64,000 bases of DNA, taken from NCBI RefSeq assembly GCF_022430525.1, contig NZ_CP092519.1:248001-312000 (forward strand), written 5' to 3'. Under the pieces are notes generated by a model that did no database searches, had not been told where the DNA came from, and saw only the letters and a program-made list of their open reading frames with translations. How positions within the stretch are numbered: the first letter of the stretch is position 1; each line of letters opens with the position of its first letter. Below, one piece after another: positions 1 through 64,000 of the stretch. This stretch comes from Cetobacterium somerae. GTDB taxonomy: Bacteria > Fusobacteriota > Fusobacteriia > Fusobacteriales > Fusobacteriaceae. Made by a program: the position numbers and the translations under genes.

Positions 1-81
1 AACGAGGTTATAAAAGAGTTAATGAAGTTAAAAGAGAAAGAGTTTGGAGATTGTGAACATTTCTTCGCATATAGAGATTAA
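1..81 (+). CDS. C-terminal end of an unidentified protein (partial)
   Basis: Frame 1 is open from the window edge to a TAA at 79-81 and encodes 26 residues ending CEHFFAYRD. A hairpin terminator follows directly, which supports a real gene end. Too little is present to assign a family. Confidence 0.6.
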   Translation, partial: NEVIKELMKLKEKEFGDCEHFFAYRD

Positions 82-91
82 TCAAAAGATA

Positions 92-120
92 AAAGACTAG
101 TTGATCTAGTCTTTTTTTTT
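92..120 (+). terminator. Rho-independent terminator
   Basis: The arms AAGACTAG and CTAGTCTT surround a short TTGAT loop and are followed by a run of T. It ends the transcript of the partial gene at the left edge. Confidence 0.85.
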
Positions 121-397
121 ATAAAAAGTGTTAAAATTTTTTTTAAAATGACATTTTTTTCTGTTAAAATAGAGTACTATAAGAACAAGACTATTTTACT
201 AAAATCAAGAAGTTTCAGAAAGTCTATATCCTCTCGCATTTACTTTAAATAATTTTCGAATATAAAGATGTCCCCCGATGTCCTTTATTAAAGAAAAATA
301 TGATTTGGTAATCAGTAAAATTAAAGATTTTTTATAAAAAAGTAGGTAGCGAGAGGATATCCAATTTATTGACTTTAAATAGGAGGATAGAAAATTA
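121..397 (+). other. Long leader with a 12-bp inverted repeat, upstream of AraC regulator
   Basis: No gene lies between 82 and 397. After the terminator, perfect 12-bp arms ATATCCTCTCGC (226-237) and GCGAGAGGATAT (349-360) enclose 111 nt. Inside them are two small hairpins: ATAAAG/CTTTAT (262-267 with 283-288, its loop carrying a GATGTCC repeat) and TGATT-TGGT-AATCA (301-314). As RNA this is a closing stem around two hairpins, about 20 nt before the ribosome binding site at 381-386. It could be a structured leader, or two far-apart operator sites for the downstream AraC protein. I do not recognise a known riboswitch class. Confidence 0.45.
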
Positions 398-1192
398 GTG
401 TCTAGTGAAGTAGAGGTTATAAAGAATAGTTTTTATGAACTGTTTAGAGTTAATTATAGGGATATAAAAGGAAAAAGAAGATATTTTAAAGATTTAGAAA
501 ATTTAAATGGTACAGTTATTAGGATTTGTGCAAAAGGAAAAGGGTTATATTACTATAGTTCAGAGGAGTATATTTTTTTTGAAGAGGGAGATTTGATAAT
601 CTGTAATGAATTTTATTTTAATAGTATTTTAGTTCTAACAAAAGAGTGTAAACTAGATATTTTCAGAATAAAAGATTGTTCTTTATTAGAAACACTAAAT
701 AACAAGATAAAAAAGAAAGAACATCGAAGAATAAAAATCTATAATTTAAAAAAAGTGTTATTTGAAATTGAAAAAGCTTTAAAAATAGAGGACAAAGAGT
801 TAACGTTTTTTAAATTATTATTAGATATAATTTTTTATTTAGGTGAAAGAAAAAATAATATAGGTTTCAATTATTTAAATGATAAAAATTTTATGGATAT
901 TCTTCTATATATAGACTCTAATATTGATAGGAGAGTTACTGTTAGTGATGTAGAAAAAGAGTTTAAAATATATAATAAAATATTAAAGGAGCAGTTTAAA
1001 AAATATTTAGGAGTTTTTCCATCAGAGTATATATTAAATCAAAAGTTAACTAAAGCAGCTATACTATTGAAAACTACAGATTACAAAATCGGATACATAT
1101 CTGATATTTTATCCTTTTCATCTCCAAGCGCATTTACTTTAATTTTTAAAAGAAAGTTTAAAGAATCCCCATTGAATTATAGAAAAAAATAA
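398..1192 (+). CDS. AraC-family transcriptional regulator
   Basis: This 264-residue protein ends in an AraC/XylS double helix-turn-helix domain (about residues 165-264), with the usual ending pattern SPSAFTLIFKRKFKESPLNYR. The N-terminal half is a poorly conserved, probably ligand-sensing part. The start is a GTG preceded by AGGAGG at 381-386. It stands alone between two terminators, just upstream of a PL8 lyase, so it is a candidate regulator of the GAG genes. Family is seen directly; target and inducer are inferred. Confidence 0.85.
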   Translation: MSSEVEVIKNSFYELFRVNYRDIKGKRRYFKDLENLNGTVIRICAKGKGLYYYSSEEYIFFEEGDLIICNEFYFNSILVLTKECKLDIFRIKDCSLLETLNNKIKKKEHRRIKIYNLKKVLFEIEKALKIEDKELTFFKLLLDIIFYLGERKNNIGFNYLNDKNFMDILLYIDSNIDRRVTVSDVEKEFKIYNKILKEQFKKYLGVFPSEYILNQKLTKAAILLKTTDYKIGYISDILSFSSPSAFTLIFKRKFKESPLNYRKK

Positions 1193-1229
1193 AGTGTATG
1201 TCTTGAAGTTAGAAGACGTACACTTTTTT
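1192..1229 (+). terminator. Rho-independent terminator after AraC regulator
   Basis: Thirteen-base arms (1192-1204 and 1213-1225, one G-U pair) with an 8-nt loop are followed by T residues. Confidence 0.85.
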
Positions 1230-1253
1230 ATTCTATAGAAGTTATATTTCTTA

Positions 1254-1316
1254 TAGAAAAAAGATGATATTTAAAGAAAATGGTATATTTACTAAAAATA
1301 CTGTAGCAAGTATATT
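1254..1316 (+). promoter_or_regulatory. Probable promoter of the cytoplasmic PL8 lyase
   Basis: TTTACT (1287-1292) and TATATT (1311-1316) are separated by 18 nt. A TAGAAAAAAG motif at 1254-1263 matches the left half of the 34-bp block found before three other promoters of this locus, but here the -35 lies about five bases further away. This could be a variant site for the same activator. Confidence 0.4.
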
Positions 1317-1370
1317 AAAGACAAAAGAGTTTAATAAATATAGAAAAAAGATTACAAGAGGGAGTGTAAA

Positions 1371-3191
1371 ATGGGGGACATATTAAAAAAACGTATAGAA
1401 TATTTAACAGGGAAAATTGCACCAGTAGAAACTTTAAAAAAATTAGAGCAAGAGTGTGAAGATATTTTAAAACAATATAAAGAGAATAAAACTTTAATTG
1501 AAGAGAACGAAAAAAGAGTTTTAGTAGAAAGAGTTAGAGATAGTTATAAAAAAATATTAACTTTAGGGGTAGCTTATAATACAGAGAATTCAATTTACTA
1601 TAAGGATGAGACAATATTTTTAATAGCTAACGAAGTATTGAAAAATCACTATGAAAATTACTATAATTTGGAATCTGTAGAACATACAAACTGGTGGCAG
1701 TGGGAGATTGGATATCCGTTACTATTAAATGATATATTGATTCTTTTTTTAGAGAGATTAGAAAAAGAGTTAATAGACAAGATAATAGATGTAACAAGAT
1801 ATTTTTTACCAGATGAGAGATACTTAGGAAATAATCCTGTGGCAATACATCCAAGTGGGTCGCCTTTAAGACCAGCAACTGGAGGAAACTTAATTGATAC
1901 TTGCAAAATTATATTTTTAAGAGGTGCTCTTTTAAAAGATTTAGAGATATGTCAAAAAGCTGTGGAGTCTATATCTGAAACTTTAGAGATAATATCTGAA
2001 AAAAATATAGAAACACTAAGTAATAGAGATGGGTTTTATGCAGATGGATCATTTATACAGCATGGATTTATACCATATGCAGGAACTTATGGAAATGTTT
2101 TACTATCTGGAATTGCTGAAATAATATACTTGGTAGATGAAAAACTTAGGAACAAAATAGATACTAAAAAAATATGTGAAAGAGTTTATTCATCATTTGA
2201 ACCACTATTTTTCAAGGGAGCTATGACAGATATAGTTAATGGTAGAGCTATAACAAGGGATGGAAATGATCACCAGATAGGACATGAGGTTATAAACTCT
2301 TTACTGTTATTAGCTCATGGAGTAGATGAAGAAAATAAAGTAAAACTTTTAGAAATAGCAAAAAGAGAGTTGTCTTTAGATGAATATTATTTATATACAG
2401 AAAAAGAGAAGAAAGCTATTTTTTATAATCTTTCTAAAGAGGTTTTGGAAAATTCAAATATTAAAGTTGAAAACTACTCTAGTGAAGTAAAGTGTTTTAA
2501 TGAGATGAATAGAGTTTTTTATAGAAATGGAAAGTTTGCAATAGGACTTGCTATGCACTCAAAAAAAATTGGGAACTTTGAAACATTTAATGGAGAAAAT
2601 ACAAAAGGATGGTTCACAGGTGATGGTGCAGTGTATGTATATTCAAAGGGTGATGAATATATTGATTATTGGAAAGGGGTAGACTTTTACTATATTCCAG
2701 GGACAACAGAGATAAAGATGAATATGGAAAATATAAAAGGTGTGGAAAGTTCTGTAGGTAACATGCCAAAAAATAGCGTAGCTGAAGGTTACGGAGATAA
2801 AGATTCAGGAGTTGCCTATATGGATTTTATCAACTGGAATGGAAAATTAAGTAGTAAGAAAAACTATATATTTAAAAAGACAGGTATGGTTTATTTGGAG
2901 AACTATATAACAGGAGAGGGAGAGGTATACTCAACTGTAGCTAATATGAGAATTTCAAATTTGAAAAATAAAACTATCTGTATTGATGGAGAGCCTATGA
3001 AGGATACTTTTATAACTGGGGAGTTTAAAGAGATATCTTTAGGTAATTTAATATATAAATTTTATAAAAGTGAAAAAATAAATTTGGAAATATATGGTAA
3101 GGAAGATAACAAGTTTGTAAAAATTTGGATAGATTTAGGAATGAACCCAATTAATTATACTGTTGCATGGGAAGTTATAATTGTAGTATAA
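1371..3191 (+). CDS. PL8-family polysaccharide lyase without signal peptide
   Basis: This 606-residue protein is related to hyaluronate and chondroitin AC lyases, which eliminate the uronic acid linkage of GAGs and leave a 4,5-unsaturated uronate. Typical PL8 segments are TNWWQWEIG (about 106-114), GGN (N173), IQHGFIPYAGTYG (H231, Y240), GRAITRDG (R292/R296) and NFETFNGEN (E404/E409), matching the known catalytic Asn, His, Tyr, Arg and Glu. There is no signal peptide, so it should be cytoplasmic. Compared with the paralogue at 13987-16281 it lacks about 110 C-terminal residues. It may act on imported oligosaccharides. Exact substrate is unknown. Confidence 0.88.
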   Translation: MGDILKKRIEYLTGKIAPVETLKKLEQECEDILKQYKENKTLIEENEKRVLVERVRDSYKKILTLGVAYNTENSIYYKDETIFLIANEVLKNHYENYYNLESVEHTNWWQWEIGYPLLLNDILILFLERLEKELIDKIIDVTRYFLPDERYLGNNPVAIHPSGSPLRPATGGNLIDTCKIIFLRGALLKDLEICQKAVESISETLEIISEKNIETLSNRDGFYADGSFIQHGFIPYAGTYGNVLLSGIAEIIYLVDEKLRNKIDTKKICERVYSSFEPLFFKGAMTDIVNGRAITRDGNDHQIGHEVINSLLLLAHGVDEENKVKLLEIAKRELSLDEYYLYTEKEKKAIFYNLSKEVLENSNIKVENYSSEVKCFNEMNRVFYRNGKFAIGLAMHSKKIGNFETFNGENTKGWFTGDGAVYVYSKGDEYIDYWKGVDFYYIPGTTEIKMNMENIKGVESSVGNMPKNSVAEGYGDKDSGVAYMDFINWNGKLSSKKNYIFKKTGMVYLENYITGEGEVYSTVANMRISNLKNKTICIDGEPMKDTFITGEFKEISLGNLIYKFYKSEKINLEIYGKEDNKFVKIWIDLGMNPINYTVAWEVIIVV

Positions 3192-3221
3192 TAAATAAAA
3201 AAGTTTTATAAAAGGGGCAAT

Positions 3222-5213
3222 ATGTTAAAAAAAGAACGGGGAAATGTTGTTTTTAATAAAAAATTATGGTTTTTTTTAATTTTTTCTTCAATAATAATAT
3301 TTTTATTTGGGGTAAATGAATATAGAGGATATAAAAAAGAGGAAGAATTAAGAGTTGAAAGACTTTTGAATAAAATAAATTTAAAAATAGAATTATTTAT
3401 GTCGTCTATTGGAGATTTAGAAAATACGGAACCTATAAAAGAATACTATAATTCAAAGGAAATCTCGTACTATAATTTAATAAAGGTTCTCCAGGAAATC
3501 CAAAAGAAGAATAATATTTACGGAAAAAGTGGTTATACTCTAAGTTTAGGAAAAGAAAACTCAGATATTATAATTACGGGAGATGGTACTAGAAATAAAT
3601 TTACATATCTGAAAAGTATCGGTGCGAAAGAAAAAAATCAAGAGAGTTCAAATTTGATTTTAATACCCCAAGAAAAAGAGATAAGCTTTATTTTAAAAAA
3701 TAAAATTTTTAATTTAGAAGAAGGAATTTTTTGGATTGTAAATTTAGATAGAGAACTTTTTTTCTCAGATCTTTTTGGAAACGAGATGGGAAAATGGGAA
3801 ATATTAAAAGATAATAAAATATACTATTTGGATAAGAATATTGTAGCAAAGAGAAAAGGAAATAATGGATATGTTTTAAGAAGTAGCGGACTAAACTTTA
3901 AGTTTTTATATACACCAAATAATGCTACTTTCTATCAAATGTTATTTTTAAAATCATTTGTAATATTTGTTGGATTAGCTTTATTAGCTATGCTAATAGA
4001 TTACTCTATTAGGTTGTATAGAGAAAGAAAAGATTTGATAGGAGAAATAAATAGTTTAGCTGTTGTAGATAGAAGAAAAAATTTAAGAGATTTTGTTTTG
4101 GGCATAAGGAAAATTGGTGAGATTGGAGAGTTAACGAGAAAAGTAAAGGCTCTTCAAGGAAGGAAATTAAAAATTGTTTTAGTTGAAATATTTGATAGTG
4201 ATGATGAGGGGTTAGATTTTAAAAATTTTACTTTGGCAAGAGAGTATCTAAAAGATAGTTTATCAACAGAGAGTGTTTATGAACATATAGATATAGATTA
4301 TAAAAGTATAGCTTTCATAATTCCAGAGGAAAGTGACTCTGTTATAGAGGATGCTTTTCACTTTATACTTGAAAATATTGGGCAAAAATATAATGTTGAG
4401 TTAATAGCGGCAGTATCTCATGAGTTTGTATCGTTAGAAAGTTTTCCTCAAGAATATATAACTTGTAAGAAGATTTTAGACGCTAAGTTTATGGCTAAAG
4501 GAAGAAAAGTTTTATTCTCTGAAAATATAAAAAGTGGAAAATTGATACTGACATATCCTATTGAAACAGAAGCTAAATTAGTTTCAAAATTATTAAATGG
4601 AAATCTACAAGGTGCCAAAAAAATAGTGGATGAGATATTTGTAGATAGAATAAATCCAGAAGCAATGGATAAAAAAGATATAAAAGAGTTTACGGGACTA
4701 CTGTACAATACTTTAAACAGAGTTGTTGTTCAGTTAAAAGAGTTTGAAAGTTCTTTAGAATGTGAAAATATAAATATAGAAAGCATAACGAAAACTGGGA
4801 ATTTAGATAAGATAAGAGTTATTTTTAATGAACTTATATCTGAAATTTGTAAGCAGAAAAAAAGTAGTGAACAAGATGAAAGTGAAGTAATAAGAGAAAA
4901 AATAAAAAGCTATATTGATAATAATTATCACTTAGATTTTTCACTAGATAATTTAGCAGATTATTTGGGATTATCTTTTAAGTATACGAGTATCTTGTTT
5001 AAAAAAGTTATGGGGGACAATTTTAAAAACTACATAAATGTTTATAGAATAGAAAAAGCAAAAGAGATATTAAAAGATAAAAAAGATATAAAAATAAAAG
5101 ATTTAGCAGAAGAGTTAGGCTATAATAGTTCTAATACATTTATAAGAATTTTTAAAAAATACGAGGGTATCTCACCAACACAATTTAATCCAGAAGAGAT
5201 TTTGGAAAAATAG
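3222..5213 (+). CDS. Membrane-bound AraC-type regulator
   Basis: This 663-residue protein has a transmembrane helix at about 14-31, an extracytoplasmic region of about 210 residues, a second helix at about 241-263, and a C-terminal AraC helix-turn-helix domain (about 560-655, with LADYLGLSFKYTSILFKK and LGYNSSNTFIRIFKK). This layout is shared with one-component sensors often found beside lplB/ytcP-type transporter genes. It lies 30 bp downstream of the PL8 gene and probably shares its transcript. By position it is the best candidate to sense GAG fragments in the periplasm and activate the promoters carrying the 34-bp block. That link is inference. Confidence 0.85.
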   Translation: MLKKERGNVVFNKKLWFFLIFSSIIIFLFGVNEYRGYKKEEELRVERLLNKINLKIELFMSSIGDLENTEPIKEYYNSKEISYYNLIKVLQEIQKKNNIYGKSGYTLSLGKENSDIIITGDGTRNKFTYLKSIGAKEKNQESSNLILIPQEKEISFILKNKIFNLEEGIFWIVNLDRELFFSDLFGNEMGKWEILKDNKIYYLDKNIVAKRKGNNGYVLRSSGLNFKFLYTPNNATFYQMLFLKSFVIFVGLALLAMLIDYSIRLYRERKDLIGEINSLAVVDRRKNLRDFVLGIRKIGEIGELTRKVKALQGRKLKIVLVEIFDSDDEGLDFKNFTLAREYLKDSLSTESVYEHIDIDYKSIAFIIPEESDSVIEDAFHFILENIGQKYNVELIAAVSHEFVSLESFPQEYITCKKILDAKFMAKGRKVLFSENIKSGKLILTYPIETEAKLVSKLLNGNLQGAKKIVDEIFVDRINPEAMDKKDIKEFTGLLYNTLNRVVVQLKEFESSLECENINIESITKTGNLDKIRVIFNELISEICKQKKSSEQDESEVIREKIKSYIDNNYHLDFSLDNLADYLGLSFKYTSILFKKVMGDNFKNYINVYRIEKAKEILKDKKDIKIKDLAEELGYNSSNTFIRIFKKYEGISPTQFNPEEILEK

Positions 5214-5239
5214 AGCTAAAATGGGATATAAAAGAGAGA

Positions 5240-5296
5240 TAGAAAAAGGGAGATGCAAAAAAGAAGATTTACAATGAAAAAAAATACTCGTATAAT
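5240..5296 (+). promoter_or_regulatory. Promoter of ugl with conserved upstream block
   Basis: TTTACA (5268-5273) and TATAAT (5291-5296) are 17 nt apart. The 34 bases 5240-5273 begin TAGAAAAAGG and end GATTTACA, the same spacing as at 7898-7931 and 19342-19375. The block overlaps the -35 box, as expected for an AraC-type activator site. Confidence 0.7.
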
Positions 5297-5353
5297 CCAT
5301 TTAAATTATAACTGAAAGTTTAAAACTTAAACTTGATAAGAGGGGAGATAAAA

Positions 5354-6544
5354 ATGGAGATATTAAAAAAGACAAGAGAGAAATATTCAAAAGAGTTTAG
5401 ATTGTCGAAAGAGGATATGTTTTTTGCAATGCACGAAGCAATGAAAAAAGTAGATGAAAATTCAAAGGTATTTATAGACACATACCCAAGAGCAGCTAGT
5501 GTAAATAATATATATCCTGGGACAAAAAATGCAGAGGATTTTGATGACTGGACAGTTGGATTTTGGACAGGGATGTTATGGTTATCTTATGAGATGACTG
5601 AAAATGAAAAATATAGAAAAATAGCTGAATATCAATTAAAGGGGTATAAAACAAGAATAGAGAATAAAGTTCATGTAAATCATCATGATATAGGATTTTT
5701 ATACTCTCTTTCGGCAGTTGCTCAAGAAAGAGTTACAGGAAGTGAGTTAGCTAAAGAGGTTGGAATAAAAGCTGCGGAGCACTTAATAACTAGATTCCAA
5801 GAGAAGGGGCAATTTATCCAAGCTTGGGGAGACTTAGGAAAGCCAGAGGATTATAGACTGATTATAGATTGTAATATGAATGTACCATTACTATTTTGGG
5901 CAACAGAGATGACTGGAGATAAAAAGTTTGCTGAAATAGGTGCAAAACATTTAGCAACAGCTTCAAGTGTTGTTGTTAGAGAGGATTCATCAACACACCA
6001 TACGTATTACTTTGATCATGAGACAGGAGAGCCTACAAGAGGAGTTACAGCGCAAGGGTATTCAGATACCTCAGCATGGGCAAGAGGACAAGCTTGGGGA
6101 GTTTATGGATTCCCATTAGCTTATGGTTATACAAAGGATAAGAGATACATGGACCTTTATAAAAGAGTTACAAATTACTTTATAAACAATCTACCAGAAG
6201 ATGACGTATGTTACTGGGATTTAGTATTTACAGATGGATCTGGACAACCAAGGGATACATCTGCTGCAGCTATAGCAGTATGTGGAATTTTAGAGATGGA
6301 TCAATATTTAGATGCAAATGATCCAGATAGAGAGATCTATTTAAATGCAGCTCATAAAATGATGAAATCACTTATGAAAAATTACAGTACAAAAGATTTA
6401 GATTATTCTAATGGACTTTTAACAGATGCAGTTTACTCAATTCCTCACGGATCAGGAGTTAAAGAGTGTAATATTTGGGGAGATTACTATTATTTAGAGG
6501 CTTTAACAAGACTATTTAAACCAGAGTGGAAAAAATATTGGTAA
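5354..6544 (+). CDS. ugl: GH88 unsaturated glucuronyl hydrolase
   Basis: This 396-residue enzyme would remove the 4-deoxy-4,5-unsaturated uronic acid from lyase-derived GAG disaccharides by hydration of the double bond. Family signatures are DDWTVGFWTGMLWLSYEMT, HHDIGF (D112) and DCNMNVPLLFWA (D172). The two Asp are 60 residues apart, like the catalytic pair D88/D149 of the Bacillus enzyme, and SAWARGQAWGVYGF follows. No signal peptide, so cytoplasmic. An in-frame TTG at 5333 is possible, but the ATG at 5354 sits correctly behind AGGGGAG (5341-5347). It has its own promoter. Confidence 0.93.
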   Translation: MEILKKTREKYSKEFRLSKEDMFFAMHEAMKKVDENSKVFIDTYPRAASVNNIYPGTKNAEDFDDWTVGFWTGMLWLSYEMTENEKYRKIAEYQLKGYKTRIENKVHVNHHDIGFLYSLSAVAQERVTGSELAKEVGIKAAEHLITRFQEKGQFIQAWGDLGKPEDYRLIIDCNMNVPLLFWATEMTGDKKFAEIGAKHLATASSVVVREDSSTHHTYYFDHETGEPTRGVTAQGYSDTSAWARGQAWGVYGFPLAYGYTKDKRYMDLYKRVTNYFINNLPEDDVCYWDLVFTDGSGQPRDTSAAAIAVCGILEMDQYLDANDPDREIYLNAAHKMMKSLMKNYSTKDLDYSNGLLTDAVYSIPHGSGVKECNIWGDYYYLEALTRLFKPEWKKYW

Positions 6545-6550
6545 AATAAA

Positions 6551-6578
6551 AAAGGCAGAGTCTAATCTCTGCTTTTTT
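6551..6578. terminator. Shared terminator between ugl and the LUD genes
   Basis: The arms GCAGAG and CTCTGC with a 6-nt loop are flanked by A and T runs, so the hairpin can stop transcription from both sides. Confidence 0.8.
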
Positions 6579-6581
6579 ATT

Positions 6582-7082
6582 TTATATATTTTCTGAAACT
6601 ACAATAACTGTATATTTATTAGGAAATTTTCGTCCGTGATGAATTACACTAAAGTTGTTAATAGATTTTTTGTCCATTTCAGAAAGATTTTTAATAATTT
6701 TATATGCACTAACAATAACGAATATTTTATTAGGTCCAAAAATAGCTGCACAACTTGCAAAATCATTTGAAAAAATTAACTCACCATTTTCTGTGATAAA
6801 ATCACATTGGGTAATAAAGTTATCAGCTAAAATAGCTTCTCGATCCTTTTTATAATCAAATATAGTACACCCTTTTTCCTTTAGTGGAGAAGATAACTCT
6901 AGAAGATTTAAAAAAGGTGTTTCATCAAGAACTAAAGATTCAGATGGTGATATTTTAGATGTTAAAAAATCTTTAATATTATCCAAATGATCTATAAAAA
7001 TAGCATCATATTCCTTAGAAAGTAGTACTTTTGTGATGTTTTCAGCTTTTTTATTATAAAACCATTTTATATTTTGATCCAT
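6582..7082 (-). CDS. Divergent short LUD-domain protein
   Basis: This 166-residue protein resembles the LUD (LutB/LutC, DUF162) fold. FITENGELIFSNDFASCAAIFGPNKIFVIVSAYKI parallels the stretch around SKNGELIQTDSGGNRVASLLLGPKNV in the gene just upstream. It is shorter than usual and lacks that partner's C-terminal cysteine motif. Its ATG overlaps the partner's stop by one base, so they are co-translated. It could be a diverged second subunit or a degenerating copy. Function unknown. Confidence 0.6.
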   Translation of the reverse strand: MDQNIKWFYNKKAENITKVLLSKEYDAIFIDHLDNIKDFLTSKISPSESLVLDETPFLNLLELSSPLKEKGCTIFDYKKDREAILADNFITQCDFITENGELIFSNDFASCAAIFGPNKIFVIVSAYKIIKNLSEMDKKSINNFSVIHHGRKFPNKYTVIVVSENI

Positions 7083-7723
7083 TAGTAACCCACCTCTTCA
7101 TTTATGATTATAATAGTTATTGGATTTCCAACTCTTTTTCCAGATTTAATTACAGATGTAAAGTTACAGATTCTTTGCTTTGTTTGACAATCTTCACAAA
7201 CTCCAGAGATATTGCATGGTGTTTTGTGGTTAATTCTCTTAGAGTTTAAAGGTCCAACAAACTCTTTAATTCTATTCATTCCCTCTTGCCAAGTATCAAC
7301 AAGCTTATTTATTCCACAAACAACAATAACATTTTTAGGCCCCAAAAGTAAACTAGCAACTCTGTTACCACCAGAATCCGTTTGGATAAGTTCTCCATTT
7401 TTGCTAATAGCATTTGTACTAGTTAGAAAAAAGTCTGCTAAGAGTCCTTCTCTCATACATTGAAGGGTACTAGGCCAATCGGGCTGATTATATCTATCAA
7501 AGAGATGATATTCGTCACCTCTAAAAGTATCTATAATGTCAAGTTGGTTAATTGTAACTGAGCCTCCTAAAGCTATAGAAGAGTGAAGAGGAATTAAATT
7601 AAGAATAATCTCTTTTGCTTCTTCAAGATTTTCAGCATAGATAGGATTATAATTTTTTTTAGAAAGGGTATCCATCAAAGAAAGAATATCGCTCTTTCTA
7701 AGTTCTTTTTTTATGGTGTTCAT
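7082..7723 (-). CDS. LUD-domain protein (lactate-utilisation type)
   Basis: This 213-residue protein belongs to the LUD family of LutC/YkgG-like proteins. It has SIALGGSVTINQLDIIDTF, a glycine-rich LLLGPKNVIVVCGINKL segment, and a C-terminal cysteine motif CNISGVCEDCQTKQRICN typical of stand-alone Firmicute-type members. The family is linked to oxidation of lactate and similar hydroxy acids, but the reaction of these stand-alone members is not established. A strong Shine-Dalgarno (AAGGAGGAA) precedes the ATG. It runs opposite to the GAG genes and may be an insertion in the locus rather than part of it. Confidence 0.75.
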   Translation of the reverse strand: MNTIKKELRKSDILSLMDTLSKKNYNPIYAENLEEAKEIILNLIPLHSSIALGGSVTINQLDIIDTFRGDEYHLFDRYNQPDWPSTLQCMREGLLADFFLTSTNAISKNGELIQTDSGGNRVASLLLGPKNVIVVCGINKLVDTWQEGMNRIKEFVGPLNSKRINHKTPCNISGVCEDCQTKQRICNFTSVIKSGKRVGNPITIIIINEEVGY

Positions 7724-7897
7724 AGGGTTCCTCCTTAGGGATTTAAATAAAAAACATAATTTTTTACGAATATATATTATTATATAACGGATTAAAATGT
7801 AAATATTCTATTTTATATGTGCTAAATTCTTTCAAGTCAGAAGAAAAATATTGATAGAGGAAATAAAAGTGAAAAGTAGAAATAAAAATCTTCTACA

Positions 7898-7954
7898 TAG
7901 AAAAAAGAATATAAAAAATAGCTGATTTACATGAAAAAAATGGTGGGGTATCAT
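7898..7954 (+). promoter_or_regulatory. Promoter of the autotransporter-lyase operon with conserved block
   Basis: TTTACA (7926-7931) and TATCAT (7949-7954) are 17 nt apart. The 34 bases 7898-7931 start TAGAAAAAAG and end GATTTACA, matching the ugl and permease promoters. The rest of the 265-bp gap (7724-7897) has no gene and no clear element. Confidence 0.65.
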
Positions 7955-7988
7955 GAGAGTACTAAAATAAAAATAAAACGGGGGTAGT

Positions 7989-10900
7989 ATGAAAGCGAAA
8001 GAGAAAATGGTATTGTTAGGAATCTTTCTATTATTTTCTAGCAAAAGTTTGGTGAGTTATTCAATTCCAGTTACAAGTGAGAATAATAATGATTTAACTA
8101 TTACAAGTGGAACAGCAATAGAGGCTAATAAAAATCATAATAGAGTAAATAATGCAACTATAACAGTTAGTGGAGACAAGACTGTTGGGATGAAAGCAAA
8201 CAACTACTCATCTGGAGATCCATCAATAGTTGAAAATAGAGGAACTATAAATGTAACTGCAGGAGCGGGAACAATAGGAATGCAGGCAGCAGGGAGCGGG
8301 ACCCAAGCTATAAATGCAGGTACAATAACTCATAATGGTAATAATTCAACATCAAATGCAATGTTAGCTCAAAATGGTGGATACTTAGAAAATAATGGAA
8401 CTATTGAAATTTCAGGAACTAATGCATCTGGAATGGCAGCAGATAAAGATGGATCATCATTAAAAAATACAGGAACAATAGTAGTAGATAAAAATGCAAA
8501 AGGAATAAAGTTAACAAATGGAGCAAGAGGGCTAAACTCTGGGAAAATAGATGTAAAAAATGGAACAGGAATGTCAATTGAGACAGGATCGATCGGAGAA
8601 AATAAAGGTAAAATAAATATATCAGGAAACGGAACAGGTATATTAGTAACAGGAGGAAGCGAAGGTTTAAATAGCGGAATAATAACCTTAAATAATGCTA
8701 ATTCGACAGGAATGATAATAGGAAATACAAATTCTCAAGGAAAAGGAGAAAATACGGGAGATATTTATGTTTCAGGAGATAAATCAACAGGGATGTCAAT
8801 TTTAAATGGAAGTTCTGGAATAAATAGTGGAACTATAAATGTTACCGCAGGAGAATTTACTTCAGGAATGAAAGTTGATGGAGTAAATAGTACAGGGACG
8901 AATAATGGAGCTATAATTCATACAGGAAATGGAAAGACATCAAATGCCATGTTAGCTCAGAATGGTGGATACTTAGAAAATAATGGAACTATTGAAATTT
9001 CAGGAACTAATGCATCAGGAATGACAGCAGATAAAAATGAGTCATCATTAAAAAATACAGGAACAATATTAGTAGATGGAAATGCAAAAGGAATAAAAAT
9101 AGTTGGAGCAACAGGGTTAAATACAGGAAAAATAGATGTAAAAAATGGAACAGGAATGTCAATTGAAACAGGGGCGAAGGGAGAAAATACAGGAGAAATA
9201 AATGTATTAGGAAAAGGAACGGGGATATCGATAGCTGGTGGAAGCGAAGGTTTAAATAGTGGAATAATAAAGTTAAGCAGTGCTAATTCAACAGGAGTAT
9301 CTGTTAGTAATAGTAAAGGTAAAAATACAGGAGATATCCATGTAACAGGAAATAGTTCAACAGGAATGTCGGTAACAGGAGGCGGAACAGGAGTAAATAA
9401 TGGAAATATTTATGTAACTGCTAATCAATATACATCGGGAATGAAAGTTGATGGGGCAGGTAGTGTTGGAATAAACAACGGAACTATAATTCACACAGGA
9501 GATGGTCAAACATCGAATGCAATGCTAGCTCAAAATGGTGGATATTTAGAAAATAATGGAACTGTTGAAGTCTCAGGAGTAAACGCATCTGGAATGGCAG
9601 CAGATGGAAATAGTTCATCATTAAAAAATACAGGAACAATAGTGGTAGATAAGAATGCAAAAGGAATAAAATTAACAAATGGAGCAATAGGAATAAGTTC
9701 TGGGAAAATAGATGTAAAAAATGGAACAGGAGTATCGATCGAATCTTCATCTAAAGGAGAAAATAATGGAGATATTTATGTAACAGGAGATAAATCAGTA
9801 GGAATATCAATTACGGCTGGAAGTGAAGGGGTAAATACAGGAAACATTTATGTAACTGGACAAGAGTTTACTTCAGGAATGCAAGTAGTAGGAAGTGGTT
9901 CTAAAGGAATAAATAATGGAGCTATAATTCATACAGGAAATGGAAAAACATCGAATGCGATGTTAGCCCAAACGGGTGGATATTTAGAAAATAATGGAGC
10001 CATTGAAGTTTCAGAAGTAAATGCATCTGGAATGGCAGCAGATGGGAACAATTCATCATTAAAAAATACAGGAACAATAATAGTAGATAAAAAAGCAAGG
10101 GGAATAAAATTAAGTGGTGGAGCTAATGGAATAAGTAGTGGAAAGATAGATGTAAAAGAAGGAACAGGTATCTCAATTGAAACAGGTGCAAAAGGTGAGA
10201 ATCAAGGAGATATTTATGTAACAGGAAATTCTTCTTATGGAATTGCAATTAGTGGAAAAGGTGAAGGAGTAAACAATGGAAATATCTATATTTCAGGAAA
10301 ACAGTATACATCAGGAATGAAGGTAGATGGAGTAGGAAGTATAGGAATAAATAATGGAGTAATAATTCATGAAGGAGATGGTCAAACATCAAATGCAATG
10401 TTGGCTCAAACGGGAGGATACATTGAAAATAACAGATTCATTCAAGTATCCGCAGTAAATGCATCTGGAATGGCAGCAGATAAAGAAGGGTCATCACTAA
10501 AAAATCAAGGAGATATTTTAGTTTTAAATAAAGCAAAAGGAATAAAATTAAGCAATGGAGCTAGTGGAATAAGCAGCGGAAAGATAGTTGTAGAAGAGGG
10601 AACAGGAGTTTCAGTTGAAACAGGTGCAAAAGGTGAAAATCAAGGAGATATTTCAATAACAGGAAACTCTTCGTCAGGAATTTCGATTTCAGGAGCTGGA
10701 GAAGGAATAAATACAGGAAATATTTATGTTTCAGGAAAACAATATACAGCTGGAATAAAGGCGGATGGATTAGGAAGCATAGGAATAAATAATGGAACAA
10801 TAATCCATGAGGGAGATGGCCAAACATCAAATGCAGTTTTAGCTCAAGGAGGAGCAACTGTTGAAAATAATGGTTTAATACAAACATCAGGAATAAATAC

Positions 10901-13900
10901 ATCAGCTATGAGTGCAACTGGAGTGGATAGTAAAGTTCTAAATAATGCAACTGGAAAAATAACAGTATTTGATAAAGCTCTAGGGATGAAGATAGAGAAG
11001 AACGGGTATGGAGAGAACTCAGGAATCATATCTAATAATAGTACTGGAATCGGAATGGATATAAGATCAGAATCTTCTGGAAAAAATAGTGGTCTAATAG
11101 AAAATTATTCTGTAAGTTCAGGGGTTAAAGTAGCAGGTCAACTTATAAATACAGGAGAAATAAAGAACTATAACTTTGGAAATGCAGTTTTAGTAAGCAA
11201 TGGAACATTTATAAATGAAGGTGGAGTAATAGATGGTGGATATGGAGTTGCAATAAAATCAGAAGTTCTTAGATTGAAAGATCCAGTAACAGGAAAATAT
11301 TATGATGCTCCAACAAATAATAATGTAGTATTAAAAGGTGGGGAAATAAAAGGTACTATTGAAGGTGGAGTAGGAATAGATGCTTTATTTTTTCAGGGAG
11401 ATAATAATATATCAGATATGAGGATAGAAAATTATGAAATTTTATCAGCAGCTGGTGGAAATAGTAAAATAGATAATTCTTTTATTGATTTGGAATATAG
11501 CCAAGGAAATAAAGGATATTTTGATGAAAATAAAAATAAACTTGAAAGTGAAGGCGTTATAACATCAGATAAAGGGAAATTAGAAATTTCTAATAGTACA
11601 TTAGTTATCGATTTTAAAAATTCTTTAACAGATAAAACTTTAGAAAATTCAATAATTTCGGCAGATAAATTGATATTAAATGGAGATGTAAAGTTTTCAT
11701 TTATTTCGGGTGATGGAAGAACTGAATTTAATTTATCAGAAGCTTTTGGTGGAGTAGATATTGAAATGGGTGAAAATGCAGATATAAAATCATCTGTAAT
11801 TTGGAACTATGAAGTAAAGGATGGGAATGTAATAGCTAAGAAAAATAGCTATGGAGATATATTAACAACATCTAAATTATCTAAGTTTGCTACTTTATTA
11901 GAGGGAGATAGAATAGAGAAGAGTGCTTTAGAAACTAAAGCTATAGATAAATCTTTAATCTATGCTGTTTCTGATGCAGAGCAACTTCAAACAGCTGGAG
12001 AATTTACAAATGCTATGAAACAACTTTCAGGAGGAGTTTACGGTTATATGGCTGATATAGCTTCTATAAACTCAAGAACTTTATCAAAAAGAATGATGGA
12101 TAGAGTAAATCAAAGTGATTTTACTAGAGAAAGAGCAACAAATTCATCAACACAAGATGTGATATATATGGATAATAATCATAGAATCAACGGATTAATG
12201 GACGTTTCATACATAGAGCATGGAATTTTAGGGGTTACAGAAAAACAAATTGAAAACAATGCTAAATTAGGGTTGATGTATGGAGGATCTAATGGAAAAG
12301 TTAAGTTCGAAGGTGGAGAATATGGAAGTGCAGATTTAAATAACATCTATGTTGGAGGATATTATAATTATAAATTTACAGATAGATTCTCTTTAACATC
12401 AAATGCTAGAATAACAAATTCATTTAATTCGTTAAAGAGAACAGTAAACTATGGAAATACTTACGGAAATTTTGATTCTACTTTCCCGACTTATGGTTTT
12501 GGACTTGGAACAGTAGCAGCGTACAATGTTTTGAAAGACGATTATAAAGTTGGAGTTTATGGAGGAATAGATTGGACTAAAATAGTTCAAGGGAATATAA
12601 CAGAAGATCCTATACCAAATGGAAAAACACAAAATGAGTTAGCTGTAAATAGTAATGGAACTGTAGATGAAGAATTTTATGATTCTGTTGTTCCAAAAGC
12701 TGGAATTCTTTTAGAAAAAACAGGTTATTTATTTGGAAAAAAATATATTGTTGGTGGAAACTTTGAGTACGAAACAGAGTTAGGAAATATTAAAGATGGA
12801 AAAGTATTAAAACTTCAAGGGTTGTCTCAAAAGCATAGAATAGAAACAACAAAAATGGAAAATATGTTATCATATAATATTTTTGCATCATTAAATTTAA
12901 CAGAGGATTTCTCACTTTTGGGAAGTTATACTTCTACAAAATCAAAAGAATATGATTCAGACAGTTTAACTGTAGGCGGAAAATATAAATTTAACTCAGT
13001 GGGAGATGTTGTAAATACATATTTTGACAATTTATCTGGAAATAAAAGTGATAGATGGAGAGGAACAGTTAATATCTTATTAGAAGCAGAGGATGATTCA
13101 GATAGAACATATTTTGATATGGATGGGAATCCATATCCAGGTGATTATGCAGCTTCTACATTATATGCTCCAAAATTAACAATGAGTTTAAATGATTTAA
13201 AATCAAAATGGTCATACTACTTTGAAGGGTATTATAAAGATAATGAAATGTTCCAAGGGCTAAAGACAAATGAAGCAGAGCAACACGCAACAAGAGTTCA
13301 TTTAGAGGCAAGATGGAATGATACATTCTCTAGAGGAAGATACGGAATTAATATTGCATATAGAAATGAAACAAGTGAAAAACCACAAAACTATGGAAAA
13401 AAAGGATTTAGAGAAGTAAAAAGAGGAGTTCATCAAATTAGACTTACTCCAAACTTTATATATAATTTAGGTAACGGATTTGCTTTAAATGGAAGTTTTA
13501 CAAATATATATGAGTATAACTATATTGGAGATAAGGAGGGACAAGGGGATTTCATAATGGAAAATCAAGGTGGAATAGACTATTCTGGACTTATGCCAAG
13601 AGCGTTTATGAGATTAAACCTATTTAGAGAAGATACATGGCATGATCATAACAATGCAACAGAAAGAAAAAGATTAACTCAGATTAGACCAACTTTTAGA
13701 TATTTCTTTGGAAATGGAGCCTATACTCAGTTAGAAGCAAGATTCCCTATATACAATGGTGGTTACTCTAATGACACAAGAACTCAAATAATAAAATCTG
13801 AAAATTATGAAACAAGATATGGAATAAAATATATTCAACCTTTAGCACCAGGACTTACAGGAACAATAGGAGTTACACTATTAACAATAAAAGCTAAAAA

Positions 13901-13970
13901 TAAAGCAACAGGTAATGAAAATAGATATCACTCATTTAGACCGATGGTTGGAGTAAGTTATAGCTTTTAA
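7989..13970 (+). CDS. Giant autotransporter with repeat passenger and apparent second C-terminal barrel
   Basis: This 1993-residue protein has a signal peptide (MKAKEKMVLLGIFLLFSSKS) and a passenger of beta-helix-like NNGTI/NTGDI repeats up to about residue 1100. A less repetitive part and a helical linker around SRTLSKRMMDRVNQ follow. Residues about 1391-1668 form a normal-sized autotransporter barrel ending LTVGGKYKF. The chain then continues 325 residues with about 12 further amphipathic strands, ending in a second outer-membrane-type terminus, GVSYSF. Single barrels of about 280 residues are usual. The second barrel resembles small oligosaccharide porins (KdgM-like) in size and pattern, which I cannot confirm. 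The gene lies 16 bp before a secreted PL8 lyase. Likely roles are binding GAG at the surface and perhaps its uptake. Confidence 0.85.
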   Translation: MKAKEKMVLLGIFLLFSSKSLVSYSIPVTSENNNDLTITSGTAIEANKNHNRVNNATITVSGDKTVGMKANNYSSGDPSIVENRGTINVTAGAGTIGMQAAGSGTQAINAGTITHNGNNSTSNAMLAQNGGYLENNGTIEISGTNASGMAADKDGSSLKNTGTIVVDKNAKGIKLTNGARGLNSGKIDVKNGTGMSIETGSIGENKGKINISGNGTGILVTGGSEGLNSGIITLNNANSTGMIIGNTNSQGKGENTGDIYVSGDKSTGMSILNGSSGINSGTINVTAGEFTSGMKVDGVNSTGTNNGAIIHTGNGKTSNAMLAQNGGYLENNGTIEISGTNASGMTADKNESSLKNTGTILVDGNAKGIKIVGATGLNTGKIDVKNGTGMSIETGAKGENTGEINVLGKGTGISIAGGSEGLNSGIIKLSSANSTGVSVSNSKGKNTGDIHVTGNSSTGMSVTGGGTGVNNGNIYVTANQYTSGMKVDGAGSVGINNGTIIHTGDGQTSNAMLAQNGGYLENNGTVEVSGVNASGMAADGNSSSLKNTGTIVVDKNAKGIKLTNGAIGISSGKIDVKNGTGVSIESSSKGENNGDIYVTGDKSVGISITAGSEGVNTGNIYVTGQEFTSGMQVVGSGSKGINNGAIIHTGNGKTSNAMLAQTGGYLENNGAIEVSEVNASGMAADGNNSSLKNTGTIIVDKKARGIKLSGGANGISSGKIDVKEGTGISIETGAKGENQGDIYVTGNSSYGIAISGKGEGVNNGNIYISGKQYTSGMKVDGVGSIGINNGVIIHEGDGQTSNAMLAQTGGYIENNRFIQVSAVNASGMAADKEGSSLKNQGDILVLNKAKGIKLSNGASGISSGKIVVEEGTGVSVETGAKGENQGDISITGNSSSGISISGAGEGINTGNIYVSGKQYTAGIKADGLGSIGINNGTIIHEGDGQTSNAVLAQGGATVENNGLIQTSGINTSAMSATGVDSKVLNNATGKITVFDKALGMKIEKNGYGENSGIISNNSTGIGMDIRSESSGKNSGLIENYSVSSGVKVAGQLINTGEIKNYNFGNAVLVSNGTFINEGGVIDGGYGVAIKSEVLRLKDPVTGKYYDAPTNNNVVLKGGEIKGTIEGGVGIDALFFQGDNNISDMRIENYEILSAAGGNSKIDNSFIDLEYSQGNKGYFDENKNKLESEGVITSDKGKLEISNSTLVIDFKNSLTDKTLENSIISADKLILNGDVKFSFISGDGRTEFNLSEAFGGVDIEMGENADIKSSVIWNYEVKDGNVIAKKNSYGDILTTSKLSKFATLLEGDRIEKSALETKAIDKSLIYAVSDAEQLQTAGEFTNAMKQLSGGVYGYMADIASINSRTLSKRMMDRVNQSDFTRERATNSSTQDVIYMDNNHRINGLMDVSYIEHGILGVTEKQIENNAKLGLMYGGSNGKVKFEGGEYGSADLNNIYVGGYYNYKFTDRFSLTSNARITNSFNSLKRTVNYGNTYGNFDSTFPTYGFGLGTVAAYNVLKDDYKVGVYGGIDWTKIVQGNITEDPIPNGKTQNELAVNSNGTVDEEFYDSVVPKAGILLEKTGYLFGKKYIVGGNFEYETELGNIKDGKVLKLQGLSQKHRIETTKMENMLSYNIFASLNLTEDFSLLGSYTSTKSKEYDSDSLTVGGKYKFNSVGDVVNTYFDNLSGNKSDRWRGTVNILLEAEDDSDRTYFDMDGNPYPGDYAASTLYAPKLTMSLNDLKSKWSYYFEGYYKDNEMFQGLKTNEAEQHATRVHLEARWNDTFSRGRYGINIAYRNETSEKPQNYGKKGFREVKRGVHQIRLTPNFIYNLGNGFALNGSFTNIYEYNYIGDKEGQGDFIMENQGGIDYSGLMPRAFMRLNLFREDTWHDHNNATERKRLTQIRPTFRYFFGNGAYTQLEARFPIYNGGYSNDTRTQIIKSENYETRYGIKYIQPLAPGLTGTIGVTLLTIKAKNKATGNENRYHSFRPMVGVSYSF
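8230..10990 (+). repeat. Tandem repeats within the autotransporter passenger
   Basis: The segment encoding SNAMLAQNGGYLENNG recurs at 8352, 8940, 9513, 9951, 10389 and 10827. The last four are exactly 438 bp (146 codons) apart. The first two intervals are 588 and 573 bp because they carry an extra block of about 45-50 codons. All intervals are multiples of three, so copy number can change without loss of frame. Confidence 0.9.
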
Positions 13971-13986
13971 TTAAAGGGGGAGAAAG

Positions 13987-16281
13987 TTGAAAAAAAAGAT
14001 AATATTAATGATGCTTTTATCAATATGTATAGTTCAAGCAAATGAAAAGAATACAACTAAAGATAATCCAAATAAACAGATAGTTACAAATATATCAAAA
14101 GTGTCTCAAAGTGAAAAAGAAGATTTTAAAAATATGAGATTAAAATGGGCAGAATTTTTAACAGGAAAAGAGAGTTTAGAACTAGAAAGTCCAAAAGTAA
14201 AAAAAGATACAATTAGTACTTTAAACAATATGGGCAGAAAAAATTTAGAAAATTATAACTATGATGAAGCAAGAATGTCAATATACTCAGATTTAGAGGA
14301 TATGAAAAGTGGAGTTCAAATTCAAACAACTTATGAAAGATTAAAAAATTTAAGTAAAGCCTATGTAGTTCCAGGAACAAATTTTTACAAAGATGAAAAA
14401 ATAAAAAAAGAAATTTTAAATTCTTTAGAGTGGCTTCATAAAAATGCCTATTATGAAGGAGCTCCAGAATATGGGAACTGGTGGCAGTGGGAGTTAGGAA
14501 TACCTAAAAATATAAATGAAATAGTAGCAATTATGTACGATGAGATTCCACCAGAAAATAGAATGAAGTATTTAAAAACATCACAATATTTTCAGCCGTA
14601 TGCAAAATATTCAGGGTATAGCCCATCTGCTAAATACTCTTCATCACCAGAATTGAGAGTCTCAACAGGTGGAAATAGAATGGATACATCTATAATATCT
14701 TTCACACGTGGATTTTTAATGGAAGATAGAGAGCAAGTTTTAGATGGAGTTTCAGCAGTTGCAGATGTGGGAGAGTATGTTGCTTCAGGGGATGGATTCT
14801 ACAAAGATTCATCTTTTGTACAACATGGAAATATTGCTTATAACGGAACATATGCCTCAGTATTGTTTAATGGATTAGGTTCAATTTTATATCTTACATC
14901 AGGAACTCAATATGAAATGAAAGATGAAAGATTAAATAATATATATGATTCAATAACAGATGGATACTCATATCTTTTAATAAATGGTGGAGTAACAGAT
15001 GCAGTTAGTGGTAGATCTATTTCAAGGGACGGAAGTAATGAACTTGAAAGAGGTAGAGGTCTTGTAACTTCGATAGCTATGATATCAGAGGGAGCCCCTG
15101 AACCATATAAAAGTAAGATAAGAAAGCTTGTAAAAAAAGCTTTAGATGAGAATACCTCTTATAAGACAACTGAAAAAATATATAATTTAAAATTAAAAGA
15201 GATAATGAAAGATATAGAAATAAATGAGAAATATGAAAAAATAAATGAGCCTAAAAGTAAGGTTTTCTGGGGGATGGATAGAGTTGTTCATTTAGGTCCT
15301 GAAAACATAAAGTTTGTTATAGGTATGCATTCATCTAGAATTGGAAATTATGAAACAATGAATGGAGAGAATAAAAAAGGTTGGTATACAGGAGATGGAG
15401 TTACGTACATTTATGGTGAAAACTCAGATAAATCTAAAGATTTTTGGGCAACTGTTGATATGTACCATCTTCCGGGAGTAACAGCTAGTATAAAGGAAAG
15501 AAAAGATGGGTCAGGAGAGAGAAGACATAAAGTTAAGATGAGTCCAAAATCTTTTGTGGGAGGAGTAACTACAGGAAAAGTAACTTTAGCTGCAATGGAT
15601 TTTCTTTCATGGAATAATCAAACTTCTGGTAAAAAATCATGGTTTTTAATAGATAACACGATGTTTGCAATGGGTTCTAATATTAGTAGTTCAGATGGAG
15701 AAATACATACAACTATTGACAATAGAATTATAGATGGAGAAAACTTTAAATATACGCTGTTATCAGATGAGGAGATAGTAACAAAAAAAGAGATTAGAAT
15801 AGGAAGTTGGGAAAATATAGGTGGAAAAAGTGAAGCTCCAATAGAGGTTGAATATATAACAACTTATATAAATCATGGGAAAAATCCAAAAAATGTAGGT
15901 TATTTTTATAGTGTAGGTTTAGATGAAATATCTAAAAATGATATTGTTATATTATCTCAAAACGATAAAGCTCATGGTATAAAAGTTAAAGATTATACAG
16001 GGATAAACTTTTGGCAAGATAATCAGTATAAAGTTGATAAATATAAGAGTTTTAGTACATTGTCTTTATTAGCTTTAGAAAAAGATAATACATTAGAGCT
16101 TTGGGTAAGTGATCCAACTCAACTTTCAAATGTAATGTCTATTTTAGAAATAGATGGTGCTTATAAATTAGTTGAAACTACTGATAAAAATTTAAAGATA
16201 AGAACAGAGAAAAATAAAACTATTTTAAAAGTAGATAATATTAGAAGTGGGGAAACAAAATATATAAAATTAAAAAAATAA
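13987..16281 (+). CDS. Secreted PL8 polysaccharide lyase (hyaluronate/chondroitin lyase type)
   Basis: This 764-residue protein starts with a signal peptide (MKKKIILMMLLSICIVQANE) and has complete PL8 architecture: alpha/alpha toroid, central beta domain and C-terminal domain. Expected catalytic residues are N230 (STGGNRMD), H280 and Y289 (FVQHGNIAYNGTYAS), R343/R347 (GRSISRDG) and E456/E461 (NYETMNGENKKGWYTGDG). No Cys follows the signal, so it is probably soluble and periplasmic or secreted. Translation starts at TTG 13987 behind AAAGGGGGAG, 16 bp after the autotransporter stop. It depolymerises hyaluronan or chondroitin to unsaturated disaccharides; which one cannot be told here. Confidence 0.9.
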   Translation: MKKKIILMMLLSICIVQANEKNTTKDNPNKQIVTNISKVSQSEKEDFKNMRLKWAEFLTGKESLELESPKVKKDTISTLNNMGRKNLENYNYDEARMSIYSDLEDMKSGVQIQTTYERLKNLSKAYVVPGTNFYKDEKIKKEILNSLEWLHKNAYYEGAPEYGNWWQWELGIPKNINEIVAIMYDEIPPENRMKYLKTSQYFQPYAKYSGYSPSAKYSSSPELRVSTGGNRMDTSIISFTRGFLMEDREQVLDGVSAVADVGEYVASGDGFYKDSSFVQHGNIAYNGTYASVLFNGLGSILYLTSGTQYEMKDERLNNIYDSITDGYSYLLINGGVTDAVSGRSISRDGSNELERGRGLVTSIAMISEGAPEPYKSKIRKLVKKALDENTSYKTTEKIYNLKLKEIMKDIEINEKYEKINEPKSKVFWGMDRVVHLGPENIKFVIGMHSSRIGNYETMNGENKKGWYTGDGVTYIYGENSDKSKDFWATVDMYHLPGVTASIKERKDGSGERRHKVKMSPKSFVGGVTTGKVTLAAMDFLSWNNQTSGKKSWFLIDNTMFAMGSNISSSDGEIHTTIDNRIIDGENFKYTLLSDEEIVTKKEIRIGSWENIGGKSEAPIEVEYITTYINHGKNPKNVGYFYSVGLDEISKNDIVILSQNDKAHGIKVKDYTGINFWQDNQYKVDKYKSFSTLSLLALEKDNTLELWVSDPTQLSNVMSILEIDGAYKLVETTDKNLKIRTEKNKTILKVDNIRSGETKYIKLKK

Positions 16282-16292
16282 AATAATTAATA

Positions 16293-16345
16293 AAAAACCT
16301 TCTAAAGAAATGATTTTATATCATGAAAATTTAGAAGGTTTTTAA
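16293..16345 (+). terminator. Hairpin between lyase and sulfatase genes
   Basis: Fourteen-base arms (16293-16306 and 16330-16343) end in a T run, with a smaller hairpin in the loop. Only about 20 bases separate it from the sulfatase GTG, with no room for a promoter, so it probably acts as a leaky terminator that lowers downstream expression. Confidence 0.75.
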
Positions 16346-16366
16346 AAATTAAGAGGAGGTGTTTTA

Positions 16367-17740
16367 GTGAAGAAAAATTTAGTTTTTATAACAACAGATC
16401 ATCAAAGAGCAGATACTATTGGGATGATACAAAATGGTAAAGAGGTAACTCCAAATTTAAATAGATTAACAGCAGAGGGATTTGATTTTAAAAGAGCTTA
16501 TACAACGTGTCCATTATGTGTTCCAGCTAGAACTGCCTTAGCAACAGGACGATTTCCTACTAGAAATAATGTAGTGATAAATGATTTGAAGAATATACCA
16601 GAAATAACGAAAAATAGTAAAACAATTCATGAATATCTATTTGAAAATGGATATAACGTAAGTCATTTTGGAATGCAACATATAACTTTAAAACCATCTT
16701 TAGAAGATAGAGTTAAATTTAAAAGAATTTTAACAGATGATGATTATGAAAAAATATGTAAGAGAGAGAACATCCCACTATTTGGAGTTGTTGAAGATAG
16801 AGTTAAAGTTAGTGAAAGACATGGAGATATATATGAAGATAGACAGTACACAGGATCAAGAGTTTCACTTTTTGAAAAATCAGAAAATCTATTTAGAGAT
16901 AGAGTTTATATTGATAATGCACTCAATTATTTAGATAGTGAAGCTTTTGAAAAACCTATAGGGATGTTTATAAATATCTGGGCTCCTCATCCACCTTTTA
17001 GAGTTTTAAAGGAACTTATGGATAGATTTCCAGATCCAGAATTACCTGAAAATATAAATAAAATATGTGAAGATGAACCACCTAAAAGAAGAGAGGGAAT
17101 AGCAGCACAGCTAGCTGAGGAGAAAGACTTAGAGCATTGGAAAGATGTATGGCGAGCATATTTAGGCTTAACTAATTATGCAGATGAGCTAATTGGGGAG
17201 ATAATTGAGAAGTTAAAGGAAAAAGGCCAGTATGAAAATACAATGTTTGTATTTACTGCTGACCATGGGGATCATTTAGGGCAACATAAGATGTTTCAGA
17301 AAATGGAGATGTACGAGCAAAGTATAAATGTACCTTTAATAATGAAAGTACCAGAGAAAAGTGAAGTAAAAGTGGAAACGGTAGTTAGTCACTTAGATGT
17401 ACTTCCAACTATATTAGAAAGTTTAAATATAGAAAGTGATGAGGTATTTGTTGGAGAAAATATTTTAAATAATGAAACTCTAAAAAAATCTAGATATGCT
17501 TATAGTCAATATTCAGGAAATCAAGTAGCTATTGGTGATATAAGAAGGTCGATAGTGAGTAAAGAGTTTAAATACATATATGATCCTAGAGATTTAGAAG
17601 AGTTATTTAATTTGAAAAAAGATCCTTTAGAGATGAAAAATGAAGCTGGCAACATAGAGTATAAAGAGGTAAAGAAAAATTTAAAAAATCAATTGTCTCT
17701 ATTTTTAAAAGAGCAAAATGATTGGATAAATATTATATAA
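16367..17740 (+). CDS. Cytoplasmic S1-type sulfatase
   Basis: This 457-residue sulfatase has the activation motif C51-V-P-A-R55 in CPLCVPARTALATG, where the Cys is converted to formylglycine. Metal-binding segments are TTDHQRAD near the N-terminus and FTADHGDHLG in the middle. There is no signal peptide, so it acts on imported sulfated saccharides. The GTG start follows AGAGGAGGT. Its place in the GAG locus suggests desulfation of hexosamine or uronate 2-O positions, but the position attacked is not readable here. A cysteine-type sulfatase in an anaerobe needs a radical-SAM maturase (anSME), which is not in the window. Confidence 0.9.
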   Translation: MKKNLVFITTDHQRADTIGMIQNGKEVTPNLNRLTAEGFDFKRAYTTCPLCVPARTALATGRFPTRNNVVINDLKNIPEITKNSKTIHEYLFENGYNVSHFGMQHITLKPSLEDRVKFKRILTDDDYEKICKRENIPLFGVVEDRVKVSERHGDIYEDRQYTGSRVSLFEKSENLFRDRVYIDNALNYLDSEAFEKPIGMFINIWAPHPPFRVLKELMDRFPDPELPENINKICEDEPPKRREGIAAQLAEEKDLEHWKDVWRAYLGLTNYADELIGEIIEKLKEKGQYENTMFVFTADHGDHLGQHKMFQKMEMYEQSINVPLIMKVPEKSEVKVETVVSHLDVLPTILESLNIESDEVFVGENILNNETLKKSRYAYSQYSGNQVAIGDIRRSIVSKEFKYIYDPRDLEELFNLKKDPLEMKNEAGNIEYKEVKKNLKNQLSLFLKEQNDWINII

Positions 17741-17753
17741 AATGGAGGGTGTT

Positions 17754-19292
17754 ATGAATAAAAAAATTGGGTTATTACTATTAGTTGGGGGACTTTTACA
17801 AAGAGGAGTTTTAGCAAATGAGCATAAGATTTCTGAAAAGCCATTGGAATTAAGTATTCTAGCTATTCAAAACGGAAAGACATATGATGAGAATTGGACA
17901 GTTTTCCAAGAGGCATTTAAGGATACAAATGTGAAATTAAAAAGTTATAGTTCTAAAAATTTAACAGATGAAATACAAGCTTTTAATCTAGCTGTTTCAT
18001 CTGGAAATCTTCCAGATATTATATCTTTAGCTTATCCTGAAAAATTAGAAAGTTTAGGAATGGACGGAGGAATAGTATCATTAAATGATTTGATAGATAA
18101 ACATGCTCCAAACATAAAAGCATTTTTTGAAAAATATCCAAGATATAAGATGGATGCTGTAGCAGCAGATGGAAATATCTATTTTATTCCAGATTATTAT
18201 GATTGGTATAATATGAGAGCTGCTCAAGGGGTATTTATAAGAAAGGATTGGTTAGATAAGTTAGGATTAAAAACTCCAAAGACAATGGATGAACTATATG
18301 AAGTTATGGTAGCTTTTAAAACGAAGGATCCAAATGGAAATGGAAAAGCAGATGAAATTCCATACTTTGAAAGATCAGTGGAGTTTGCTGATAAAGAGTT
18401 AGTGGGAATGTTTGGAGCAGAGATAGGATTTTATGTAGATGAAAATGGAAAAGTAAAATTTGGTCCAACAACAGAGAGATTTAAAGAAGCTATGCCTCAA
18501 GTTATAAAATGGTATAAAGAGGGATTGATAGATCCTGAGATATTTACAAGAGGATTCCAAGCGAGAGACTATATGTTAAGAAATGATTTAGGAGGAGTTA
18601 CTTTTGATTGGTTTGCTAGTACAGCTTCGTATAATGAGGATAAAGAGTTAAAGGATAAAGTGAAAGATTTTGAATTTATTGCAATAGCACCGCCAGAATA
18701 TAAAGGGAAAAGTTATGCCCCAGATGCTAGAACAACTTATTTAGGTGGTTGGGGAATAAGTGCTACATGTAAAGATCCTGTTGCAGCTATAAAATATTTT
18801 GATTATTGGTTCTCTCAAAAAGGGTATGAGTTATCTAACTGGGGTGTAGAAAATGATACTTTTGTTAAAGAGGAAAATGGTAAAAAGAAATTTACAGATA
18901 CGGTTATGAAAGCTGATGGAAAGACACCTTTACAAGTTTTAAGAGATAAAGGGATACAGTTTAGAATAGGTGCTTTACAAGATTATGAGTATGAAAAGGC
19001 TTGGGGGAATCCAAAAGCATCAGAATGGGCGGAGATGTATATGCAAAATGGATATATTGTAGATCCAATGCCAACTTTAAAATATACAAAAGAGGAAAAT
19101 AGAAAAATACAGAAAATAAATTCGCAACTTAATATGGCTGTAAAAGAGATGAATCAGAAATGGATTTTAGGAGCTGTAGATTTTAATAAAACATATGACG
19201 AATTTCTAAAGAGATTAAATGAAATAGGGCTACAAGAGGCAATAGAGATAAATCAAAAGGCATATGATAGATTTGTTGGTTCTAGCAACTAA
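17754..19292 (+). CDS. Periplasmic solute-binding protein for GAG oligosaccharides (non-lipidated)
   Basis: This 512-residue binding protein is of the large AlgQ/LipO-like type used with LplB/YtcP-type permeases. It has a signal peptide (MNKKIGLLLLVGGLLQRGVLA) but no lipobox Cys, so it should be soluble. An EF-hand-like loop DPNGNGKADE (192-201) matches the calcium site of AlgQ-type and Streptobacillus GAG-binding proteins. An upstream in-frame ATG at 17742 lies before the Shine-Dalgarno GGAGGGT (17744-17750), so the start is 17754. It is a paralogue of the lipoprotein at 23021-24580, and both probably feed the same permease pair. Confidence 0.88.
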   Translation: MNKKIGLLLLVGGLLQRGVLANEHKISEKPLELSILAIQNGKTYDENWTVFQEAFKDTNVKLKSYSSKNLTDEIQAFNLAVSSGNLPDIISLAYPEKLESLGMDGGIVSLNDLIDKHAPNIKAFFEKYPRYKMDAVAADGNIYFIPDYYDWYNMRAAQGVFIRKDWLDKLGLKTPKTMDELYEVMVAFKTKDPNGNGKADEIPYFERSVEFADKELVGMFGAEIGFYVDENGKVKFGPTTERFKEAMPQVIKWYKEGLIDPEIFTRGFQARDYMLRNDLGGVTFDWFASTASYNEDKELKDKVKDFEFIAIAPPEYKGKSYAPDARTTYLGGWGISATCKDPVAAIKYFDYWFSQKGYELSNWGVENDTFVKEENGKKKFTDTVMKADGKTPLQVLRDKGIQFRIGALQDYEYEKAWGNPKASEWAEMYMQNGYIVDPMPTLKYTKEENRKIQKINSQLNMAVKEMNQKWILGAVDFNKTYDEFLKRLNEIGLQEAIEINQKAYDRFVGSSN

Positions 19293-19341
19293 TAAAGAAT
19301 AAAGTGTGCTTTTATTGATTTAAAAGTAGAAAAATGATATA

Positions 19342-19398
19342 TAGAAAAAGGTATATCCTAAAATGATGATTTACACTTTAAAAATTTTAAACTATAAT
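19342..19398 (+). promoter_or_regulatory. Promoter of the permease-kdu operon with conserved block
   Basis: TTTACA (19370-19375) and a perfect TATAAT (19393-19398) are 17 nt apart. The block 19342-19375 begins TAGAAAAAGG and ends GATTTACA, as at 5240 and 7898. The Shine-Dalgarno is AAGGAGGG at 19422-19429. Confidence 0.75.
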
Positions 19399-19434
19399 CA
19401 CCTTACAAAACGCAGATAAGTAAGGAGGGTTAGT

Positions 19435-20412
19435 ATGAAAGAAAATATTTTAGAAATGGATGAAAGAGTAGAATCAGAAAAAATAGGTCTCATTAAGAAA
19501 ATAATGACTGGATTGAAAAGAGGAAACGTAAAAGATCAAATGTCATTATATCTGATTTTTCTTCCATTTATACTTTGGTATATGATATTTGCATATAAAC
19601 CAATGTATGGTCTTATAATCGCTTTTAAAGATTACAATCTATTTAGGGGAATATCAGGAAGTGAATGGGTAGGACTAGCAAACTTTACAGAGTTTTTAAC
19701 AAGCCCATACTTTTATACAACTCTAAAAAATACAATATTTTTAAATATATATAGTTTAGTGTTTGAGTTTCCATTTGCCATAATTTTAGCTCTTATGCTA
19801 AATGAGGTAAAAAATAGATTTTTTAAATCTTTCGTTCAAACAGTTTCGTTTTTACCATACTTTATAGCAATAGTTGTAACAGCTGGAATAACTATAAATA
19901 TTCTTTCTCCAAGTAGTGGTGTAATAAACCATATTTTAGAAAGATTTGGATTTGAAAAGATATACTTCCTATCAAAACCAGAGTACTTTAGAGGAATATT
20001 TACAGGAATGAACATGTGGAAAAGTACAGGATTTAATGCAGTAATCTATTTAGCAGCTTTAACAGCAGTGGATGAATCTCTATATGAAGCAGCAAAGATA
20101 GATGGAGCTACAAAGTTCCAACAGCTTAGATTTATAACTTTCCCATCAATTATCCCAACAATAGTTATAATGTTAGTACTGAAAGTTGGAAGTATGCTAA
20201 ACGTTGCATTTGAGACAGTTTTATTACTTTATCAACCAGCAACATATTCAACATCAGATGTTATAAGTACTTATGTTTATAGAACAGGTATGTTAATGCA
20301 AGATTTTGGTTTAGCAACAGCAGTTGGATTATTCAATGCAGTTATTGGATTTATCCTAGTTTACCTAGCAAATAGATGGAGTAAAAAGATAACATCATCA
20401 GGACTTTGGTAA
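19435..20412 (+). CDS. ABC transporter permease, LplB type (GAG import)
   Basis: This 325-residue inner-membrane protein has six predicted helices and the cytoplasmic EAA loop EAAKIDGATKFQQLRF that contacts the ATPase. It is the first of two CUT1 permeases and resembles the Streptobacillus GAG importer and alginate AlgM1. The N-terminal 40 residues are a hydrophilic extension. It is the first gene after a strong promoter. No ATPase gene is nearby, so a shared MsmX/UgpC-type ATPase encoded elsewhere is likely. Confidence 0.9.
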   Translation: MKENILEMDERVESEKIGLIKKIMTGLKRGNVKDQMSLYLIFLPFILWYMIFAYKPMYGLIIAFKDYNLFRGISGSEWVGLANFTEFLTSPYFYTTLKNTIFLNIYSLVFEFPFAIILALMLNEVKNRFFKSFVQTVSFLPYFIAIVVTAGITINILSPSSGVINHILERFGFEKIYFLSKPEYFRGIFTGMNMWKSTGFNAVIYLAALTAVDESLYEAAKIDGATKFQQLRFITFPSIIPTIVIMLVLKVGSMLNVAFETVLLLYQPATYSTSDVISTYVYRTGMLMQDFGLATAVGLFNAVIGFILVYLANRWSKKITSSGLW

Positions 20413-20451
20413 AAAGTATTAACTGTTAAAAAAATTTGAAAGGAGAGATTT

Positions 20452-21333
20452 ATGAGTAAAATTAAAAGATCAAAAGATGAAAAAATATTTGATTTTATCA
20501 ATTATTCCCTACTTGCAATATTTGGAATAATGTTTATATATCCAATTATATATGTATTCTCAGCATCAGTGACAAAACCATACCTTTTAGAGATAGGAGA
20601 GATGTATCTTCTACCTAAAGGGATTAGTATGGCATCATTTAAGGCAGCTATGAATCTAGATGGAATCTGGTTAGCTTATGCAAACAGTATCTTTATAACA
20701 GTTGTAGGAACTGCTGTAAGTATGTTCTTTACAATAACTGGAGCTTATGTTTTATCAAAACCAGAGTTAAAATTTAGAAAAATTTTAACATTAATGGTTG
20801 TTGTGACAATGTGGTTTGATCCAGGAATGATCCCTAGATATCTGAACTTTAGAGACTTAGGTCTTATTAATAGTTATACATCTGTAATTGTAGGATTCGC
20901 AGTAAATACATTTAATGTAATAATTTTAAAGAGTTTCTTTGAAGCTGTGCCAAAATCACTAGAGGAATCAGCTAGAATAGATGGAGCTACTCAGTGGCAA
21001 ATTATGACAAAAATATATCTACCTCTATCAACTTCAGCGTTAACAACAGTATCATTGTTTTATGCTATCTCAAGATGGAATGGATATTTCTGGACAATGG
21101 TTTTATTAACTGATGATTCTAAAGTACCATTACAAGTTTTCTTAAAGAAGTTAATAGTAGAGAAGAATATGGCTGGAGAAGCAGCACAAATTATTACACC
21201 AGAAAGTTTAACATCACCACAATCAATAATATATGCTGTAATAGTTTTATCAATAGTTCCAATAATGATTATATATCCGTTTATCCAGAAGTTCTTTAGA
21301 AAAGGAGTAACTTTAGGAGCAGTAAAAGAGTAG
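20452..21333 (+). CDS. ABC transporter permease, YtcP/AlgM2 type (GAG import)
   Basis: This 293-residue inner-membrane protein with six helices carries the EAA loop ESARIDGATQWQIM and ends GAVKE, typical of the second CUT1 permease. It pairs with the preceding gene (39-bp gap, Shine-Dalgarno AAAGGAGA). It would import unsaturated GAG oligosaccharides delivered by one or both nearby binding proteins. Confidence 0.9.
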   Translation: MSKIKRSKDEKIFDFINYSLLAIFGIMFIYPIIYVFSASVTKPYLLEIGEMYLLPKGISMASFKAAMNLDGIWLAYANSIFITVVGTAVSMFFTITGAYVLSKPELKFRKILTLMVVVTMWFDPGMIPRYLNFRDLGLINSYTSVIVGFAVNTFNVIILKSFFEAVPKSLEESARIDGATQWQIMTKIYLPLSTSALTTVSLFYAISRWNGYFWTMVLLTDDSKVPLQVFLKKLIVEKNMAGEAAQIITPESLTSPQSIIYAVIVLSIVPIMIIYPFIQKFFRKGVTLGAVKE

Positions 21334-21386
21334 ATAAAAAAGAAAATTAAAAATAAAAGTTCATAATATTTAGGAGGAGTTTTACT

Positions 21387-22223
21387 ATGAGATTAGATAC
21401 AAGATATGCAAATCACCCAGAGGATTCAAAACACTACACAACAGAGGAATTAAGAAAGCACTATTTAATGGAAACAGTTTTCGTTGCTGATGAAGTTAAC
21501 TTAATGTATTCTCATGTGGATAGAGTTATAGCTGGAGGGGTTATGCCAGTTGAAACTGAAGTAAAATTAGAGGGATGTAAAGAGTTAGGATCTGAGTTTT
21601 TCTTAGAGAGAAGAGAGCTTGGACTTATAAATATAGGTGGATCAGGTAAAGTAGTTCTTGATGGAGTTGAATATAAAATGGCTTCAAAAGATGGACTATA
21701 TGTTGGAATGGGAGTAAAAGAGATTACATTCATATCTGATTCTGCAGAAAATCCAGCAAAGTACTATGTTAACAGTGCTCCTGCCCATGTAGCTTACCCT
21801 ACAGTAAAAATAGATATAGCTAATGCTAATGCAGTTCATTTAGGAGATTTAGAGAATTCAAACAAAAGAACTATATTTCAATATGTTCACCCTGCAGTTT
21901 GTAAATCATGTCAACTTTTAATGGGAATGACTGTATTAGACCCAAATAATATGTGGAACACTATGCCAACGCACACACATGAGAGAAGAATGGAAGTTTA
22001 CTTCTATTTCAACATGGATGAAAATACAAGAGTATTTCATTTAATGGGACAACCTCATGAGACTCGTCACATTGTAATGGCTAATGAGCAAGCGGTAATA
22101 TCGCCATCTTGGTCAATTCATTCAGGTGTAGGAACTAAAAATTACACATTTATTTGGGGAATGGCTGGAGAAAATCAAACATTTACTGATATGGACCATA
22201 TAGCTATGGATCAGTTAAGATAA
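21387..22223 (+). CDS. kduI: 5-keto-4-deoxyuronate isomerase
   Basis: This 278-residue enzyme converts 4-deoxy-L-threo-5-hexosulose uronate, which forms spontaneously from the unsaturated uronate, to 3-deoxy-D-glycero-2,5-hexodiulosonate. Length and sequence match KduI throughout. The metal ligands are present: H196, H198 and E203 in HTHERRME, and H245 in SWSIHSG. It is cytoplasmic and lies between the importer and KduD in the same operon. Assignment is firm. Confidence 0.96.
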
Positions 22224-22236
22224 TTGGGGAGGAAAT

Positions 22237-22998
22237 ATGTTAAACATGTTTAATTTAGAAGGTAAAGTTGCAATGGTAACTGGAGGAAACGTAGGAATAG
22301 GAAATGCACTAGCAATGGGACTTGCAAAAGCTGGAGCAGATCTATTTATCTTCACATATAATGATGATAATATGGAAAATGTTGTAAAAGAGGTTGAAGG
22401 ATTAGGAAGAAAAATTGCTTATGCAACTGGAGATCTATCAAAAGAAGATGTAGCTATGGAAGCAGTTAGTAAATGTATAGAGGCTTTTGGAAGAATTGAT
22501 ATCCTAGTAAATAATGCTGGAACAATAAAAAGATCGCCAATTTTAGAGGGATCAAACAGTGATTGGCAACAAGTTATTGACTTAAATCTATCTTCAATAT
22601 ACTATTTAAGTAAGACTGCAGCATTTGAGATGAAAAAGCAAGGTGGAGGAAAGATAATAAACATAGCTTCAATGTTATCATTCCAAGGTGGAAAGTTTGT
22701 TCCATCATACACAGCAAGTAAGCATGGAGTAGCTGGTCTTACAAAAGCTTTTGCAAATGAATTAGCAATAGATAATATCCAAGTAAATGCAATAGCACCA
22801 GGATATATAGAAACAGCTAACACAGCACCGATTAGAGCTGACGAAAAAAGAAATGCAGAGATATTAGGAAGAATACCAGCAGGAAGATGGGGGCAAACTT
22901 CAGACCTTGTAGGAGGAGCGATATTCTTAGCATCAAAGGCAGCAGATTATGTAAATGGACATATTCTAGCTATAGATGGTGGATGGTTAGTTAGATAA
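22237..22998 (+). CDS. kduD: 2-deoxy-D-gluconate/2,5-diketo-3-deoxygluconate dehydrogenase (SDR)
   Basis: This 253-residue short-chain dehydrogenase has the cofactor motif TGGNVGIG near the N-terminus, NNAG at about 89-92 and catalytic Y158 and K162 in SYTASKHG. Next to KduI it should reduce the diketo product to 2-keto-3-deoxygluconate (KDG). It starts 13 bp after kduI behind GGGGAGG. KDG kinase and aldolase genes are not in the window. Confidence 0.93.
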   Translation: MLNMFNLEGKVAMVTGGNVGIGNALAMGLAKAGADLFIFTYNDDNMENVVKEVEGLGRKIAYATGDLSKEDVAMEAVSKCIEAFGRIDILVNNAGTIKRSPILEGSNSDWQQVIDLNLSSIYYLSKTAAFEMKKQGGGKIINIASMLSFQGGKFVPSYTASKHGVAGLTKAFANELAIDNIQVNAIAPGYIETANTAPIRADEKRNAEILGRIPAGRWGQTSDLVGGAIFLASKAADYVNGHILAIDGGWLVR

Positions 22999-23020
22999 TA
23001 AATAAGGGGAGAAAGTTATA

Positions 23021-24580
23021 ATGAAGAGAAAAATAGCAATGGGAGCGTTACTTTTATCAGCGCTTATGTTTAATGGATGCTCAAATGATAAAGACTCTAA
23101 AGATGCAGGAACAGCAAAAGGAAAAGATAAGAATCTTTCTGTGTTTCTAGTTTTCAATGGAATGCCTTTAAGTGATGAGTGGGAAGTTTATAAAAAAGCT
23201 GAAGAAGCAACAGGAGTAAAAATAAAATCATACGCATCTAAAAATAATACAGATTCTACACAAGCTTATAATCTTATGCTAGCTTCTAATGATTTCTCAG
23301 ATATTATAGCTTACAGAGTTCCAGATTTAGAGAAGTTAGGTAGCGATGGTGGAATGATTCCTTTAAATGATTTAATAGATAAGCATGCACCAAATATAAA
23401 GAAGTTTATAGAGGAAAATCCAAGATATAAAAAAGATATGTATTCACTAGATGGAAAAATTTATGCAATTCCAACATATTATGATTTAGATAAACTTAGT
23501 GTATCATCTGGACTTTTTATAAGAACTGATTGGTTAAAAAAGTTTGGATTATCAGTTCCAAAAACACTGGAAGAAGCTGAAAATGCGTTGACAATATTTA
23601 AGGAGCAAGATGCTAATGGAAATGGAAGAAAAGATGAAGTTGGAATCTTTGTGCGTGGAAATATTCAAGCGGCATTAAATAACTTAACTGGAATTTTTGG
23701 TGCAAGACCATATAAAACATTTTATGTAGAAAATGATCAAGTAGCTTTTGCAACATTAGATCCTAATTTTAAAGAGGCAGTAAAATTATCAGCAGATTGG
23801 TATAAAAAAGGACTTGTAGATAAAGAGGTTTTCACTAGAGGTTGGGGAGCAAGAGATGCGGTATTACCAACGAATATAGGTGGAATGACTTTAGATTGGT
23901 TTGGAAGTACAGCTAGTTATAATAGCTTAGCAACGACACAAATACCAGGATTTGAATTTTATCCAATAGAACCACTTCAAATAAAAGATGGAATGAAAAG
24001 TGTTACAGTGGGAAGAAATACGACTCCAGAAATCGGTTGGGGAATATCAGCAGCTTCAAAGAACCCAGAGCAAGCTATTAAATTTATGGATTGGTGGTTC
24101 TCTGAAGAGGGAAGAAGAACTTGGAACTTTGGTATTGAAGGAAAGCATTATACAATGGTAGATGGGAAACCAGTATTTACAGATTATGTATTAAACAATC
24201 CTGATGGAAAAGGACCTTTAAAAGTTTTACAAGAGGTTGGAGCTCAAGTTTCAGGACCAGGAGTACAGCAAGATGCAGAATATGAATTCCAATATTCAAA
24301 TGACATTGCAAAGCAAGGATTTGAAATGTATATGAGAAATGACAACACAACAATGCCACTGCCAATATTAAAATATAGTCCAAAAGATGTAAAAAAATTA
24401 GAAAAGATTATGGCACTAGTAAATCAAACAACAGAGGAATATATGCAAAAATGGATTTTAGGTGTTTCAGATGTAGATACTGATTGGGATACTTACATTA
24501 ATAGAATTCAGCAAAATGGTATAAACGAAGCAGTAGAACTTGTGCAAAAAGGTTATGACCACTATAACAGTATTAAATAA
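23021..24580 (+). CDS. Solute-binding lipoprotein for GAG oligosaccharides
   Basis: This 519-residue protein has a lipoprotein signal (ALMFNGC) and a large AlgQ/LipO-type binding fold. A calcium-loop sequence DANGNGRKDE (197-206) aligns with that of the 17754 paralogue. It follows kduD by 22 bp in the permease-kdu operon, so it is the operon's own receptor, held at the inner membrane by lipid. Paralogous positions include GGMIPLNDLIDKHAPNIK and WGISAASKNPEQAIKF. Substrate is inferred from context. Confidence 0.9.
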   Translation: MKRKIAMGALLLSALMFNGCSNDKDSKDAGTAKGKDKNLSVFLVFNGMPLSDEWEVYKKAEEATGVKIKSYASKNNTDSTQAYNLMLASNDFSDIIAYRVPDLEKLGSDGGMIPLNDLIDKHAPNIKKFIEENPRYKKDMYSLDGKIYAIPTYYDLDKLSVSSGLFIRTDWLKKFGLSVPKTLEEAENALTIFKEQDANGNGRKDEVGIFVRGNIQAALNNLTGIFGARPYKTFYVENDQVAFATLDPNFKEAVKLSADWYKKGLVDKEVFTRGWGARDAVLPTNIGGMTLDWFGSTASYNSLATTQIPGFEFYPIEPLQIKDGMKSVTVGRNTTPEIGWGISAASKNPEQAIKFMDWWFSEEGRRTWNFGIEGKHYTMVDGKPVFTDYVLNNPDGKGPLKVLQEVGAQVSGPGVQQDAEYEFQYSNDIAKQGFEMYMRNDNTTMPLPILKYSPKDVKKLEKIMALVNQTTEEYMQKWILGVSDVDTDWDTYINRIQQNGINEAVELVQKGYDHYNSIK

Positions 24581-24590
24581 AAACATAAAG

Positions 24591-24619
24591 AAACTAGGTA
24601 GATATACCTAGTTTTTTTA
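24591..24619 (+). terminator. Intra-operon terminator before chondroitinase gene
   Basis: Perfect 10-bp arms AAACTAGGTA and TACCTAGTTT with a tiny loop precede a T run. The next gene starts 22 bp later without space for its own promoter, so the lyase gene is probably expressed by read-through. Confidence 0.85.
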
Positions 24620-24641
24620 TAGATATATCAAGGGGCGCAAA

Positions 24642-27554
24642 ATGAAAAAAGTAATATTAGGAGTTATGATGTTAACGGGGATTTTATATGGTAGAGAGAT
24701 TAAAGTATATCAATTTGAAAATGATATACCTAAAAATATAGTATCTAGTAAAAAAGAGTCAGTATCTATATCTAAAGAAAAATATAAAGATGGAGAGAAT
24801 TCTTTAAAATGGAAGTTTAAAAAAAATGATTCTTTAAGTATTTTAGGAGATACAGGATATACAGTTTTTAAAAAAGGACAGCAAGAAAAAGCTAGAAGTA
24901 GCTATAGTATGTGGATATATAATAAGGAACCAATTGATGGAGAGATGTTAGTACAGTTTAAGAAAGATGGTGTAGTAAAATGTTGGTTTCCAATAAAAAT
25001 GAATTTTAAAGGTTGGAGAACTATGTGGGTTCAGTATGATAGAGATATGAAAGGTGAACCTGTTGAAGGAATGGATGAAATAACTTTTGTAGCACCTAAT
25101 GAAAGCGGAGAGATATTAATAGATCAAATTATACCATCAGTATTAATAGATCCAAGACACAATGCAAGAGATGAGCAGGTAGATTTTATTAATTTAGAGG
25201 CAGATACAGCTGCAAATGCTCACTGGATGGCACTATATAAAAATTATAATCAGATAGATAAAAAAAAATTACAAAAAGAATTAAATAAAGATGAAAAAAT
25301 AGGAATTAAAAAAATTGAAAAAAGATATAGAGAAAAACTTCTAAAAAAAGTTAAAGTGACACCAGAAAAAATACAAAATAAAGAGGAAGAGTTTTCTAAA
25401 TATAAAAAAATAAATTTAGAATTTATTCAAAGACTAGTAATTTATGAAGATTTGAAACCAGAAGAAAAAGATAAAATAAAGTATATTGCAACAAAGGAGT
25501 TTGGAGTATATTTAACAGAATTAGCATATATGTATAATTCAACAAATAATATTCAAGAAAAAGAGAGAATTGCTAAACTTTTCAATGAGAGTCTAGAATA
25601 TATGTATGATCAAGGTTGGACAAAAGGAAGTTCTCAAGGAACTGTTCATCATCTAGGATACCAAATGAGAGAGATATATGAAGCCATATTTTTAATGAAA
25701 GAGCCACTGATTAAACTAGGAACGGTAAATAAAGCTAAAGATATGATAACTTGGTATAGTGGAATGGGGATGATATATACATCTAAAGATAAATTAAAAA
25801 TAAACATAGATGTATTAAATACAATGCTCCCAGGGATGTTAGCAGCGATACTTTTAAATGAGGATGAATCAAAGGAAGCTAAAGAACTGTATCAATTTCA
25901 GAATTATTTAATAGGTTCTATAAAATATTCTCCAGGAGTTTTAGGAGGATTTAAATCCGATGGTACAGTTTTTCATCATATGCAAAATTATCCAGCTTAT
26001 GCAAGAGGGGCATTCCAAGGGCTTGTACCAATAGTTTACTATCTACATAAAACACCCTATGGAATAAAAGGAAAAGAGTATGATATTGTAAAGAAAGCAG
26101 TTTTAACAACTAGATTGTATTCAAATAAATATAATTATTTATTATCTTTAACAGGAAGACATCCTCATGATAAATTAAAAATAGATGTAGAAAGTTTTAG
26201 ACTAATGGCATTAAGTGGTGAGAATGGTGTAGATAAAGACTTAGCAGAAGCTTATATAAGATTAAGTAGCGATAAGAGAAAAATTGAAAAGTTAAAAGAC
26301 ATGGGATTTGAAAAAGAAACGGCTCCTCAAGGTTCGTGGACAATGAATATGGGGTCTTTACAACTTCATAGAAGAAAAGAGTGGCTAGCAGGAGTGAAAG
26401 GCTATAGTAGGTATTTAGTAGGAAATGAAACGTATATAAAAAATAACTTATATGGCAGATATATGAGTTATGGAGCATTTCAAATTTTAGAAGGTTCATT
26501 AAAAGAGAGTGGATATGTGCAAGAGGGATGGGACTGGAAGCATTTCCCAGGAACAACAGCTATAGATGTGCCTTTTGAAAAGCTAAAATCGAATATCTCA
26601 CAAGTGGATACTAAAAGTGGAGTTGAGGAGATGTTACTTTCAGATGAAACATATTCTGGTGGAAACTCTTTAAACGATAATAGTATGTTTGCAATGAAAC
26701 TTCATGAACATCCAAAATATAATGGAACTCATAGAGCTAGAAAATCAGTATTTGTTTTTAATAATAAAGCTATCTTGCTAGGAAGTGGAATTGAAAACAA
26801 TGACAGTGAAAATGAAACTCATACAACTATTTTCCAAAATTACTTAGGAAAAAATATGAAAAAAGCCTATGTAAAAGATAAAGAAATGTTTATGGATTCT
26901 CAGAATAATTTATATAAGGTTGAATTAGGAAATACGGTATCAAAAAAAGGGAAACAAGAGTCTAGAGATCATTCAACTGGTAATAAAACAGAGAATAACT
27001 ATGAATTAGCTTATATAAATCATGGGAAAGCACCTAAAAATGGGAAGTATCACTATAGCATTTTGATAAAAGGGACAAAAGAGGAACAAGAGGCCTTTAA
27101 AAAAAGTTCAAAATACCAGGTCTTAAATCAAGATAACAGTAGTCATATTGTAAAAGATTTAAAGAGTGATATGATAGGGTACGCACTATTTGAAAGTGGA
27201 AAAGTGCAAAATAATAGATTTATTGAATCTGTAGATACTCCATCAATGATTCTTCTTCAAGAAAAGGGCAAAGAGATACAAATGAGTTTTGTTGATCCAG
27301 ACTTAAGATTATATGAGGGAAGAGATGAGGAGCAATATGATAAGAATGGGGTCATGATTGAAAGAAGTATCTACTCTAGACCTTGGATTGGAAATGAAGG
27401 AAAAGAGCATATAGCTTTAGTTATTCTAAAAGGAAAATACAATGTTGATAATAATCCAAAAGTAAAATCTGAAATAGATGGAGATTTTACAAAATTGAGT
27501 ATTACTTCTAAAAATGGAGAACCAGTAAAGATTATATTAAAAGATATATCATAG
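24642..27554 (+). CDS. Secreted chondroitinase ABC-type lyase (PL8)
   Basis: This 970-residue protein has a signal peptide (MKKVILGVMMLTGILYG). The layout is that of chondroitin sulfate ABC lyases: an N-terminal carbohydrate-binding-like domain (about 20-200, ending near DPRHNARDEQVDFIN), a helical catalytic toroid and beta-sandwich domains. Expected catalytic residues are H446 and Y453 in FHHMQNYPAYARG, R506 in LTGRHPHD and E596 in VGNETYIKNNLYGRY, with spacings close to H501/Y508/R560/E653 of the Proteus enzyme. It should cleave chondroitin and dermatan sulfates broadly. No lipobox, so it is periplasmic or secreted. Confidence 0.9.
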   Translation: MKKVILGVMMLTGILYGREIKVYQFENDIPKNIVSSKKESVSISKEKYKDGENSLKWKFKKNDSLSILGDTGYTVFKKGQQEKARSSYSMWIYNKEPIDGEMLVQFKKDGVVKCWFPIKMNFKGWRTMWVQYDRDMKGEPVEGMDEITFVAPNESGEILIDQIIPSVLIDPRHNARDEQVDFINLEADTAANAHWMALYKNYNQIDKKKLQKELNKDEKIGIKKIEKRYREKLLKKVKVTPEKIQNKEEEFSKYKKINLEFIQRLVIYEDLKPEEKDKIKYIATKEFGVYLTELAYMYNSTNNIQEKERIAKLFNESLEYMYDQGWTKGSSQGTVHHLGYQMREIYEAIFLMKEPLIKLGTVNKAKDMITWYSGMGMIYTSKDKLKINIDVLNTMLPGMLAAILLNEDESKEAKELYQFQNYLIGSIKYSPGVLGGFKSDGTVFHHMQNYPAYARGAFQGLVPIVYYLHKTPYGIKGKEYDIVKKAVLTTRLYSNKYNYLLSLTGRHPHDKLKIDVESFRLMALSGENGVDKDLAEAYIRLSSDKRKIEKLKDMGFEKETAPQGSWTMNMGSLQLHRRKEWLAGVKGYSRYLVGNETYIKNNLYGRYMSYGAFQILEGSLKESGYVQEGWDWKHFPGTTAIDVPFEKLKSNISQVDTKSGVEEMLLSDETYSGGNSLNDNSMFAMKLHEHPKYNGTHRARKSVFVFNNKAILLGSGIENNDSENETHTTIFQNYLGKNMKKAYVKDKEMFMDSQNNLYKVELGNTVSKKGKQESRDHSTGNKTENNYELAYINHGKAPKNGKYHYSILIKGTKEEQEAFKKSSKYQVLNQDNSSHIVKDLKSDMIGYALFESGKVQNNRFIESVDTPSMILLQEKGKEIQMSFVDPDLRLYEGRDEEQYDKNGVMIERSIYSRPWIGNEGKEHIALVILKGKYNVDNNPKVKSEIDGDFTKLSITSKNGEPVKIILKDIS

Positions 27555-27560
27555 AATATA

Positions 27561-27600
27561 AAAAGAAGTATGACATATTTAAATGCCATACTTCTTTTCT
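27561..27600. terminator. Bidirectional terminator between chondroitinase and sulfatase
   Basis: Arms 27561-27572 and 27587-27598 form a 12-bp stem flanked by A-rich and T-rich ends. It serves the convergent genes on both sides. Confidence 0.85.
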
Positions 27601-27602
27601 AT

Positions 27603-29000
27603 TTAAACATTTATTTTAATAAAAGGGTCATTGTGTTTTTCTCCCCATGTCATTAGATGTTCTTTTAAATATTTAGTTTTATCAGTTAAAGGAATAGGGT
27701 TTAATTGATACTCATCCTTAGTATTGTCATATAAAAACTCTTTAGGAATATCATTACCAGAATAATCATTAAAATACACATAGGTATATTTTTCATCAAT
27801 TGCAGCCCTCCATCCATAAGCTAAGGTGTCTAATCCTCTTTCTTTTAAATTATTTAAAACCTTAGGGTTTCCAGTATAACATGCAGAAATAGCGATATTA
27901 TTTACTTCTTCACCTTTTAAAGTAGGAGAGAGATCAACTCCTTCCATCTCTTTAGGAATGTTTAAATCTAAAAGAGAAAGTATTGTAGGAGTAATATCAG
28001 CTCCTGAAAGAGGGGTAGTTATCTTTCTATTTTTATATTTGTTTCCATGAGAAAGCATAAATGGCACAGAAACAGCCTCCTCAAACCAAACGTGTTTACT
28101 CCAAAGCCCATGAGAGCATAACATCTCACCATGATCTGAAGTTACTATAATTATAGTATTTTCAAATAAATTATTCATCTTAAGGTAGTCAACAATCTTT
28201 CCAAAGTGCTCATCAATACCTGTTATAGCTGCATAATATTTTTTTACAGATTCTAAATACCCCTCCTCATCTAAAGAGAATGGAGTTATAGTTCTAGGAT
28301 GATCAACAATATCTTCTAAGATTACATTTTCTCTTTTTTCAACTTTTACATCCTTATACATATCCACATATTTTTGTGGGATTAAATCAAGAGGTGTATG
28401 TGGTGGATTCCAAGATAAAAAAAGAGCGAAGTTATCGTCTTTATTTTTATCAATAAAATCTAAAGCAATATCTGTTTCATGTTCAACAGACCATTTATTA
28501 ATATTTATCATCTCTGGAGAATCCATCCAGTAGTGAGGAGAAAGATGGTTATCATCAGCACCATAAGAGTACCAAAAATCAAAACCATGTCTTTTAGGTC
28601 CAGGTGGTGTAAAGGCATCCCAATCTTTAGCTCCCGAAAGAGGAAGGTTATCATCTTTTTTTTCAGGTTCATCTAGATGCCATTTTCCAATATATCCTGT
28701 TTTATATTTATTACTTTTTAAAATATCTCCAATTGTAACTTCACTTTCTTTTAAAAATATATTTTCAAGACCAGGTTTACAATTCGTAATAACTCCATGA
28801 GATATAGGGTTTTTACCTGTTAAAATAGTTGCTCTATTTGGTGAACAAAGAGGACAGCTACTATAAGCTTTTTCGAATATTGCTGCTTCGTTAGAAAAAG
28901 CATCAAAGTTAGGAGTTATAACAGGTTCTTTTTTCATAAACCCCACTGCTTCTCTTCTCCACTGATCTGCAAAAATAAATAAAAGATTTGGTTTTTTCAT
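27603..29000 (-). CDS. Cytoplasmic S1-type sulfatase
   Basis: This 465-residue sulfatase carries C52-S-P-N-R56 in CPLCSPNRATILTG, FADQWRRE at the N-terminus and VTSDHGEMLCSHG around the metal site. It has no signal peptide. Loops such as GKWHLDEPEKKDD and GSYGADDNHLSPHYW-like aromatic stretches set it apart from the 16367 sulfatase, so the two likely remove sulfate from different positions. It is the only GAG gene on the minus strand here. A possible promoter is TTTACT (29058-29063) with TATCAT (29035-29040), 17 nt apart, read on the minus strand. Confidence 0.9.
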   Translation of the reverse strand: MKKPNLLFIFADQWRREAVGFMKKEPVITPNFDAFSNEAAIFEKAYSSCPLCSPNRATILTGKNPISHGVITNCKPGLENIFLKESEVTIGDILKSNKYKTGYIGKWHLDEPEKKDDNLPLSGAKDWDAFTPPGPKRHGFDFWYSYGADDNHLSPHYWMDSPEMININKWSVEHETDIALDFIDKNKDDNFALFLSWNPPHTPLDLIPQKYVDMYKDVKVEKRENVILEDIVDHPRTITPFSLDEEGYLESVKKYYAAITGIDEHFGKIVDYLKMNNLFENTIIIVTSDHGEMLCSHGLWSKHVWFEEAVSVPFMLSHGNKYKNRKITTPLSGADITPTILSLLDLNIPKEMEGVDLSPTLKGEEVNNIAISACYTGNPKVLNNLKERGLDTLAYGWRAAIDEKYTYVYFNDYSGNDIPKEFLYDNTKDEYQLNPIPLTDKTKYLKEHLMTWGEKHNDPFIKINV

Positions 29001-29034
29001 AAAATCTCCCCCAAGTAAGTAGTTGTTTCTTTTT

Positions 29035-29063
29035 ATGATACATTTTGTGAAAGAACAAGTAAA
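29035..29063 (-). promoter_or_regulatory. Probable promoter of the minus-strand sulfatase
   Basis: Read on the minus strand, TTTACT and TATCAT are 17 nt apart and about 35 bp before the ATG. The boxes resemble those of the autotransporter operon, but the full 34-bp block is not present. Confidence 0.45.
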
Positions 29064-29125
29064 TATTCTATTTTCAATCCTTTTAAATAAAGTCTTAAAA
29101 AAAGAAAATGGGATATTTTATGTTA

Positions 29126-32100
29126 TTAAAATCTATAATTTAATCCAGTACCTATTTTCCAAGAATCATCTTTTTCAAAAATATATTTATAATCAATATA
29201 AAAACTTAAAGAATCATTACTAATAGCAGCAATATCAACTTTCGCTCCTAATTCTTGCGAAAAATTATTTTTTCTATCAATATTTAGTTTTGAGTTTTCA
29301 TTTGAAATATTTTTAAAACTTACATCTAAATCATTATTAGAGCTATTTATTTCTTGACCTAATCCAGCTAAAAGTTTAAATGTAACTGTATAGTTATTAC
29401 TTGGATAGAAAACTTTACCAATAGAGATATTTGTATTAATTTTGCTAAAAAAATTATTTAACTTATCAATCTCAAGTTCATATTCTCCACTAGATTCCTT
29501 TATTTTATGTTGAAATACTCCCATTGCATAAGCACTAATTTCAGGTTCTATAAAAAAGTTAGTAAAGTTATATTGTTTAGATAATTTTCCAGAAGTTCCT
29601 AAATAGAAATTTTTTAAATCTCCTTTGTAGTTTTCATTAATAGTACTATAAGTTGGAGTATTGTCTTTAAAGTCTAAAAAGCTTAAATTTAAATCTCTTT
29701 TAACATTACCTTTTGAGTAACCTAAATAGAAAGTTCCAATACCTTTTTTATTATTGTTATTATAGTTTATAAAAGCTGTTCCTTGTAAAAAGTTATCCTC
29801 TCTTTTTCCAGCATTAGAGTAATAATCACTATCAAGACGAGTATAACTAAAAATAACACCAAAATCAGAAACCTCATTTAAATAGAACTGTTTTCCTAAG
29901 TAAAAACCATTTAAATTTTCATCATATCCCTCAACATGATCGAATCCCTTTTGTCTAAATTTTTCAAAGGTATAACCTACAATATAGCTATCATCTTTAC
30001 CTTTTACTAATTTTTTATCTAAATTTTCAACTATGTTTTCAGTGGTATAAGCAATAACATTTTTAGTTTGAAACATAATATTAGGATATATACTTCTTCC
30101 TAAAAATTTATCTAAATAAAAATTATATTCATAACTATTTCGAGCACTTCTAAGAACATTAAAAAATTGATCTTTAGAAGAGTTTTCAGAATCAAAATAA
30201 ATTGTTTCTAAGAAATTACCAGTTTTATTATCTGTTATCTCTGAGAAATTTTTTCTTCTAATTAAGGTAGTCTCAGAATCAGTATTAATTTCATAAAGAT
30301 ATGAGTAAGAATCTATTTTTTCAGCAGTAAAAGTTAATTGAGTAGGTGTAAATGTAGAATCATTTTTAGTGTAGAGAGTTGAAGCATAACTTAAACCAAT
30401 GGTAGCTTCTTTTAATGGTGTACTTGTAGTTCCACCTTGCTCCATAACAAGAGAACCATTAGGTCCATTTTTAACTCCATTTGGAGCTATAATATTACCA
30501 TAGTTAAAAACATTACCATTTGTAGTTAAAAGTCCAGAATCACCGAGATTGATAGTTCCGTTATTAACAGCAGAACCTCCATTTAAATAAAAAGCATAAC
30601 TATTAGTTGAGCCATTATTAATTGTAATAGTACCATCAGATGCATTTGAAATACTAACACTTCCATTAGATCCCATAGCATTAGCATTAGGACCATCTAC
30701 AATAATAGTTCCACTATTACTAGCACTTCCATTTGAGTTAACAAACATTCCACCAGATGGGTTTAAATTAACTCCATCAATACTTGTGACTTTAATAGTT
30801 CCAAGGTTTGTTAGTGTTCCACCATTATAAACATACATACCATAATCAGTATCTGTAATATCTATAACACCTTTTTCATAGTTAATAACATTAGTTCCAC
30901 CAGAAACGGTTATAGCAGAGTTACCAAAAGCTAAGGAAATAGTTCCCATATTTTCTACATTTCCAGGACCAAAAGCTAAAATTCCATATGTCCCACCTTG
31001 ATAATCTTGAGCAGTTCCTTTGATAGTTCCATAATTTCGAAAATATGTATCAGAAGTACTGTTATAAAGGCTAACTGCCGTACTTCCCAGAGAAAAATTG
31101 ATAGTACCATTATTAGTTCCAGTAGTAGCTCCTTGTAAAAGAATACCATTTTGATAGTTTCCAACATTAATAGTACCATTATTAGTAAGAGAACCAGATT
31201 TTTCAATTCCCATAGCATAGTTACTATCTCCACCGTTAATGTTAATAATTCCATCAAGTTTATTAATGATAGTTCCACCTCCAGTTCCATACATTAAAAT
31301 ATGAGTGGAAAAGTTGTCAGTAATATTAGAAGTTATAGTACCATTATTAATAAGGCTTCCGGTTCCAGATAGATACATTGTATAATCAGCATTACTAGAA
31401 CTTAAAGTTCCAGTATTTATACCAGAACCACTTCCAATAACACCAATTTTAGCAATCTCATTACTATCAGAATTAATAATTCCATCTATGTCATTAGTTA
31501 CATTACCTCCATCATGAGAAAGCAGAGCAAACTTTGTATTTTTTATATTAATATTACCATTGTTATATGCAGACCCGCTTCCATCTACAAGAATAGCTGA
31601 AACTCCATTAGATATTTCGATAGCTCCAAAGTTTTCCATGTAGCCTTGTCCATTTATAATAACGCTGTAACTAGCATCACCAGAGATTTTAGCAGAGCCA
31701 TCATTAAAAAAGTATGATCCAGATGAGCTATTGTTTAGTAAAATTCCAACTCCACCACCAGATATATTAATAGTATCATTATTAAAAATAGCTCCGTCAC
31801 CTTCTAAATACATACCGAAAGAGTTAGACAGAGATTTATTTAAAGTAGAACCTACAACATTTATAGTTCCATTATTATAGATTTCACCATAATTTGAAGT
31901 ATACATTCCAATAGAATTATCATGAACATTTATAATAGATTTATTATTTCCAATATTATTTACGCCATTATTAGAAATACTATTCCCTTCAATAACGATT
32001 CCAATACTATTTGAAGAAACATTTATAGTTCCAGAGTTTTGAACTTCACCACCATTAACAGAAAAAATTCCAGTACTATTGTTTGAAGTATCTATAGTTC

Positions 32101-32791
32101 CATTATTAGTGAAAGAACCATCACCATCAATATAAGCACCTATCTGAGAATTAGTTACACTAATCTTCCCTAGATTACTACCTGTTCCATCGCCTACAAT
32201 AGCCATTCCAAAATTATTACCAGTTCCTTGAACAAGAATTTCTCCTGAAAGTCCATTGATAATTTCACCACCATTCTTAGATAACATTCCTAAAAGATCT
32301 TGAGAAGTATCTCCATTTTCAACTTTAATTATATTGGCATTTTCAATAGAGAAACCATTTTCTACAGATCCCATACCAGTGAATAGATTATTAGTAGGAG
32401 TAACAACTAAATTTTCATTTGTTGTATACGAATGAGTATTAAGAATCCAGTTGTTATTAAAAAATATTTTTGAATAGTCAGGTGGACCACTAGGTGCTGT
32501 AGGAGTAATAGGTTTTGTAGCTGGAATATTAGGAATACTAGGTGCAGGAGTAATAGACGGAGTAGTAATATTAGGTTTTGATGGAGTAGTAACTGGTGGA
32601 AGTAAAGTAGGGTTTTTCTCAGAAGATTCAATTGGTAGATTAATATTAGAGTTTTTTATTTTAAACTCTTTTTCATTAGATTTAAAATATTTAAAATTTG
32701 TAAAAAAGATAAGTCCTGATTCAGAATTAGATAAAGATGAACGGTTAGTTACTATAAACAAAGAAAATAATAAAAAAAGTTTTTTTTTCAT
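29126..32791 (-). CDS. Autotransporter with proline-rich neck and beta-helix passenger
   Basis: This 1221-residue protein has a signal peptide (MKKKLFLLFSLFIVTNRSSLS), then a Pro/Thr/Ser-rich segment at about 57-105 (KPNITTPSITPAP and similar). A passenger of many NNGTI/NSGTI turns (about 120-860) follows. One C-terminal barrel of about 300 residues ends GTGLNYRF. Unlike the autotransporter at 7989 it has only one barrel, and its repeats are diverged rather than near-identical. Probably a surface adhesin or carbohydrate-binding structure; no enzyme domain is seen. Location beside the GAG genes suggests, but does not show, a shared role. Confidence 0.88.
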   Translation of the reverse strand: MKKKLFLLFSLFIVTNRSSLSNSESGLIFFTNFKYFKSNEKEFKIKNSNINLPIESSEKNPTLLPPVTTPSKPNITTPSITPAPSIPNIPATKPITPTAPSGPPDYSKIFFNNNWILNTHSYTTNENLVVTPTNNLFTGMGSVENGFSIENANIIKVENGDTSQDLLGMLSKNGGEIINGLSGEILVQGTGNNFGMAIVGDGTGSNLGKISVTNSQIGAYIDGDGSFTNNGTIDTSNNSTGIFSVNGGEVQNSGTINVSSNSIGIVIEGNSISNNGVNNIGNNKSIINVHDNSIGMYTSNYGEIYNNGTINVVGSTLNKSLSNSFGMYLEGDGAIFNNDTINISGGGVGILLNNSSSGSYFFNDGSAKISGDASYSVIINGQGYMENFGAIEISNGVSAILVDGSGSAYNNGNINIKNTKFALLSHDGGNVTNDIDGIINSDSNEIAKIGVIGSGSGINTGTLSSSNADYTMYLSGTGSLINNGTITSNITDNFSTHILMYGTGGGTIINKLDGIININGGDSNYAMGIEKSGSLTNNGTINVGNYQNGILLQGATTGTNNGTINFSLGSTAVSLYNSTSDTYFRNYGTIKGTAQDYQGGTYGILAFGPGNVENMGTISLAFGNSAITVSGGTNVINYEKGVIDITDTDYGMYVYNGGTLTNLGTIKVTSIDGVNLNPSGGMFVNSNGSASNSGTIIVDGPNANAMGSNGSVSISNASDGTITINNGSTNSYAFYLNGGSAVNNGTINLGDSGLLTTNGNVFNYGNIIAPNGVKNGPNGSLVMEQGGTTSTPLKEATIGLSYASTLYTKNDSTFTPTQLTFTAEKIDSYSYLYEINTDSETTLIRRKNFSEITDNKTGNFLETIYFDSENSSKDQFFNVLRSARNSYEYNFYLDKFLGRSIYPNIMFQTKNVIAYTTENIVENLDKKLVKGKDDSYIVGYTFEKFRQKGFDHVEGYDENLNGFYLGKQFYLNEVSDFGVIFSYTRLDSDYYSNAGKREDNFLQGTAFINYNNNNKKGIGTFYLGYSKGNVKRDLNLSFLDFKDNTPTYSTINENYKGDLKNFYLGTSGKLSKQYNFTNFFIEPEISAYAMGVFQHKIKESSGEYELEIDKLNNFFSKINTNISIGKVFYPSNNYTVTFKLLAGLGQEINSSNNDLDVSFKNISNENSKLNIDRKNNFSQELGAKVDIAAISNDSLSFYIDYKYIFEKDDSWKIGTGLNYRF

Positions 32792-32869
32792 AGAATCCCC
32801 TCACTTTATAAAAATTGTTTTGATTTGCAGTAAGTTTACAAAATGAAAAAATAGATTCCTTCAAAATTA

Positions 32870-32901
32870 ATAAAAAAAAGAACACTTTAAAGTGTTCTTT
32901 T
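32870..32901 (-). terminator. Terminator of the secreted-protein operon
   Basis: A perfect palindrome AAAGAACACTTTAAAGTGTTCTTT is followed, on the minus strand, by a run of T. It lies just after the stop of the 104-residue gene. Confidence 0.85.
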
Positions 32902-32912
32902 AAAAAGCATTT

Positions 32913-33227
32913 TTAATATCCATAATATGGTTGAGGAACAGGTCTATAGTAGTCATTATTGTGATTGTTATGGTAATTATTATTATTTTGATTTGCAATA
33001 ATTCCACCTACTACCACAGCACCTACCACAGCAGCACCAATAGCTTGTCTTCTTCTTTCTCTTTTAACTGCTCTTCTAATATCTTTTCTAACTTCTTTTC
33101 TAATTTCATGACGAACATGAGCTTTTACAATTTCATGCTTAATAACAGGTGGAATTGGTCTATGATATCTTGCAAAAGAAGTAGTTGTTAAAATAATAAG
33201 CATAAATAATGCTAAAAATTTCTTCAT
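32913..33227 (-). CDS. Small basic secreted protein, Arg/His-rich
   Basis: This 104-residue protein has a signal peptide (MKKFLALFMLIILTTTSFA), then a strongly basic stretch (about 30-62, EIRKEVRKDIRRAVKRERRR). A small-residue hydrophobic segment AIGAAVVGAVVVGGIIA (glycine-zipper-like) and an Asn/His/Tyr-rich tail ending PQPYYGY follow. It is the last gene of a three-gene operon. The zipper could insert in or associate with membranes, and the basic stretch could bind polyanions such as GAG or nucleic acid. Both are inference; no named family recognised. Confidence 0.75.
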   Translation of the reverse strand: MKKFLALFMLIILTTTSFARYHRPIPPVIKHEIVKAHVRHEIRKEVRKDIRRAVKRERRRQAIGAAVVGAVVVGGIIANQNNNNYHNNHNNDYYRPVPQPYYGY

Positions 33228-33229
33228 AA

Positions 33230-33637
33230 TTACTTTCCTCCTTTTTCTAATATTTTTCCAAAGTTTTGAACTTCATCTTTATTGAAAACAATATAGTCTT
33301 CAGTTCCGGCAAAATCTAGAATAAGGACACCCTGTTTTTTATCATATTGTAGATGATAAAATTGTAAAGCGCTTTCTTCAGGATTGTTAGCATTAGCTAT
33401 AATTCCTGGGATTTGATATCTAGGATTTCCATCTTTAAATGTATTTATTAAAACAGATTTTGGCAATCCAAAAGTAACAATAGCTCCAGTTTTTGTTTGC
33501 AAAGCAAAATAAGCATTACTATTTTGGATAAACATACCTATTTTATCAGTTTCTGTAGAGATATCATTTTTAACAATATCAGCAGCAAAAAGGTTTAAAG
33601 AACCTAAAATTCCTAAAATAAGAAAGAATTTTTTCAT
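33230..33637 (-). CDS. Small secreted protein, paralogue of the next gene
   Basis: This 135-residue protein has a signal peptide (MKKFFLILGILGSLNLFAA) and a mature part of about 115 residues. It shares a pattern with the product of 33640-34032: YFALQTKTGAIVTFGL against YVALASNSGEAYVFGL, and a similar DYIVFNKDE against DFTIYFTKDE near the end. No Cys and no known motif. Only 2 bp separate it from each neighbour, so the three are one transcript. Probably periplasmic; function unknown. Confidence 0.75.
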   Translation of the reverse strand: MKKFFLILGILGSLNLFAADIVKNDISTETDKIGMFIQNSNAYFALQTKTGAIVTFGLPKSVLINTFKDGNPRYQIPGIIANANNPEESALQFYHLQYDKKQGVLILDFAGTEDYIVFNKDEVQNFGKILEKGGK

Positions 33638-33639
33638 GA

Positions 33640-34032
33640 TTATTTTACCTCCTTAACTGCATTAAAAATCTTATTTGTTTCATCTTTTGTAAAATATATT
33701 GTGAAATCTTCGTAAGTAGGTTTTACATTTAATTTATTATCTGAAAAAGACACATTATATAACTCAGTCTCCAATTTATTTTCATCTAAACTATCATAAA
33801 AACCTATAACTTCTTGTTGTTTAATTCCCTTTTGTACATCTAAAAGAACATCATTTGCTAATCCAAAAACATAAGCCTCACCAGAGTTGCTAGCTAAAGC
33901 CACATATGTTGCACTTTCAACTTTTTCAATTTTTAACTCTGGAAAATTCATACTTCCTTGCTCATTTCTTATTTCAGCACTAAATGTAATAGCTGATAAT
34001 AAAAGAGAGATAGGAATTAAAAGTTTTTTCAT
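33640..34032 (-). CDS. Small secreted protein, first of three-gene operon
   Basis: This 130-residue protein has a signal peptide (MKKLLIPISLLLSAITFSA). The mature part is acidic and beta-rich and is paralogous to the following gene's product. It is preceded by AAGGAG and by a 32-bp element (34051-34082) shared with the promoter of the PRD regulator. It was therefore probably made under that regulator's control. No known family; function unknown. Confidence 0.75.
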   Translation of the reverse strand: MKKLLIPISLLLSAITFSAEIRNEQGSMNFPELKIEKVESATYVALASNSGEAYVFGLANDVLLDVQKGIKQQEVIGFYDSLDENKLETELYNVSFSDNKLNVKPTYEDFTIYFTKDETNKIFNAVKEVK

Positions 34033-34050
34033 TTTAAGCTCCTTTGAAAT

Positions 34051-34082
34051 ATTTTAGTAATAAAACTATATATATACTAACA
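34051..34082 (-). promoter_or_regulatory. 32-bp promoter element of the secreted-protein operon
   Basis: The stretch contains AAACTATATATATAC and aligns without gaps to 35611-35642, with about 27 of 32 bases identical. It lies 19 bp before the ATG, so it covers the likely -10 region. Same factor, possibly the PRD regulator, could act at both sites. Confidence 0.5.
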
Positions 34083-34146
34083 TATATTTTAAAGGTTGAG
34101 GATTTGAAAAAGCATTGACAAAATTTGGTATGAAAATTCAATTACT

Positions 34147-35568
34147 TTATTTTAAAATTAAACTTAATTGCGAAAGCTCAAAATTATCATCTAAGAATAG
34201 TTCACGATTTACTTTTACAACTGGGATATTTAATTTAAAATTTTGCAAATCATCAATAGTTATAATATAGTTAACTTCAAAGACATCTTCTAATAAAGAG
34301 TTAATTTCATAACTTTCAATAATCTCTACAACTTCAACATATGAAAAGTTTTTTAAATATTTAGAGAGAATTTTTCCATACATATGATCAAAAGTATCAT
34401 CAACAATAACAACTCTTTTGTATTTTTCATTTTCTAATTTAGATTGCATAGAATGTTTTTTTAAAATTATTCCAAGATGAATAATATCTTCTGAATAAAA
34501 TCTTGGAAAAATACTTTTAACAATCTCTTTAATTTTTGTATATTTTTCTTTCTGTTCTCGATTTAATTGATAAATTTCTTTGTTTTCGTAGAAATTATAT
34601 TCTTGTTTTAAGTTACCAACTCTTAAAACATTTGATATTCTCATAATTGTTTGAGGACTTGTAGAAAGATCTATATTAAAATATTCTTTAATTTTGTTAA
34701 TAAAAATTTTGGTATTTTCGCTTGGAGTTTCATATAACTTTATATCTAAATAAAATAGAGTTTTAATGATAGAGTCTAATTCATAAGGTTTTAGATAATC
34801 TAAACCTCTAATTTTTAAAAATTTAAGAGTTTTCTCATAATACTTATGTTGAATAAGATTTTCATTAGAGTAAGTTTCATCAAGAATAGACTCTTTTTTA
34901 TCTCTTATAGAATGAATAAGAAGAATAGCCACTATTTTATAAAAATCTTCAGGAACAAGAGTAACCGAAATACTATTTAGAAGTCTTAAAACAAAAATTT
35001 TATTAAACTCTAAAACATCCTCTTGGAAATATTTTCCGATTAAATCTGCAAATAATTTGTGATTGATATTTTTATTAATTAAAAATTTTGTTAAATGCAT
35101 AGCAAAAAGTTCTCTAATCATAGGTTCATTTCCTTCTAAAAATATACCTCGACCAGAGATGCTCTCGATTTTTAAACCTTTATTTTCCAAGTAATCTTTT
35201 ATTTCTTTAAGGTCATAATTTAAAGTTCTTCTAGTAGTTTGTATTTTATCTGTATTATCATTTAAATTTATTGTATTTTCAAAAAAAAGTTGTAATAAAA
35301 GATACTCTTTTCTTTCTGTAACAGAAAGTGGTGCGAATTGTAAAATATCTTTAATTTTATTTATAGTACAAGGTTTTAAAAAGAAAAGATCTTTAACTTT
35401 TTGAATTCCATGTATTTTATAAGTTGCTAAAAAATCATTAATTATATTGATATTATTATCAATAGAACGTTTTTTTATATGTAATATTTTCTCCAAATCA
35501 GAATAACTAAATCTATTTAAGGAAAAGAATAAACTAAGAATATAAAGGGATTTTTTATTTAAAAACAT
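34147..35568 (-). CDS. PRD-containing BglG/Mga-type transcriptional regulator
   Basis: This protein of about 473 residues has N-terminal helix-turn-helix segments (LEKILHIKKRSIDNNINII and the TTRRTLNYDLKEIKDYL region). Two PRD-like helical domains follow, with candidate His in IVAILLIHSIRD and IIHLGIILKKHSM. A degenerate EIIB-like C-terminus (RVVIVDDTFDHMYGKILSKYL) lacks the phospho-Cys. Such proteins are activators controlled by PTS phosphorylation. An ATG at 35592 is in frame, but AAAGGAGAAT at 35571-35580 fits the ATG at 35568. It lies divergent from nothing and upstream of the secreted-protein operon. Confidence 0.75.
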   Translation of the reverse strand: MFLNKKSLYILSLFFSLNRFSYSDLEKILHIKKRSIDNNINIINDFLATYKIHGIQKVKDLFFLKPCTINKIKDILQFAPLSVTERKEYLLLQLFFENTINLNDNTDKIQTTRRTLNYDLKEIKDYLENKGLKIESISGRGIFLEGNEPMIRELFAMHLTKFLINKNINHKLFADLIGKYFQEDVLEFNKIFVLRLLNSISVTLVPEDFYKIVAILLIHSIRDKKESILDETYSNENLIQHKYYEKTLKFLKIRGLDYLKPYELDSIIKTLFYLDIKLYETPSENTKIFINKIKEYFNIDLSTSPQTIMRISNVLRVGNLKQEYNFYENKEIYQLNREQKEKYTKIKEIVKSIFPRFYSEDIIHLGIILKKHSMQSKLENEKYKRVVIVDDTFDHMYGKILSKYLKNFSYVEVVEIIESYEINSLLEDVFEVNYIITIDDLQNFKLNIPVVKVNRELFLDDNFELSQLSLILK

Positions 35569-35610
35569 TAATTCTCCTTTCTTGAAAATCATAATAATGT
35601 AATATAGTAT

Positions 35611-35642
35611 ATTTTACAATAAAAACTATATATATACAAACA
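35611..35642 (-). promoter_or_regulatory. 32-bp promoter element of the PRD regulator gene
   Basis: Second copy of the element at 34051-34082, with the identical core AAACTATATATATAC. It lies 43 bp before the regulator's ATG and just after the terminator of the preceding gene, which suggests autoregulation. Confidence 0.5.
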
Positions 35643-35675
35643 AAAAAGGCTGAGTTTTTAAAACTCAGCCTTTTA
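35643..35675 (-). terminator. Terminator of the 117-residue secreted-protein gene
   Basis: The arms GGCTGAGTTTT and AAAACTCAGCC form a strong stem with a T run on the minus strand. Confidence 0.85.
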
Positions 35676-35683
35676 TTAATAAA

Positions 35684-36037
35684 TTATCTTCTTATTTTGT
35701 CTAACTCTCTTTCAGTTACGAACATTGAGTTGTTTTTAGATTTAATCCATAGTCCGTCACCTTTTCTATCTAAAGTAACTACAACTTTTCTATCTACATC
35801 TAAAATGATTCCATTTTTTTCAAAATCAGCAACTGACATAACTTTTCCAATTCTTGTCATAGCTTTAAAAATATCTACTTTTTTAACTTTGAAAGTTACG
35901 TTAGGTATTTTAGATTCAAAGCTAATTTGGTTTCCTTCCTCATATGATCTTATTTTTGTCATAGTTCCGTTAACAATACCTGCAAAGGCACTCATGCTTA
36001 ATGTAGCAGCTAATATAATCATTTTTATTTTTCTCAC
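35684..36037 (-). CDS. Small secreted protein of unknown function
   Basis: This 117-residue protein starts at a GTG behind TAGGAGGA and has a signal peptide (MRKIKMIILAATLSMSAFA). The mature part is basic and rich in short beta stretches (PNVTFKVKKVDIFKAMTRIGK, DRKVVVTLDRKGDGLWIK). The ending VTERELDKI recalls the KDE endings of the other two small secreted proteins, a weak likeness. It is a separate transcript with its own terminator. Not recognised. Confidence 0.7.
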   Translation of the reverse strand: MRKIKMIILAATLSMSAFAGIVNGTMTKIRSYEEGNQISFESKIPNVTFKVKKVDIFKAMTRIGKVMSVADFEKNGIILDVDRKVVVTLDRKGDGLWIKSKNNSMFVTERELDKIRR

Positions 36038-36164
36038 GTTAATTAATCCTCCTAAAATATATCTATGTAGAGACGATTATATATGAAAGTGAAAAAAATA
36101 TCTATTTGAAATTTACTACTAAAAAAATGTATGAAATTTCAAATATGTGAAATTTTATACTAAC

Positions 36165-37130
36165 TTAACAAGAAGAGGTACTTTCTCTTTTTATTAAGAT
36201 TGGATCTAAAGATTTCTGAATGATTAATTTATTTCCATTTAAAAGATAATCAATAGCATTTGCCATCATTAAATCCACAGGATGTCTAATACTTGTAATA
36301 TTTAAAGCTGTGGAGATAATAGTATCGTCAAAGCTTAAAATAGATATATCATTGGGAATAGATAAACCTTTTTTTCCCAGTTCTTTAATTAAATTTAAAG
36401 CTATAACATCGTTAGATGTAATAAAAGCTGTGGGAAAATCTTTTAAAGAATCTAACTTTGAAGAGAGATTATCAAGGTTACTATTAGTGACGTCAGTTTC
36501 AATAAACCATTCATTTGAAAACTTTAAATTCTTCTCAGAGAAAAATTCTTTTACTCCTAAAAGCTTTATATTTTTTTTATCAGCACCGATAAATCCAATT
36601 TTTCTATGGTTTAAATTATAAAGGTGTTCTGTGGCAATTTTTCCACCTTGAAGAAGAGATGTATAAACACATGGATAGTTAGGTAAACTACAATCTACAA
36701 TTACAAAATTTTCATTTTGTTTTCTTAGGAATTCAAGATTTTCCTTTGCAACTGGGGCTATAATTATTCCATCTACATTTCTAGCTTGTAAGTTTAAAAT
36801 ATGGTCTTTTTCTAAAGATTTATCTCCTCCAGAATTAAGAATAATAACTGTATATCCATTTTCGCCAGCAGCCTTTTCAACATATCTAATCATCTCTAAA
36901 TAATAATAATTAGATAAATCGAAGAGAATAACTCCAATAATTTTAGAAGAACTACTTCTTAAAGTTTTGGCGCTAGAGTTTGGTTTAAATCCTTGATCTA
37001 AAATTATTTTTTCAACACGAGCCCGAACTTCGGGATCCACAGTTGTATTTCCATTGACCACTCTTGAGACAGTGGGTTGAGAAACACCTGCTAATTTTGC
37101 TATATCTTTCATAGTTAAAGTTTTTTTCAT
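36165..37130 (-). CDS. LacI-family regulator
   Basis: This 321-residue repressor has the N-terminal motif TMKDIAKLAGVSQPTVSRVV and a periplasmic-binding-protein-like sensor domain. The open frame extends 35 codons further up, but the ATG at 37130 follows AGGTGG and matches the family start. It is transcribed away from the GH35 cassette at 37364, and a perfect palindrome (37252-37267) sits in that cassette's promoter. Its own promoter is TTGACA (37185-37190) and TTTAAT (37162-37167), 17 nt apart on the minus strand. Effector probably a galactoside. Confidence 0.9.
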   Translation of the reverse strand: MKKTLTMKDIAKLAGVSQPTVSRVVNGNTTVDPEVRARVEKIILDQGFKPNSSAKTLRSSSSKIIGVILFDLSNYYYLEMIRYVEKAAGENGYTVIILNSGGDKSLEKDHILNLQARNVDGIIIAPVAKENLEFLRKQNENFVIVDCSLPNYPCVYTSLLQGGKIATEHLYNLNHRKIGFIGADKKNIKLLGVKEFFSEKNLKFSNEWFIETDVTNSNLDNLSSKLDSLKDFPTAFITSNDVIALNLIKELGKKGLSIPNDISILSFDDTIISTALNITSIRHPVDLMMANAIDYLLNGNKLIIQKSLDPILIKRESTSSC

Positions 37131-37216
37131 AGAACCACCTTTCAAAAGTATTAAGAACTCAATTAAAGTATTTTTTTTTAAATTTGTCAAACAAAATTTT
37201 TTATTAAATATTAATC

Positions 37217-37267
37217 TTGACAAAAAGAGATTCATAGAATAAACTCATATCAAGAATACGTATTCTT
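37217..37267 (+). promoter_or_regulatory. Promoter and LacI operator of the first GH35 cassette
   Basis: TTGACA (37217-37222) and TAAACT (37240-37245) are 17 nt apart. The perfect palindrome AAGAATACGTATTCTT (37252-37267) covers the expected transcription start, a typical repressor position. Related sites occur at 48433-48446 and 49586-49599. Confidence 0.8.
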
Positions 37268-37363
37268 ATAAAAAAGTGAATTTTTATAGAGTGTATTCAG
37301 TTAAAAAAGGTTTAAAATAAAACACAACTAAAAAAAATAGAGTGGTAAAAATAGGGAGGAGAA

Positions 37364-39121
37364 ATGAAATTTGTAGAGGAGCATATAGAGATAGACGGAG
37401 AGAAAACTCTTCTTATATCAGGAGCGATGCATTACTTTAGAACTTTACCTGAGCAGTGGAAGGATAGACTTGAGAAAATAGCATCAGCAGGTTTTAACTG
37501 TGTAGAGACTTACGTACCTTGGAATCTTCATGAACCTAAAGAGGGAGAGTATAACTTTTCAGGTATGCTAGACCTTGAAAAATTTATAACTTTAGCTGAT
37601 GAAGTGGGACTTTATGTTATTTTAAGACCATCTCCATATATATGTGCTGAATGGGAGTTTGGAGGACTACCATCATGGTTATTAAAATATCCAGGTATAA
37701 GACTTCGTACAATGGATTTAACTTACATGGAGAAAGTTGATAGATATTATGATACTTTAGTTCCTAAGTTTACAAAATATCTTTCTACAAATGGAGGCCC
37801 TATAATAGCTGTTCAAATTGAAAATGAGTATGGAAGTTATGGAAATGACCATAAGTATTTAAGTTATTTAGAAGAGGCTTTAATAAAAAGAGGAGTTAAT
37901 GTGCCACTATTTACTTCAGATGGGCCAACACATTGGATGTTATCAGGAGGAACACTACCACATATTTGGAAAACAATAAATTTTGGTTCAAAAACAGAGG
38001 AATCATTTGAACTATTTAAAAAATATCAAAGTAATATGCCTAAGATGGTTATGGAGTTTTGGATTGGATGGTTTGATCATTGGGGTCAAGAGCATATAAC
38101 TAGAAAAGGTGAAGAGGTAGCAGAAGAGTTTAAGTATATGCTAGAAAATAATATCTCTGTAAACTTCTACATGTTCCACGGAGGAACTAACTTTGGCTTT
38201 ATGAACGGAGCAAACTATCATGATGAACAACGTTGTACAGTAACAAGCTACGATTATGATGCTCTTTTAACTGAAGCTGGAGATTTAACTAAAAAATATC
38301 ATTTAGTGAAGAATACTATTGATGAATTAAAGGGAAAAATAAATATTAAAAAACATAAAAACTACAAAGAGTACGAAGTGAAGGATTCTAGAAAAATAGC
38401 TTGTGGAAAAGTGGATTTTAAAAAGAGTACCTCTCTTTGGAATAATTTAGATATACTATCTAAACACTATACTTCGCCATATGTAAAAACCATGGAGGAG
38501 TTAGATCAAGATTATGGTTTTATACTATATAAAACAAAGGTTAAGGGAATTATTGAAAATATGCCGTTAACTTTACAAGAGGTTAGAGATAGAGCTTTAA
38601 TCTATTTAAATGGGGAGTTTAAAGGAGTTATTGATAGAAATTCTAAACAGGAAATAATACTGAATTGTGAAAAAGAGGAGTCTACACTAGAAATTTTAGT
38701 TGAGAATATGGGAAGAATTAACTATGGACCTCTATTAAAAGATAGCAAGGGAATAACAGAGGGAGTTAGACTTGATAGACAGTTTCTGTTTAATTGGGAG
38801 ATTTATACAATTCCGTTGGATAATCTATCTAGTTTAGAGTTTGAAGAGAATATTAAAGATGTTGAAAATCACCCAAGATTCTTTAAAGGAACTTTTAATG
38901 TGTCTGAGATTGGAGATACTTTCTTAGATTTTACAGGATGGGAAAAGGGTGTTGTATATATAAATGGATTTAATTTAGGAAGATATTGGAGTGAAGGACC
39001 TCAAAAGAGACTTTATGTTCCATCACCTCTTTTAAAAGAGGGAGAGAACGAAATTGTTATTTTTGAACTTCATAATAATGGTGAAGTTATGGAACTTTTT
39101 GCAGAAGCTAAACTTTTTTAA
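37364..39121 (+). CDS. GH35 beta-galactosidase (cytoplasmic)
   Basis: This 585-residue GH35 enzyme has the acid/base E155 in QIENEYGSYG and nucleophile E231 in MVMEFWIGWFDHWG, plus HYFRTLPEQW and PYICAEWEFGGLPSWLL. C-terminal jelly-roll parts follow, including VYINGFNLGRYW. No signal peptide, so it hydrolyses imported beta-galactosides inside the cell. It leads an operon with a binding lipoprotein and two permeases (12-17 bp gaps or overlaps). It is closely related to the enzyme at 42287. Linkage preference is not readable, though beta-1,3 is common in this family. Confidence 0.93.
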   Translation: MKFVEEHIEIDGEKTLLISGAMHYFRTLPEQWKDRLEKIASAGFNCVETYVPWNLHEPKEGEYNFSGMLDLEKFITLADEVGLYVILRPSPYICAEWEFGGLPSWLLKYPGIRLRTMDLTYMEKVDRYYDTLVPKFTKYLSTNGGPIIAVQIENEYGSYGNDHKYLSYLEEALIKRGVNVPLFTSDGPTHWMLSGGTLPHIWKTINFGSKTEESFELFKKYQSNMPKMVMEFWIGWFDHWGQEHITRKGEEVAEEFKYMLENNISVNFYMFHGGTNFGFMNGANYHDEQRCTVTSYDYDALLTEAGDLTKKYHLVKNTIDELKGKINIKKHKNYKEYEVKDSRKIACGKVDFKKSTSLWNNLDILSKHYTSPYVKTMEELDQDYGFILYKTKVKGIIENMPLTLQEVRDRALIYLNGEFKGVIDRNSKQEIILNCEKEESTLEILVENMGRINYGPLLKDSKGITEGVRLDRQFLFNWEIYTIPLDNLSSLEFEENIKDVENHPRFFKGTFNVSEIGDTFLDFTGWEKGVVYINGFNLGRYWSEGPQKRLYVPSPLLKEGENEIVIFELHNNGEVMELFAEAKLF

Positions 39122-39133
39122 GGAGGGTAAAAG

Positions 39134-40417
39134 ATGAAAAGATATTTAAAGGTTTTAGGAGTGGGAACAATGTTATTTATGGCTGCTTGTGGTGATGGAG
39201 AAAAGAAAGAGGTAGCTAAAGCAGAGGATAAAAAAGTTGAACTAACTTTTGTAACATACTCTGGAACTGGGGAAGAGTATATGATGGATACAAATAGTCT
39301 GGCAGAAGCTTATCAAAAGGTAGCTCCAAATGTAACAATAAAAATGGAGAAAATACCTGCAACTGAGTATGATAACACAATGAAAATAAGAAACTCAGCA
39401 CAGAAGCTACCTGATATTTTCCCTGTGAGAGTTGTAACTATGGAAAGCTTTAAAAGCGTACTACTTCCTTTAAATGAAACAGAAGCTGCAAAAGTGAATA
39501 AGTATGCTAAAGATTTTGAAATTGATGGAAATATATATGGATTACCAATGTATGGATTTAATGAATTTGTTTATTATAGAAAGAGTGTATTTAATGAGTT
39601 AGGGCTTGAGATACCAACAACTTGGGGAGAGTTTGTAGCACTTTCAACAAAGATAAAAGATAATGGGACTTATATTCCTATGGCTCTAGGAGCAAAAGAT
39701 TCTTGGACAACATATCCGTTTAATGAGTTTATGCCATTTTTAGTACCTGGAGGTAATGATATTTTAAGTAAAATGGCTGTGGAAAAAGATCCGTTTTCAC
39801 CAGGAAAACCATTTTATACAGCTTATGATATGTTAGATAAATACTATAATACAAAACCTTTTGGAGAGGATCCATTAGGATATGGTTGGGATCAGGAAAA
39901 AAGTATGTTTGCTTCTAAAAAGGCAGCGATGCTAGCATCAGGACAATGGTTTTATATGGATTTAGAAAAAGAGATGCCTAAAGAAACATTAGAAGATGTT
40001 GGAGTGTTTGTACTGCCAGTTCGTGAAACTAAAGAGGATCCATTTAGATATTTAGTTTCAGCTGAGGTATTCTTATCAATTCCAAAATATAGTAAAAATG
40101 CAGAAGAAGCTAAAAAGTTCCTAGATTGGTTCTTTACAAGTGATTATTATAAAGAGTATGTAACATATATGAATGTATTACCAACTGTAGAGGGAGTAAA
40201 GGGTAGAGAGAGTATATTTAACGTAGCAATAGCAAATATTCCAAATCCAGAGGCTGTACTTCAAAAAGGTGGAGATGAGAAGTTTAGAAAAATAGCTAAC
40301 TATATCTCTTTTGATGTTAAAAGAATGGGACAAGAGATGATTCAAGGAGTTAATTTTACAGAGTATATGAATGAGTTTAATAAAAGATGGACAGAAGCTC
40401 AAGAAAACACAAAGTAG
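39134..40417 (+). CDS. Sugar-binding lipoprotein, first CUT1 importer
   Basis: This 427-residue family-1 solute-binding protein has a lipobox FMAAC and a typical SBP_bac_1 layout. It matches the protein at 47161-48417 along its length, for example PNVTIKMEKIPATEYDNTMKIRN and LPMYGFNEFVYYRKSVFN. It lies 12 bp after the GH35 gene. It likely delivers a galactose-containing oligosaccharide to the permeases that follow. Confidence 0.9.
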   Translation: MKRYLKVLGVGTMLFMAACGDGEKKEVAKAEDKKVELTFVTYSGTGEEYMMDTNSLAEAYQKVAPNVTIKMEKIPATEYDNTMKIRNSAQKLPDIFPVRVVTMESFKSVLLPLNETEAAKVNKYAKDFEIDGNIYGLPMYGFNEFVYYRKSVFNELGLEIPTTWGEFVALSTKIKDNGTYIPMALGAKDSWTTYPFNEFMPFLVPGGNDILSKMAVEKDPFSPGKPFYTAYDMLDKYYNTKPFGEDPLGYGWDQEKSMFASKKAAMLASGQWFYMDLEKEMPKETLEDVGVFVLPVRETKEDPFRYLVSAEVFLSIPKYSKNAEEAKKFLDWFFTSDYYKEYVTYMNVLPTVEGVKGRESIFNVAIANIPNPEAVLQKGGDEKFRKIANYISFDVKRMGQEMIQGVNFTEYMNEFNKRWTEAQENTK

Positions 40418-40433
40418 TTGTTAGGAGTAAAAT

Positions 40434-41420
40434 ATGAAAGATAAAACACAAAGAAGTATATTGTTAGCATGTTTTTTAGCAATACCAACTATATTGCTAT
40501 TTGTATTTGTTCTTTATCCAGGGTTTAAGTTAGCTCTAATAAGTTTTACTGATTGGGATGGAATAAATCCTAGTTATAACTACGTTGGGTTAAAAAATTA
40601 TACCCAAGTGTTTCAAAGAAAAGATATTTGGCAAAGTTTAAAAAACAATAATTTATATTTTATGTTGCATCTATTTTTTATTCCAATAGAGATGTACTTA
40701 GCAATGCTTTTAGATAGATATATTAAAAAAAGTGAGTTTTTTAAAACTATAGTTTTTATGCCGTATATAATAAATGGAGTTGCAATAGCTTATATGTTTT
40801 CATTTTTATATAGTTCTGAGGATGGAGTATTAAACGGACTTTTAGCTCTTGGAAGTATTGGAAAAATTAGATGGTTAAGTGATCCTAAAATTGTAAACTA
40901 TTCATTAGTTGTAGTTTCTCTTTGGAGATTTACAGGGGTTCATATAATACTTTTCTTAGCTGGACTTCAATCAATAAATAAGGATATGTTAGAGGCTGCA
41001 TTAATTGATGGAGCCTCAGTATTACAACAATTTGTAAAAATAATAATGCCTAATATGAAGTCTATTCTTAGTATAGTACTATTTTTAAATGTAAGAGGAG
41101 CACTTATGGTTTTTGATATTCCATTTGTTATGACAAGTGGAGGGCCAGGAACAAGTAGTACAACATTTGCTCTTCATACAGTAAAAACAGCCTTTGAGTT
41201 TAGCAACTTTGGTTTAGCTTGTGCAATGGCTATAGTTTTAATAGTAGCAATAATAGTTATATCAATAGTTCAAGGTTTAGTTTTAGAGCCTGAAAAGTTT
41301 AAAGGTAAGTTAAATAAGATAAGAGGATCTTTTAAAAAAGAGGAATTAAAAGTGGAGATGACAATAGAAAAGGAGGGGGAGAAATTTGAAAAAGAAAAAA
41401 ACGAGCGAGTTACTGTTTAA
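40434..41420 (+). CDS. CUT1 permease (MalF type), first importer
   Basis: This 328-residue inner-membrane protein has six helices and EAA loop EAALIDGASVLQQF. The C-terminal 40 residues are charged and overlap the start of the next permease by 35 bp in another frame, an unusually long overlap. It pairs with 41386-42222. No ATPase gene is present. Confidence 0.9.
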   Translation: MKDKTQRSILLACFLAIPTILLFVFVLYPGFKLALISFTDWDGINPSYNYVGLKNYTQVFQRKDIWQSLKNNNLYFMLHLFFIPIEMYLAMLLDRYIKKSEFFKTIVFMPYIINGVAIAYMFSFLYSSEDGVLNGLLALGSIGKIRWLSDPKIVNYSLVVVSLWRFTGVHIILFLAGLQSINKDMLEAALIDGASVLQQFVKIIMPNMKSILSIVLFLNVRGALMVFDIPFVMTSGGPGTSSTTFALHTVKTAFEFSNFGLACAMAIVLIVAIIVISIVQGLVLEPEKFKGKLNKIRGSFKKEELKVEMTIEKEGEKFEKEKNERVTV

Positions 41421-42222
41421 TGCTCTTAACCACACAGTGTTTGTAGTTATAACTTTGATAGTTTTAGTTCCTTTGCTTTTAGTGGTGTTATCATCTTTTA
41501 AAACTCCAGAACAGATATCACAAGGGTATCATCTATCTTTACCAGCACCCTTTTCACTAGATAACTATAAAGAGGTTTTTAAAAATGGAAATGTATTAAC
41601 GGGGTTTAAAAACTCAATGCTTTTAGTTTTAGGAACAATAACAGTGAATGTTATTTTAAGTAGTATGGTTGCTTACTCTTTAAGTAGGTTTGAGTTTAAA
41701 CTTAAAAAGGTATATTTCTTTCTATTTAGCTTTTCAATGTTAATACCTAGCTTTATTGCTGAGATAACAAGATTTGGAATAATAGGAAGACTTGGAATAT
41801 ATGACACTCTTTTAGCACCAATGGTAATCTATATATCAACGGATATACTTCAAATATATGTGTATAAACAGTTTATAGATCAGATTCCATACTCTTTAGA
41901 TGAGAGTGCAAGAATAGATGGATGTTCGTATTTTAAAATCTATTGGAAAGTTATATTTCCACTAATTTTACCAGCAACAGCAACGCTAATAATATTAAAG
42001 TCTGTGGATGTGTTAAATGATATGTTTACACCTTATCTATATATGCCAAGTGCTGCTAATGCAACACTTACGACAATGCTGATGAACTATGTAGGACGTA
42101 GTGGTTCATGGGCTAAGTTATCAGCTGCAATAGTAATAGTTATGTTACCAACAGTTATAATGTATCTGATATTTAAGAAAAAGATTTTATCAGGAATAGT
42201 AGCGGGAGCTGTCAAAGAGTAA
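41386..42222 (+). CDS. CUT1 permease (MalG type), first importer
   Basis: This 278-residue inner-membrane protein carries the EAA loop ESARIDGCSYFKIYW and the C-terminal GAVKE of MalG-type subunits. It starts at TTG 41386 behind AGGAGGGGG, inside the end of the preceding gene, so the two are probably translationally coupled. It closes the operon before a two-way terminator. Confidence 0.88.
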   Translation: MKKKKTSELLFNALNHTVFVVITLIVLVPLLLVVLSSFKTPEQISQGYHLSLPAPFSLDNYKEVFKNGNVLTGFKNSMLLVLGTITVNVILSSMVAYSLSRFEFKLKKVYFFLFSFSMLIPSFIAEITRFGIIGRLGIYDTLLAPMVIYISTDILQIYVYKQFIDQIPYSLDESARIDGCSYFKIYWKVIFPLILPATATLIILKSVDVLNDMFTPYLYMPSAANATLTTMLMNYVGRSGSWAKLSAAIVIVMLPTVIMYLIFKKKILSGIVAGAVKE

Positions 42223-42236
42223 ATAGAGATAGAATT

Positions 42237-42278
42237 AAAAAGAGGTTAAAGCTAAATTCAGCTAAAACCTCTTTTTTA
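42237..42278. terminator. Bidirectional terminator between the two GH35 cassettes
   Basis: AAAAGAGGTT and AACCTCTTTT arms with an inner AGCT pairing form a long hairpin flanked by A and T runs. Both cassettes end here. Confidence 0.85.
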
Positions 42279-42286
42279 TATTTATA

Positions 42287-44050
42287 TTATTCTAAAATTG
42301 GGTTTTCAATAAGTTCTAAATACTCTCCAAATTTATGAAGTTCAAAAACAATAATCTCATTTGTTCCATTTTTTAAAAGGTCTTTAGGTAAATAAAGAGT
42401 CTTTTGAGGTCCAATTTCCCAGTATCTTCCTAAGTTAAAACCGTTTATATAGATGTGTCCTTTAGACCAATTTTCAAAGGTAATAAAAGTATCACAAATT
42501 TCATTAACCTCAAAGGTACCTAAGTAAAAACTTGGATTATTGTCATCAATATTAGTATCTAAAGGTTGGAAATTTAAACTACTGATATCATTCATAGGTA
42601 GAGTATAAATATTCCAATTAAAAAGGAACTGTCTTTCTAATCTAACCCCCTCTGTAATCCCTTTAAAATCTTTAAGTTGAGCTCCATAGTTAATTCTTCC
42701 CATATTTTCAACTAAAATTTTAAGTTTATTATTTTTAGATTCACTATTTAAAATAATTTCTTGGTTACTATTTCTATCAATAACACCTTTAAATTCATCA
42801 TTGAAGAAGATTAAAGCTCTATCTCTAACATTTTGTAGAGTAAGTCTCATATTTTTTATAATATATGGGATTTCAGTCTCATATATGATATAACCATAAC
42901 TTTGATTGAAATATTCCATAGGTTTAATAGTAGGTGAACTATATTTTTCAGAGATGCGCTCTAAGTTTGTAAATAAATTAGCTTGCTTTGTAAATTTAAC
43001 CTTTCCATAATTTTTTTTCTTAGAGTTTTGAACACTATAAAACTTATGATTTTTATGTTTTTTTACACTAATTTTTCCATTGAAACTTTCTAAAACAGAT
43101 TTTGTTAAATTATATTTTTCTGTTAAATCTCCAGCTTCAGTTAAAAGAGAGTCGTAGTCATAGCTAGTAACAGTTGGTCTGTAATCAACATCGAAATTAG
43201 CTCCAGACATAAATCCAAAATTAGTTCCTCCATGGAACATATAGAAATTTACAGAAATATTATTATCTAATATCTTTTTAAATTCATCAATCATATTTTT
43301 AGGCTCTCTAGTAATATGACCGTGTCCCCAATGATCAAACCATCCAATCCAAAACTCCATAACCATTTTAGGCATATCAATTTGATAGTTATTTAACATC
43401 TCAAAAGCTTCCTCTGTTTTAGAACCATAGTTAATAGTTTTCCAGATATGAGGTAAAGTACCACCACCTAACATATAATGAGTTGGACCATCAGAAGTAA
43501 ACAAAGGAACATCAACTCCTCTTTTAACTAGGGCCTCTTCTAAATAGCTTAAGTACTTATGATCATTTCCGTAACTTCCATATTCATTTTCTATTTGAAC
43601 AGCTATAATCGGGCCACCGTTAGATGCTAAAAGTGGTTTTATTTTTGGAATAAGCATATCATAGTATCTATTTACTTTTTCAATATAAATTTTATCCATA
43701 GTTCTAAAGGCAATATCATTATACTTAAGTAGCCAAGATGGAAGGCCACCAAACTCCCATTCAGCACATATATATGGAGATGGTCTAAAAATTACATAAA
43801 GCCCTACTTCTTCGGCAATTTTAATAAATTTTTCAACGTCTAACATCCCAGAAAAATCAAAAGTATTTTCAATAGGTTCGTGAAGATTCCATGGGGCATA
43901 TGTTTCAACACAGTTAAAACCAGCAGCAGCAATTTTTTCAAGTCGATCTCTCCATTGTTCAGGTAAAGTTCTAAAGTAATGCATTGCTCCAGATATAAGT
44001 AGTGTTTCCTCTTCATCTAAAAATAATTTATCTTTATGTATTCTTAACAT
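42287..44050 (-). CDS. GH35 beta-galactosidase (cytoplasmic), second copy
   Basis: This 587-residue GH35 enzyme is highly similar to the one at 37364. It keeps QIENEYGSYG (acid/base Glu), MVMEFWIGWFDHWG (nucleophile Glu) and INGFNLGRYW. The open frame starts further up at 44092, overlapping the sulfatase, but the ATG at 44050 with Shine-Dalgarno AGAGGAG leaves a clean 13-bp gap. It is the last gene of a sulfatase-containing operon, so it may act on galactosides after desulfation. Confidence 0.92.
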   Translation of the reverse strand: MLRIHKDKLFLDEEETLLISGAMHYFRTLPEQWRDRLEKIAAAGFNCVETYAPWNLHEPIENTFDFSGMLDVEKFIKIAEEVGLYVIFRPSPYICAEWEFGGLPSWLLKYNDIAFRTMDKIYIEKVNRYYDMLIPKIKPLLASNGGPIIAVQIENEYGSYGNDHKYLSYLEEALVKRGVDVPLFTSDGPTHYMLGGGTLPHIWKTINYGSKTEEAFEMLNNYQIDMPKMVMEFWIGWFDHWGHGHITREPKNMIDEFKKILDNNISVNFYMFHGGTNFGFMSGANFDVDYRPTVTSYDYDSLLTEAGDLTEKYNLTKSVLESFNGKISVKKHKNHKFYSVQNSKKKNYGKVKFTKQANLFTNLERISEKYSSPTIKPMEYFNQSYGYIIYETEIPYIIKNMRLTLQNVRDRALIFFNDEFKGVIDRNSNQEIILNSESKNNKLKILVENMGRINYGAQLKDFKGITEGVRLERQFLFNWNIYTLPMNDISSLNFQPLDTNIDDNNPSFYLGTFEVNEICDTFITFENWSKGHIYINGFNLGRYWEIGPQKTLYLPKDLLKNGTNEIIVFELHKFGEYLELIENPILE

Positions 44051-44063
44051 AATTAATCTCCTC

Positions 44064-45386
44064 TTATATGATGTTACAAACTTTATTTTCATATTTAAAA
44101 ATTTGTTTTATAATCTCTTTATTTAATATTTTTAAAATATTTGTATATTCAGAATCGTTAATTAAATTTGTAGTTTCTAATGGATCTTTCTCTAAATCGT
44201 ATAAATAAAGAGGAGTATAGTTATCGCTGTATGAATCTTTCCAAGGGTTTTTACTAGGATCAAATACACAATATTTAAATTTATCAGTTCTAATAGCTCT
44301 ACCAACAATACTTTCACTGATTTGAATAAAAGCTATATTTTTATCTTGATTTACTAATTTATCTTGAATAGGTGTTCCTTGCATTTCTGATGAAGGATTA
44401 ATACCAGCTATTTTTAAAATAGTTGGAGGAAGATCTATAAGAGAAACAAAATTTTTAACTCTACCATATTTAAAATTATCACCGTAAATTATTAAAGGTG
44501 TTTTGATTACTCCATCATGACAAGAACGTTTATAATCATCTGCTCCTGGTTTAATTAAATCTCTATTTCTAGTTTTAAAATGACAACCATGATCACTTGT
44601 ATAGATAATTATAGTATTTTCAAATTCACCATTGGCTTTTAAAGTTTCAATAAGTCGACCAACATTATGATCTAAAGAGTTACAGCAACCTAAATAGTCA
44701 GCATATTCTTTTTCAGCATCTCCACCACCTAAAGCTTCAATATCTTTAGGAAGATTGAAGTTTTTAAATTTTTCTTTAGAACCTTCGGGCCCCTCATATT
44801 GTTTCCTATCATTTTGATGATGCGGTTCAATATATGAGATAAAAAGAAAAAATGGATCTGTAGTGTTTCGATTATTTAAATAGGAGATAGCGTAATCAGT
44901 CATAGCATCTACTCTATAGCCTTTAAAATCAACTTTTTCCATATCTTTATTAAATACAAAGCCATCATATCCATGAGAAGTAAACTCTAAAATATCAGAT
45001 GCCATCCAATAATCTTTATATCCACCTCTTTTACTTGGTGGAATAGCAGTAGTATGATACTCTTCAATACCATCATCAGATGCCAAATGCCATTTACCAA
45101 CATAGGCAGTTTCATAGCCTATATCATTTAAGTATTTTGCCATAGTTTTCTCTTTTATAGGAAGAGATATTCCATTTTTAAAAGCTCCAATTTTTGTTGG
45201 ATATTTTCCAGTTTGTAAGCAAGCTCTAGCTGGACCACAAACAGGTTGAGCAGTGAAAGAGTTTTCAAATAGAGTACCCTCTTCAGCTAATTTATCTAAA
45301 TTTGGGGTAACATTTAGATTTTGTCCGTAACACCCCATTGTATCTTGTCTTTGTTGATCAGAAAAAATAAAAAGTATATTCTTCAA
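44064..45386 (-). CDS. Cytoplasmic S1-type sulfatase in GH35 operon
   Basis: This 440-residue sulfatase has C50-G-P-A-R54 in PVCGPARACLQTGKYP, FSDQQRQDTMGCYG at the N-terminus and YTSDHGCHFKTRNRD at the metal site. No signal peptide. It starts at TTG 45386 with AGGAGGA four bases before it. Lying between a sugar importer and a beta-galactosidase, it likely removes sulfate from imported sulfated galactosides, such as those of keratan sulfate or mucin O-glycans. Whether galactose or GlcNAc sulfate is attacked is not readable. Confidence 0.9.
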   Translation of the reverse strand: MKNILFIFSDQQRQDTMGCYGQNLNVTPNLDKLAEEGTLFENSFTAQPVCGPARACLQTGKYPTKIGAFKNGISLPIKEKTMAKYLNDIGYETAYVGKWHLASDDGIEEYHTTAIPPSKRGGYKDYWMASDILEFTSHGYDGFVFNKDMEKVDFKGYRVDAMTDYAISYLNNRNTTDPFFLFISYIEPHHQNDRKQYEGPEGSKEKFKNFNLPKDIEALGGGDAEKEYADYLGCCNSLDHNVGRLIETLKANGEFENTIIIYTSDHGCHFKTRNRDLIKPGADDYKRSCHDGVIKTPLIIYGDNFKYGRVKNFVSLIDLPPTILKIAGINPSSEMQGTPIQDKLVNQDKNIAFIQISESIVGRAIRTDKFKYCVFDPSKNPWKDSYSDNYTPLYLYDLEKDPLETTNLINDSEYTNILKILNKEIIKQIFKYENKVCNII

Positions 45387-45395
45387 GATGTCCTC

Positions 45396-46223
45396 CTACT
45401 CCTTTACTGCACCAGCAGTCATTCCAGCAAGTATTTTTTTTCTAAATAAAAGGTATAAAATTATTCCAGGTAACATAACAACGATAACAGCAGCACTAAG
45501 CTTTGACCAAGAACCACTACGACCAACATAAGACATTAACATAGTTGTCATAGTTGCATTTCTAGGGCTAGGCATATACAGATATGGAGTGAACATATCA
45601 TTTAGTACAGCTACAGATTTTAGTATAGCTAAAGTTGCAGTAGCGGGAATTATAACAGGAAATATAACTTTCCAGTAAATTTTAAAATATGAGCAACCAT
45701 CAATCATAGCACTCTCATCTAAAGATGGAGGAATTTGATCTATAAATTGTTTATAGATATAAATTTGCATTAAGTCAGTTCCAACATAAATTAATAGAGG
45801 AGCTAAAAGAGTATCGTAAACTCCAAGATTTATAATTATACCAAATCTAGTAATTTCAGCTATGAAACCAGGAAGAAGCATTCCAACACTAAGTAAGAAA
45901 AAGAAAAGTCTTTTTAACTTAAACTCAAACCTACTTAAAGAGTAAGCTACCATACTAGCTAAAAGAGAGTTGATTACAACAGTAAAAAACACAAGTAAAG
46001 CTGAATTTTTAAATGCAACAAGCATATTTCCATCTTTATAAACATCAATATAGTTTTGAAGAGTAAATGGTTTTGGGAAAGCTAAAACACTCTCTCTAGC
46101 TATTTGAGTAGCTGTTTTAAATGATGAAAACAGCGTAATTAAAAGAGGTAAAATAACAATTAATGCAAAAATAACAAATAATGTGTGGTTAAAAATACTA
46201 AATAGATTATTCTTCTTTTTCAT
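45396..46223 (-). CDS. CUT1 permease (MalG type), second importer
   Basis: This 275-residue inner-membrane protein carries the EAA loop ESAMIDGCSYFKIYW and a GAVKE end. It is a close paralogue of the 41386 gene. Its stop lies 9 bp before the sulfatase start, and its ATG is 4 bp after the preceding permease. Part of a five-gene operon. Confidence 0.9.
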   Translation of the reverse strand: MKKKNNLFSIFNHTLFVIFALIVILPLLITLFSSFKTATQIARESVLAFPKPFTLQNYIDVYKDGNMLVAFKNSALLVFFTVVINSLLASMVAYSLSRFEFKLKRLFFFLLSVGMLLPGFIAEITRFGIIINLGVYDTLLAPLLIYVGTDLMQIYIYKQFIDQIPPSLDESAMIDGCSYFKIYWKVIFPVIIPATATLAILKSVAVLNDMFTPYLYMPSPRNATMTTMLMSYVGRSGSWSKLSAAVIVVMLPGIILYLLFRKKILAGMTAGAVKE

Positions 46224-46227
46224 AAAT

Positions 46228-47160
46228 CTATCCTTTCATATTAAGTAGTCTATCTTGTAATTTAGATAGTAATAAAATCATAACTATTAAAACAATAGCC
46301 ATTGAAGCAGCTAATCCAAAATTTTCAAATTCAAAAGCTATTTTAACTAGGTTTAATGCAAAGGTAGCACTACTCTCTTTTGGACCACCACTTGTCATAA
46401 CAAATGGAATATCAAATACCATTAAGGCACCACGAGCATTTAAAAATAAGACAATACTAGTAACAGTTTTCATATTAGGCATTATAATTTTTGAAAATTG
46501 TTGAAATACTGAAGCACCGTCGATAACTGCTGCTTCAAGCATATCTTTAGGTATAGATTGAAGTCCAGCTAAGAATAGAATAATTGGCATCCCAGTAAAT
46601 CTCCATAAAGAAACTCCAGCTAATGAGTAGTTAACAATTTCTGGATCACTTAACCATCCTATCTTAGACATCTTCATAAGTTCTAATGCCGCATTTAAAA
46701 CTCCATCCTCTGAGCTATAAAGAAATGAAAACATATAAGCTACAGCAACACCATTTATAATATAAGGCATAAAAAATATACTTTTAAAAAACTCACTACC
46801 TTTGATAAATCTATCCAACAAAAAGGCTATATATAACTCAACAGGTATCAATAAAAAATGTAAAGTAAAGTATATACTATTTGCTTTTAATGTTGTCCAC
46901 AGACTTTTAGAAGTAAATAGTGTTTTAAAGTTTTCAAAACCAATAAAATTATAGCTTTCAGATATTCCATTCCAATCAGTTAAACTAATATATACAAGTT
47001 TTAGTGCTGGATAAATAATAAAACTAAGAAGCATAACTGTTGGTATAAATAAAAATGTAATTAAAAGTAATTTCTTTTGAACCTCTTTATTTCTTAAAAA
47101 TTGTTTTAAAGTTTTTTTCTCAATATTCTTTTCTCTTTCTAAGACTAAACTTTCAGCCAT
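46228..47160 (-). CDS. CUT1 permease (MalF type), second importer
   Basis: This 310-residue inner-membrane protein with EAA loop EAAVIDGASVFQQF is a paralogue of the 40434 gene. It starts with a charged N-terminal extension (SLVLEREKNIEKKTLKQF). It abuts the binding-protein gene without spacing. The ATPase must come from elsewhere. Confidence 0.9.
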   Translation of the reverse strand: MAESLVLEREKNIEKKTLKQFLRNKEVQKKLLLITFLFIPTVMLLSFIIYPALKLVYISLTDWNGISESYNFIGFENFKTLFTSKSLWTTLKANSIYFTLHFLLIPVELYIAFLLDRFIKGSEFFKSIFFMPYIINGVAVAYMFSFLYSSEDGVLNAALELMKMSKIGWLSDPEIVNYSLAGVSLWRFTGMPIILFLAGLQSIPKDMLEAAVIDGASVFQQFSKIIMPNMKTVTSIVLFLNARGALMVFDIPFVMTSGGPKESSATFALNLVKIAFEFENFGLAASMAIVLIVMILLLSKLQDRLLNMKG

Positions 47161-48417
47161 TTATCTACCAACTACCTTTCCTTTTGCATCATTCCATTTT
47201 TTATTCCACTCTTCCATCAATTGTTTAAAGTCACTTCCACTTAAAAGTTCCTGAGATAATTGATTTTGATCATATCTAGTTTCATTTTTAATTTTTGTAT
47301 AGTTTTCTCCACCTGGAATTTGATAAACTGCTTCTAAATTTTCTACTTTATCAGTAACAGCTTTAAAAGGACTATCTGTTAACTCGACACCTTCTACAGT
47401 TGGAATAACTTGCATATAGTTGATGTAGTCTTTATAGTAGTTACTAGCGAAGAACCACTCTATAAACTCTTTTGCTTCTTTTTCATGCTTTGTACTTTTT
47501 GGTACACCTAGGAAAACCTCTCCAGTAACAAAGTATCTAAATTTATCGTTTTTAGTATCTCTAACAGGCATTAAAAACATTCCTAAATCATTTTTATCCT
47601 CTTCAGATGCATCTTTCATAAAATCCTTATAAAACCACTGTCCAACAGCAATCATAGCGGACTTACCAGATAAAAACATATTCTTTTCTTGACTCCATCC
47701 GTAACCTAAAGGATTTTCACCAGCAGGTTTTAATTGAAATAGTTGATTAACCTTTTCATAACCTTTATAAATACTTGTTCCTTCAGTAAAAGGTGAGTTC
47801 ATATCTCCCATTTGATTTAATAGGTTATCACCATTTTCAACTAAGTAAGGAACGAATTGTCCATAAGGATATGTAGTCCATAAATCTTTACCTCCAATTG
47901 CAAGAGGAATTAAATCACTTGAGTTATTAATTGTTTCAACAACTCCTAAGAATTCATTCCAAGTTTGAGGTACTTCTAGTCCAAGTTTATTAAATACACT
48001 TTTTCTATAGTAAACGTATTCATTAAAACCATACATAGGTAAACCTACAACCTTTCCGTCTATTTTGTATGGTTCAGCAAATGTATTGATTTTAGAAGCG
48101 TTTAAATCACTTAAATCATGTACAGCATCTCTATATGAATACATGTGTTTATTTCTAATAGCGAAAATATCAGGAAGTTGTTTTGCTGTATTTCTAATTT
48201 TCATTGTAGTATCGTATTCTGTATTTGGAATTTTTTCAATTTTTATAGTAACATTTGGATTTATTTTTTTATATTCAGTGTTGATATCGTTGATATCTGT
48301 AAAAAATTGTTCACCAGTACCTTCCCAAGTACTAAAAGTTAAGACCTTTGTTTCATCCTTTTGACCGCATCCTATTAATGTCCCCATAATTAATAGTCCA
48401 CCTAAGATTTTTTTCAT
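47161..48417 (-). CDS. Sugar-binding lipoprotein, second CUT1 importer
   Basis: This 418-residue binding lipoprotein has lipobox LIGC after MKKILGGLLIMGT. It is a paralogue of the 39134 product. The open frame reaches to 48447, but those ten codons overlap the operator. The ATG at 48417 follows GGGAGGT and begins the signal peptide. First gene of the operon binding protein, permeases, sulfatase, GH35. Confidence 0.92.
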   Translation of the reverse strand: MKKILGGLLIMGTLIGCGQKDETKVLTFSTWEGTGEQFFTDINDINTEYKKINPNVTIKIEKIPNTEYDTTMKIRNTAKQLPDIFAIRNKHMYSYRDAVHDLSDLNASKINTFAEPYKIDGKVVGLPMYGFNEYVYYRKSVFNKLGLEVPQTWNEFLGVVETINNSSDLIPLAIGGKDLWTTYPYGQFVPYLVENGDNLLNQMGDMNSPFTEGTSIYKGYEKVNQLFQLKPAGENPLGYGWSQEKNMFLSGKSAMIAVGQWFYKDFMKDASEEDKNDLGMFLMPVRDTKNDKFRYFVTGEVFLGVPKSTKHEKEAKEFIEWFFASNYYKDYINYMQVIPTVEGVELTDSPFKAVTDKVENLEAVYQIPGGENYTKIKNETRYDQNQLSQELLSGSDFKQLMEEWNKKWNDAKGKVVGR

Positions 48418-48432
48418 AATACCTCCCAAAAT

Positions 48433-48489
48433 TGTATACGTATTCATAATTTATGATAATTTTATACTCTATATTTTTATATTTGTCAA
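48433..48489 (-). promoter_or_regulatory. Promoter and LacI operator of the second GH35 cassette
   Basis: On the minus strand TTGACA (48484-48489) and TATAAA (48461-48466) are 17 nt apart. The operator TGAATACGTATACA (48433-48446) follows the expected start of transcription. It shares the core ATACGTAT with 37252-37267 and 49586-49599. Confidence 0.8.
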
Positions 48490-48491
48490 AT

Positions 48492-49463
48492 TTATTTTAA
48501 ACTGCTTTTTCGAATTTCAATTTCAGGAGAAAGCAGAATTTCTTTTTTTTCATTTTCTCCACTTAAAAGAATTTCAATTCCTTTTCGAACCATATCTTCT
48601 GTAGGTTGAATAATACTAGTAATATCAAGGAGTTTAGAAACAATAGTATTATCAAATCCAACGAGTGCTATATCTTCAGGTATTTTATATCCAAATTCAT
48701 TTGCCTTTTTTAAAAATAAACATGCAACTTCATCATTGGAAGTAATATATGCTTTGCAGATATTTTTTTTATTTTTAAAAAGGTTATCAATTTCATTCCC
48801 AATTAGATTAATAGTATCCATTTTTATAAACCAATTTGTTTTAAAATTAATACTATTTTCTTTAAGGATTTTTTTAATCCCCTCTAATTTAGGATGGTAT
48901 TTTTTATTATCACCACCAATATATCCGATATTTTTATATCCATTTGCTATAAGATGTTTAGCGGCAATCTCTCCACCTTCAGTTAAAGAGGTTGTAACAT
49001 AGTTATGACCAGGAAACTCCTCATTTAAAGCTACAAAAGGAACAGCGGTAGTTTCTAAAAAATCAAGATTTTTTTCATCAACAGGAGTTATGAGGATCCC
49101 TTCTACATTTCGAGCTAGCATCATTTTTATATGTTCTAATTCAAGGGTAGCATTTTTTTCAGAATTCATAACAAGAAGACTATAACCTTTTTCTCTAGCT
49201 AATTTTTCTGCATATTTAATCATATCTAAATAGTAATGATTAGAAAAACTAAAAACAATAAGACCTAAAATTTTACTGCCCACTCCTCTCATTGTTTTTG
49301 CATTTTCATTGGGAACAAATTTATATTTATCAATAAAATATTGGATTTTTTCCCTTAGTTCAGGTTTAACTTTTTCAGGTTGATTTATAGCTCTTGAAAC
49401 GGTTGCTTGTGAAACGCCCACTAAATTAGCTATTTCAGTCATGGTGATTCTTTTATTTTTCAT
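48492..49463 (-). CDS. LacI-family regulator, second copy
   Basis: This 323-residue repressor has TMTEIANLVGVSQATVSRAI at its N-terminus and a sensor domain similar to the 36165 protein (QARNVDGI/LARNVEGI region, GFIGADKK against GYIGGDNK). It lies between its two likely targets: the operon ending at 48417 and the oxidoreductase at 49619. Its minus-strand promoter is TTGCTT (49519-49524) and TATTAT (49496-49501), 17 nt apart, without the palindrome. The two LacI proteins may bind the same sites. Confidence 0.9.
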   Translation of the reverse strand: MKNKRITMTEIANLVGVSQATVSRAINQPEKVKPELREKIQYFIDKYKFVPNENAKTMRGVGSKILGLIVFSFSNHYYLDMIKYAEKLAREKGYSLLVMNSEKNATLELEHIKMMLARNVEGILITPVDEKNLDFLETTAVPFVALNEEFPGHNYVTTSLTEGGEIAAKHLIANGYKNIGYIGGDNKKYHPKLEGIKKILKENSINFKTNWFIKMDTINLIGNEIDNLFKNKKNICKAYITSNDEVACLFLKKANEFGYKIPEDIALVGFDNTIVSKLLDITSIIQPTEDMVRKGIEILLSGENEKKEILLSPEIEIRKSSLK

Positions 49464-49541
49464 TTTTCCTCCTTTTAAATTACTATATATAAAAAATAAT
49501 ACCTTATAAAATTAATAGAAGCAAATTTTTATGAAAAAAAT

Positions 49542-49599
49542 TTGACAATTTAAAAATCATGTACTATACTCACATTGAAAATAAATGTATACGTATTCA
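49542..49599 (+). promoter_or_regulatory. Promoter and LacI operator of the oxidoreductase gene
   Basis: TTGACA (49542-49547) and TATACT (49565-49570) are 17 nt apart. The operator TGTATACGTATTCA (49586-49599) lies just after the expected start. It is the same 14-mer as at 48433-48446 (read there on the plus strand). Confidence 0.82.
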
Positions 49600-49618
49600 A
49601 AAAATAGGAGGATATTTT

Positions 49619-50887
49619 ATGTTAAGAATTGGTGTAATAGGAGCAGGAAATAGGGGAAAGGATGTATATGCTAATTTTATTTTAAAAAATAGTGATGAAG
49701 CAGAGATTGTTGCTGTGGCAGAACCAAATCCTATAAAGAGAGATCAAATGATAAAAGCTCACGGAATTCTACCTGAGTATGTATTTAATTCTTGGGAGGA
49801 TTTTTTAGAAAAAGATAAATTTTGTGATGCTATAATATTAGCAACAGGTGATGACATGCATTTTGAACCTATAGAGCTGGCTATGAAAAAAGGTTATGAT
49901 ATTCTGCTTGAGAAGCCTATGTCAAATAGAGTTGAAGAATGTATTGATATAGTTAAAATGGCTGAAAAATATGGAGTTAAAGTTATGGTTTGTCATGTAC
50001 TTAGATATACACCATTTTTTAGTAAGTTAAAAGAACTAATAGAGAGTGGAATAATAGGAGAGGTTGTTGATATACAACATAATGAAAATATAGGAAACTT
50101 CCATTTTGCACATAGTTTTGTTAGAGGGAACTGGAGAAATTCAGATGAAACAAGTCCTCTTATTTTACAAAAAAGTTGTCATGATTTAGATATTTTATCT
50201 TGGCTTTTAAATGGTAGCCCTTGTAAAAAAATAGCTTCTTTTGGTAACTTAAAATATTTTAGAAAAGAAAATGCTCCAGAGGGATCAGCAGATAGATGTT
50301 TAGAGTGTAAGTATATAGATAGTTGTATATATTCACCAAAAAAAATATATTATAATAACATTGGAGCTTGGCCAACTCTAATAGCTAGTGAGATTCAAAC
50401 AGAAGAGGCTTTAACAAAATCGTTAGAACATAATCAATATGGAAGATGTGTTTATAAATGTGATAATAATGTTGTAGATAATATGGTTTCTATAATTGAG
50501 TTTGAAAATGGAGTAAATGTAACTTTTAATCTATGTGCTTTTACAGATGAAGTTTGTAGAACAATAAAAATTATGGGAACTAAAGGTGAAATAAGAGGAA
50601 ATGATGCAAAAAACCATATAGAAGTTTATGAATTTGGAAAAGGTGAAGGACGTTTTGCAAATGGAAAGAAGACAGAAATTATTCCAGATGTTCTAGAGGG
50701 AGGACACGGAGGAGGAGATACAGGACTTATGAATGATTTTGTAAACCTTTGTTTGGGAAGACAAGAGGATTCAAGAACTAATCCAAGAACATCGTTAGAA
50801 AGTCACATAATGGCTTTTGCAGCAGAGGATTCTAGAGTTAATGGAAATATCGTTTATATGAATGAATATTTAAATAGATTTAATTAA
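49619..50887 (+). CDS. Gfo/Idh/MocA-family oxidoreductase with cysteine insert
   Basis: This 422-residue NAD(P)-dependent protein has Rossmann motif GVIGAGNRG (5-13) and the family motif LLEKPMSN. A cysteine set C227-x2-C230-x5-C236 and C277-x3-C281 occurs in an insert (RCLECKYIDSCIYS, GRCVYKC), which may bind a metal. Similar inserts occur in Paenibacillus-type members. The frame is open from 49559, but that part contains the operator, so the ATG at 49619 behind AGGAGGA is the start. The shared operator puts it in the GH35 regulon. It may oxidise a released sugar or take part in redox-assisted glycoside cleavage; substrate unknown. Confidence 0.85.
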   Translation: MLRIGVIGAGNRGKDVYANFILKNSDEAEIVAVAEPNPIKRDQMIKAHGILPEYVFNSWEDFLEKDKFCDAIILATGDDMHFEPIELAMKKGYDILLEKPMSNRVEECIDIVKMAEKYGVKVMVCHVLRYTPFFSKLKELIESGIIGEVVDIQHNENIGNFHFAHSFVRGNWRNSDETSPLILQKSCHDLDILSWLLNGSPCKKIASFGNLKYFRKENAPEGSADRCLECKYIDSCIYSPKKIYYNNIGAWPTLIASEIQTEEALTKSLEHNQYGRCVYKCDNNVVDNMVSIIEFENGVNVTFNLCAFTDEVCRTIKIMGTKGEIRGNDAKNHIEVYEFGKGEGRFANGKKTEIIPDVLEGGHGGGDTGLMNDFVNLCLGRQEDSRTNPRTSLESHIMAFAAEDSRVNGNIVYMNEYLNRFN

Positions 50888-50892
50888 AAATA

Positions 50893-50925
50893 GGGGATTA
50901 ACCAATTTGGTTAATCCCTTTTATT
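50893..50925. terminator. Bidirectional terminator between oxidoreductase and Rep-like gene
   Basis: Perfect 10-bp arms GGGATTAACC and GGTTAATCCC with an AATTT loop are followed by T-rich sequence. It serves two convergent genes. Confidence 0.88.
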
Positions 50926-51804
50926 TTATTCCTCTTCAAAATTTTCAAATATCTCAATAATTGTAGGCAAATCTTTTCTATATAAGATTTTAAATGTAAA
51001 CTCTTTATAAGTGTAAATTAAAGTTTCATCATTTTTTATATTGTATATTTTAACTAAAAGTTTTGAGTTAAAATGATAATTAGAAATATATGATGTATCA
51101 CCTTTAAGTTTTTTATAAATCTCCATAAGTTCACTATGAAGTTCAAAAAGATTTTTAAAAGTTTTAGTTAAAGTAAAAATAGGTTTAACTTCATTAGTTT
51201 CACTATTTTTATAATCTTTTATAATTTTAATTCCTAAAATTTTAGCACTTTTATACTCGCCACTCTTATCCTTTTCATATTCAATATCTAACTCTCCAAT
51301 AGTTGTAAGATCTTTAAAGATAGGTTTTAAAAGGTTCTTCTCAATATCATAGAATCTATCATAAGTTTCTTGAATCTCTAATATATCCCTTAAATTATTC
51401 ATTGAGATATTTAAAATACTTTTCTCACTATTTAAAATCTCTTGATAAAATCTATATGAGTATCTTTCTTTAAATTTAAGCATTTTTTTTATTTTTTCAT
51501 CTAAGATATGAGATGAAAATTCAAAAATTACATAATCTCTTTCAAAAAAATAACTATTTAGAATATTAAACCTTTTTTTAAAATTTGAATTTGAATCAAT
51601 GATAGTTACGTTTTTAGAAAAAAATTTAAATAAAAGTTTTTCTAATTCGATAGCTTTTGGCTCCTCTTTAACTTCAAATATTTTATAAAGTGTTTCTAAA
51701 TGAACAGTAACTGAGTTACTGCTAATATCAACTGATCTTAAAAAATCTCTCTCTTTTTTACTCAGTTTTTTAGAAAATTCAATAAAAATATTTTTATTTC
51801 CCAC
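50926..51804 (-). CDS. Rep_3-like replication initiator protein
   Basis: This 292-residue protein resembles plasmid initiators of the Rep_3 (RepA/RepB) type with two winged-helix domains. The first domain includes FKERYSYRFYQEILN and a region around LRDILEIQETYDRFYDIEK, with ILKPIFKDL-like helix and IEYEKDKSGEYKSAKILGI beta wing. These match the usual Rep order of YS..LYE, .eLK.iLgi...Y..f.dFkk.vL.pai.eI and the following strand pair. An AT-rich stretch and an inverted repeat lie upstream. The protein may start replication of a plasmid or chromid, or be a relic of one. Medium certainty because similarity is by pattern only. Confidence 0.6.
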   Translation of the reverse strand: MGNKNIFIEFSKKLSKKERDFLRSVDISSNSVTVHLETLYKIFEVKEEPKAIELEKLLFKFFSKNVTIIDSNSNFKKRFNILNSYFFERDYVIFEFSSHILDEKIKKMLKFKERYSYRFYQEILNSEKSILNISMNNLRDILEIQETYDRFYDIEKNLLKPIFKDLTTIGELDIEYEKDKSGEYKSAKILGIKIIKDYKNSETNEVKPIFTLTKTFKNLFELHSELMEIYKKLKGDTSYISNYHFNSKLLVKIYNIKNDETLIYTYKEFTFKILYRKDLPTIIEIFENFEEE

Positions 51805-51960
51805 TTTGAACTCCTTTTTTCTAATTTTTTAAAAATATTTTTTATATTAAAAATATTTTTTTAAAACGATATATCATAATGACTTATATCGTCATGTATA
51901 ATCATATCTTATAAAAAGGTTAAAATCAAGATTTTATATATAAAAAAGGAATGTTATTAA
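51805..51960. other. AT-rich region with inverted repeat upstream of the Rep-like gene
   Basis: This stretch contains A/T tracts (51817-51865) and the inverted repeat ACGATATA (51866-51873) and TATATCGT (51885-51892), with an overlapping TGAC-n7-GTCA (51880-51894). Such features fit an operator for the initiator or a small origin. Clear tandem iterons are not visible. Confidence 0.35.
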
Positions 51961-51985
51961 CGAAATACGCACTAAAAAAATGTGA

Positions 51986-52013
51986 TTTGACCAATAAAAA
52001 GAATTGGTATAAA
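51986..52013 (+). promoter_or_regulatory. Promoter of the PTS-glycosylasparaginase operon with operator-like repeat
   Basis: TTTGAC (51986-51991) and TATAAA (52008-52013) are 16 nt apart. An inverted repeat ACCAAT-n7-ATTGGT (51990-52008) fills the spacer, a natural repressor site. The regulator is not encoded beside it. Confidence 0.55.
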
Positions 52014-52045
52014 GTTAAACTATGAAATGATACGGGAGGTTTTTT

Positions 52046-52366
52046 ATGGATATTGAAGCGGTAGCAATGGCCATAGTTGGAAATGCAGGAGAGAGTAGAG
52101 CTCTATCTTATGAAGCTTTAAGAGCAGCTAAAAAAGGTGAGTTTGAAAATGCTAAAAAGTTATTAGATGAAGCTAAAGAAAGAATGTATGCAGCTCATAG
52201 TGTACAAACTGAACTTATATGTAATGAAGCAGATGGAAAAGGTGTAGAGATAAATCTACTTATGATTCATGCACAAGATCATCTTATGAATGCAATATTA
52301 GCTAGAGAGCTAGTAGAAGAGCTAATTGAAGTACATAAAGAGTTGAAAGAGTTAAAAGGAGAATAA
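52046..52366 (+). CDS. PTS lactose/cellobiose-family EIIA
   Basis: This 106-residue protein belongs to the EIIA-Lac family of trimeric helical phosphocarriers. The phosphorylated His is H75 in IHAQDHLM, and D78 is the expected metal-binding residue. It passes phosphate from HPr to EIIB (54629). It is the first gene of the operon, behind ACGGGAGG. The family serves aryl- and amino-disaccharides such as chitobiose and cellobiose. Confidence 0.93.
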   Translation: MDIEAVAMAIVGNAGESRALSYEALRAAKKGEFENAKKLLDEAKERMYAAHSVQTELICNEADGKGVEINLLMIHAQDHLMNAILARELVEELIEVHKELKELKGE

Positions 52367-52370
52367 GGGT

Positions 52371-53327
52371 ATGAGAAAAAAATGGGGTATGATAGCAACT
52401 TGGAGAATGGCTTCTGAAGGAGTAACTTTAGGTTCAGAGATGTTAAAAAACGGTGGAAAATGTCAAGATGCATTGGAAGAAGCAGTTAAATTTGTAGAGG
52501 ATTATCCATTTTATAAATCTGTAGGTTATGGAGGACTTCCAAATGAAGAGTGTGAAGTTGAGTTAGATGCAGCATTTATGGATGGAAAAACTCTTTCGAT
52601 AGGAGCGGTAGCTTCAATAAAGGATTTTAAAAATCCAATATCTATAGCAAGAAAACTTAGTGCAGATAGATACAACATATTTTTAGTTGGAGCTGGAGCA
52701 GAATCGTATGCTCATAAAAATGGCTTTGTAAGACAAAATATGTTAACAGAGAGAGCTAAAAAGACTTGGGAATTAAGAGTTAAAGAGATACAAGAAAAAA
52801 ATCTTTCTCCATATGATGGTCATGATACTGTTTGTATGATAGCTTTAGATAAGGATGAGGATATGGCTGTAGCAACTTCAACAAGTGGACTTTTTATGAA
52901 GAAAAAAGGAAGAGTTGGTGATTCACCAGTTTCAGGTTCAGGTTTTTATGTTGATAATGAAGTTGGAGGAGCAGCAGCAACAGGTCTTGGGGAAGATATA
53001 ATGAAAGGTTGTCTTTCTTATGAAGTAGTTCAGAGAATGAAAAAGGGAGAGCATCCAATGGAAGCTGCTCAAAAAGCTGTAGATGAATTTTCTGAAACTT
53101 TAAGAAAAAGAAGGGGAAAAGCTGGAGAGATATCTATTGTAGCTATGAATAATAAAGGTGAATGGGGAATAGGAACAAATGTTGAGTTCACATTCTGTGT
53201 TGGAACAGAAACAGAAAAACCTCAAGTTTATATATCAACTCCTCAAGAAAATGGAGAGATAAAGATAGAAGTAGCATCTGAAGAGTATATGAGAGCATAT
53301 AAAGAGAGAATTCAAAGGGGGATTTAA
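52371..53327 (+). CDS. N4-(beta-N-acetylglucosaminyl)-L-asparaginase (glycosylasparaginase)
   Basis: This 318-residue Ntn-hydrolase matches bacterial and lysosomal glycosylasparaginases. The autocleavage site is D152-T153 in DGHDTVCMIALD, and the new N-terminal Thr is the nucleophile. TSTSG follows in the beta subunit, and GGLPNEECEVELDAAFMDG lies in the alpha subunit. The enzyme splits the GlcNAc-Asn bond left by N-glycoprotein breakdown. No signal peptide, so cytoplasmic. It sits between PTS EIIA (4 bp) and EIIC (0 bp), so its substrate is probably brought in by this PTS. Confidence 0.9.
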   Translation: MRKKWGMIATWRMASEGVTLGSEMLKNGGKCQDALEEAVKFVEDYPFYKSVGYGGLPNEECEVELDAAFMDGKTLSIGAVASIKDFKNPISIARKLSADRYNIFLVGAGAESYAHKNGFVRQNMLTERAKKTWELRVKEIQEKNLSPYDGHDTVCMIALDKDEDMAVATSTSGLFMKKKGRVGDSPVSGSGFYVDNEVGGAAATGLGEDIMKGCLSYEVVQRMKKGEHPMEAAQKAVDEFSETLRKRRGKAGEISIVAMNNKGEWGIGTNVEFTFCVGTETEKPQVYISTPQENGEIKIEVASEEYMRAYKERIQRGI

Positions 53328-54629
53328 ATGTCAAAAGTAATTGAGATTTTAGAAGAAAAGCTGGTTCCTGTAGCAGCTTGGATTGGAAGAAATAAACATA
53401 TTAATGGTATAAGAAGAGCGTTTGTTTTAATGATGCCTCTTTTAATGATTGGATCTATATTTTTAATGATATCAGCATTTCCATTACCAGCTTATCAAAA
53501 GTTTATGTTAGAAACATTTGGGGCAAATTGGAAAAATGTAATAGATATTCCTGTAAGTGCAACGTTTTCATTAGTTGGAGTTTACGTAGCATTTTTAGTT
53601 GCTCAACAACTTGCTAATCAATTTCAACTTGATAGTGTAGCTGTTGGACTTTTATCACTAGCATCATTTTTAATTTTAACACCATTATCTGAAGTTGAAG
53701 GTATGGGTTCTGTTTTAAGCTTTAACTGGCTTGGAAGTAAAGGAATGTTTATCGCTATGGTGATAGGTATAGTTACAGCTAATATATTTAGATTCTTTGT
53801 AAATAAAAAGATTCTTATTAAGATGCCAGATGGTGTACCACCTGAAGTTATAAAATCATTTGAAGCGTTAATTCCAGGAACAGTTATATTATCTTTAGCA
53901 TTATTATTAAGAATAGGTATGATGAATACTGAGTATGGAACAATTCATGATTTTGTATATAAAGTTTTAGCAATGCCATTAAGAGCTTTAGGAACGTCAT
54001 TCTTTGGATCATTATTAACAGTATTCTCAATTTCAATACTATGGTCAGTTGGTATAAATAGTGGATCTATGGTAAATGGATTTGTAAGACCTTTCTGGTT
54101 AGAGAATCAAGTTGAAAATATCAATGCTTTAAAAGAGGGATTACCATTACCACACGTTATTACAGAGCAATTCTTTGATATGATCTGGATGGGTGGAGCT
54201 GGAGCAACACTATCACTACTTTTAGCAATAGGTCTTTTTGCAAAGAGTAAGCATATAAAGAGTGTTGGAGCAATTAGTGCTGTACCTGGAATATTTAATA
54301 TAAATGAGCCAATTCTGTTTGGAATGCCAATAATATTAAACCCAATTATGTTAATACCTTTTAATATAATTCCGTTAGTATTTGTTACAACTCAATATTT
54401 AGCAATGACAATTGGACTTGTAAGTAGACCTTTAGGAGTAGCTTTCCCATGGCCAACACCAGCAATAATTAGTGGATTTTTAACAGTTGGAGATATGTCA
54501 GGAGCTATTATTCAAATAGTTAACTTAATATTAGGAGCTCTAATATATCTACCATTCTTAAGAATATTAGATAAAGCAAGTAAATATGAAGAGGATGCAG
54601 TAGAGGCATTTGAAAAGGAGGCAAAATAA
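53328..54629 (+). CDS. PTS lactose/cellobiose-family EIIC
   Basis: This 433-residue inner-membrane transporter has the CelB/ChbC-type pattern, including RRAFVLMMPLLMIGSIFLM near the N-terminus and the substrate-site region PGIFNINEPILFGMPIILNP. It imports and phosphorylates a sugar with EIIA and EIIB from the same operon. Placement directly after glycosylasparaginase suggests a GlcNAc-containing substrate. It overlaps the EIIB gene by one base. Confidence 0.94.
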   Translation: MSKVIEILEEKLVPVAAWIGRNKHINGIRRAFVLMMPLLMIGSIFLMISAFPLPAYQKFMLETFGANWKNVIDIPVSATFSLVGVYVAFLVAQQLANQFQLDSVAVGLLSLASFLILTPLSEVEGMGSVLSFNWLGSKGMFIAMVIGIVTANIFRFFVNKKILIKMPDGVPPEVIKSFEALIPGTVILSLALLLRIGMMNTEYGTIHDFVYKVLAMPLRALGTSFFGSLLTVFSISILWSVGINSGSMVNGFVRPFWLENQVENINALKEGLPLPHVITEQFFDMIWMGGAGATLSLLLAIGLFAKSKHIKSVGAISAVPGIFNINEPILFGMPIILNPIMLIPFNIIPLVFVTTQYLAMTIGLVSRPLGVAFPWPTPAIISGFLTVGDMSGAIIQIVNLILGALIYLPFLRILDKASKYEEDAVEAFEKEAK

Positions 54630-54937
54630 TGAAAAAAATATTACTACTTTGTTCAGCAGGGATGTCAACAAGCATAGTTGTTAAAAAGATGTTAGAATCA
54701 GCAGAAAAAAGAGGAATCCCTGTAGAGATAAAAGCTGTTGGATTAGAGATGTTTCAAGAGAATTTAGATAAATATGATACATTTTTATTAGGACCTCAAG
54801 TTAAGTTTAGAAAAGATGAACTTAATAAAATAGCTCAAGAGGTTGGAAAGAAAGTTGAAGTTATAAATATGATGGATTATGGAATGATGAAAGGGGATAA
54901 AATTTTAGATTTCGCTCTTTCATTAATCGAGGAGTAG
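54629..54937 (+). CDS. PTS lactose/cellobiose-family EIIB
   Basis: This 102-residue cytoplasmic protein has phosphocysteine C8 in ILLLCSAGMSTSIVVKKM, the signature of EIIB-Cel/Chb. Length is normal. Its ATG overlaps the EIIC stop (TAATG), so translation is coupled. Confidence 0.95.
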   Translation: MKKILLLCSAGMSTSIVVKKMLESAEKRGIPVEIKAVGLEMFQENLDKYDTFLLGPQVKFRKDELNKIAQEVGKKVEVINMMDYGMMKGDKILDFALSLIEE

Positions 54938-54938
54938 T

Positions 54939-56342
54939 TTGAATACTAGAAAAACTCTAGAACACTATATTGATGAACACTTTCAAGAGACTTTAAAAGA
55001 TATACAAAAAATTGTTAAAATTAAAACTGTAAAAGAGGAGAGCACCAATGGTGCTCCCTTTGGTTTAGGACTAAAAAAAGGATTGGAAGAAACATTAAAA
55101 ATAGCAAAAGATCTAGGGTTTAAAACTGTAAATTTAGATAATTATATTGGTTATGCTGAGTTTGGAGAGGGAGAAGAGTATATAGGAGTTTTAGGTCATA
55201 TAGATGTCGTACCAGAGGGAGAACATTCAAAGTGGAGTGTTCCACCATTTAGCGGAGAAATAGTAGGGAAGAATATGATTTCAAGAGGTGCCTTAGATAA
55301 TAAAGGACCAATTATTTCAGCACTACATTCAATGAAAGCTTTAAAAGAGTGTGTTCCAACTTTTAATCATAGAGTTAGAATAATATTTGGAACAAACGAA
55401 GAGAGTGGAGATGAGGATATAAAATATTATCTCTCTAAAGAGAAAGCTCCAAAATATGCTTTTACTCCAGATGGACAGTTTCCAGTTGTATTTTCAGAAA
55501 AAGGAATCTATACATTTTCTTTCAAAGATAGTTTTTTAAAAGAAAAAACTTCAATATTAGATATAGTTGGAGGAACAAGATCAAATGTAGTTCCTGAAGA
55601 AGCAAAAGTATTTTTAAAAAAAGATTTATCTGAAAAGATTATAAAAGAGTTAGAAAAATTTAAGGATACTCCATGTAAATTTGAAGTTTTAGAAAAAGAG
55701 AGTTATTTAGAAGTTATATGTAAAGGAATACCAGCTCATGCAAGTTCTCCACAAAGAGGTGTGAATCCAATAACATGGTTATTTAGATTTCTAAATAGAG
55801 TAATACCTGAGGAAGATTCATTAAAGAGATTTGTTAATTTTATGGATAAAGTTGTTGGTATAGAAACTGATGGAAGTGGATTAAATATAGAAACTAAAAA
55901 TGAAGAAACAGGAGATTTAACTTTAAGTTGTGGGATTGTAAAGATAATCGAGGAAAAAAAATCTTCAATATATGTTAAGTTTAACATTAGATATCCTGTA
56001 ACTACCAATGAAAAAAAGTTAGATACTATACTTGATAAAATAGGAAGAGAAAATAATGTAGAATTTGTAAAAGAAAATCATAATGCACCACTATATTTTC
56101 CTAAAGAACATCCATTAGTTGAAAAGCTTCAAAAAGTTTTTAAAGATGTAACAGATAGAGATGATAAACCCGTGGCTTTAGGAGGAGGAACTTATGCAAA
56201 GCTTATGCCAAATACAGTTGCATTTGGGCCAAACTTTAAAGAGTTTAGAGGTAATCCTCATGGCTTTGATGAAAAAATGGATATAGATATGTTAAAACAA
56301 GGAATGCTTATGTATGCCTTAGGAGTTTTAGAATTAGCATAA
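54939..56342 (+). CDS. Sapep/PepV-type M20 dipeptidase
   Basis: This 467-residue metallopeptidase has GHIDVVPEG, RGALDNKGP and GTNEESGDED for the two-metal site, and LGGGTYAKLMPN and AFGPNFKEF near the end, as in PepV/Sapep enzymes. It starts at TTG 54939, with a Shine-Dalgarno (CGAGGAG) inside the end of the EIIB gene. It removes residues from di- or short peptides, so in this operon it may trim Asp- or Asn-containing peptides left from glycopeptides. Role in the pathway is inferred. Confidence 0.9.
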   Translation: MNTRKTLEHYIDEHFQETLKDIQKIVKIKTVKEESTNGAPFGLGLKKGLEETLKIAKDLGFKTVNLDNYIGYAEFGEGEEYIGVLGHIDVVPEGEHSKWSVPPFSGEIVGKNMISRGALDNKGPIISALHSMKALKECVPTFNHRVRIIFGTNEESGDEDIKYYLSKEKAPKYAFTPDGQFPVVFSEKGIYTFSFKDSFLKEKTSILDIVGGTRSNVVPEEAKVFLKKDLSEKIIKELEKFKDTPCKFEVLEKESYLEVICKGIPAHASSPQRGVNPITWLFRFLNRVIPEEDSLKRFVNFMDKVVGIETDGSGLNIETKNEETGDLTLSCGIVKIIEEKKSSIYVKFNIRYPVTTNEKKLDTILDKIGRENNVEFVKENHNAPLYFPKEHPLVEKLQKVFKDVTDRDDKPVALGGGTYAKLMPNTVAFGPNFKEFRGNPHGFDEKMDIDMLKQGMLMYALGVLELA

Positions 56343-56343
56343 A

Positions 56344-56371
56344 AAAACTACCTCGAAAGAGGTAGTTTTTA
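56344..56371. terminator. Bidirectional terminator after the PTS operon
   Basis: AAAACTACCTC and GAGGTAGTTTT arms close on a GAAA tetraloop with A and T runs on the two sides. It also lies at the 3' end of the minus-strand binding-protein gene. Confidence 0.9.
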
Positions 56372-56381
56372 TTTAGAAAAA

Positions 56382-57893
56382 TTAAAATGATAATTTATAA
56401 AAAGTAGGATTATTAATAGGTGATTGAACAAATCCATTAACTTCCTCTCTAATACCAGCACTTGCAGGCATAAAGTAGATTGGTAAAACAGGAACTTCTT
56501 CATTCATAATATTTTGAGCTTGAGCATAAAGTTCAGATCTTTTAATAGGATCCAACTCAACCTTACCTTTATCTAAAAGAGCGTCAAAAGTGGGATTATC
56601 AAAGAAACTTCTATTTCCAGAAGAACCTTTCATACTACTATGAAGAACAGAACCAATACCGTAGTCAGCGTCTCCAGATGAGTTAGACCATCCAAGCATA
56701 AAAAGATCGCTTTTTCCTGTTCCAGTTGCACTTAGAAATGCGGCCCATTCTAAAATCTCAATTTTAACATTGATTCCAATATCTTTTAATTGAGCTTGTA
56801 TAATTTCAGCCATTTGTTTTCTAAGTTCATTATTACTTGTAACTAAAGTTAAACTTAAATCTTTATAGCCAGAATCTTCTAAAAGTTTTTTAGCCTCTTC
56901 AGGATTATATTCAAATGGAGCAGTTTCTTTAGAATATCCAACGACTCCAGGCCCTAAGATACTATTAGCTTTTTCTACAGCACCACTTAAAACAGACTCG
57001 ATGATAATATCTCTGTTAATTCCCATTGCAATTGCTTTTCTAACATTTTTATTTTGAAGAGCACCTTTCTCTGTATTAATTCCTAAGTATCCAACTCCAA
57101 GAGAACTAATCTCTTCAACTCTGATATCTTTCCTATCTCCAAGAATTTTTCTACCAATAGAATCAATATCTCCAGTAATATGATGTTCGCCAGTTTCAAT
57201 AGCAATAACTCTACTATTTTCCTCTGGAATTCCTCTGACTTCAACAATTTCAATAGAAGGTTTACCTCTAAAGTATTCATCGTTTCTTTTTAATGTCATG
57301 TATGATCCAGGCTTCCACTCTACTAAAGAGTAGGCTCCGGTTCCCATAGGAGCATGATTTACATCTTTTGTACTTTCGTAATAATTTTTATTTAAAATAG
57401 AAGCTGTTATATGTGTTAGATGGTGTATTAATGAACCTGATGGAGCTGATGTTTTAATAATAGCTGTATATTTATCAGGAGTTTCAATACTATCAATAGC
57501 TGAGTAAAGAGTTCCAACTTTAGATGATTTTTTAGCATTTTCTAAAGTGTATTTTACATCTTCAGAAGTTAATTCATCACCATTTTGAAATTTAACTCCT
57601 TTTCTTAAGTTAAATTTAAGTTCGGTAGGTGATAGTTGTTCCCAACTTTCAGCTAGTCCAGGAACTATTTTTAAATTTTCATCAGTTTCAATAAGTCTAT
57701 CAAAAATATTTGAAATTATTCTTCTAGAATATACATCTGTAGCTTCATGAGGATGAAGGGTTACAGATTCACTACTTTGAGTATAAATTAATTTATTCTC
57801 TTTAGGTATTGTTGTTTGTTTTTCAGATTCTTTTTCTTTTCCACAACTAATAAAAAGTGTAACTAGCAGTAATAATTTAAATATTTTTTTCAT
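56382..57893 (-). CDS. Family-5 (peptide-type) binding lipoprotein, orphan
   Basis: This 503-residue SBP_bac_5 protein has a lipobox LFISC and characteristic segments NIFDRLIETDENLKIVPGLAESW and LRKGVKFQNGDELTSEDVKYTL, as in DppA, OppA and GsiB. No permease or ATPase genes are adjacent, so it must work with a transporter encoded elsewhere. Ligand could be a dipeptide or small peptide; its position beside the dipeptidase makes that attractive. Promoter TTGACA (57950-57955) and TACTCT (57927-57932), 17 nt apart, minus strand. Confidence 0.9.
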   Translation of the reverse strand: MKKIFKLLLLVTLFISCGKEKESEKQTTIPKENKLIYTQSSESVTLHPHEATDVYSRRIISNIFDRLIETDENLKIVPGLAESWEQLSPTELKFNLRKGVKFQNGDELTSEDVKYTLENAKKSSKVGTLYSAIDSIETPDKYTAIIKTSAPSGSLIHHLTHITASILNKNYYESTKDVNHAPMGTGAYSLVEWKPGSYMTLKRNDEYFRGKPSIEIVEVRGIPEENSRVIAIETGEHHITGDIDSIGRKILGDRKDIRVEEISSLGVGYLGINTEKGALQNKNVRKAIAMGINRDIIIESVLSGAVEKANSILGPGVVGYSKETAPFEYNPEEAKKLLEDSGYKDLSLTLVTSNNELRKQMAEIIQAQLKDIGINVKIEILEWAAFLSATGTGKSDLFMLGWSNSSGDADYGIGSVLHSSMKGSSGNRSFFDNPTFDALLDKGKVELDPIKRSELYAQAQNIMNEEVPVLPIYFMPASAGIREEVNGFVQSPINNPTFYKLSF

Positions 57894-57926
57894 AGAACTC
57901 CCCCTTAGTATTTAATTATTTTAATA

Positions 57927-57955
57927 AGAGTATCAAAAAAAAATAACTGTGTCAA
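57927..57955 (-). promoter_or_regulatory. Promoter of the orphan peptide-binding protein
   Basis: On the minus strand a perfect TTGACA and a weaker TACTCT are separated by 17 nt, with a T-rich spacer. Confidence 0.6.
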
Positions 57956-58063
57956 ATTTAATTTTCAAAGTACTTAAAAAATGAAAATAAATTACCAAAA
58001 GTATTATATTAGAATATTATTATATGTTTCAAAGAATATGAAGAAAAAAGAAAAAATGGAACG

Positions 58064-58092
58064 TTTAAATAAAAAAAAAAATATGGTATTAT
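58064..58092 (+). promoter_or_regulatory. Possible promoter of the sigma factor gene
   Basis: TTTAAA and TATTAT are 17 nt apart. A direct repeat ACGTTTAAA occurs at 58061 and 58109, and a weak hairpin (around 58123-58144) lies in the leader. Apart from these, the 293-bp gap 57894-58186 holds only the minus-strand promoter. Confidence 0.35.
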
Positions 58093-58186
58093 TTTTTCAT
58101 AGAGCGAGACGTTTAAAAATTTTTACAGCTTAGGGGTGAGCTTAATTTTACTTTTTTTACCGTTAAATAGTTAAGGGGGCAGACTA

Positions 58187-58777
58187 ATGGATGAAAGAGA
58201 TGTAATGTTAGCAAAAAATGGTGATGATGAAGCGATGGAAAAAGTTTTCTTAAAGTACAAAAGTGATATTTTAAGAAATAGTAAAAACTTTTTCATAAAA
58301 GGTGGAGATATCGATGACCTGCTTCAAGAGGGGTATATAGGTCTTATGAAGGCAGTAAAGTCATATGACGAAACAAGAGAGGTGTGTTTTAGTACTTTTG
58401 CAAATCTATGTATAAAAAGACAGATTATTACAGCAGTAAAATCTTCAAACTCAAATAGAAATCAAAAGTTGAATACATCGATTATTGGAGACAAAGATGT
58501 TAATTTAGATGATTTAGTACAATATGCAAAACCATCTGTAAATTTCTACTCTCCTGAAGATATTCTTATAGGAAAAGAATTGGTAGAAATGTTGGGAGAT
58601 TTTTTAAATAATAACTTAACTCCTTTGGAGAAAAAGGTATTTTTCTATACTTGTAAGCAGTATAAGTATAATGAAATTGCAGAGTTGTTAGAGGAACCAT
58701 CTAAAAAAATAGATAATGCAATTCAAAGAGTAAGAAAAAAAATTCTTGGATATTTATCTGAATATACTAGAGACTAA
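58187..58777 (+). CDS. Sigma-70-family RNA polymerase sigma factor (SigH-like)
   Basis: This 196-residue protein has sigma region 2 (DIDDLLQEGYIGLMKAVKSYD, FSTFANLCIKRQI) and region 4 (LTPLEKKVFFYTCKQYKYNEIAELLEEPSKKIDNAIQRVRKKI), with a short linker and no regions 1.1 or 3. Size and sequence recall the Spo0H/SigH group, larger than typical ECF linkers. It stands alone with its own terminator, without an anti-sigma factor. Target genes unknown. Confidence 0.9.
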   Translation: MDERDVMLAKNGDDEAMEKVFLKYKSDILRNSKNFFIKGGDIDDLLQEGYIGLMKAVKSYDETREVCFSTFANLCIKRQIITAVKSSNSNRNQKLNTSIIGDKDVNLDDLVQYAKPSVNFYSPEDILIGKELVEMLGDFLNNNLTPLEKKVFFYTCKQYKYNEIAELLEEPSKKIDNAIQRVRKKILGYLSEYTRD

Positions 58778-58787
58778 TAAGATATTA

Positions 58788-58821
58788 GAGGGTGAGAGAG
58801 AAAATCTTTCATCCTTTTTAT
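58788..58821 (+). terminator. Terminator after the sigma factor gene
   Basis: GGGTGAGAGA and TCTTTCATCC pair with two G-U pairs and are followed by T-rich sequence. Confidence 0.75.
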
Positions 58822-58847
58822 TTACCAATTTTTTACTAAAGTTATGA

Positions 58848-58853
58848 TATAAT
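58848..58853 (+). promoter_or_regulatory. Extended -10 promoter of winged-helix gene
   Basis: TGATATAAT gives a TG-n extended -10 about 20 bp before the start codon. No good -35 is seen at the right distance. Confidence 0.45.
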
Positions 58854-58874
58854 ATAAAAAAAATAGGAGTAAAT

Positions 58875-59405
58875 ATGAGTGAGTTAGAGAAGAAGATAGT
58901 ATTAACAATTTATAAAATAGGTCCAACATTTATATCTAAATTAGCTAATAGAATACTTGAAAACCAAAATGAAGTTAGAGAGTGTGTTAAAGAGTTAATT
59001 AAAAATAAGTTACTAGAACGAGTTGAAAATATAATGGTTGAATACAAAACTAAGGAAGCGAATGTGGTTGTTAAACACAGAAACCATACCTATTATAAAT
59101 TGACTAAGAATGGTGAAAAAAAAGCAAAAGAGTTAGAAGAGGATGAGTTTGAAGTAAGAGAAGCCTTTAAAACATATAATAAAGCTTTACAAAATAAATT
59201 AGATAATGTAATAGAAAATACTGAGAAAAGAATATATTGTGTAATAGATTTTCCTTATTCACAGGAATTAAATGTAAAAAATATTTTAAATGAAAAATTT
59301 GAAAATCTTCAAAAAGAGTATGGTCATACAATAACTTTAAGAGGAGATATAACAGAGGTAGAAAAAGAAAAGTTATTAGAACTACCTAATATTATTATAA
59401 TTTAA
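58875..59405 (+). CDS. Winged-helix DNA-binding protein of unknown role
   Basis: This 176-residue protein has an N-terminal winged helix (about 1-95; VLTIYKIGPTFISKLANRI then ECVKELIKNKLLERVE and a beta wing ending YYKLTKNGEKKAKEL). A helical charged stretch follows, then a C-terminal alpha/beta part (IYCVIDFPYSQELNVKNILNE). It lies 15 bp before the DedA gene, so both are probably one transcript. No precise family name is claimed; regulator of the membrane protein or of itself is possible. Confidence 0.7.
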   Translation: MSELEKKIVLTIYKIGPTFISKLANRILENQNEVRECVKELIKNKLLERVENIMVEYKTKEANVVVKHRNHTYYKLTKNGEKKAKELEEDEFEVREAFKTYNKALQNKLDNVIENTEKRIYCVIDFPYSQELNVKNILNEKFENLQKEYGHTITLRGDITEVEKEKLLELPNIIII

Positions 59406-59420
59406 ATAGAAGGAGAAAAT

Positions 59421-60023
59421 GTGGAAGAATTAATAAAGCAAGCTAGTGAATTTTTTATGAGTTTAGGTTATTTTGGTATTTTTATAATGATGTTTTTAGA
59501 GTCTTCATTCATTCCTTTTCCATCAGAGGTAGCCTTACTTCCAGCAGGGTACTTAATAGGTACTAAAGAAATGAGTTTTATACCAGTTCTTTTAGCAGGG
59601 ACTTTAGGTAGCTTAGGTGGAGCATATTTAAATTATTTTTTAGGAAGAACTTTAGGTAGAAGCCTTCTTTTAAAATATGGTAAATATCTCTTTTTAGATG
59701 AAGATAAATTAACTCAAATGGAAACTCTTTTTAATAAAAGAGGAGAGTTAATAGTATTTTTAGGTAGATTTATACCTGTAGTTAGACAATATATATCTTT
59801 CCCACCAGGAATTTTAGAGATGAATATATACAAATTTAGCATATTTACAGGACTTGGAGCGGGAATATATGTAGCTTTTATGGTTAATGTAGGAACTTTA
59901 TATAAAGACTACGAGCATATAATAAATACTTATATAATAAGATATAAATATCTAGTGGCGTTACTAGCATTAGTTTATGTAAGCTATAAAATTTTAAAAA
60001 TGAGAAAAAATAAAAAAGACTAA
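59421..60023 (+). CDS. DedA/VTT-domain membrane protein
   Basis: This 200-residue inner-membrane protein has the DedA signatures ESSFIPFPSEVALLPAGYL and FLGRFIPVVRQYISFPPGI, with re-entrant loops and terminal helices. DedA proteins act in lipid (undecaprenyl-phosphate or phospholipid) translocation and envelope stability. It starts at GTG 59421 behind AAGGAG; an overlapping ATG at 59419 is in another frame. Confidence 0.93.
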   Translation: MEELIKQASEFFMSLGYFGIFIMMFLESSFIPFPSEVALLPAGYLIGTKEMSFIPVLLAGTLGSLGGAYLNYFLGRTLGRSLLLKYGKYLFLDEDKLTQMETLFNKRGELIVFLGRFIPVVRQYISFPPGILEMNIYKFSIFTGLGAGIYVAFMVNVGTLYKDYEHIINTYIIRYKYLVALLALVYVSYKILKMRKNKKD

Positions 60024-60046
60024 CTTTTATGTTAGTCTTTTTTTTA
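60012..60046. terminator. Bidirectional terminator between DedA and MipA-like genes
   Basis: AAAGACTAAC and GTTAGTCTTT arms with a 6-nt loop and long A and T runs separate two convergent genes. Confidence 0.88.
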
Positions 60047-60793
60047 TTAGAAGAAATACTTTGCACCTATACTTGCAATGAATAAAGGATCATCATTAAC
60101 AATAGGAGAATCAGTAATTTCGCTAGAGAATTTCTCTATTCCTAAAATTCCTATGAACGATACTTTTTCATTATATCTGTATTCAGCTGATAAGTTAGCT
60201 CCAAAAGAATAAGCAGTATCTGCTTTATATTCTCTAGTTAATTTATCAGTAGATGATCTATTTACTTCATCTGATGTTACTCCGAAATAGTAGTTTGCAT
60301 AATCTCCAGAGAATCCTTTAACGTGAATTCCAGGAACTAAAGTAAATTTGTCATTGATATTATAAGGTCTAAATGCGCTTAATTTAGCTTCAGAACCATG
60401 CTCACCAAATTGAACAGAAGCACCTGTTCTAATTCCAGCTATTCTTGTATTTAAGTCAGCTCTTAATCCAACCATAGCTTGGAAATCTCTATCATCAATA
60501 TTAGTGTATCCATCTCCCATATCCTTAGCTTTAATAGGGAAACCAGCCATAGGATCAACGAATACAGATAAAGATAGATCTTCGCCTTTAAAGAAGAAAT
60601 ATCCAGGAGTGATTCCTTTAATATAGAAGTTACCATAATTAACATCTAAAAGCGGTACAGGATAAGCTTTGTCTTCAGCTCCTTTGTAGATACTGTTTGA
60701 AACTCCTACTCCAGCTCCAATTCCATATCTATTTTCTGCTAAAGCCATAGTAGATAAAGCTAAGGCTAAAGCTCCCAAAATAATTTTTTTCAT
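60047..60793 (-). CDS. MipA/OmpV-family outer-membrane protein
   Basis: This 248-residue beta-barrel protein has a signal peptide (MKKIILGALALALSTMALA). It opens with the family-typical pattern RYGIGAGVGVSNSIYKGAEDKAYPVPLLDVNYGNFYIKG, shown here only as overall similarity, and ends with the outer-membrane sorting residue F (IGAKYFF). MipA/OmpV members are small outer-membrane channels or scaffold proteins. It is a single-gene transcript with an inverted repeat over its start region. Confidence 0.88.
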   Translation of the reverse strand: MKKIILGALALALSTMALAENRYGIGAGVGVSNSIYKGAEDKAYPVPLLDVNYGNFYIKGITPGYFFFKGEDLSLSVFVDPMAGFPIKAKDMGDGYTNIDDRDFQAMVGLRADLNTRIAGIRTGASVQFGEHGSEAKLSAFRPYNINDKFTLVPGIHVKGFSGDYANYYFGVTSDEVNRSSTDKLTREYKADTAYSFGANLSAEYRYNEKVSFIGILGIEKFSSEITDSPIVNDDPLFIASIGAKYFF

Positions 60794-60836
60794 AATTGTT
60801 CCTCCAAAGGTATAAGTTTATAGCGGAACAATTATA
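60792..60836 (-). promoter_or_regulatory. Promoter and inverted repeat at the MipA-like gene start
   Basis: ATAATTGTTCC (60792-60802) and GGAACAATTAT (60825-60835) are perfect 11-bp arms. The first covers part of the Shine-Dalgarno and start codon. A TATAAT with TG-n extension (60831-60836, minus strand) overlaps the other arm. If transcription starts from that -10, the repeat is a DNA operator; if it starts upstream, the mRNA could fold over its own start codon. Confidence 0.5.
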
Positions 60837-60924
60837 TCATAGAATACATAGTTTTATAACTAAGTACAATATAGAAATTTGTTGCTAAAAACAGTGTACT
60901 TTTTTTCAAATGCTAGAGATTAAA

Positions 60925-61941
60925 CTATATAGTGACTTTATAATCCTCCTCTTTAATTAAGACCAATTTATTTATAAAAATAAAGTTACAAATGTATCCA
61001 AAAATAATTGGTAAAATAATAAATAGAGTAAAAACAAGAACTATATTTTTTAAATTCCAAGATAGATGATTTAGAGCATTAATTGGGCCAATTAAACCAC
61101 TAATTCCAAAGCCAGCACTAAAAGCAGTTCCTTTAATATTAAATAAAGCTCCTAAAACACCAAGGGTAAAAGCGTTAATAACAATGGGAACTATAATAAG
61201 GGGATTTTTAACAAAGTTAGCCATTTGAATTTTAGCAGAACCTAAAACAGGTACTAAAGTTATTCCAATCGGATTAACTTTAAGTCCAGCAAGAGCAAGA
61301 CCAAAGGCTGCAGCACAAACACCAAGATTTGCAGCACCAGCAGCTATACCACTAAGATTTACAGCAAGAGCTATCCCAACAGTAGAAAATGGTGAAATAA
61401 TAAGAATAGAAAATATTATTGCAATAATACCACCTGTTAAAAGAGGTTGCATTTTAACGACTTCTTCTATTGTAAGACCAATGACTCCATTAACCTTACT
61501 AACATAAGGTAAGAGATTTAAACCAATCCATCCAACAGCAGTTGAAATTATGATAGGAAGAGCAACCATGCTTAACCCCTTCACTTTATCTCTAAAAAGA
61601 TAGATAGCTAAAGATGCAATAAAGGCAGTAACTCCTGCATTAACTACATCACCTGTTCCAGTTAGAACAATATTTCCATTAACAAAAGATACAACCCCTG
61701 ATCCAATGAAAGTGGCAACAGAAACACATATGCTTTCTAAAGGAGTGAAACTTAATTGGTATGAAACTCCAGTTCCAATTGCAAATGGAAGTAGGCTTGT
61801 GGATATTCTTGTTAAATTTAATATACTTGCTAAATTTAAACTTTTTGCAATCTCACCAAGAATTGCTGATGGAATAAGAGTTGCAACAATCCCTAAACTC
61901 ATACCATTTAATATTTTAAACATTAGCTCTTTTATTTTCAT
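60925..61941 (-). CDS. PTS EIIC_2-type membrane protein
   Basis: This 338-residue polytopic membrane protein has about ten hydrophobic segments rich in Gly/Ala/Ile, for example GVSYQLSFTPLESICVSVAT and FGLALAGLKVNPIGITLVP, typical of the stand-alone PTS_EIIC_2 group. No EIIA or EIIB is beside it. A GTG at 61950 touches the Shine-Dalgarno GGAAGG, so the ATG at 61941 is preferred. It is the last gene of an operon with an aminotransferase and a dehydrogenase, so it may carry a related organic acid or amino compound. Ligand unknown. Confidence 0.75.
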   Translation of the reverse strand: MKIKELMFKILNGMSLGIVATLIPSAILGEIAKSLNLASILNLTRISTSLLPFAIGTGVSYQLSFTPLESICVSVATFIGSGVVSFVNGNIVLTGTGDVVNAGVTAFIASLAIYLFRDKVKGLSMVALPIIISTAVGWIGLNLLPYVSKVNGVIGLTIEEVVKMQPLLTGGIIAIIFSILIISPFSTVGIALAVNLSGIAAGAANLGVCAAAFGLALAGLKVNPIGITLVPVLGSAKIQMANFVKNPLIIVPIVINAFTLGVLGALFNIKGTAFSAGFGISGLIGPINALNHLSWNLKNIVLVFTLFIILPIIFGYICNFIFINKLVLIKEEDYKVTI

Positions 61942-61946
61942 TATTT

Positions 61947-63110
61947 TCACCTTCCCGTATTATTTATTGAGTTTGCCTCAATTCTATCAAAAGCTTCTTT
62001 TAAAATATCTAAACTATTAGAACAAGCTATTCTAACAGCTTTATCATTACCAAAAGGTTTTCCTGGAATAACTTTGACTTTTAGTTTTTCAAAAAGATAA
62101 TCCGAATATTGTATGGAATTTAAATTAGTTTCACTAATATCTATAAAAATATATATTCCACCTTGTGGAGCAAATGCTCTTAAACCAGTTATATTATTGA
62201 TTCTATTTAAACTATATTCAACTCTTTCTTTGTATAGAGGAACAATACTATTTTTTATGTGTTCTCTATTTTTTAGGGCTGCAAGAGCAGCTCTTTGAGA
62301 GATAGCTGAAGCACTATAAACAATAACTTCGTTTATTTTTCTAATCGTGTCTATAATAGACGCAGGTGCAATATTATAGCCAACTCTCCAACCAGTCATA
62401 GCAAAATTTTTAGAAAAACTACAAACAGAAATAGTTCGCTCCTTCATTCCATCTAAAGTATAAATGGGAATAAAACTATTAGAATAATCATAAAAATCGT
62501 AGATATCATCAGCATATATAAGTAAATCATATTTTTTAGCTAATTCACTAATAGTCTCTAAACTTTTTAAAGAGTAACAAACTCCTGTAGGATTAGAAGG
62601 TGTATTTATAATAATACCTTTAGTTTTTTTTGTTATAGCTTTTTCTAAGTCTTCTTTAATAATTTGATAGTTATTTTCAATAGTTGTATGAACGATAACT
62701 GGAGTTCCATTAGCCTCTTTAATTTGATCTACATAAACTGGAAAAAATGGGGCAATAAGAATAACTTCATCCCCCTCATTCAATGTAGCTTGTAATGCTA
62801 AATACATTCCATGACAAGCTCCTGATAAAACAATAACTTCGTTGAGATCAACATTATAATTATTAAACTCAGTTTTATGATATTCAATAATTTCTTTACG
62901 AAGGTCTAAATCTCCTAAAGGATCGGTATAGTGTGTATGACCATTTAAAGCATCTTGAAAAGCGGAGTTTATAATAATTTTATCAGTGTGTATATCCAAA
63001 TCTCCAATTCCTAAGTTTATAATTTGATTTTTTTCTGATTCATCAATAGACTTGAAAGTTGTTTCCTCTTTATTTTGAAATCTTTTAGCTAAAAATTTTG
63101 ATCCATTCAT
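61947..63110 (-). CDS. Class I/II PLP-dependent aminotransferase
   Basis: This 387-residue enzyme has the fold-type I pattern: NTPSNPTGVCY, the Asp-Tyr pair region YADDIYDFY, and the PLP lysine in SFSKNFAMTGWRVGYN. A C-terminal Arg region VRIACSNS follows. It lies 13 bp after the dehydrogenase gene. The pairing resembles E. coli ybdL (methionine aminotransferase) next to ybdH (hydroxycarboxylate dehydrogenase), suggesting conversion of an amino acid to a keto acid and then to a hydroxy acid. Exact substrate unknown. Confidence 0.9.
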   Translation of the reverse strand: MNGSKFLAKRFQNKEETTFKSIDESEKNQIINLGIGDLDIHTDKIIINSAFQDALNGHTHYTDPLGDLDLRKEIIEYHKTEFNNYNVDLNEVIVLSGACHGMYLALQATLNEGDEVILIAPFFPVYVDQIKEANGTPVIVHTTIENNYQIIKEDLEKAITKKTKGIIINTPSNPTGVCYSLKSLETISELAKKYDLLIYADDIYDFYDYSNSFIPIYTLDGMKERTISVCSFSKNFAMTGWRVGYNIAPASIIDTIRKINEVIVYSASAISQRAALAALKNREHIKNSIVPLYKERVEYSLNRINNITGLRAFAPQGGIYIFIDISETNLNSIQYSDYLFEKLKVKVIPGKPFGNDKAVRIACSNSLDILKEAFDRIEANSINNTGR

Positions 63111-63123
63111 TTTAATATCCCCC

Positions 63124-64000
63124 CTATAAATTTCCTTCTAAAATAGTTATAAATTCATCTTTAGTAAAGTTAAGTGGTATTTCGCTACCAGTAATAGAGT
63201 TTAAAATTTTATCAATAATCTCCTCTTTTTTCTCAAGGTATTCATTTTTAACAACAATCTCTTTAAGAGTAGTTGGAAGATTAATCTCTTTATAGAAGTT
63301 TAAAAGATTATTAAGTTCTTCATGATTACCTTCAAGTTGTAATTGAATTAATATACCAAAAGCTACCACTTCTCCATGTAGATGCTCCTCTTCAACTCTT
63401 TTAATTTTAGTTAAAGCATCGAAAATAGCATGGGCAAGTGCTCCATTGTATTTAAAGTCAATAAGATTTGAAACAATACCAGTTGTTACAAGAATAACTC
63501 CAGCAACTTCTTTAAAATCAACATCTACTATTGATGTAGAAAGAGCATGTTTTCCATAATTTAACATTGTTTCTTTACAAAGATGACTTAGCTTTTCTCC
63601 CATAGTAGTATTAAAATTTAATCTTTTTCCACGAGCTTTTAAATTCATTTCGTAATATTTAGCTAAAGTATCTCCTATTCCAGCCCATAAGTATTTTTTA
63701 GGGGCAGCAATTAAAGTATCTAAATTTATGAACGTTTTGTGAGGTGGTCTTTTTAAAAAGTATAACTCTTGAAACACATGATTTTCCTCATACATTACTG
63801 AAATATATGAAACTGCAGCACATGTAGAAGCAATGGTAGGAATAGTAAAAAGTGGTATATTTAATTTATCCATCATAACTTTTGAAGCATCGATAGATTT
63901 TCCGCCACCAATACCAAGAATCAAATCATAAGTATTATCATTTAAATTATCCAAAGTTGAGTTAACAATAGAGTGACAACACTCATTACCATAATGAACT
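63124..64000 (-). CDS. GldA/YbdH-like metal-dependent dehydrogenase (5' end beyond window)
   Basis: The frame stays open from 63124 to the right edge, so the gene is cut. The visible 292 residues belong to the iron-containing alcohol/glycerol dehydrogenase family: GIGGGKSIDASK (NAD site), TIPTIASTCAAVS, IGDTLAKYYE (Asp metal ligand), ALAHAIFDAL and LHGEVVAFG (two His ligands). The order with an aminotransferase matches ybdH-ybdL. It may reduce a 2-keto acid. A TTG at 63954 is not the true start, since the coding pattern (HYGNECCHSIVNSTL) continues upstream of it. Confidence 0.88.
   Translation of the reverse strand, partial: VHYGNECCHSIVNSTLDNLNDNTYDLILGIGGGKSIDASKVMMDKLNIPLFTIPTIASTCAAVSYISVMYEENHVFQELYFLKRPPHKTFINLDTLIAAPKKYLWAGIGDTLAKYYEMNLKARGKRLNFNTTMGEKLSHLCKETMLNYGKHALSTSIVDVDFKEVAGVILVTTGIVSNLIDFKYNGALAHAIFDALTKIKRVEEEHLHGEVVAFGILIQLQLEGNHEELNNLLNFYKEINLPTTLKEIVVKNEYLEKKEEIIDKILNSITGSEIPLNFTKDEFITILEGNL

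What the first reader, a model, noticed from the sequence alone, without database searches (positions are those of the whole stretch)
12163..13970. Autotransporter that appears to carry two outer-membrane barrels in series
Residues about 1391-1668 of the 1993-residue protein form a complete-sized autotransporter barrel: a preceding helix, about 11-12 strands, and an end like LTVGGKYKF. The chain then goes on for 325 residues with about 12 more amphipathic strands and a second sorting-type end, GVSYSF. The second unit has the size of KdgM/NanC-type acidic oligosaccharide porins. In a GAG locus without SusC/SusD-like genes, a surface binding passenger fused to an uptake pore would solve how fragments cross the outer membrane. 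The other autotransporter (29126-32791) has only one barrel.
Basis: partly seen in the sequence, partly recalled or inferred. Interest (0 to 1): 0.85.

Follow-up and report, generated by a model that had tools for sequence, protein, structure and literature searches.

The report
Autotransporter fused to an OmpG-like porin
A single Cetobacterium protein strings together a surface-exporting outer-membrane barrel and a second, porin-like barrel, is conserved in Fusobacteriota directly next to a glycosaminoglycan-cutting enzyme, and is a good candidate for the unidentified outer-membrane entrance for these sugars in this phylum.

Summary
ORF 7989-13970 (1993 aa) carries a complete autotransporter (AT) barrel ending at residue 1668, where all ten other AT barrels of this genome end, and then runs on for 325 residues. 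AlphaFold2 predicts helix + 12 strands + short linker + 14 strands. The second segment is not a duplicated AT barrel and not KdgM/NanC. It is remotely related to the 14-stranded monomeric porin OmpG: Foldseek top hit, profile scores above 1000 shuffles, and a stand-alone relative that passes the Pfam OmpG cut-off.

The fusion is no artefact. It occurs in 13 of 98 Fusobacteriota genomes (15 loci, two families). In all 15 a PL8 lyase follows directly, nearly always in a glycosaminoglycan (GAG) cluster with an ABC importer and GH88. Two genomes carry a passenger-less 632-aa version, still AT barrel + porin barrel + PL8; there lyase and barrels were exchanged together while flanking genes stayed mostly 88-100% identical.

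Most likely barrel 1 displays the passenger and barrel 2 admits GAG oligosaccharides to the periplasm. The paper on the Streptobacillus GAG cluster calls that channel "unknown". Multi-barrel outer-membrane proteins are already described, so this is a new variant of a known kind. Transport is inferred, not shown.

The parts
7989..8063 (+). signal peptide of the two-barrel protein (approx. residues 1-25; boundary judged by eye)
   Evidence: N-terminal sequence MKAKEKMVLLGIFLLFSSKSLVSYS
8064..11867 (+). repetitive beta-helix-type passenger (approx. residues 26-1293)
   Evidence: sequence repeats; only a weak Pfam repeat hit, Hyphal_reg_CWP, below cut-off
11994..12113 (+). helix preceding the AT barrel (residues 1336-1375), as in classical AT translocators
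   Evidence: AlphaFold2 model
12147..12992 (+). barrel 1: 12-stranded AT translocator (residues 1387-1668), ending ...LTVGGKYKF
   Evidence: PF03797 E=2.9e-17; 12 strands; NalP translocator TM 0.73 on target; same end point as ten other ATs
12993..13055 (+). linker with short helix between the barrels (residues 1669-1689)
   Evidence: AlphaFold2 model
13056..13970 (+). barrel 2: 14-stranded OmpG-type porin domain (residues 1690-1993 plus stop), ending ...GVSYSF
   Evidence: stand-alone relative
13987..16281 (+). PL8 lyase with Sec signal peptide, constant downstream neighbour of the two-barrel gene (gap 16 nt)
   Evidence: Pfam PF08124/PF02278/PF02884; adjacency 15/15
16367..17740 (+). sulfatase, no signal peptide
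17742..19292 (+). probable solute-binding protein, Smon0123-like by gene order
   Evidence: about 50% identical to the proteins in the SBP position of the Streptobacillus-type clusters; PMC5430744
19435..21333 (+). two ABC permeases of the GAG importer type
   Evidence: PF00528; Streptobacillus-like cluster
21387..22998 (+). KduI and KduD-like dehydrogenase
23021..24580 (+). second solute-binding protein (lipoprotein)
   Evidence: PF01547
24642..27554 (+). PL8 chondroitin-ABC-type lyase with signal peptide
1371..3191 (+). PL8 lyase without signal peptide (presumably cytoplasmic)
5333..6544 (+). GH88 unsaturated glucuronyl hydrolase, no signal peptide
29126..32791 (-). ordinary single-barrel autotransporter (control)
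   Evidence: PF03797 E=1.9e-16; stops 20 aa after the match

Best explanation
A type Va autotransporter whose polypeptide continues into a second, independent outer-membrane barrel, a 14-stranded OmpG-type porin. Shown by sequence and model: complete AT barrel, linker, OmpG-type barrel; conserved fusion; constant neighbour PL8 lyase; GAG-catabolic cluster. Inferred: barrel 1 exports and anchors the beta-helix passenger and is then closed by its helix. Both barrels start and end in the periplasm because their strand numbers are even, so a short periplasmic linker can join them. Barrel 2 is an open, Arg-lined monomeric pore through which sulfated GAG oligosaccharides reach the periplasm. There the signal-peptide PL8 lyases shorten them, the solute-binding proteins and ABC permeases import them, and cytoplasmic GH88, PL8 and sulfatases finish the work. 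The passenger may concentrate GAG at the pore, but it is dispensable in some lineages.
For: Two barrels. Not a duplicated AT barrel: hhalign probability 4.5%. OmpG-type: Foldseek best PDB hit OmpG E=6e-7, CymA (also 14-stranded) TM 0.5. E. coli OmpG scores 43 bits with the extended barrel-2 profile and 14.7-28 bits in the jackknifes, against a maximum of 10.5 bits for 1000 shuffles and about 2 bits for single AT barrels. hhalign 86% over 204 columns. A stand-alone 340-aa relative in a GAG locus aligns over nearly all of barrel 2 (93%) and passes the PF16946 OmpG-porin cut-off. PF16946 also hits barrel 2 of the passenger-less homologue, E=1.6e-4. Pore: 12 nearly invariant inward charged positions versus 4 in barrel 1; R101, R232, R250 and R275 of barrel 2 are invariant in all 16 sequences including the stand-alone porin. 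Linkage: 15/15 loci have the PL8 lyase directly downstream, mostly within GAG clusters; in G006/G011 lyase and barrels were exchanged together inside a locus otherwise mostly 88-100% identical. [quoted passage not shown]
Against: No transport or binding was measured. The full AlphaFold2 model is of moderate confidence (pLDDT 64, 6 sequences), and coordinates could not be inspected for closure of each barrel. The OmpG relation is remote: barrel 2 itself passes no Pfam cut-off, and the profile search of PDB sequences with default filters found nothing. Net inward charge is only mildly positive (+5.8; barrel 1 +3.4). Other Fusobacteriota with this PL8 lyase and ABC cluster lack the fusion, and one fusion locus also has a stand-alone OmpG-type porin, so other routes exist.
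Confidence: 0.62

Rival explanations
1. The second barrel is a real porin-fold domain but works mainly as an assembly or anchoring module (scaffold, partner-barrel contact, docking site), not as a sugar channel.
For: Solan et al. 2021, cited by PMC11494523, described multi-barrel proteins as a class; GfcD, the largest group, was uncharacterized. The passenger-less form keeps both barrels, so the two-barrel unit has a role apart from passenger export.
Against: Barrel 2 interior carries conserved charged residues and arginines invariant even in the stand-alone porin; its relatives are monomeric diffusion porins; constant GAG context.
Confidence: 0.17
2. The two-barrel protein brings the downstream PL8 lyase to the surface: lyase exported through, or docked on, barrel 2.
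For: PL8 is the strict downstream neighbour (15/15) and was exchanged together with the barrels; F. nucleatum is reported to lack type I-IV and VI secretion systems and to rely on autotransporters (PMC5724010).
Against: The same PL8 occurs without the fusion in other Fusobacteriota; OmpG-type pores are too narrow for a folded 80-kDa enzyme (general knowledge); no POTRA domains as in two-partner secretion were seen.
Confidence: 0.1
3. Residues 1391-1993 form one large 26-stranded barrel.
For: Foldseek aligns the whole model loosely to TonB receptors.
Against: Those alignments have TM about 0.3 and rmsd mostly above 11 A, while NalP alone gives TM 0.73 on target. The internal end coincides with the end of ten single-barrel ATs. 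Barrel 2 has a free-standing relative. A linker helix separates the two sheets.
Confidence: 0.04
4. A lost stop codon or an assembly error fused two ordinary genes in this strain.
For: None.
Against: The same frame-continuous fusion occurs in 13 genomes of two families at down to about 41% identity in barrel 2 (25% for the passenger-less form).
Confidence: 0.01

Closest known systems
Type Va autotransporters (PF03797; e.g. NalP)
   Same: signal peptide, beta-helix-like passenger, helix, 12-stranded barrel with aromatic end
   Different: chain does not end at the barrel; a second barrel follows
OmpG-type porins (E. coli OmpG; Pfam PF16946)
   Same: 14 strands, best fold and profile match, oligosaccharide ABC gene context
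   Different: fused C-terminally to an AT barrel; remote sequence (16-22% identity); barrel 2 itself below Pfam cut-offs
CymA (Klebsiella cyclodextrin channel)
   Same: 14-stranded monomeric carbohydrate channel, TM about 0.5
   Different: sequence relation not tested; stand-alone protein
KdgM/NanC acidic oligosaccharide porins (PF06178)
   Same: proposed uptake of acidic sugars
   Different: 12 strands (general knowledge), not 14; no family match; appears among the fold hits only at rank 43
Multi-barrel outer-membrane proteins such as GfcD (Solan et al. 2021; PMC11494523)
   Same: two barrels in one chain
   Different: GfcD is 12+13 strands with a periplasmic domain and a proposed export role; here an AT translocator plus an OmpG-type porin with a proposed uptake role
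SusC/SusD systems
   Same: possible functional analogy: surface capture next to an outer-membrane pore in a polysaccharide locus
   Different: no TonB plug and no SusD lipoprotein; passive pore expected

Membership tests
Type Va autotransporter | C-terminal PF03797 barrel | tested here: met
   E=2.9e-17 to model position 255/255; but the barrel is not C-terminal, 325 residues follow
Type Va autotransporter | 12-stranded barrel with preceding helix | tested here: met
   by prediction
Type Va autotransporter | passenger displayed on the surface | not testable with these tools
   needs experiment
OmpG-type porin (barrel 2) | 14-stranded barrel | tested here: met
   by prediction
OmpG-type porin (barrel 2) | sequence relation to OmpG | tested here: inconclusive
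   above all shuffles and decoys with extended profile, hhalign 86%, via stand-alone relative over PF16946 cut-off; but barrel 2 itself passes no Pfam cut-off and PDB profile search found none
OmpG-type porin (barrel 2) | open pore passing sugars | not testable with these tools
   conserved inward arginines only
KdgM/NanC porin | PF06178 match | tested here: not met
   no match in own genome; NanC hhalign 0.5%
KdgM/NanC porin | 12 strands | tested here: not met
   14 strands
Multi-barrel outer-membrane protein | two complete, non-overlapping barrels in one chain | tested here: met
   (by prediction)
TonB-dependent / SusC transporter | 22-stranded barrel with plug domain | tested here: not met
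   no Pfam match; TM about 0.3

The most novel reading that the evidence does not exclude
One polypeptide combines surface capture and outer-membrane uptake: the passenger binds GAG and hands fragments to the adjacent fused OmpG-type pore, a TonB-free, single-chain counterpart of the SusCD pair that serves Fusobacteriota GAG clusters whose outer-membrane channel has been unknown.
Probability: 0.4. Interest if true: 0.8.

Novelty: new variant of a known kind. Interest (0 to 1): 0.66.

Why it matters
How GAG fragments cross the outer membrane in Fusobacteriota is stated as unknown in the key paper on the Streptobacillus cluster (PMC5430744). This gives a concrete, conserved, testable candidate in related clusters. 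It would also be a natural case of an autotransporter translocator and a diffusion porin in one chain, with a stand-alone relative of the porin half and a passenger-less variant that allow each part to be tested separately. It bears on BAM folding of two barrels with two terminal beta-signals in one polypeptide.

Tried and rejected
KdgM/NanC identity: rejected. Internal duplication of the AT barrel: rejected. Assembly or stop-loss artefact: rejected. Single large barrel: not supported. Pfam and NCBIfam directly on barrel 2: no match. PDB sequence profile searches: nothing relevant. Viral contigs and plasmids: no relatives. The genome-contig scan found only Fusobacteriota MAGs, but it used two short patterns, so absence elsewhere is not established. 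Direct hhalign of barrel 2 with this genome's own OmpG-like porin: no signal. Solan et al. 2021 is not held in the library, so whether it lists this fusion could not be checked.

Full report
Source. The window is G000:C1:248001-312000 of a 2.97-Mb Fusobacteriota genome. A congener (G013; its contig equals L036) is titled uncultured Cetobacterium, so the genus is most likely Cetobacterium (inference).

Observation. ORF 7989-13970 encodes 1993 aa without interruption. Residues 1391-1668 match PF03797 at 2.9e-17 up to the last model position. The genome has eleven PF03797 barrels. In the ten others the stop codon lies 18-33 residues after the match and the protein ends in an aromatic residue. Here the match ends at residue 1648 and the sequence LTVGGKYKF ends at 1668, the same spacing, but 325 more residues follow.

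Structure. AlphaFold2 on residues 1294-1993, with five relatives from the search for related loci, gave a long helix (1336-1375), 12 strands ending at 1668, a short helical linker and 14 strands ending at 1991 (pLDDT 64, pTM 0.50). The second segment alone gave 14 strands with better confidence (pLDDT 76, pTM 0.65). Foldseek aligned NalP with TM 0.73 on target, and TonB receptors only loosely over the whole model, TM about 0.3. For the second barrel the best solved structures were OmpG and, among the higher TM-scores, CymA, both 14-stranded; KdgM came at rank 43. Even strand numbers in both barrels put both ends of each in the periplasm, so the linker needs no membrane crossing (inference).

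What the second barrel is. No Pfam or NCBIfam family matches it, nor does Pfam match its close relatives. It is not related to barrel 1 (hhalign 4.5%), KdgM or NanC. A profile of 13 relatives, searched through 98 Fusobacteriota genomes, found one free-standing relative: a 340-aa porin with its own signal peptide in the GAG locus of G035 (E=8e-7; hhalign 93% over columns 15-312). That porin passes the PF16946 (OmpG porin) cut-off. PF16946 also touches barrel 2 of the passenger-less homologue in G006 (1.6e-4). With the profile extended by these members, E. coli OmpG scored 43 bits. Leaving members out it scored 28, 25 and 14.7 bits, each above the best of 1000 shuffles of OmpG in the same run, while NanC scored below 9 bits and single AT barrels at or below about 2. 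hhalign gave 86% over 204 columns to the C-terminus. The relation to OmpG is therefore remote but supported. A caveat is that the extended profile, searched against PDB sequences with default filters, returned nothing, and this genome's own OmpG-like porin gave no direct signal.

Pore side. By strand alternation barrel 2 has 12 nearly invariant inward charged residues, barrel 1 has 4. Four of them, R101, R232, R250 and R275 of the segment (window residues 1769, 1900, 1918, 1943), are invariant in all 16 sequences, including the stand-alone porin and the passenger-less forms at 25% identity. This fits a conserved hydrophilic channel; net charge is only mildly positive.

Conservation of the fusion. 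Barrel 2 was found in 13 of 98 genomes and four genera of two families at E<=0.01, always in a long open frame. Sequences show AT barrel plus barrel 2 in every case; G024:C76 is cut by its contig end and shows only the last part of barrel 1. Identity to the window in the other genera is 34-53% in barrel 1 and 41-56% in barrel 2. G006 and G011 carry a 632-aa form without passenger: signal peptide, AT barrel (PF03797 7e-15), second barrel.

Neighbourhood. The gene directly downstream is a PL8 lyase with a signal peptide in all loci examined (12 loci plus the window, gap 8-26 nt; the two contig-limited G024 loci also have it adjacent). The clusters share ABC permeases, the 516-aa solute-binding protein, KduI/KduD, GH88 and sulfatases. 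In G029:C12 the fusion and two PL8 lyases stand apart from the ABC cluster, as a minimal module. In G006 and G011 the flanking genes are mostly 88-100% identical to the window's (a few 67-87%), but the lyase is only 42-44% and the barrels 27-29% identical, and the pair is inverted: lyase and barrels were exchanged together. In G023 only the last about 25 codons of the fusion remain upstream of the PL8 gene, next to genes that look like a PTS, so the fusion can be lost there. Clusters matching the published Streptobacillus gene order lack the fusion.

Function. In the window, PL8 at 13987 and 24642 carry signal peptides, whereas PL8 at 1371, GH88 and both sulfatases do not. Sulfated oligosaccharides must therefore cross both membranes. 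No TonB receptor or SusD appeared among the proteins scanned. [quoted passage not shown] The genome's own ordinary OmpG-like porin sits in an operon with ABC permeases and a GH65-like phosphorylase (annotation of the latter by eye), the same kind of context as E. coli ompG next to ycjT; this supports OmpG-type porins as partners of oligosaccharide importers. The most likely mechanism is passive entry of GAG oligosaccharides through barrel 2, with passenger capture as an optional aid. Scaffold and lyase-display roles remain possible.

Prior art. Multi-barrel outer-membrane proteins were described in 2021 (Solan et al., cited in PMC11494523 and PMC10745669), with GfcD as the largest group. I could not read that paper and cannot exclude that a member of this family is listed. 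Searches of the open library found no description of an AT-porin fusion.

Noticed in passing
L031:7435-11594 and L032:7344-11503: The lyase plus two-barrel pair is inverted and exchanged for a distant, passenger-less version inside a GAG locus otherwise mostly 88-100% identical: a cassette replacement.
   Followed up: partly
L078:3228-3330 (G023:C13:15228-15330): Remnant of the last ~25 codons of barrel 2 directly upstream of the PL8 gene; the fusion gene was deleted there, and neighbouring genes look like a PTS.
   Followed up: partly
L061:15596-17671, L062:10080-12233, L065:10051-12330: Streptobacillus-type GAG clusters carry a 692-760 aa putative outer-membrane protein after GH88 (position of Smon0128, 'hypothetical'), unrelated to barrel 2 by profile; candidate alternative channel, possibly large or multi-barrel.
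   Followed up: partly
L077:65-5864 (G000:C2): Stand-alone OmpG-like porin in an operon with ABC permeases, a GH65-like phosphorylase and a beta-phosphoglucomutase-like gene, resembling the E. coli ycj-ompG operon.
   Followed up: partly
window 6582-7723: Two adjacent LUD-domain genes (one weak match) recur in several of the GAG loci (L020, L025, L031, L032, L058); role unclear.
   Followed up: no
L020:9866-14794 versus window 7989-13970: Near-identical barrels (96-98%) but passengers of different length (1643 versus 1993 aa in total), i.e. repeat-number change in the passenger.
   Followed up: no
L029:16978-18054 and L060:2061-3416: Further putative stand-alone outer-membrane proteins in GAG clusters, unrelated to barrel 2 by profile.
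   Followed up: partly

What the first reader, a model, noticed from the sequence alone, without database searches (positions are those of the whole stretch)
32913..36037. PRD regulator with four small secreted proteins of unknown function
Three co-transcribed genes (104, 135 and 130 residues) and one separate gene (117 residues) encode signal-peptide proteins. Two are clear paralogues, one is Arg-rich with a glycine-zipper-like segment. The regulator between them and the operon share a 32-bp promoter element (34051-34082 and 35611-35642, about 27/32 identical). PTS-controlled output of small secreted proteins next to two autotransporters is not a system I know.
Basis: partly seen in the sequence, partly recalled or inferred. 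Interest (0 to 1): 0.6.

Follow-up and report, generated by a model that had tools for sequence, protein, structure and literature searches.

The report
Envelope-protein regulon beside an Mga-like regulator
A fish-gut bacterium of the Cetobacterium group carries a gene regulator next to four small exported proteins, and a shared DNA switch suggests that these proteins are turned on together with an outer-membrane protein and a small lipoprotein as one cell-envelope response, which is a lead worth testing rather than a proven system.

Summary
The ORFs are real. REG (34147-35568) has HTH-PRD-PRD-EIIB architecture without EIIA (Mga/AtxA-like), but its two PRD-2 histidines and EIIB cysteine are lost in 7/7 orthologues, so PTS control is unsupported. 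The 27/32 REG/C element is present here but in none of 6 relatives. The autotransporter and sulfatase neighbours are not conserved.

Comparative promoter work found something else. Gene D (35684-36037) and operon C-B-A (34032-32913) share a 37-38 bp dyad (TTGAAATTTnnTAC...AAATTTCAA), in most copies 24 bp before the -10. It precedes CBA in 8/8 genomes, also where CBA lies away from REG; 9/10 D copies; and a MipA/OmpV outer-membrane protein gene (60047-60793; 5/6 genomes). A model of these sites then found it, out of training, before a small lipoprotein gene (3 genomes; a fourth with the refined model). Strong matches occur in 8 of 61 family genomes, 7 carrying REG (the eighth is 67% complete). 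D copies in REG-less genomes lack it.

Best reading: REG or a co-inherited factor activates an envelope regulon, perhaps against cationic-peptide or envelope stress (MipA precedent; RND-efflux neighbours in two relatives). Regulon: strong. REG as its factor: likely. Inducer: speculative.

The parts
34147..35568 (-). REG: regulator, HTH_11/Mga + PRD-like + EIIB-like, 473 aa from the likely start (ORF extends to 35592)
   Evidence: Pfam Mga E 8e-7; hhalign to PRD-EIIB regulators prob 100, E 9.7e-39 over 455 columns
35684..36037 (-). D: 117-aa exported protein, predicted small beta-rich fold
   Evidence: 12 of 61 relatives; AF2 mean pLDDT 82
33640..34032 (-). C: 130-aa exported protein, first gene of the operon
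   Evidence: 8 of 61 relatives; AF2 mean pLDDT 78
33230..33637 (-). B: 135-aa exported protein, paralogue of C
32913..33227 (-). A: 104-aa exported Arg-rich protein with Gly-rich hydrophobic segment
   Evidence: 8 of 61 relatives
36106..36142 (-). dyad operator of D, 37 bp, 21/21 conserved positions
36076..36081 (-). -10 hexamer TATAAT of D, 24 bp after the dyad
34104..34141 (-). dyad operator of C-B-A, 38 bp, 17/21
34074..34079 (-). -10 hexamer TAGTAT of C-B-A (TATTAT in several relatives), 24 bp after the dyad
60047..60793 (-). MipA/OmpV-family outer-membrane protein, third target
   Evidence: Pfam MipA E 5.6e-40
60872..60909 (-). dyad operator of the MipA gene, 17/21; no -10 at the 24-bp spacing in this species
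35644..35674 (-). terminator-like stem-loop after D
32876..32901 (-). terminator-like stem-loop after A

Best explanation
REG is a stand-alone regulator of Mga/AtxA (PCVR) architecture that probably works without PTS phosphorylation. As a dimer or multimer it would bind a 37-38 bp dyad at about -37 to -74, next to a poor -35 box, and recruit RNA polymerase, switching on D, C-B-A, a MipA/OmpV outer-membrane protein and a small lipoprotein. The products are exported: D, B and C are predicted small beta-rich periplasmic proteins, A is a basic glycine-zipper-like protein. Together they would be an envelope-protection module, most likely against cationic peptides or other outer-membrane stress. Shown here: the shared operator, its spacing, its targets, its distribution, and the loss of PTS sites. 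Inferred: that REG is the binding protein, that it activates, where the products sit, and what the inducer is.
For: Operator: before CBA 8/8, D 9/10 copies in REG genomes, MipA-1 5/6. Of 271 upstream regions of the loci, 12 score >=17/21, 11 of them C, D or MipA; 24 of 3000 random AT-rich regions reach 17, none 19. A model built on D, C and MipA sites found a new target, a small lipoprotein, in 3 genomes at E 4-6e-6 and, refined, in a fourth at 1.7e-4, with the same 24-bp spacing. Strong hits (E <= 1e-6) in 8 of 61 family genomes; the other 53 have nothing below 4e-4. 7 of the 8 have REG. D homologues in REG-less genomes score 13-15, background. The hexamers at the -35 position are mostly poor. 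In REG-less G005 and G003 another REG-like regulator lies divergently beside a MipA gene and in G005 two REG-like ORFs lie beside D. D-REG follow a TolC-MFP-RND-MerR operon in G008 and G010 (these names by reading). MipA/MipB sense polymyxins and promote MexXY synthesis in P. aeruginosa (PMC10936184, abstract and passages).
Against: No binding or expression data. REG and the operator are confined to one group of related species, so any other group-specific factor would show the same pattern (Fisher p 0.010 ignores phylogeny). G011 has the operator but no REG was found (67% complete). REG's own promoter lacks the operator (7/7), as do D of G002 and MipA-1 of G009. The window's MipA site has no -10 at the 24-bp spacing. 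The RND operon itself had no operator hit listed. Known PCVRs are reported to bind with little sequence specificity (PMC10773906 passages), which argues against a strict dyad. The envelope-stress role rests on homology of one target and on neighbours.
Confidence: 0.5

Rival explanations
1. The dyad regulon is real, but another transcription factor binds it and REG is only a neighbour.
For: REG's own promoter lacks the dyad; group-limited co-occurrence cannot separate REG from other group-specific factors; the genome has several other REG-like regulators; G011 has operators without a detected REG.
Against: D sits directly before REG in 7/7 genomes and CBA directly after it in 5/7; REG-like regulators recur beside MipA or D in REG-less G005 and G003. 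The REG paralogue was found in only 3 of 12 genus genomes, while the dyad is in 8.
Confidence: 0.3
2. One reading: a PTS-responsive PRD regulator couples sugar supply to secretion of colonisation proteins, linked to the neighbouring autotransporters and glycosaminoglycan-type genes.
For: REG is a full-length homologue of PRD-EIIB regulators; sulfatase and sugar genes flank it in this genome.
Against: Two PRD-2 histidines invariant in 6/6 PRD regulators are V/L and I/V in 7/7 REG orthologues, EIIB Cys is Asp; a PRD-1-like His of the window protein is Asn or Ser in the other six. G002, G008 and G010 have the locus without sulfatase or autotransporter neighbours.
Confidence: 0.1
3. Ordinary conserved envelope genes with a constitutive promoter motif; no dedicated regulation.
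For: AT-rich promoters of this genus easily match loose motifs; many weak hits exist.
Against: Mostly fixed 24-bp spacing, dyad symmetry, unrelated target families and near absence elsewhere.
Confidence: 0.1

Closest known systems
PCVRs: Mga, AtxA, MgaSpn, MafR (Firmicutes)
   Same: Two N-terminal HTH regions, PRD-like middle, EIIB-like end, no EIIA; PRD histidines not conserved (also said of MafR and AcpA). [quoted passage not shown]
   Different: Diderm Fusobacteriota; associated with a conserved dyad at fixed spacing, whereas MgaSpn and MafR are described as reading AT-rich or curved DNA; predicted targets are envelope proteins, not known virulence genes.
MtlR/LicR-type PRD activators
   Same: Same domain order over 455 columns.
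   Different: No EIIA; PRD-2 His and EIIB Cys lost.
ParRS-MipBA-MexXY of Pseudomonas aeruginosa
   Same: Co-regulates a MipA outer-membrane barrel with exported partner proteins; efflux genes nearby in two relatives here. MipB carries small eight-stranded barrels modelled to dock on MipA.
   Different: Two-component system there, REG-type regulator here; no MipB-like protein among the predicted targets, small single-domain proteins instead; no operator found at the efflux operon.
Sigma-E envelope regulon of Fusobacterium nucleatum
   Same: Envelope regulon in the same phylum (PMC11005410 passages).
   Different: Needs a sigma factor; the targets here have TATAAT-like -10 boxes and a dyad activator-like site.

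Membership tests
[quoted passage not shown] Mga HTH | tested here: met
   Pfam Mga 30.0 bits (cut-off 21.1), E 8e-7; HTH_11 22.3 bits is below its cut-off of 25; weak HTH_Mga at residues 8-55
PCVR (Mga/AtxA-type) regulator | Two PRDs followed by an EIIB-like domain, no EIIA | tested here: met
   Profile alignment over 455 columns to six PRD-EIIB regulators, ends before EIIA; but no Pfam PRD or PTS_IIB hit in the REG proteins scanned
PCVR (Mga/AtxA-type) regulator | Controls virulence genes | not testable with these tools
   no expression data
PTS-controlled PRD regulator (MtlR/LicR type) | Phosphorylatable PRD-2 histidines | tested here: not met
   0 of 7 REG orthologues at both columns, 6 of 6 comparison regulators
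PTS-controlled PRD regulator (MtlR/LicR type) | EIIB cysteine and EIIA domain | tested here: not met
   Cys column Asp in 7/7 (Cys in 4/6 comparison regulators); the protein ends before EIIA
MipA/OmpV family (target gene) | MipA Pfam domain | tested here: met
   PF06629 138 bits, cut-off 24.2
Envelope-stress response | Induction by envelope damage | not testable with these tools
   needs transcriptomics
Common origin of D with B/C | Sequence homology between the two groups | tested here: inconclusive
   hhalign probability 6.5; same order of predicted elements (five strands, helix, four strands, helix) and overlapping top structural rows

The most novel reading that the evidence does not exclude
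A PCVR-type regulator that has lost PTS control has become, in a diderm anaerobe, a sequence-specific activator of an antimicrobial-peptide defence regulon: MipA barrel, lipoprotein, basic glycine-zipper protein A, and three small beta-barrel periplasmic proteins (D, B, C) that act as MipA partners or decoys.
Probability: 0.22. Interest if true: 0.65.

Novelty: new variant of a known kind. Interest (0 to 1): 0.45.

Why it matters
PCVRs are known from Gram-positive pathogens and some members are said to bind DNA largely by shape, so an exact dyad with fixed spacing and a bounded regulon would give this class a testable DNA code. It would also give Fusobacteriota an envelope regulon separate from sigma-E, assign context to exported protein families without Pfam or NCBIfam matches, and offer a route to what MipA proteins do.

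Tried and rejected

Solved-structure relatives by sequence: for REG the best was Mga at E 0.23; nothing convincing for D or B/C. Foldseek: no PDB match with E <= 0.001 for D or C. VIA-align top rows (SsgB Z 7.5 for D, SsgA-like Z 9.1 for C; OspE and LpqH barrels below) are in or near the range the tool calls common arrangements; no function is drawn from them. Viral contigs: no relative of B/C.

Weak operator hits rejected or left open: G000 C1:117179, G006 C1:1165635, G008 C1:38892, G010 C30:26906, G008 C16:17063 (inside genes, or not clearly before a gene on that strand). An OMP gene on C3 (L147, and L148 in G009) has a right half-site and the spacing, E 0.005: left open. No operator seen by eye at the REG paralogue locus L004. 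No inverted repeat shared by the two regulator-MipA intergenic regions of G005 and G003 was found.

Rows dropped: L021 left out of the PRD comparison because of a stop in the translated stretch. The G010 MipA row is a contig-edge artefact; the value is used. L185, a fragment, was not scored (23 of 24 MipA loci scored). D copies are under-represented in the 271-region null because that list used ORFs of 120 aa or more.

Literature: no paper on such a regulator or regulon in Fusobacteriota in the listings.
Full report
Setting. The window lies in a 2.97-Mb genome.

Observation. All four small ORFs and the regulator exist. C, B and A follow each other with 2-bp gaps and end in a terminator-like site; D is followed by its own terminator-like site, and REG then starts at 35568. 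No Pfam or NCBIfam family describes A, B, C or D. All five genes are under purifying selection.

Distribution. Of 61 genomes searched (own included), REG orthologues (72% or more) are in 7: G000, G002, G006, G007, G008, G009, G010. B/C are in 8 and A in the same 8 (these 7 plus G011). D is in 12, including five genomes without a REG orthologue; it also occurs in two Crenobacter (Betaproteobacteria) genomes. D is directly upstream of REG in 7/7, in tandem duplicate in G006, G007 and G009. CBA is directly downstream in 5/7; in G008 and G010 it lies on another contig, divergent from a 379-aa lipoprotein-like gene, as in G011. In G008 and G010, D-REG instead follow TolC-MFP-RND-MerR genes (named by reading). 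G002 has sigma factor/D/REG/CBA without the sugar island; in the window the sigma gene (58187) is 22 kb from D. The sulfatase and autotransporter neighbours are therefore incidental.

Regulator. Pfam sees only Mga and HTH-type domains in REG. Profile comparison with six PRD-EIIB regulators of the phylum aligns 455 columns at probability 100. Two histidines invariant in the six are V/L and I/V in 7/7 REG orthologues; the EIIB Cys (4 of 6) is Asp in 7/7. A His at a PRD-1-like position of the window protein is Asn or Ser in the other six. REG thus has PCVR architecture (PMC8560693 passages) without the PTS phosphorylation sites tested.

The real shared element. Aligning upstream regions of C (8 genomes), D (11 copies) and REG (7) showed that C and D, not C and REG, share a conserved block. 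It is a dyad, TTGAAATTTnnTAC...AAATTTCAA, 37-39 bp, followed in most of the 24 aligned sites by 24 bp and a TATAAT-like -10. Scored on 21 positions: C 17-18 in 8/8; D 18-21 in 9/10 copies in REG genomes (G002 lacks it); REG promoters 13-15 in 7/7; D in REG-less genomes 13-15 in 6/6 copies. Background: 271 upstream regions have a mode of 14; of 12 with 17 or more, 11 are C, D or MipA and one is the G002 sigma gene. Of 3000 random 220-bp AT-rich regions, 24 reach 17 or more, 2 reach 18, none 19.

Regulon. A strict pattern across 12 genus genomes found C and D sites plus sites before a MipA/OmpV gene. A MipA-1 orthologue (71% or more) is in 6 of 12 genus genomes, all with REG; 5 of 6 have the site (16-18/21; G009 does not), while MipA-2 paralogues score 13-15. 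A model from 21 C, D and MipA sites then found, outside its training set, a site before a small lipoprotein gene in G000, G007 and G009 (E 4-6e-6; genes); the refined model added G006 (E 1.7e-4). Across 61 family genomes the strong sites (E <= 1e-6) are confined to the 8 genomes with CBA; the other 53 have nothing below 4e-4. E-values of training sites are strong by construction, and the calibration is rough.

Who binds. Presence of REG and operator agree in 11 of 12 genus genomes (7 both, 4 neither; G011, 67% complete, has operator only; Fisher p 0.010 without correction for relatedness). In REG-less G005 and G003, another REG-like regulator is divergent from a MipA homologue (2 of 23 MipA loci scored), and in G005 D lies beside two REG-like ORFs and TolC-MacAB-like genes (the second ORF shows only a weak HTH). 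So regulators of this type and these envelope genes keep company repeatedly. This favours REG but does not prove it.

Products. AF2 models of D (pLDDT 82) and C (pLDDT 78) are beta-rich with the same element order. Sequence profiles of D and B/C do not match, so common origin is open. Top structural rows for both include SsgB, OspE and LpqH barrels at middling Z. For function the best clue is MipA: in P. aeruginosa MipA binds polymyxins, MipB carries small barrels modelled to dock on it, and both are needed for MexXY induction (PMC10936184 abstract and passages). In Vibrio mimicus ompV rises under sub-inhibitory antibiotics including polymyxin B (PMC13413815 abstract).

Assessment. Regulon (D, CBA, MipA-1, lipoprotein): about 0.9. 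REG as its activator: about 0.6-0.65. Envelope or cationic-peptide stress as the signal: about 0.35. Compared with PCVRs the surprise is a strict dyad, since MgaSpn and MafR are described as shape readers (PMC10773906 passages), and the diderm host.

Noticed in passing
L093 and L094, around position 10001: D homologues (52-57% identity) in Crenobacter caeni and C. intestini (Betaproteobacteria, 68% GC) near genes that look like hemin uptake (TonB receptor, HemP-like, ABC ATPase; names from reading, not tested): possible gene transfer between gut bacteria.
   Followed up: partly
L004 6747-8174: A REG paralogue (43% identity) lies between TolC/MFP-like genes and a Met-rich small exported protein, a two-component system and a ferredoxin-nitroreductase-like gene; the same regulator is found in G006 and G007.
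   Followed up: partly
L160 7167-13980; L162 4637-7459: The genome carries several short REG-like regulators, often in tandem pairs; one group of four lies next to a 1155-aa ORF that may be an autotransporter.
   Followed up: partly
L147 2315-2420; L148 3419-3524: An outer-membrane-protein-like gene (243 aa) has the right half of the dyad and the 24-bp spacing to TATAAT; possible further target.
   Followed up: partly
window 3222-58000: A large sulfatase, heparinase-like and beta-galactosidase-like region (names by reading) separates REG/D from the sigma-factor gene, which is next to D in G002.
   Followed up: partly
window 29126-32791: The 1221-aa autotransporter sits between A and the sulfatase in this genome; in G006, G007 and G009 the sulfatase follows A directly.
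   Followed up: partly
L171 and L174: In G005 and G003 a REG-like regulator and a MipA gene are divergently arranged with a well-conserved intergenic region of about 250 bp.
   Followed up: partly
L063, L064, L065: Where CBA lies away from REG, it is divergent from a 379-aa lipoprotein-like gene; a similar gene lies near a REG-like pair in L162.
   Followed up: no
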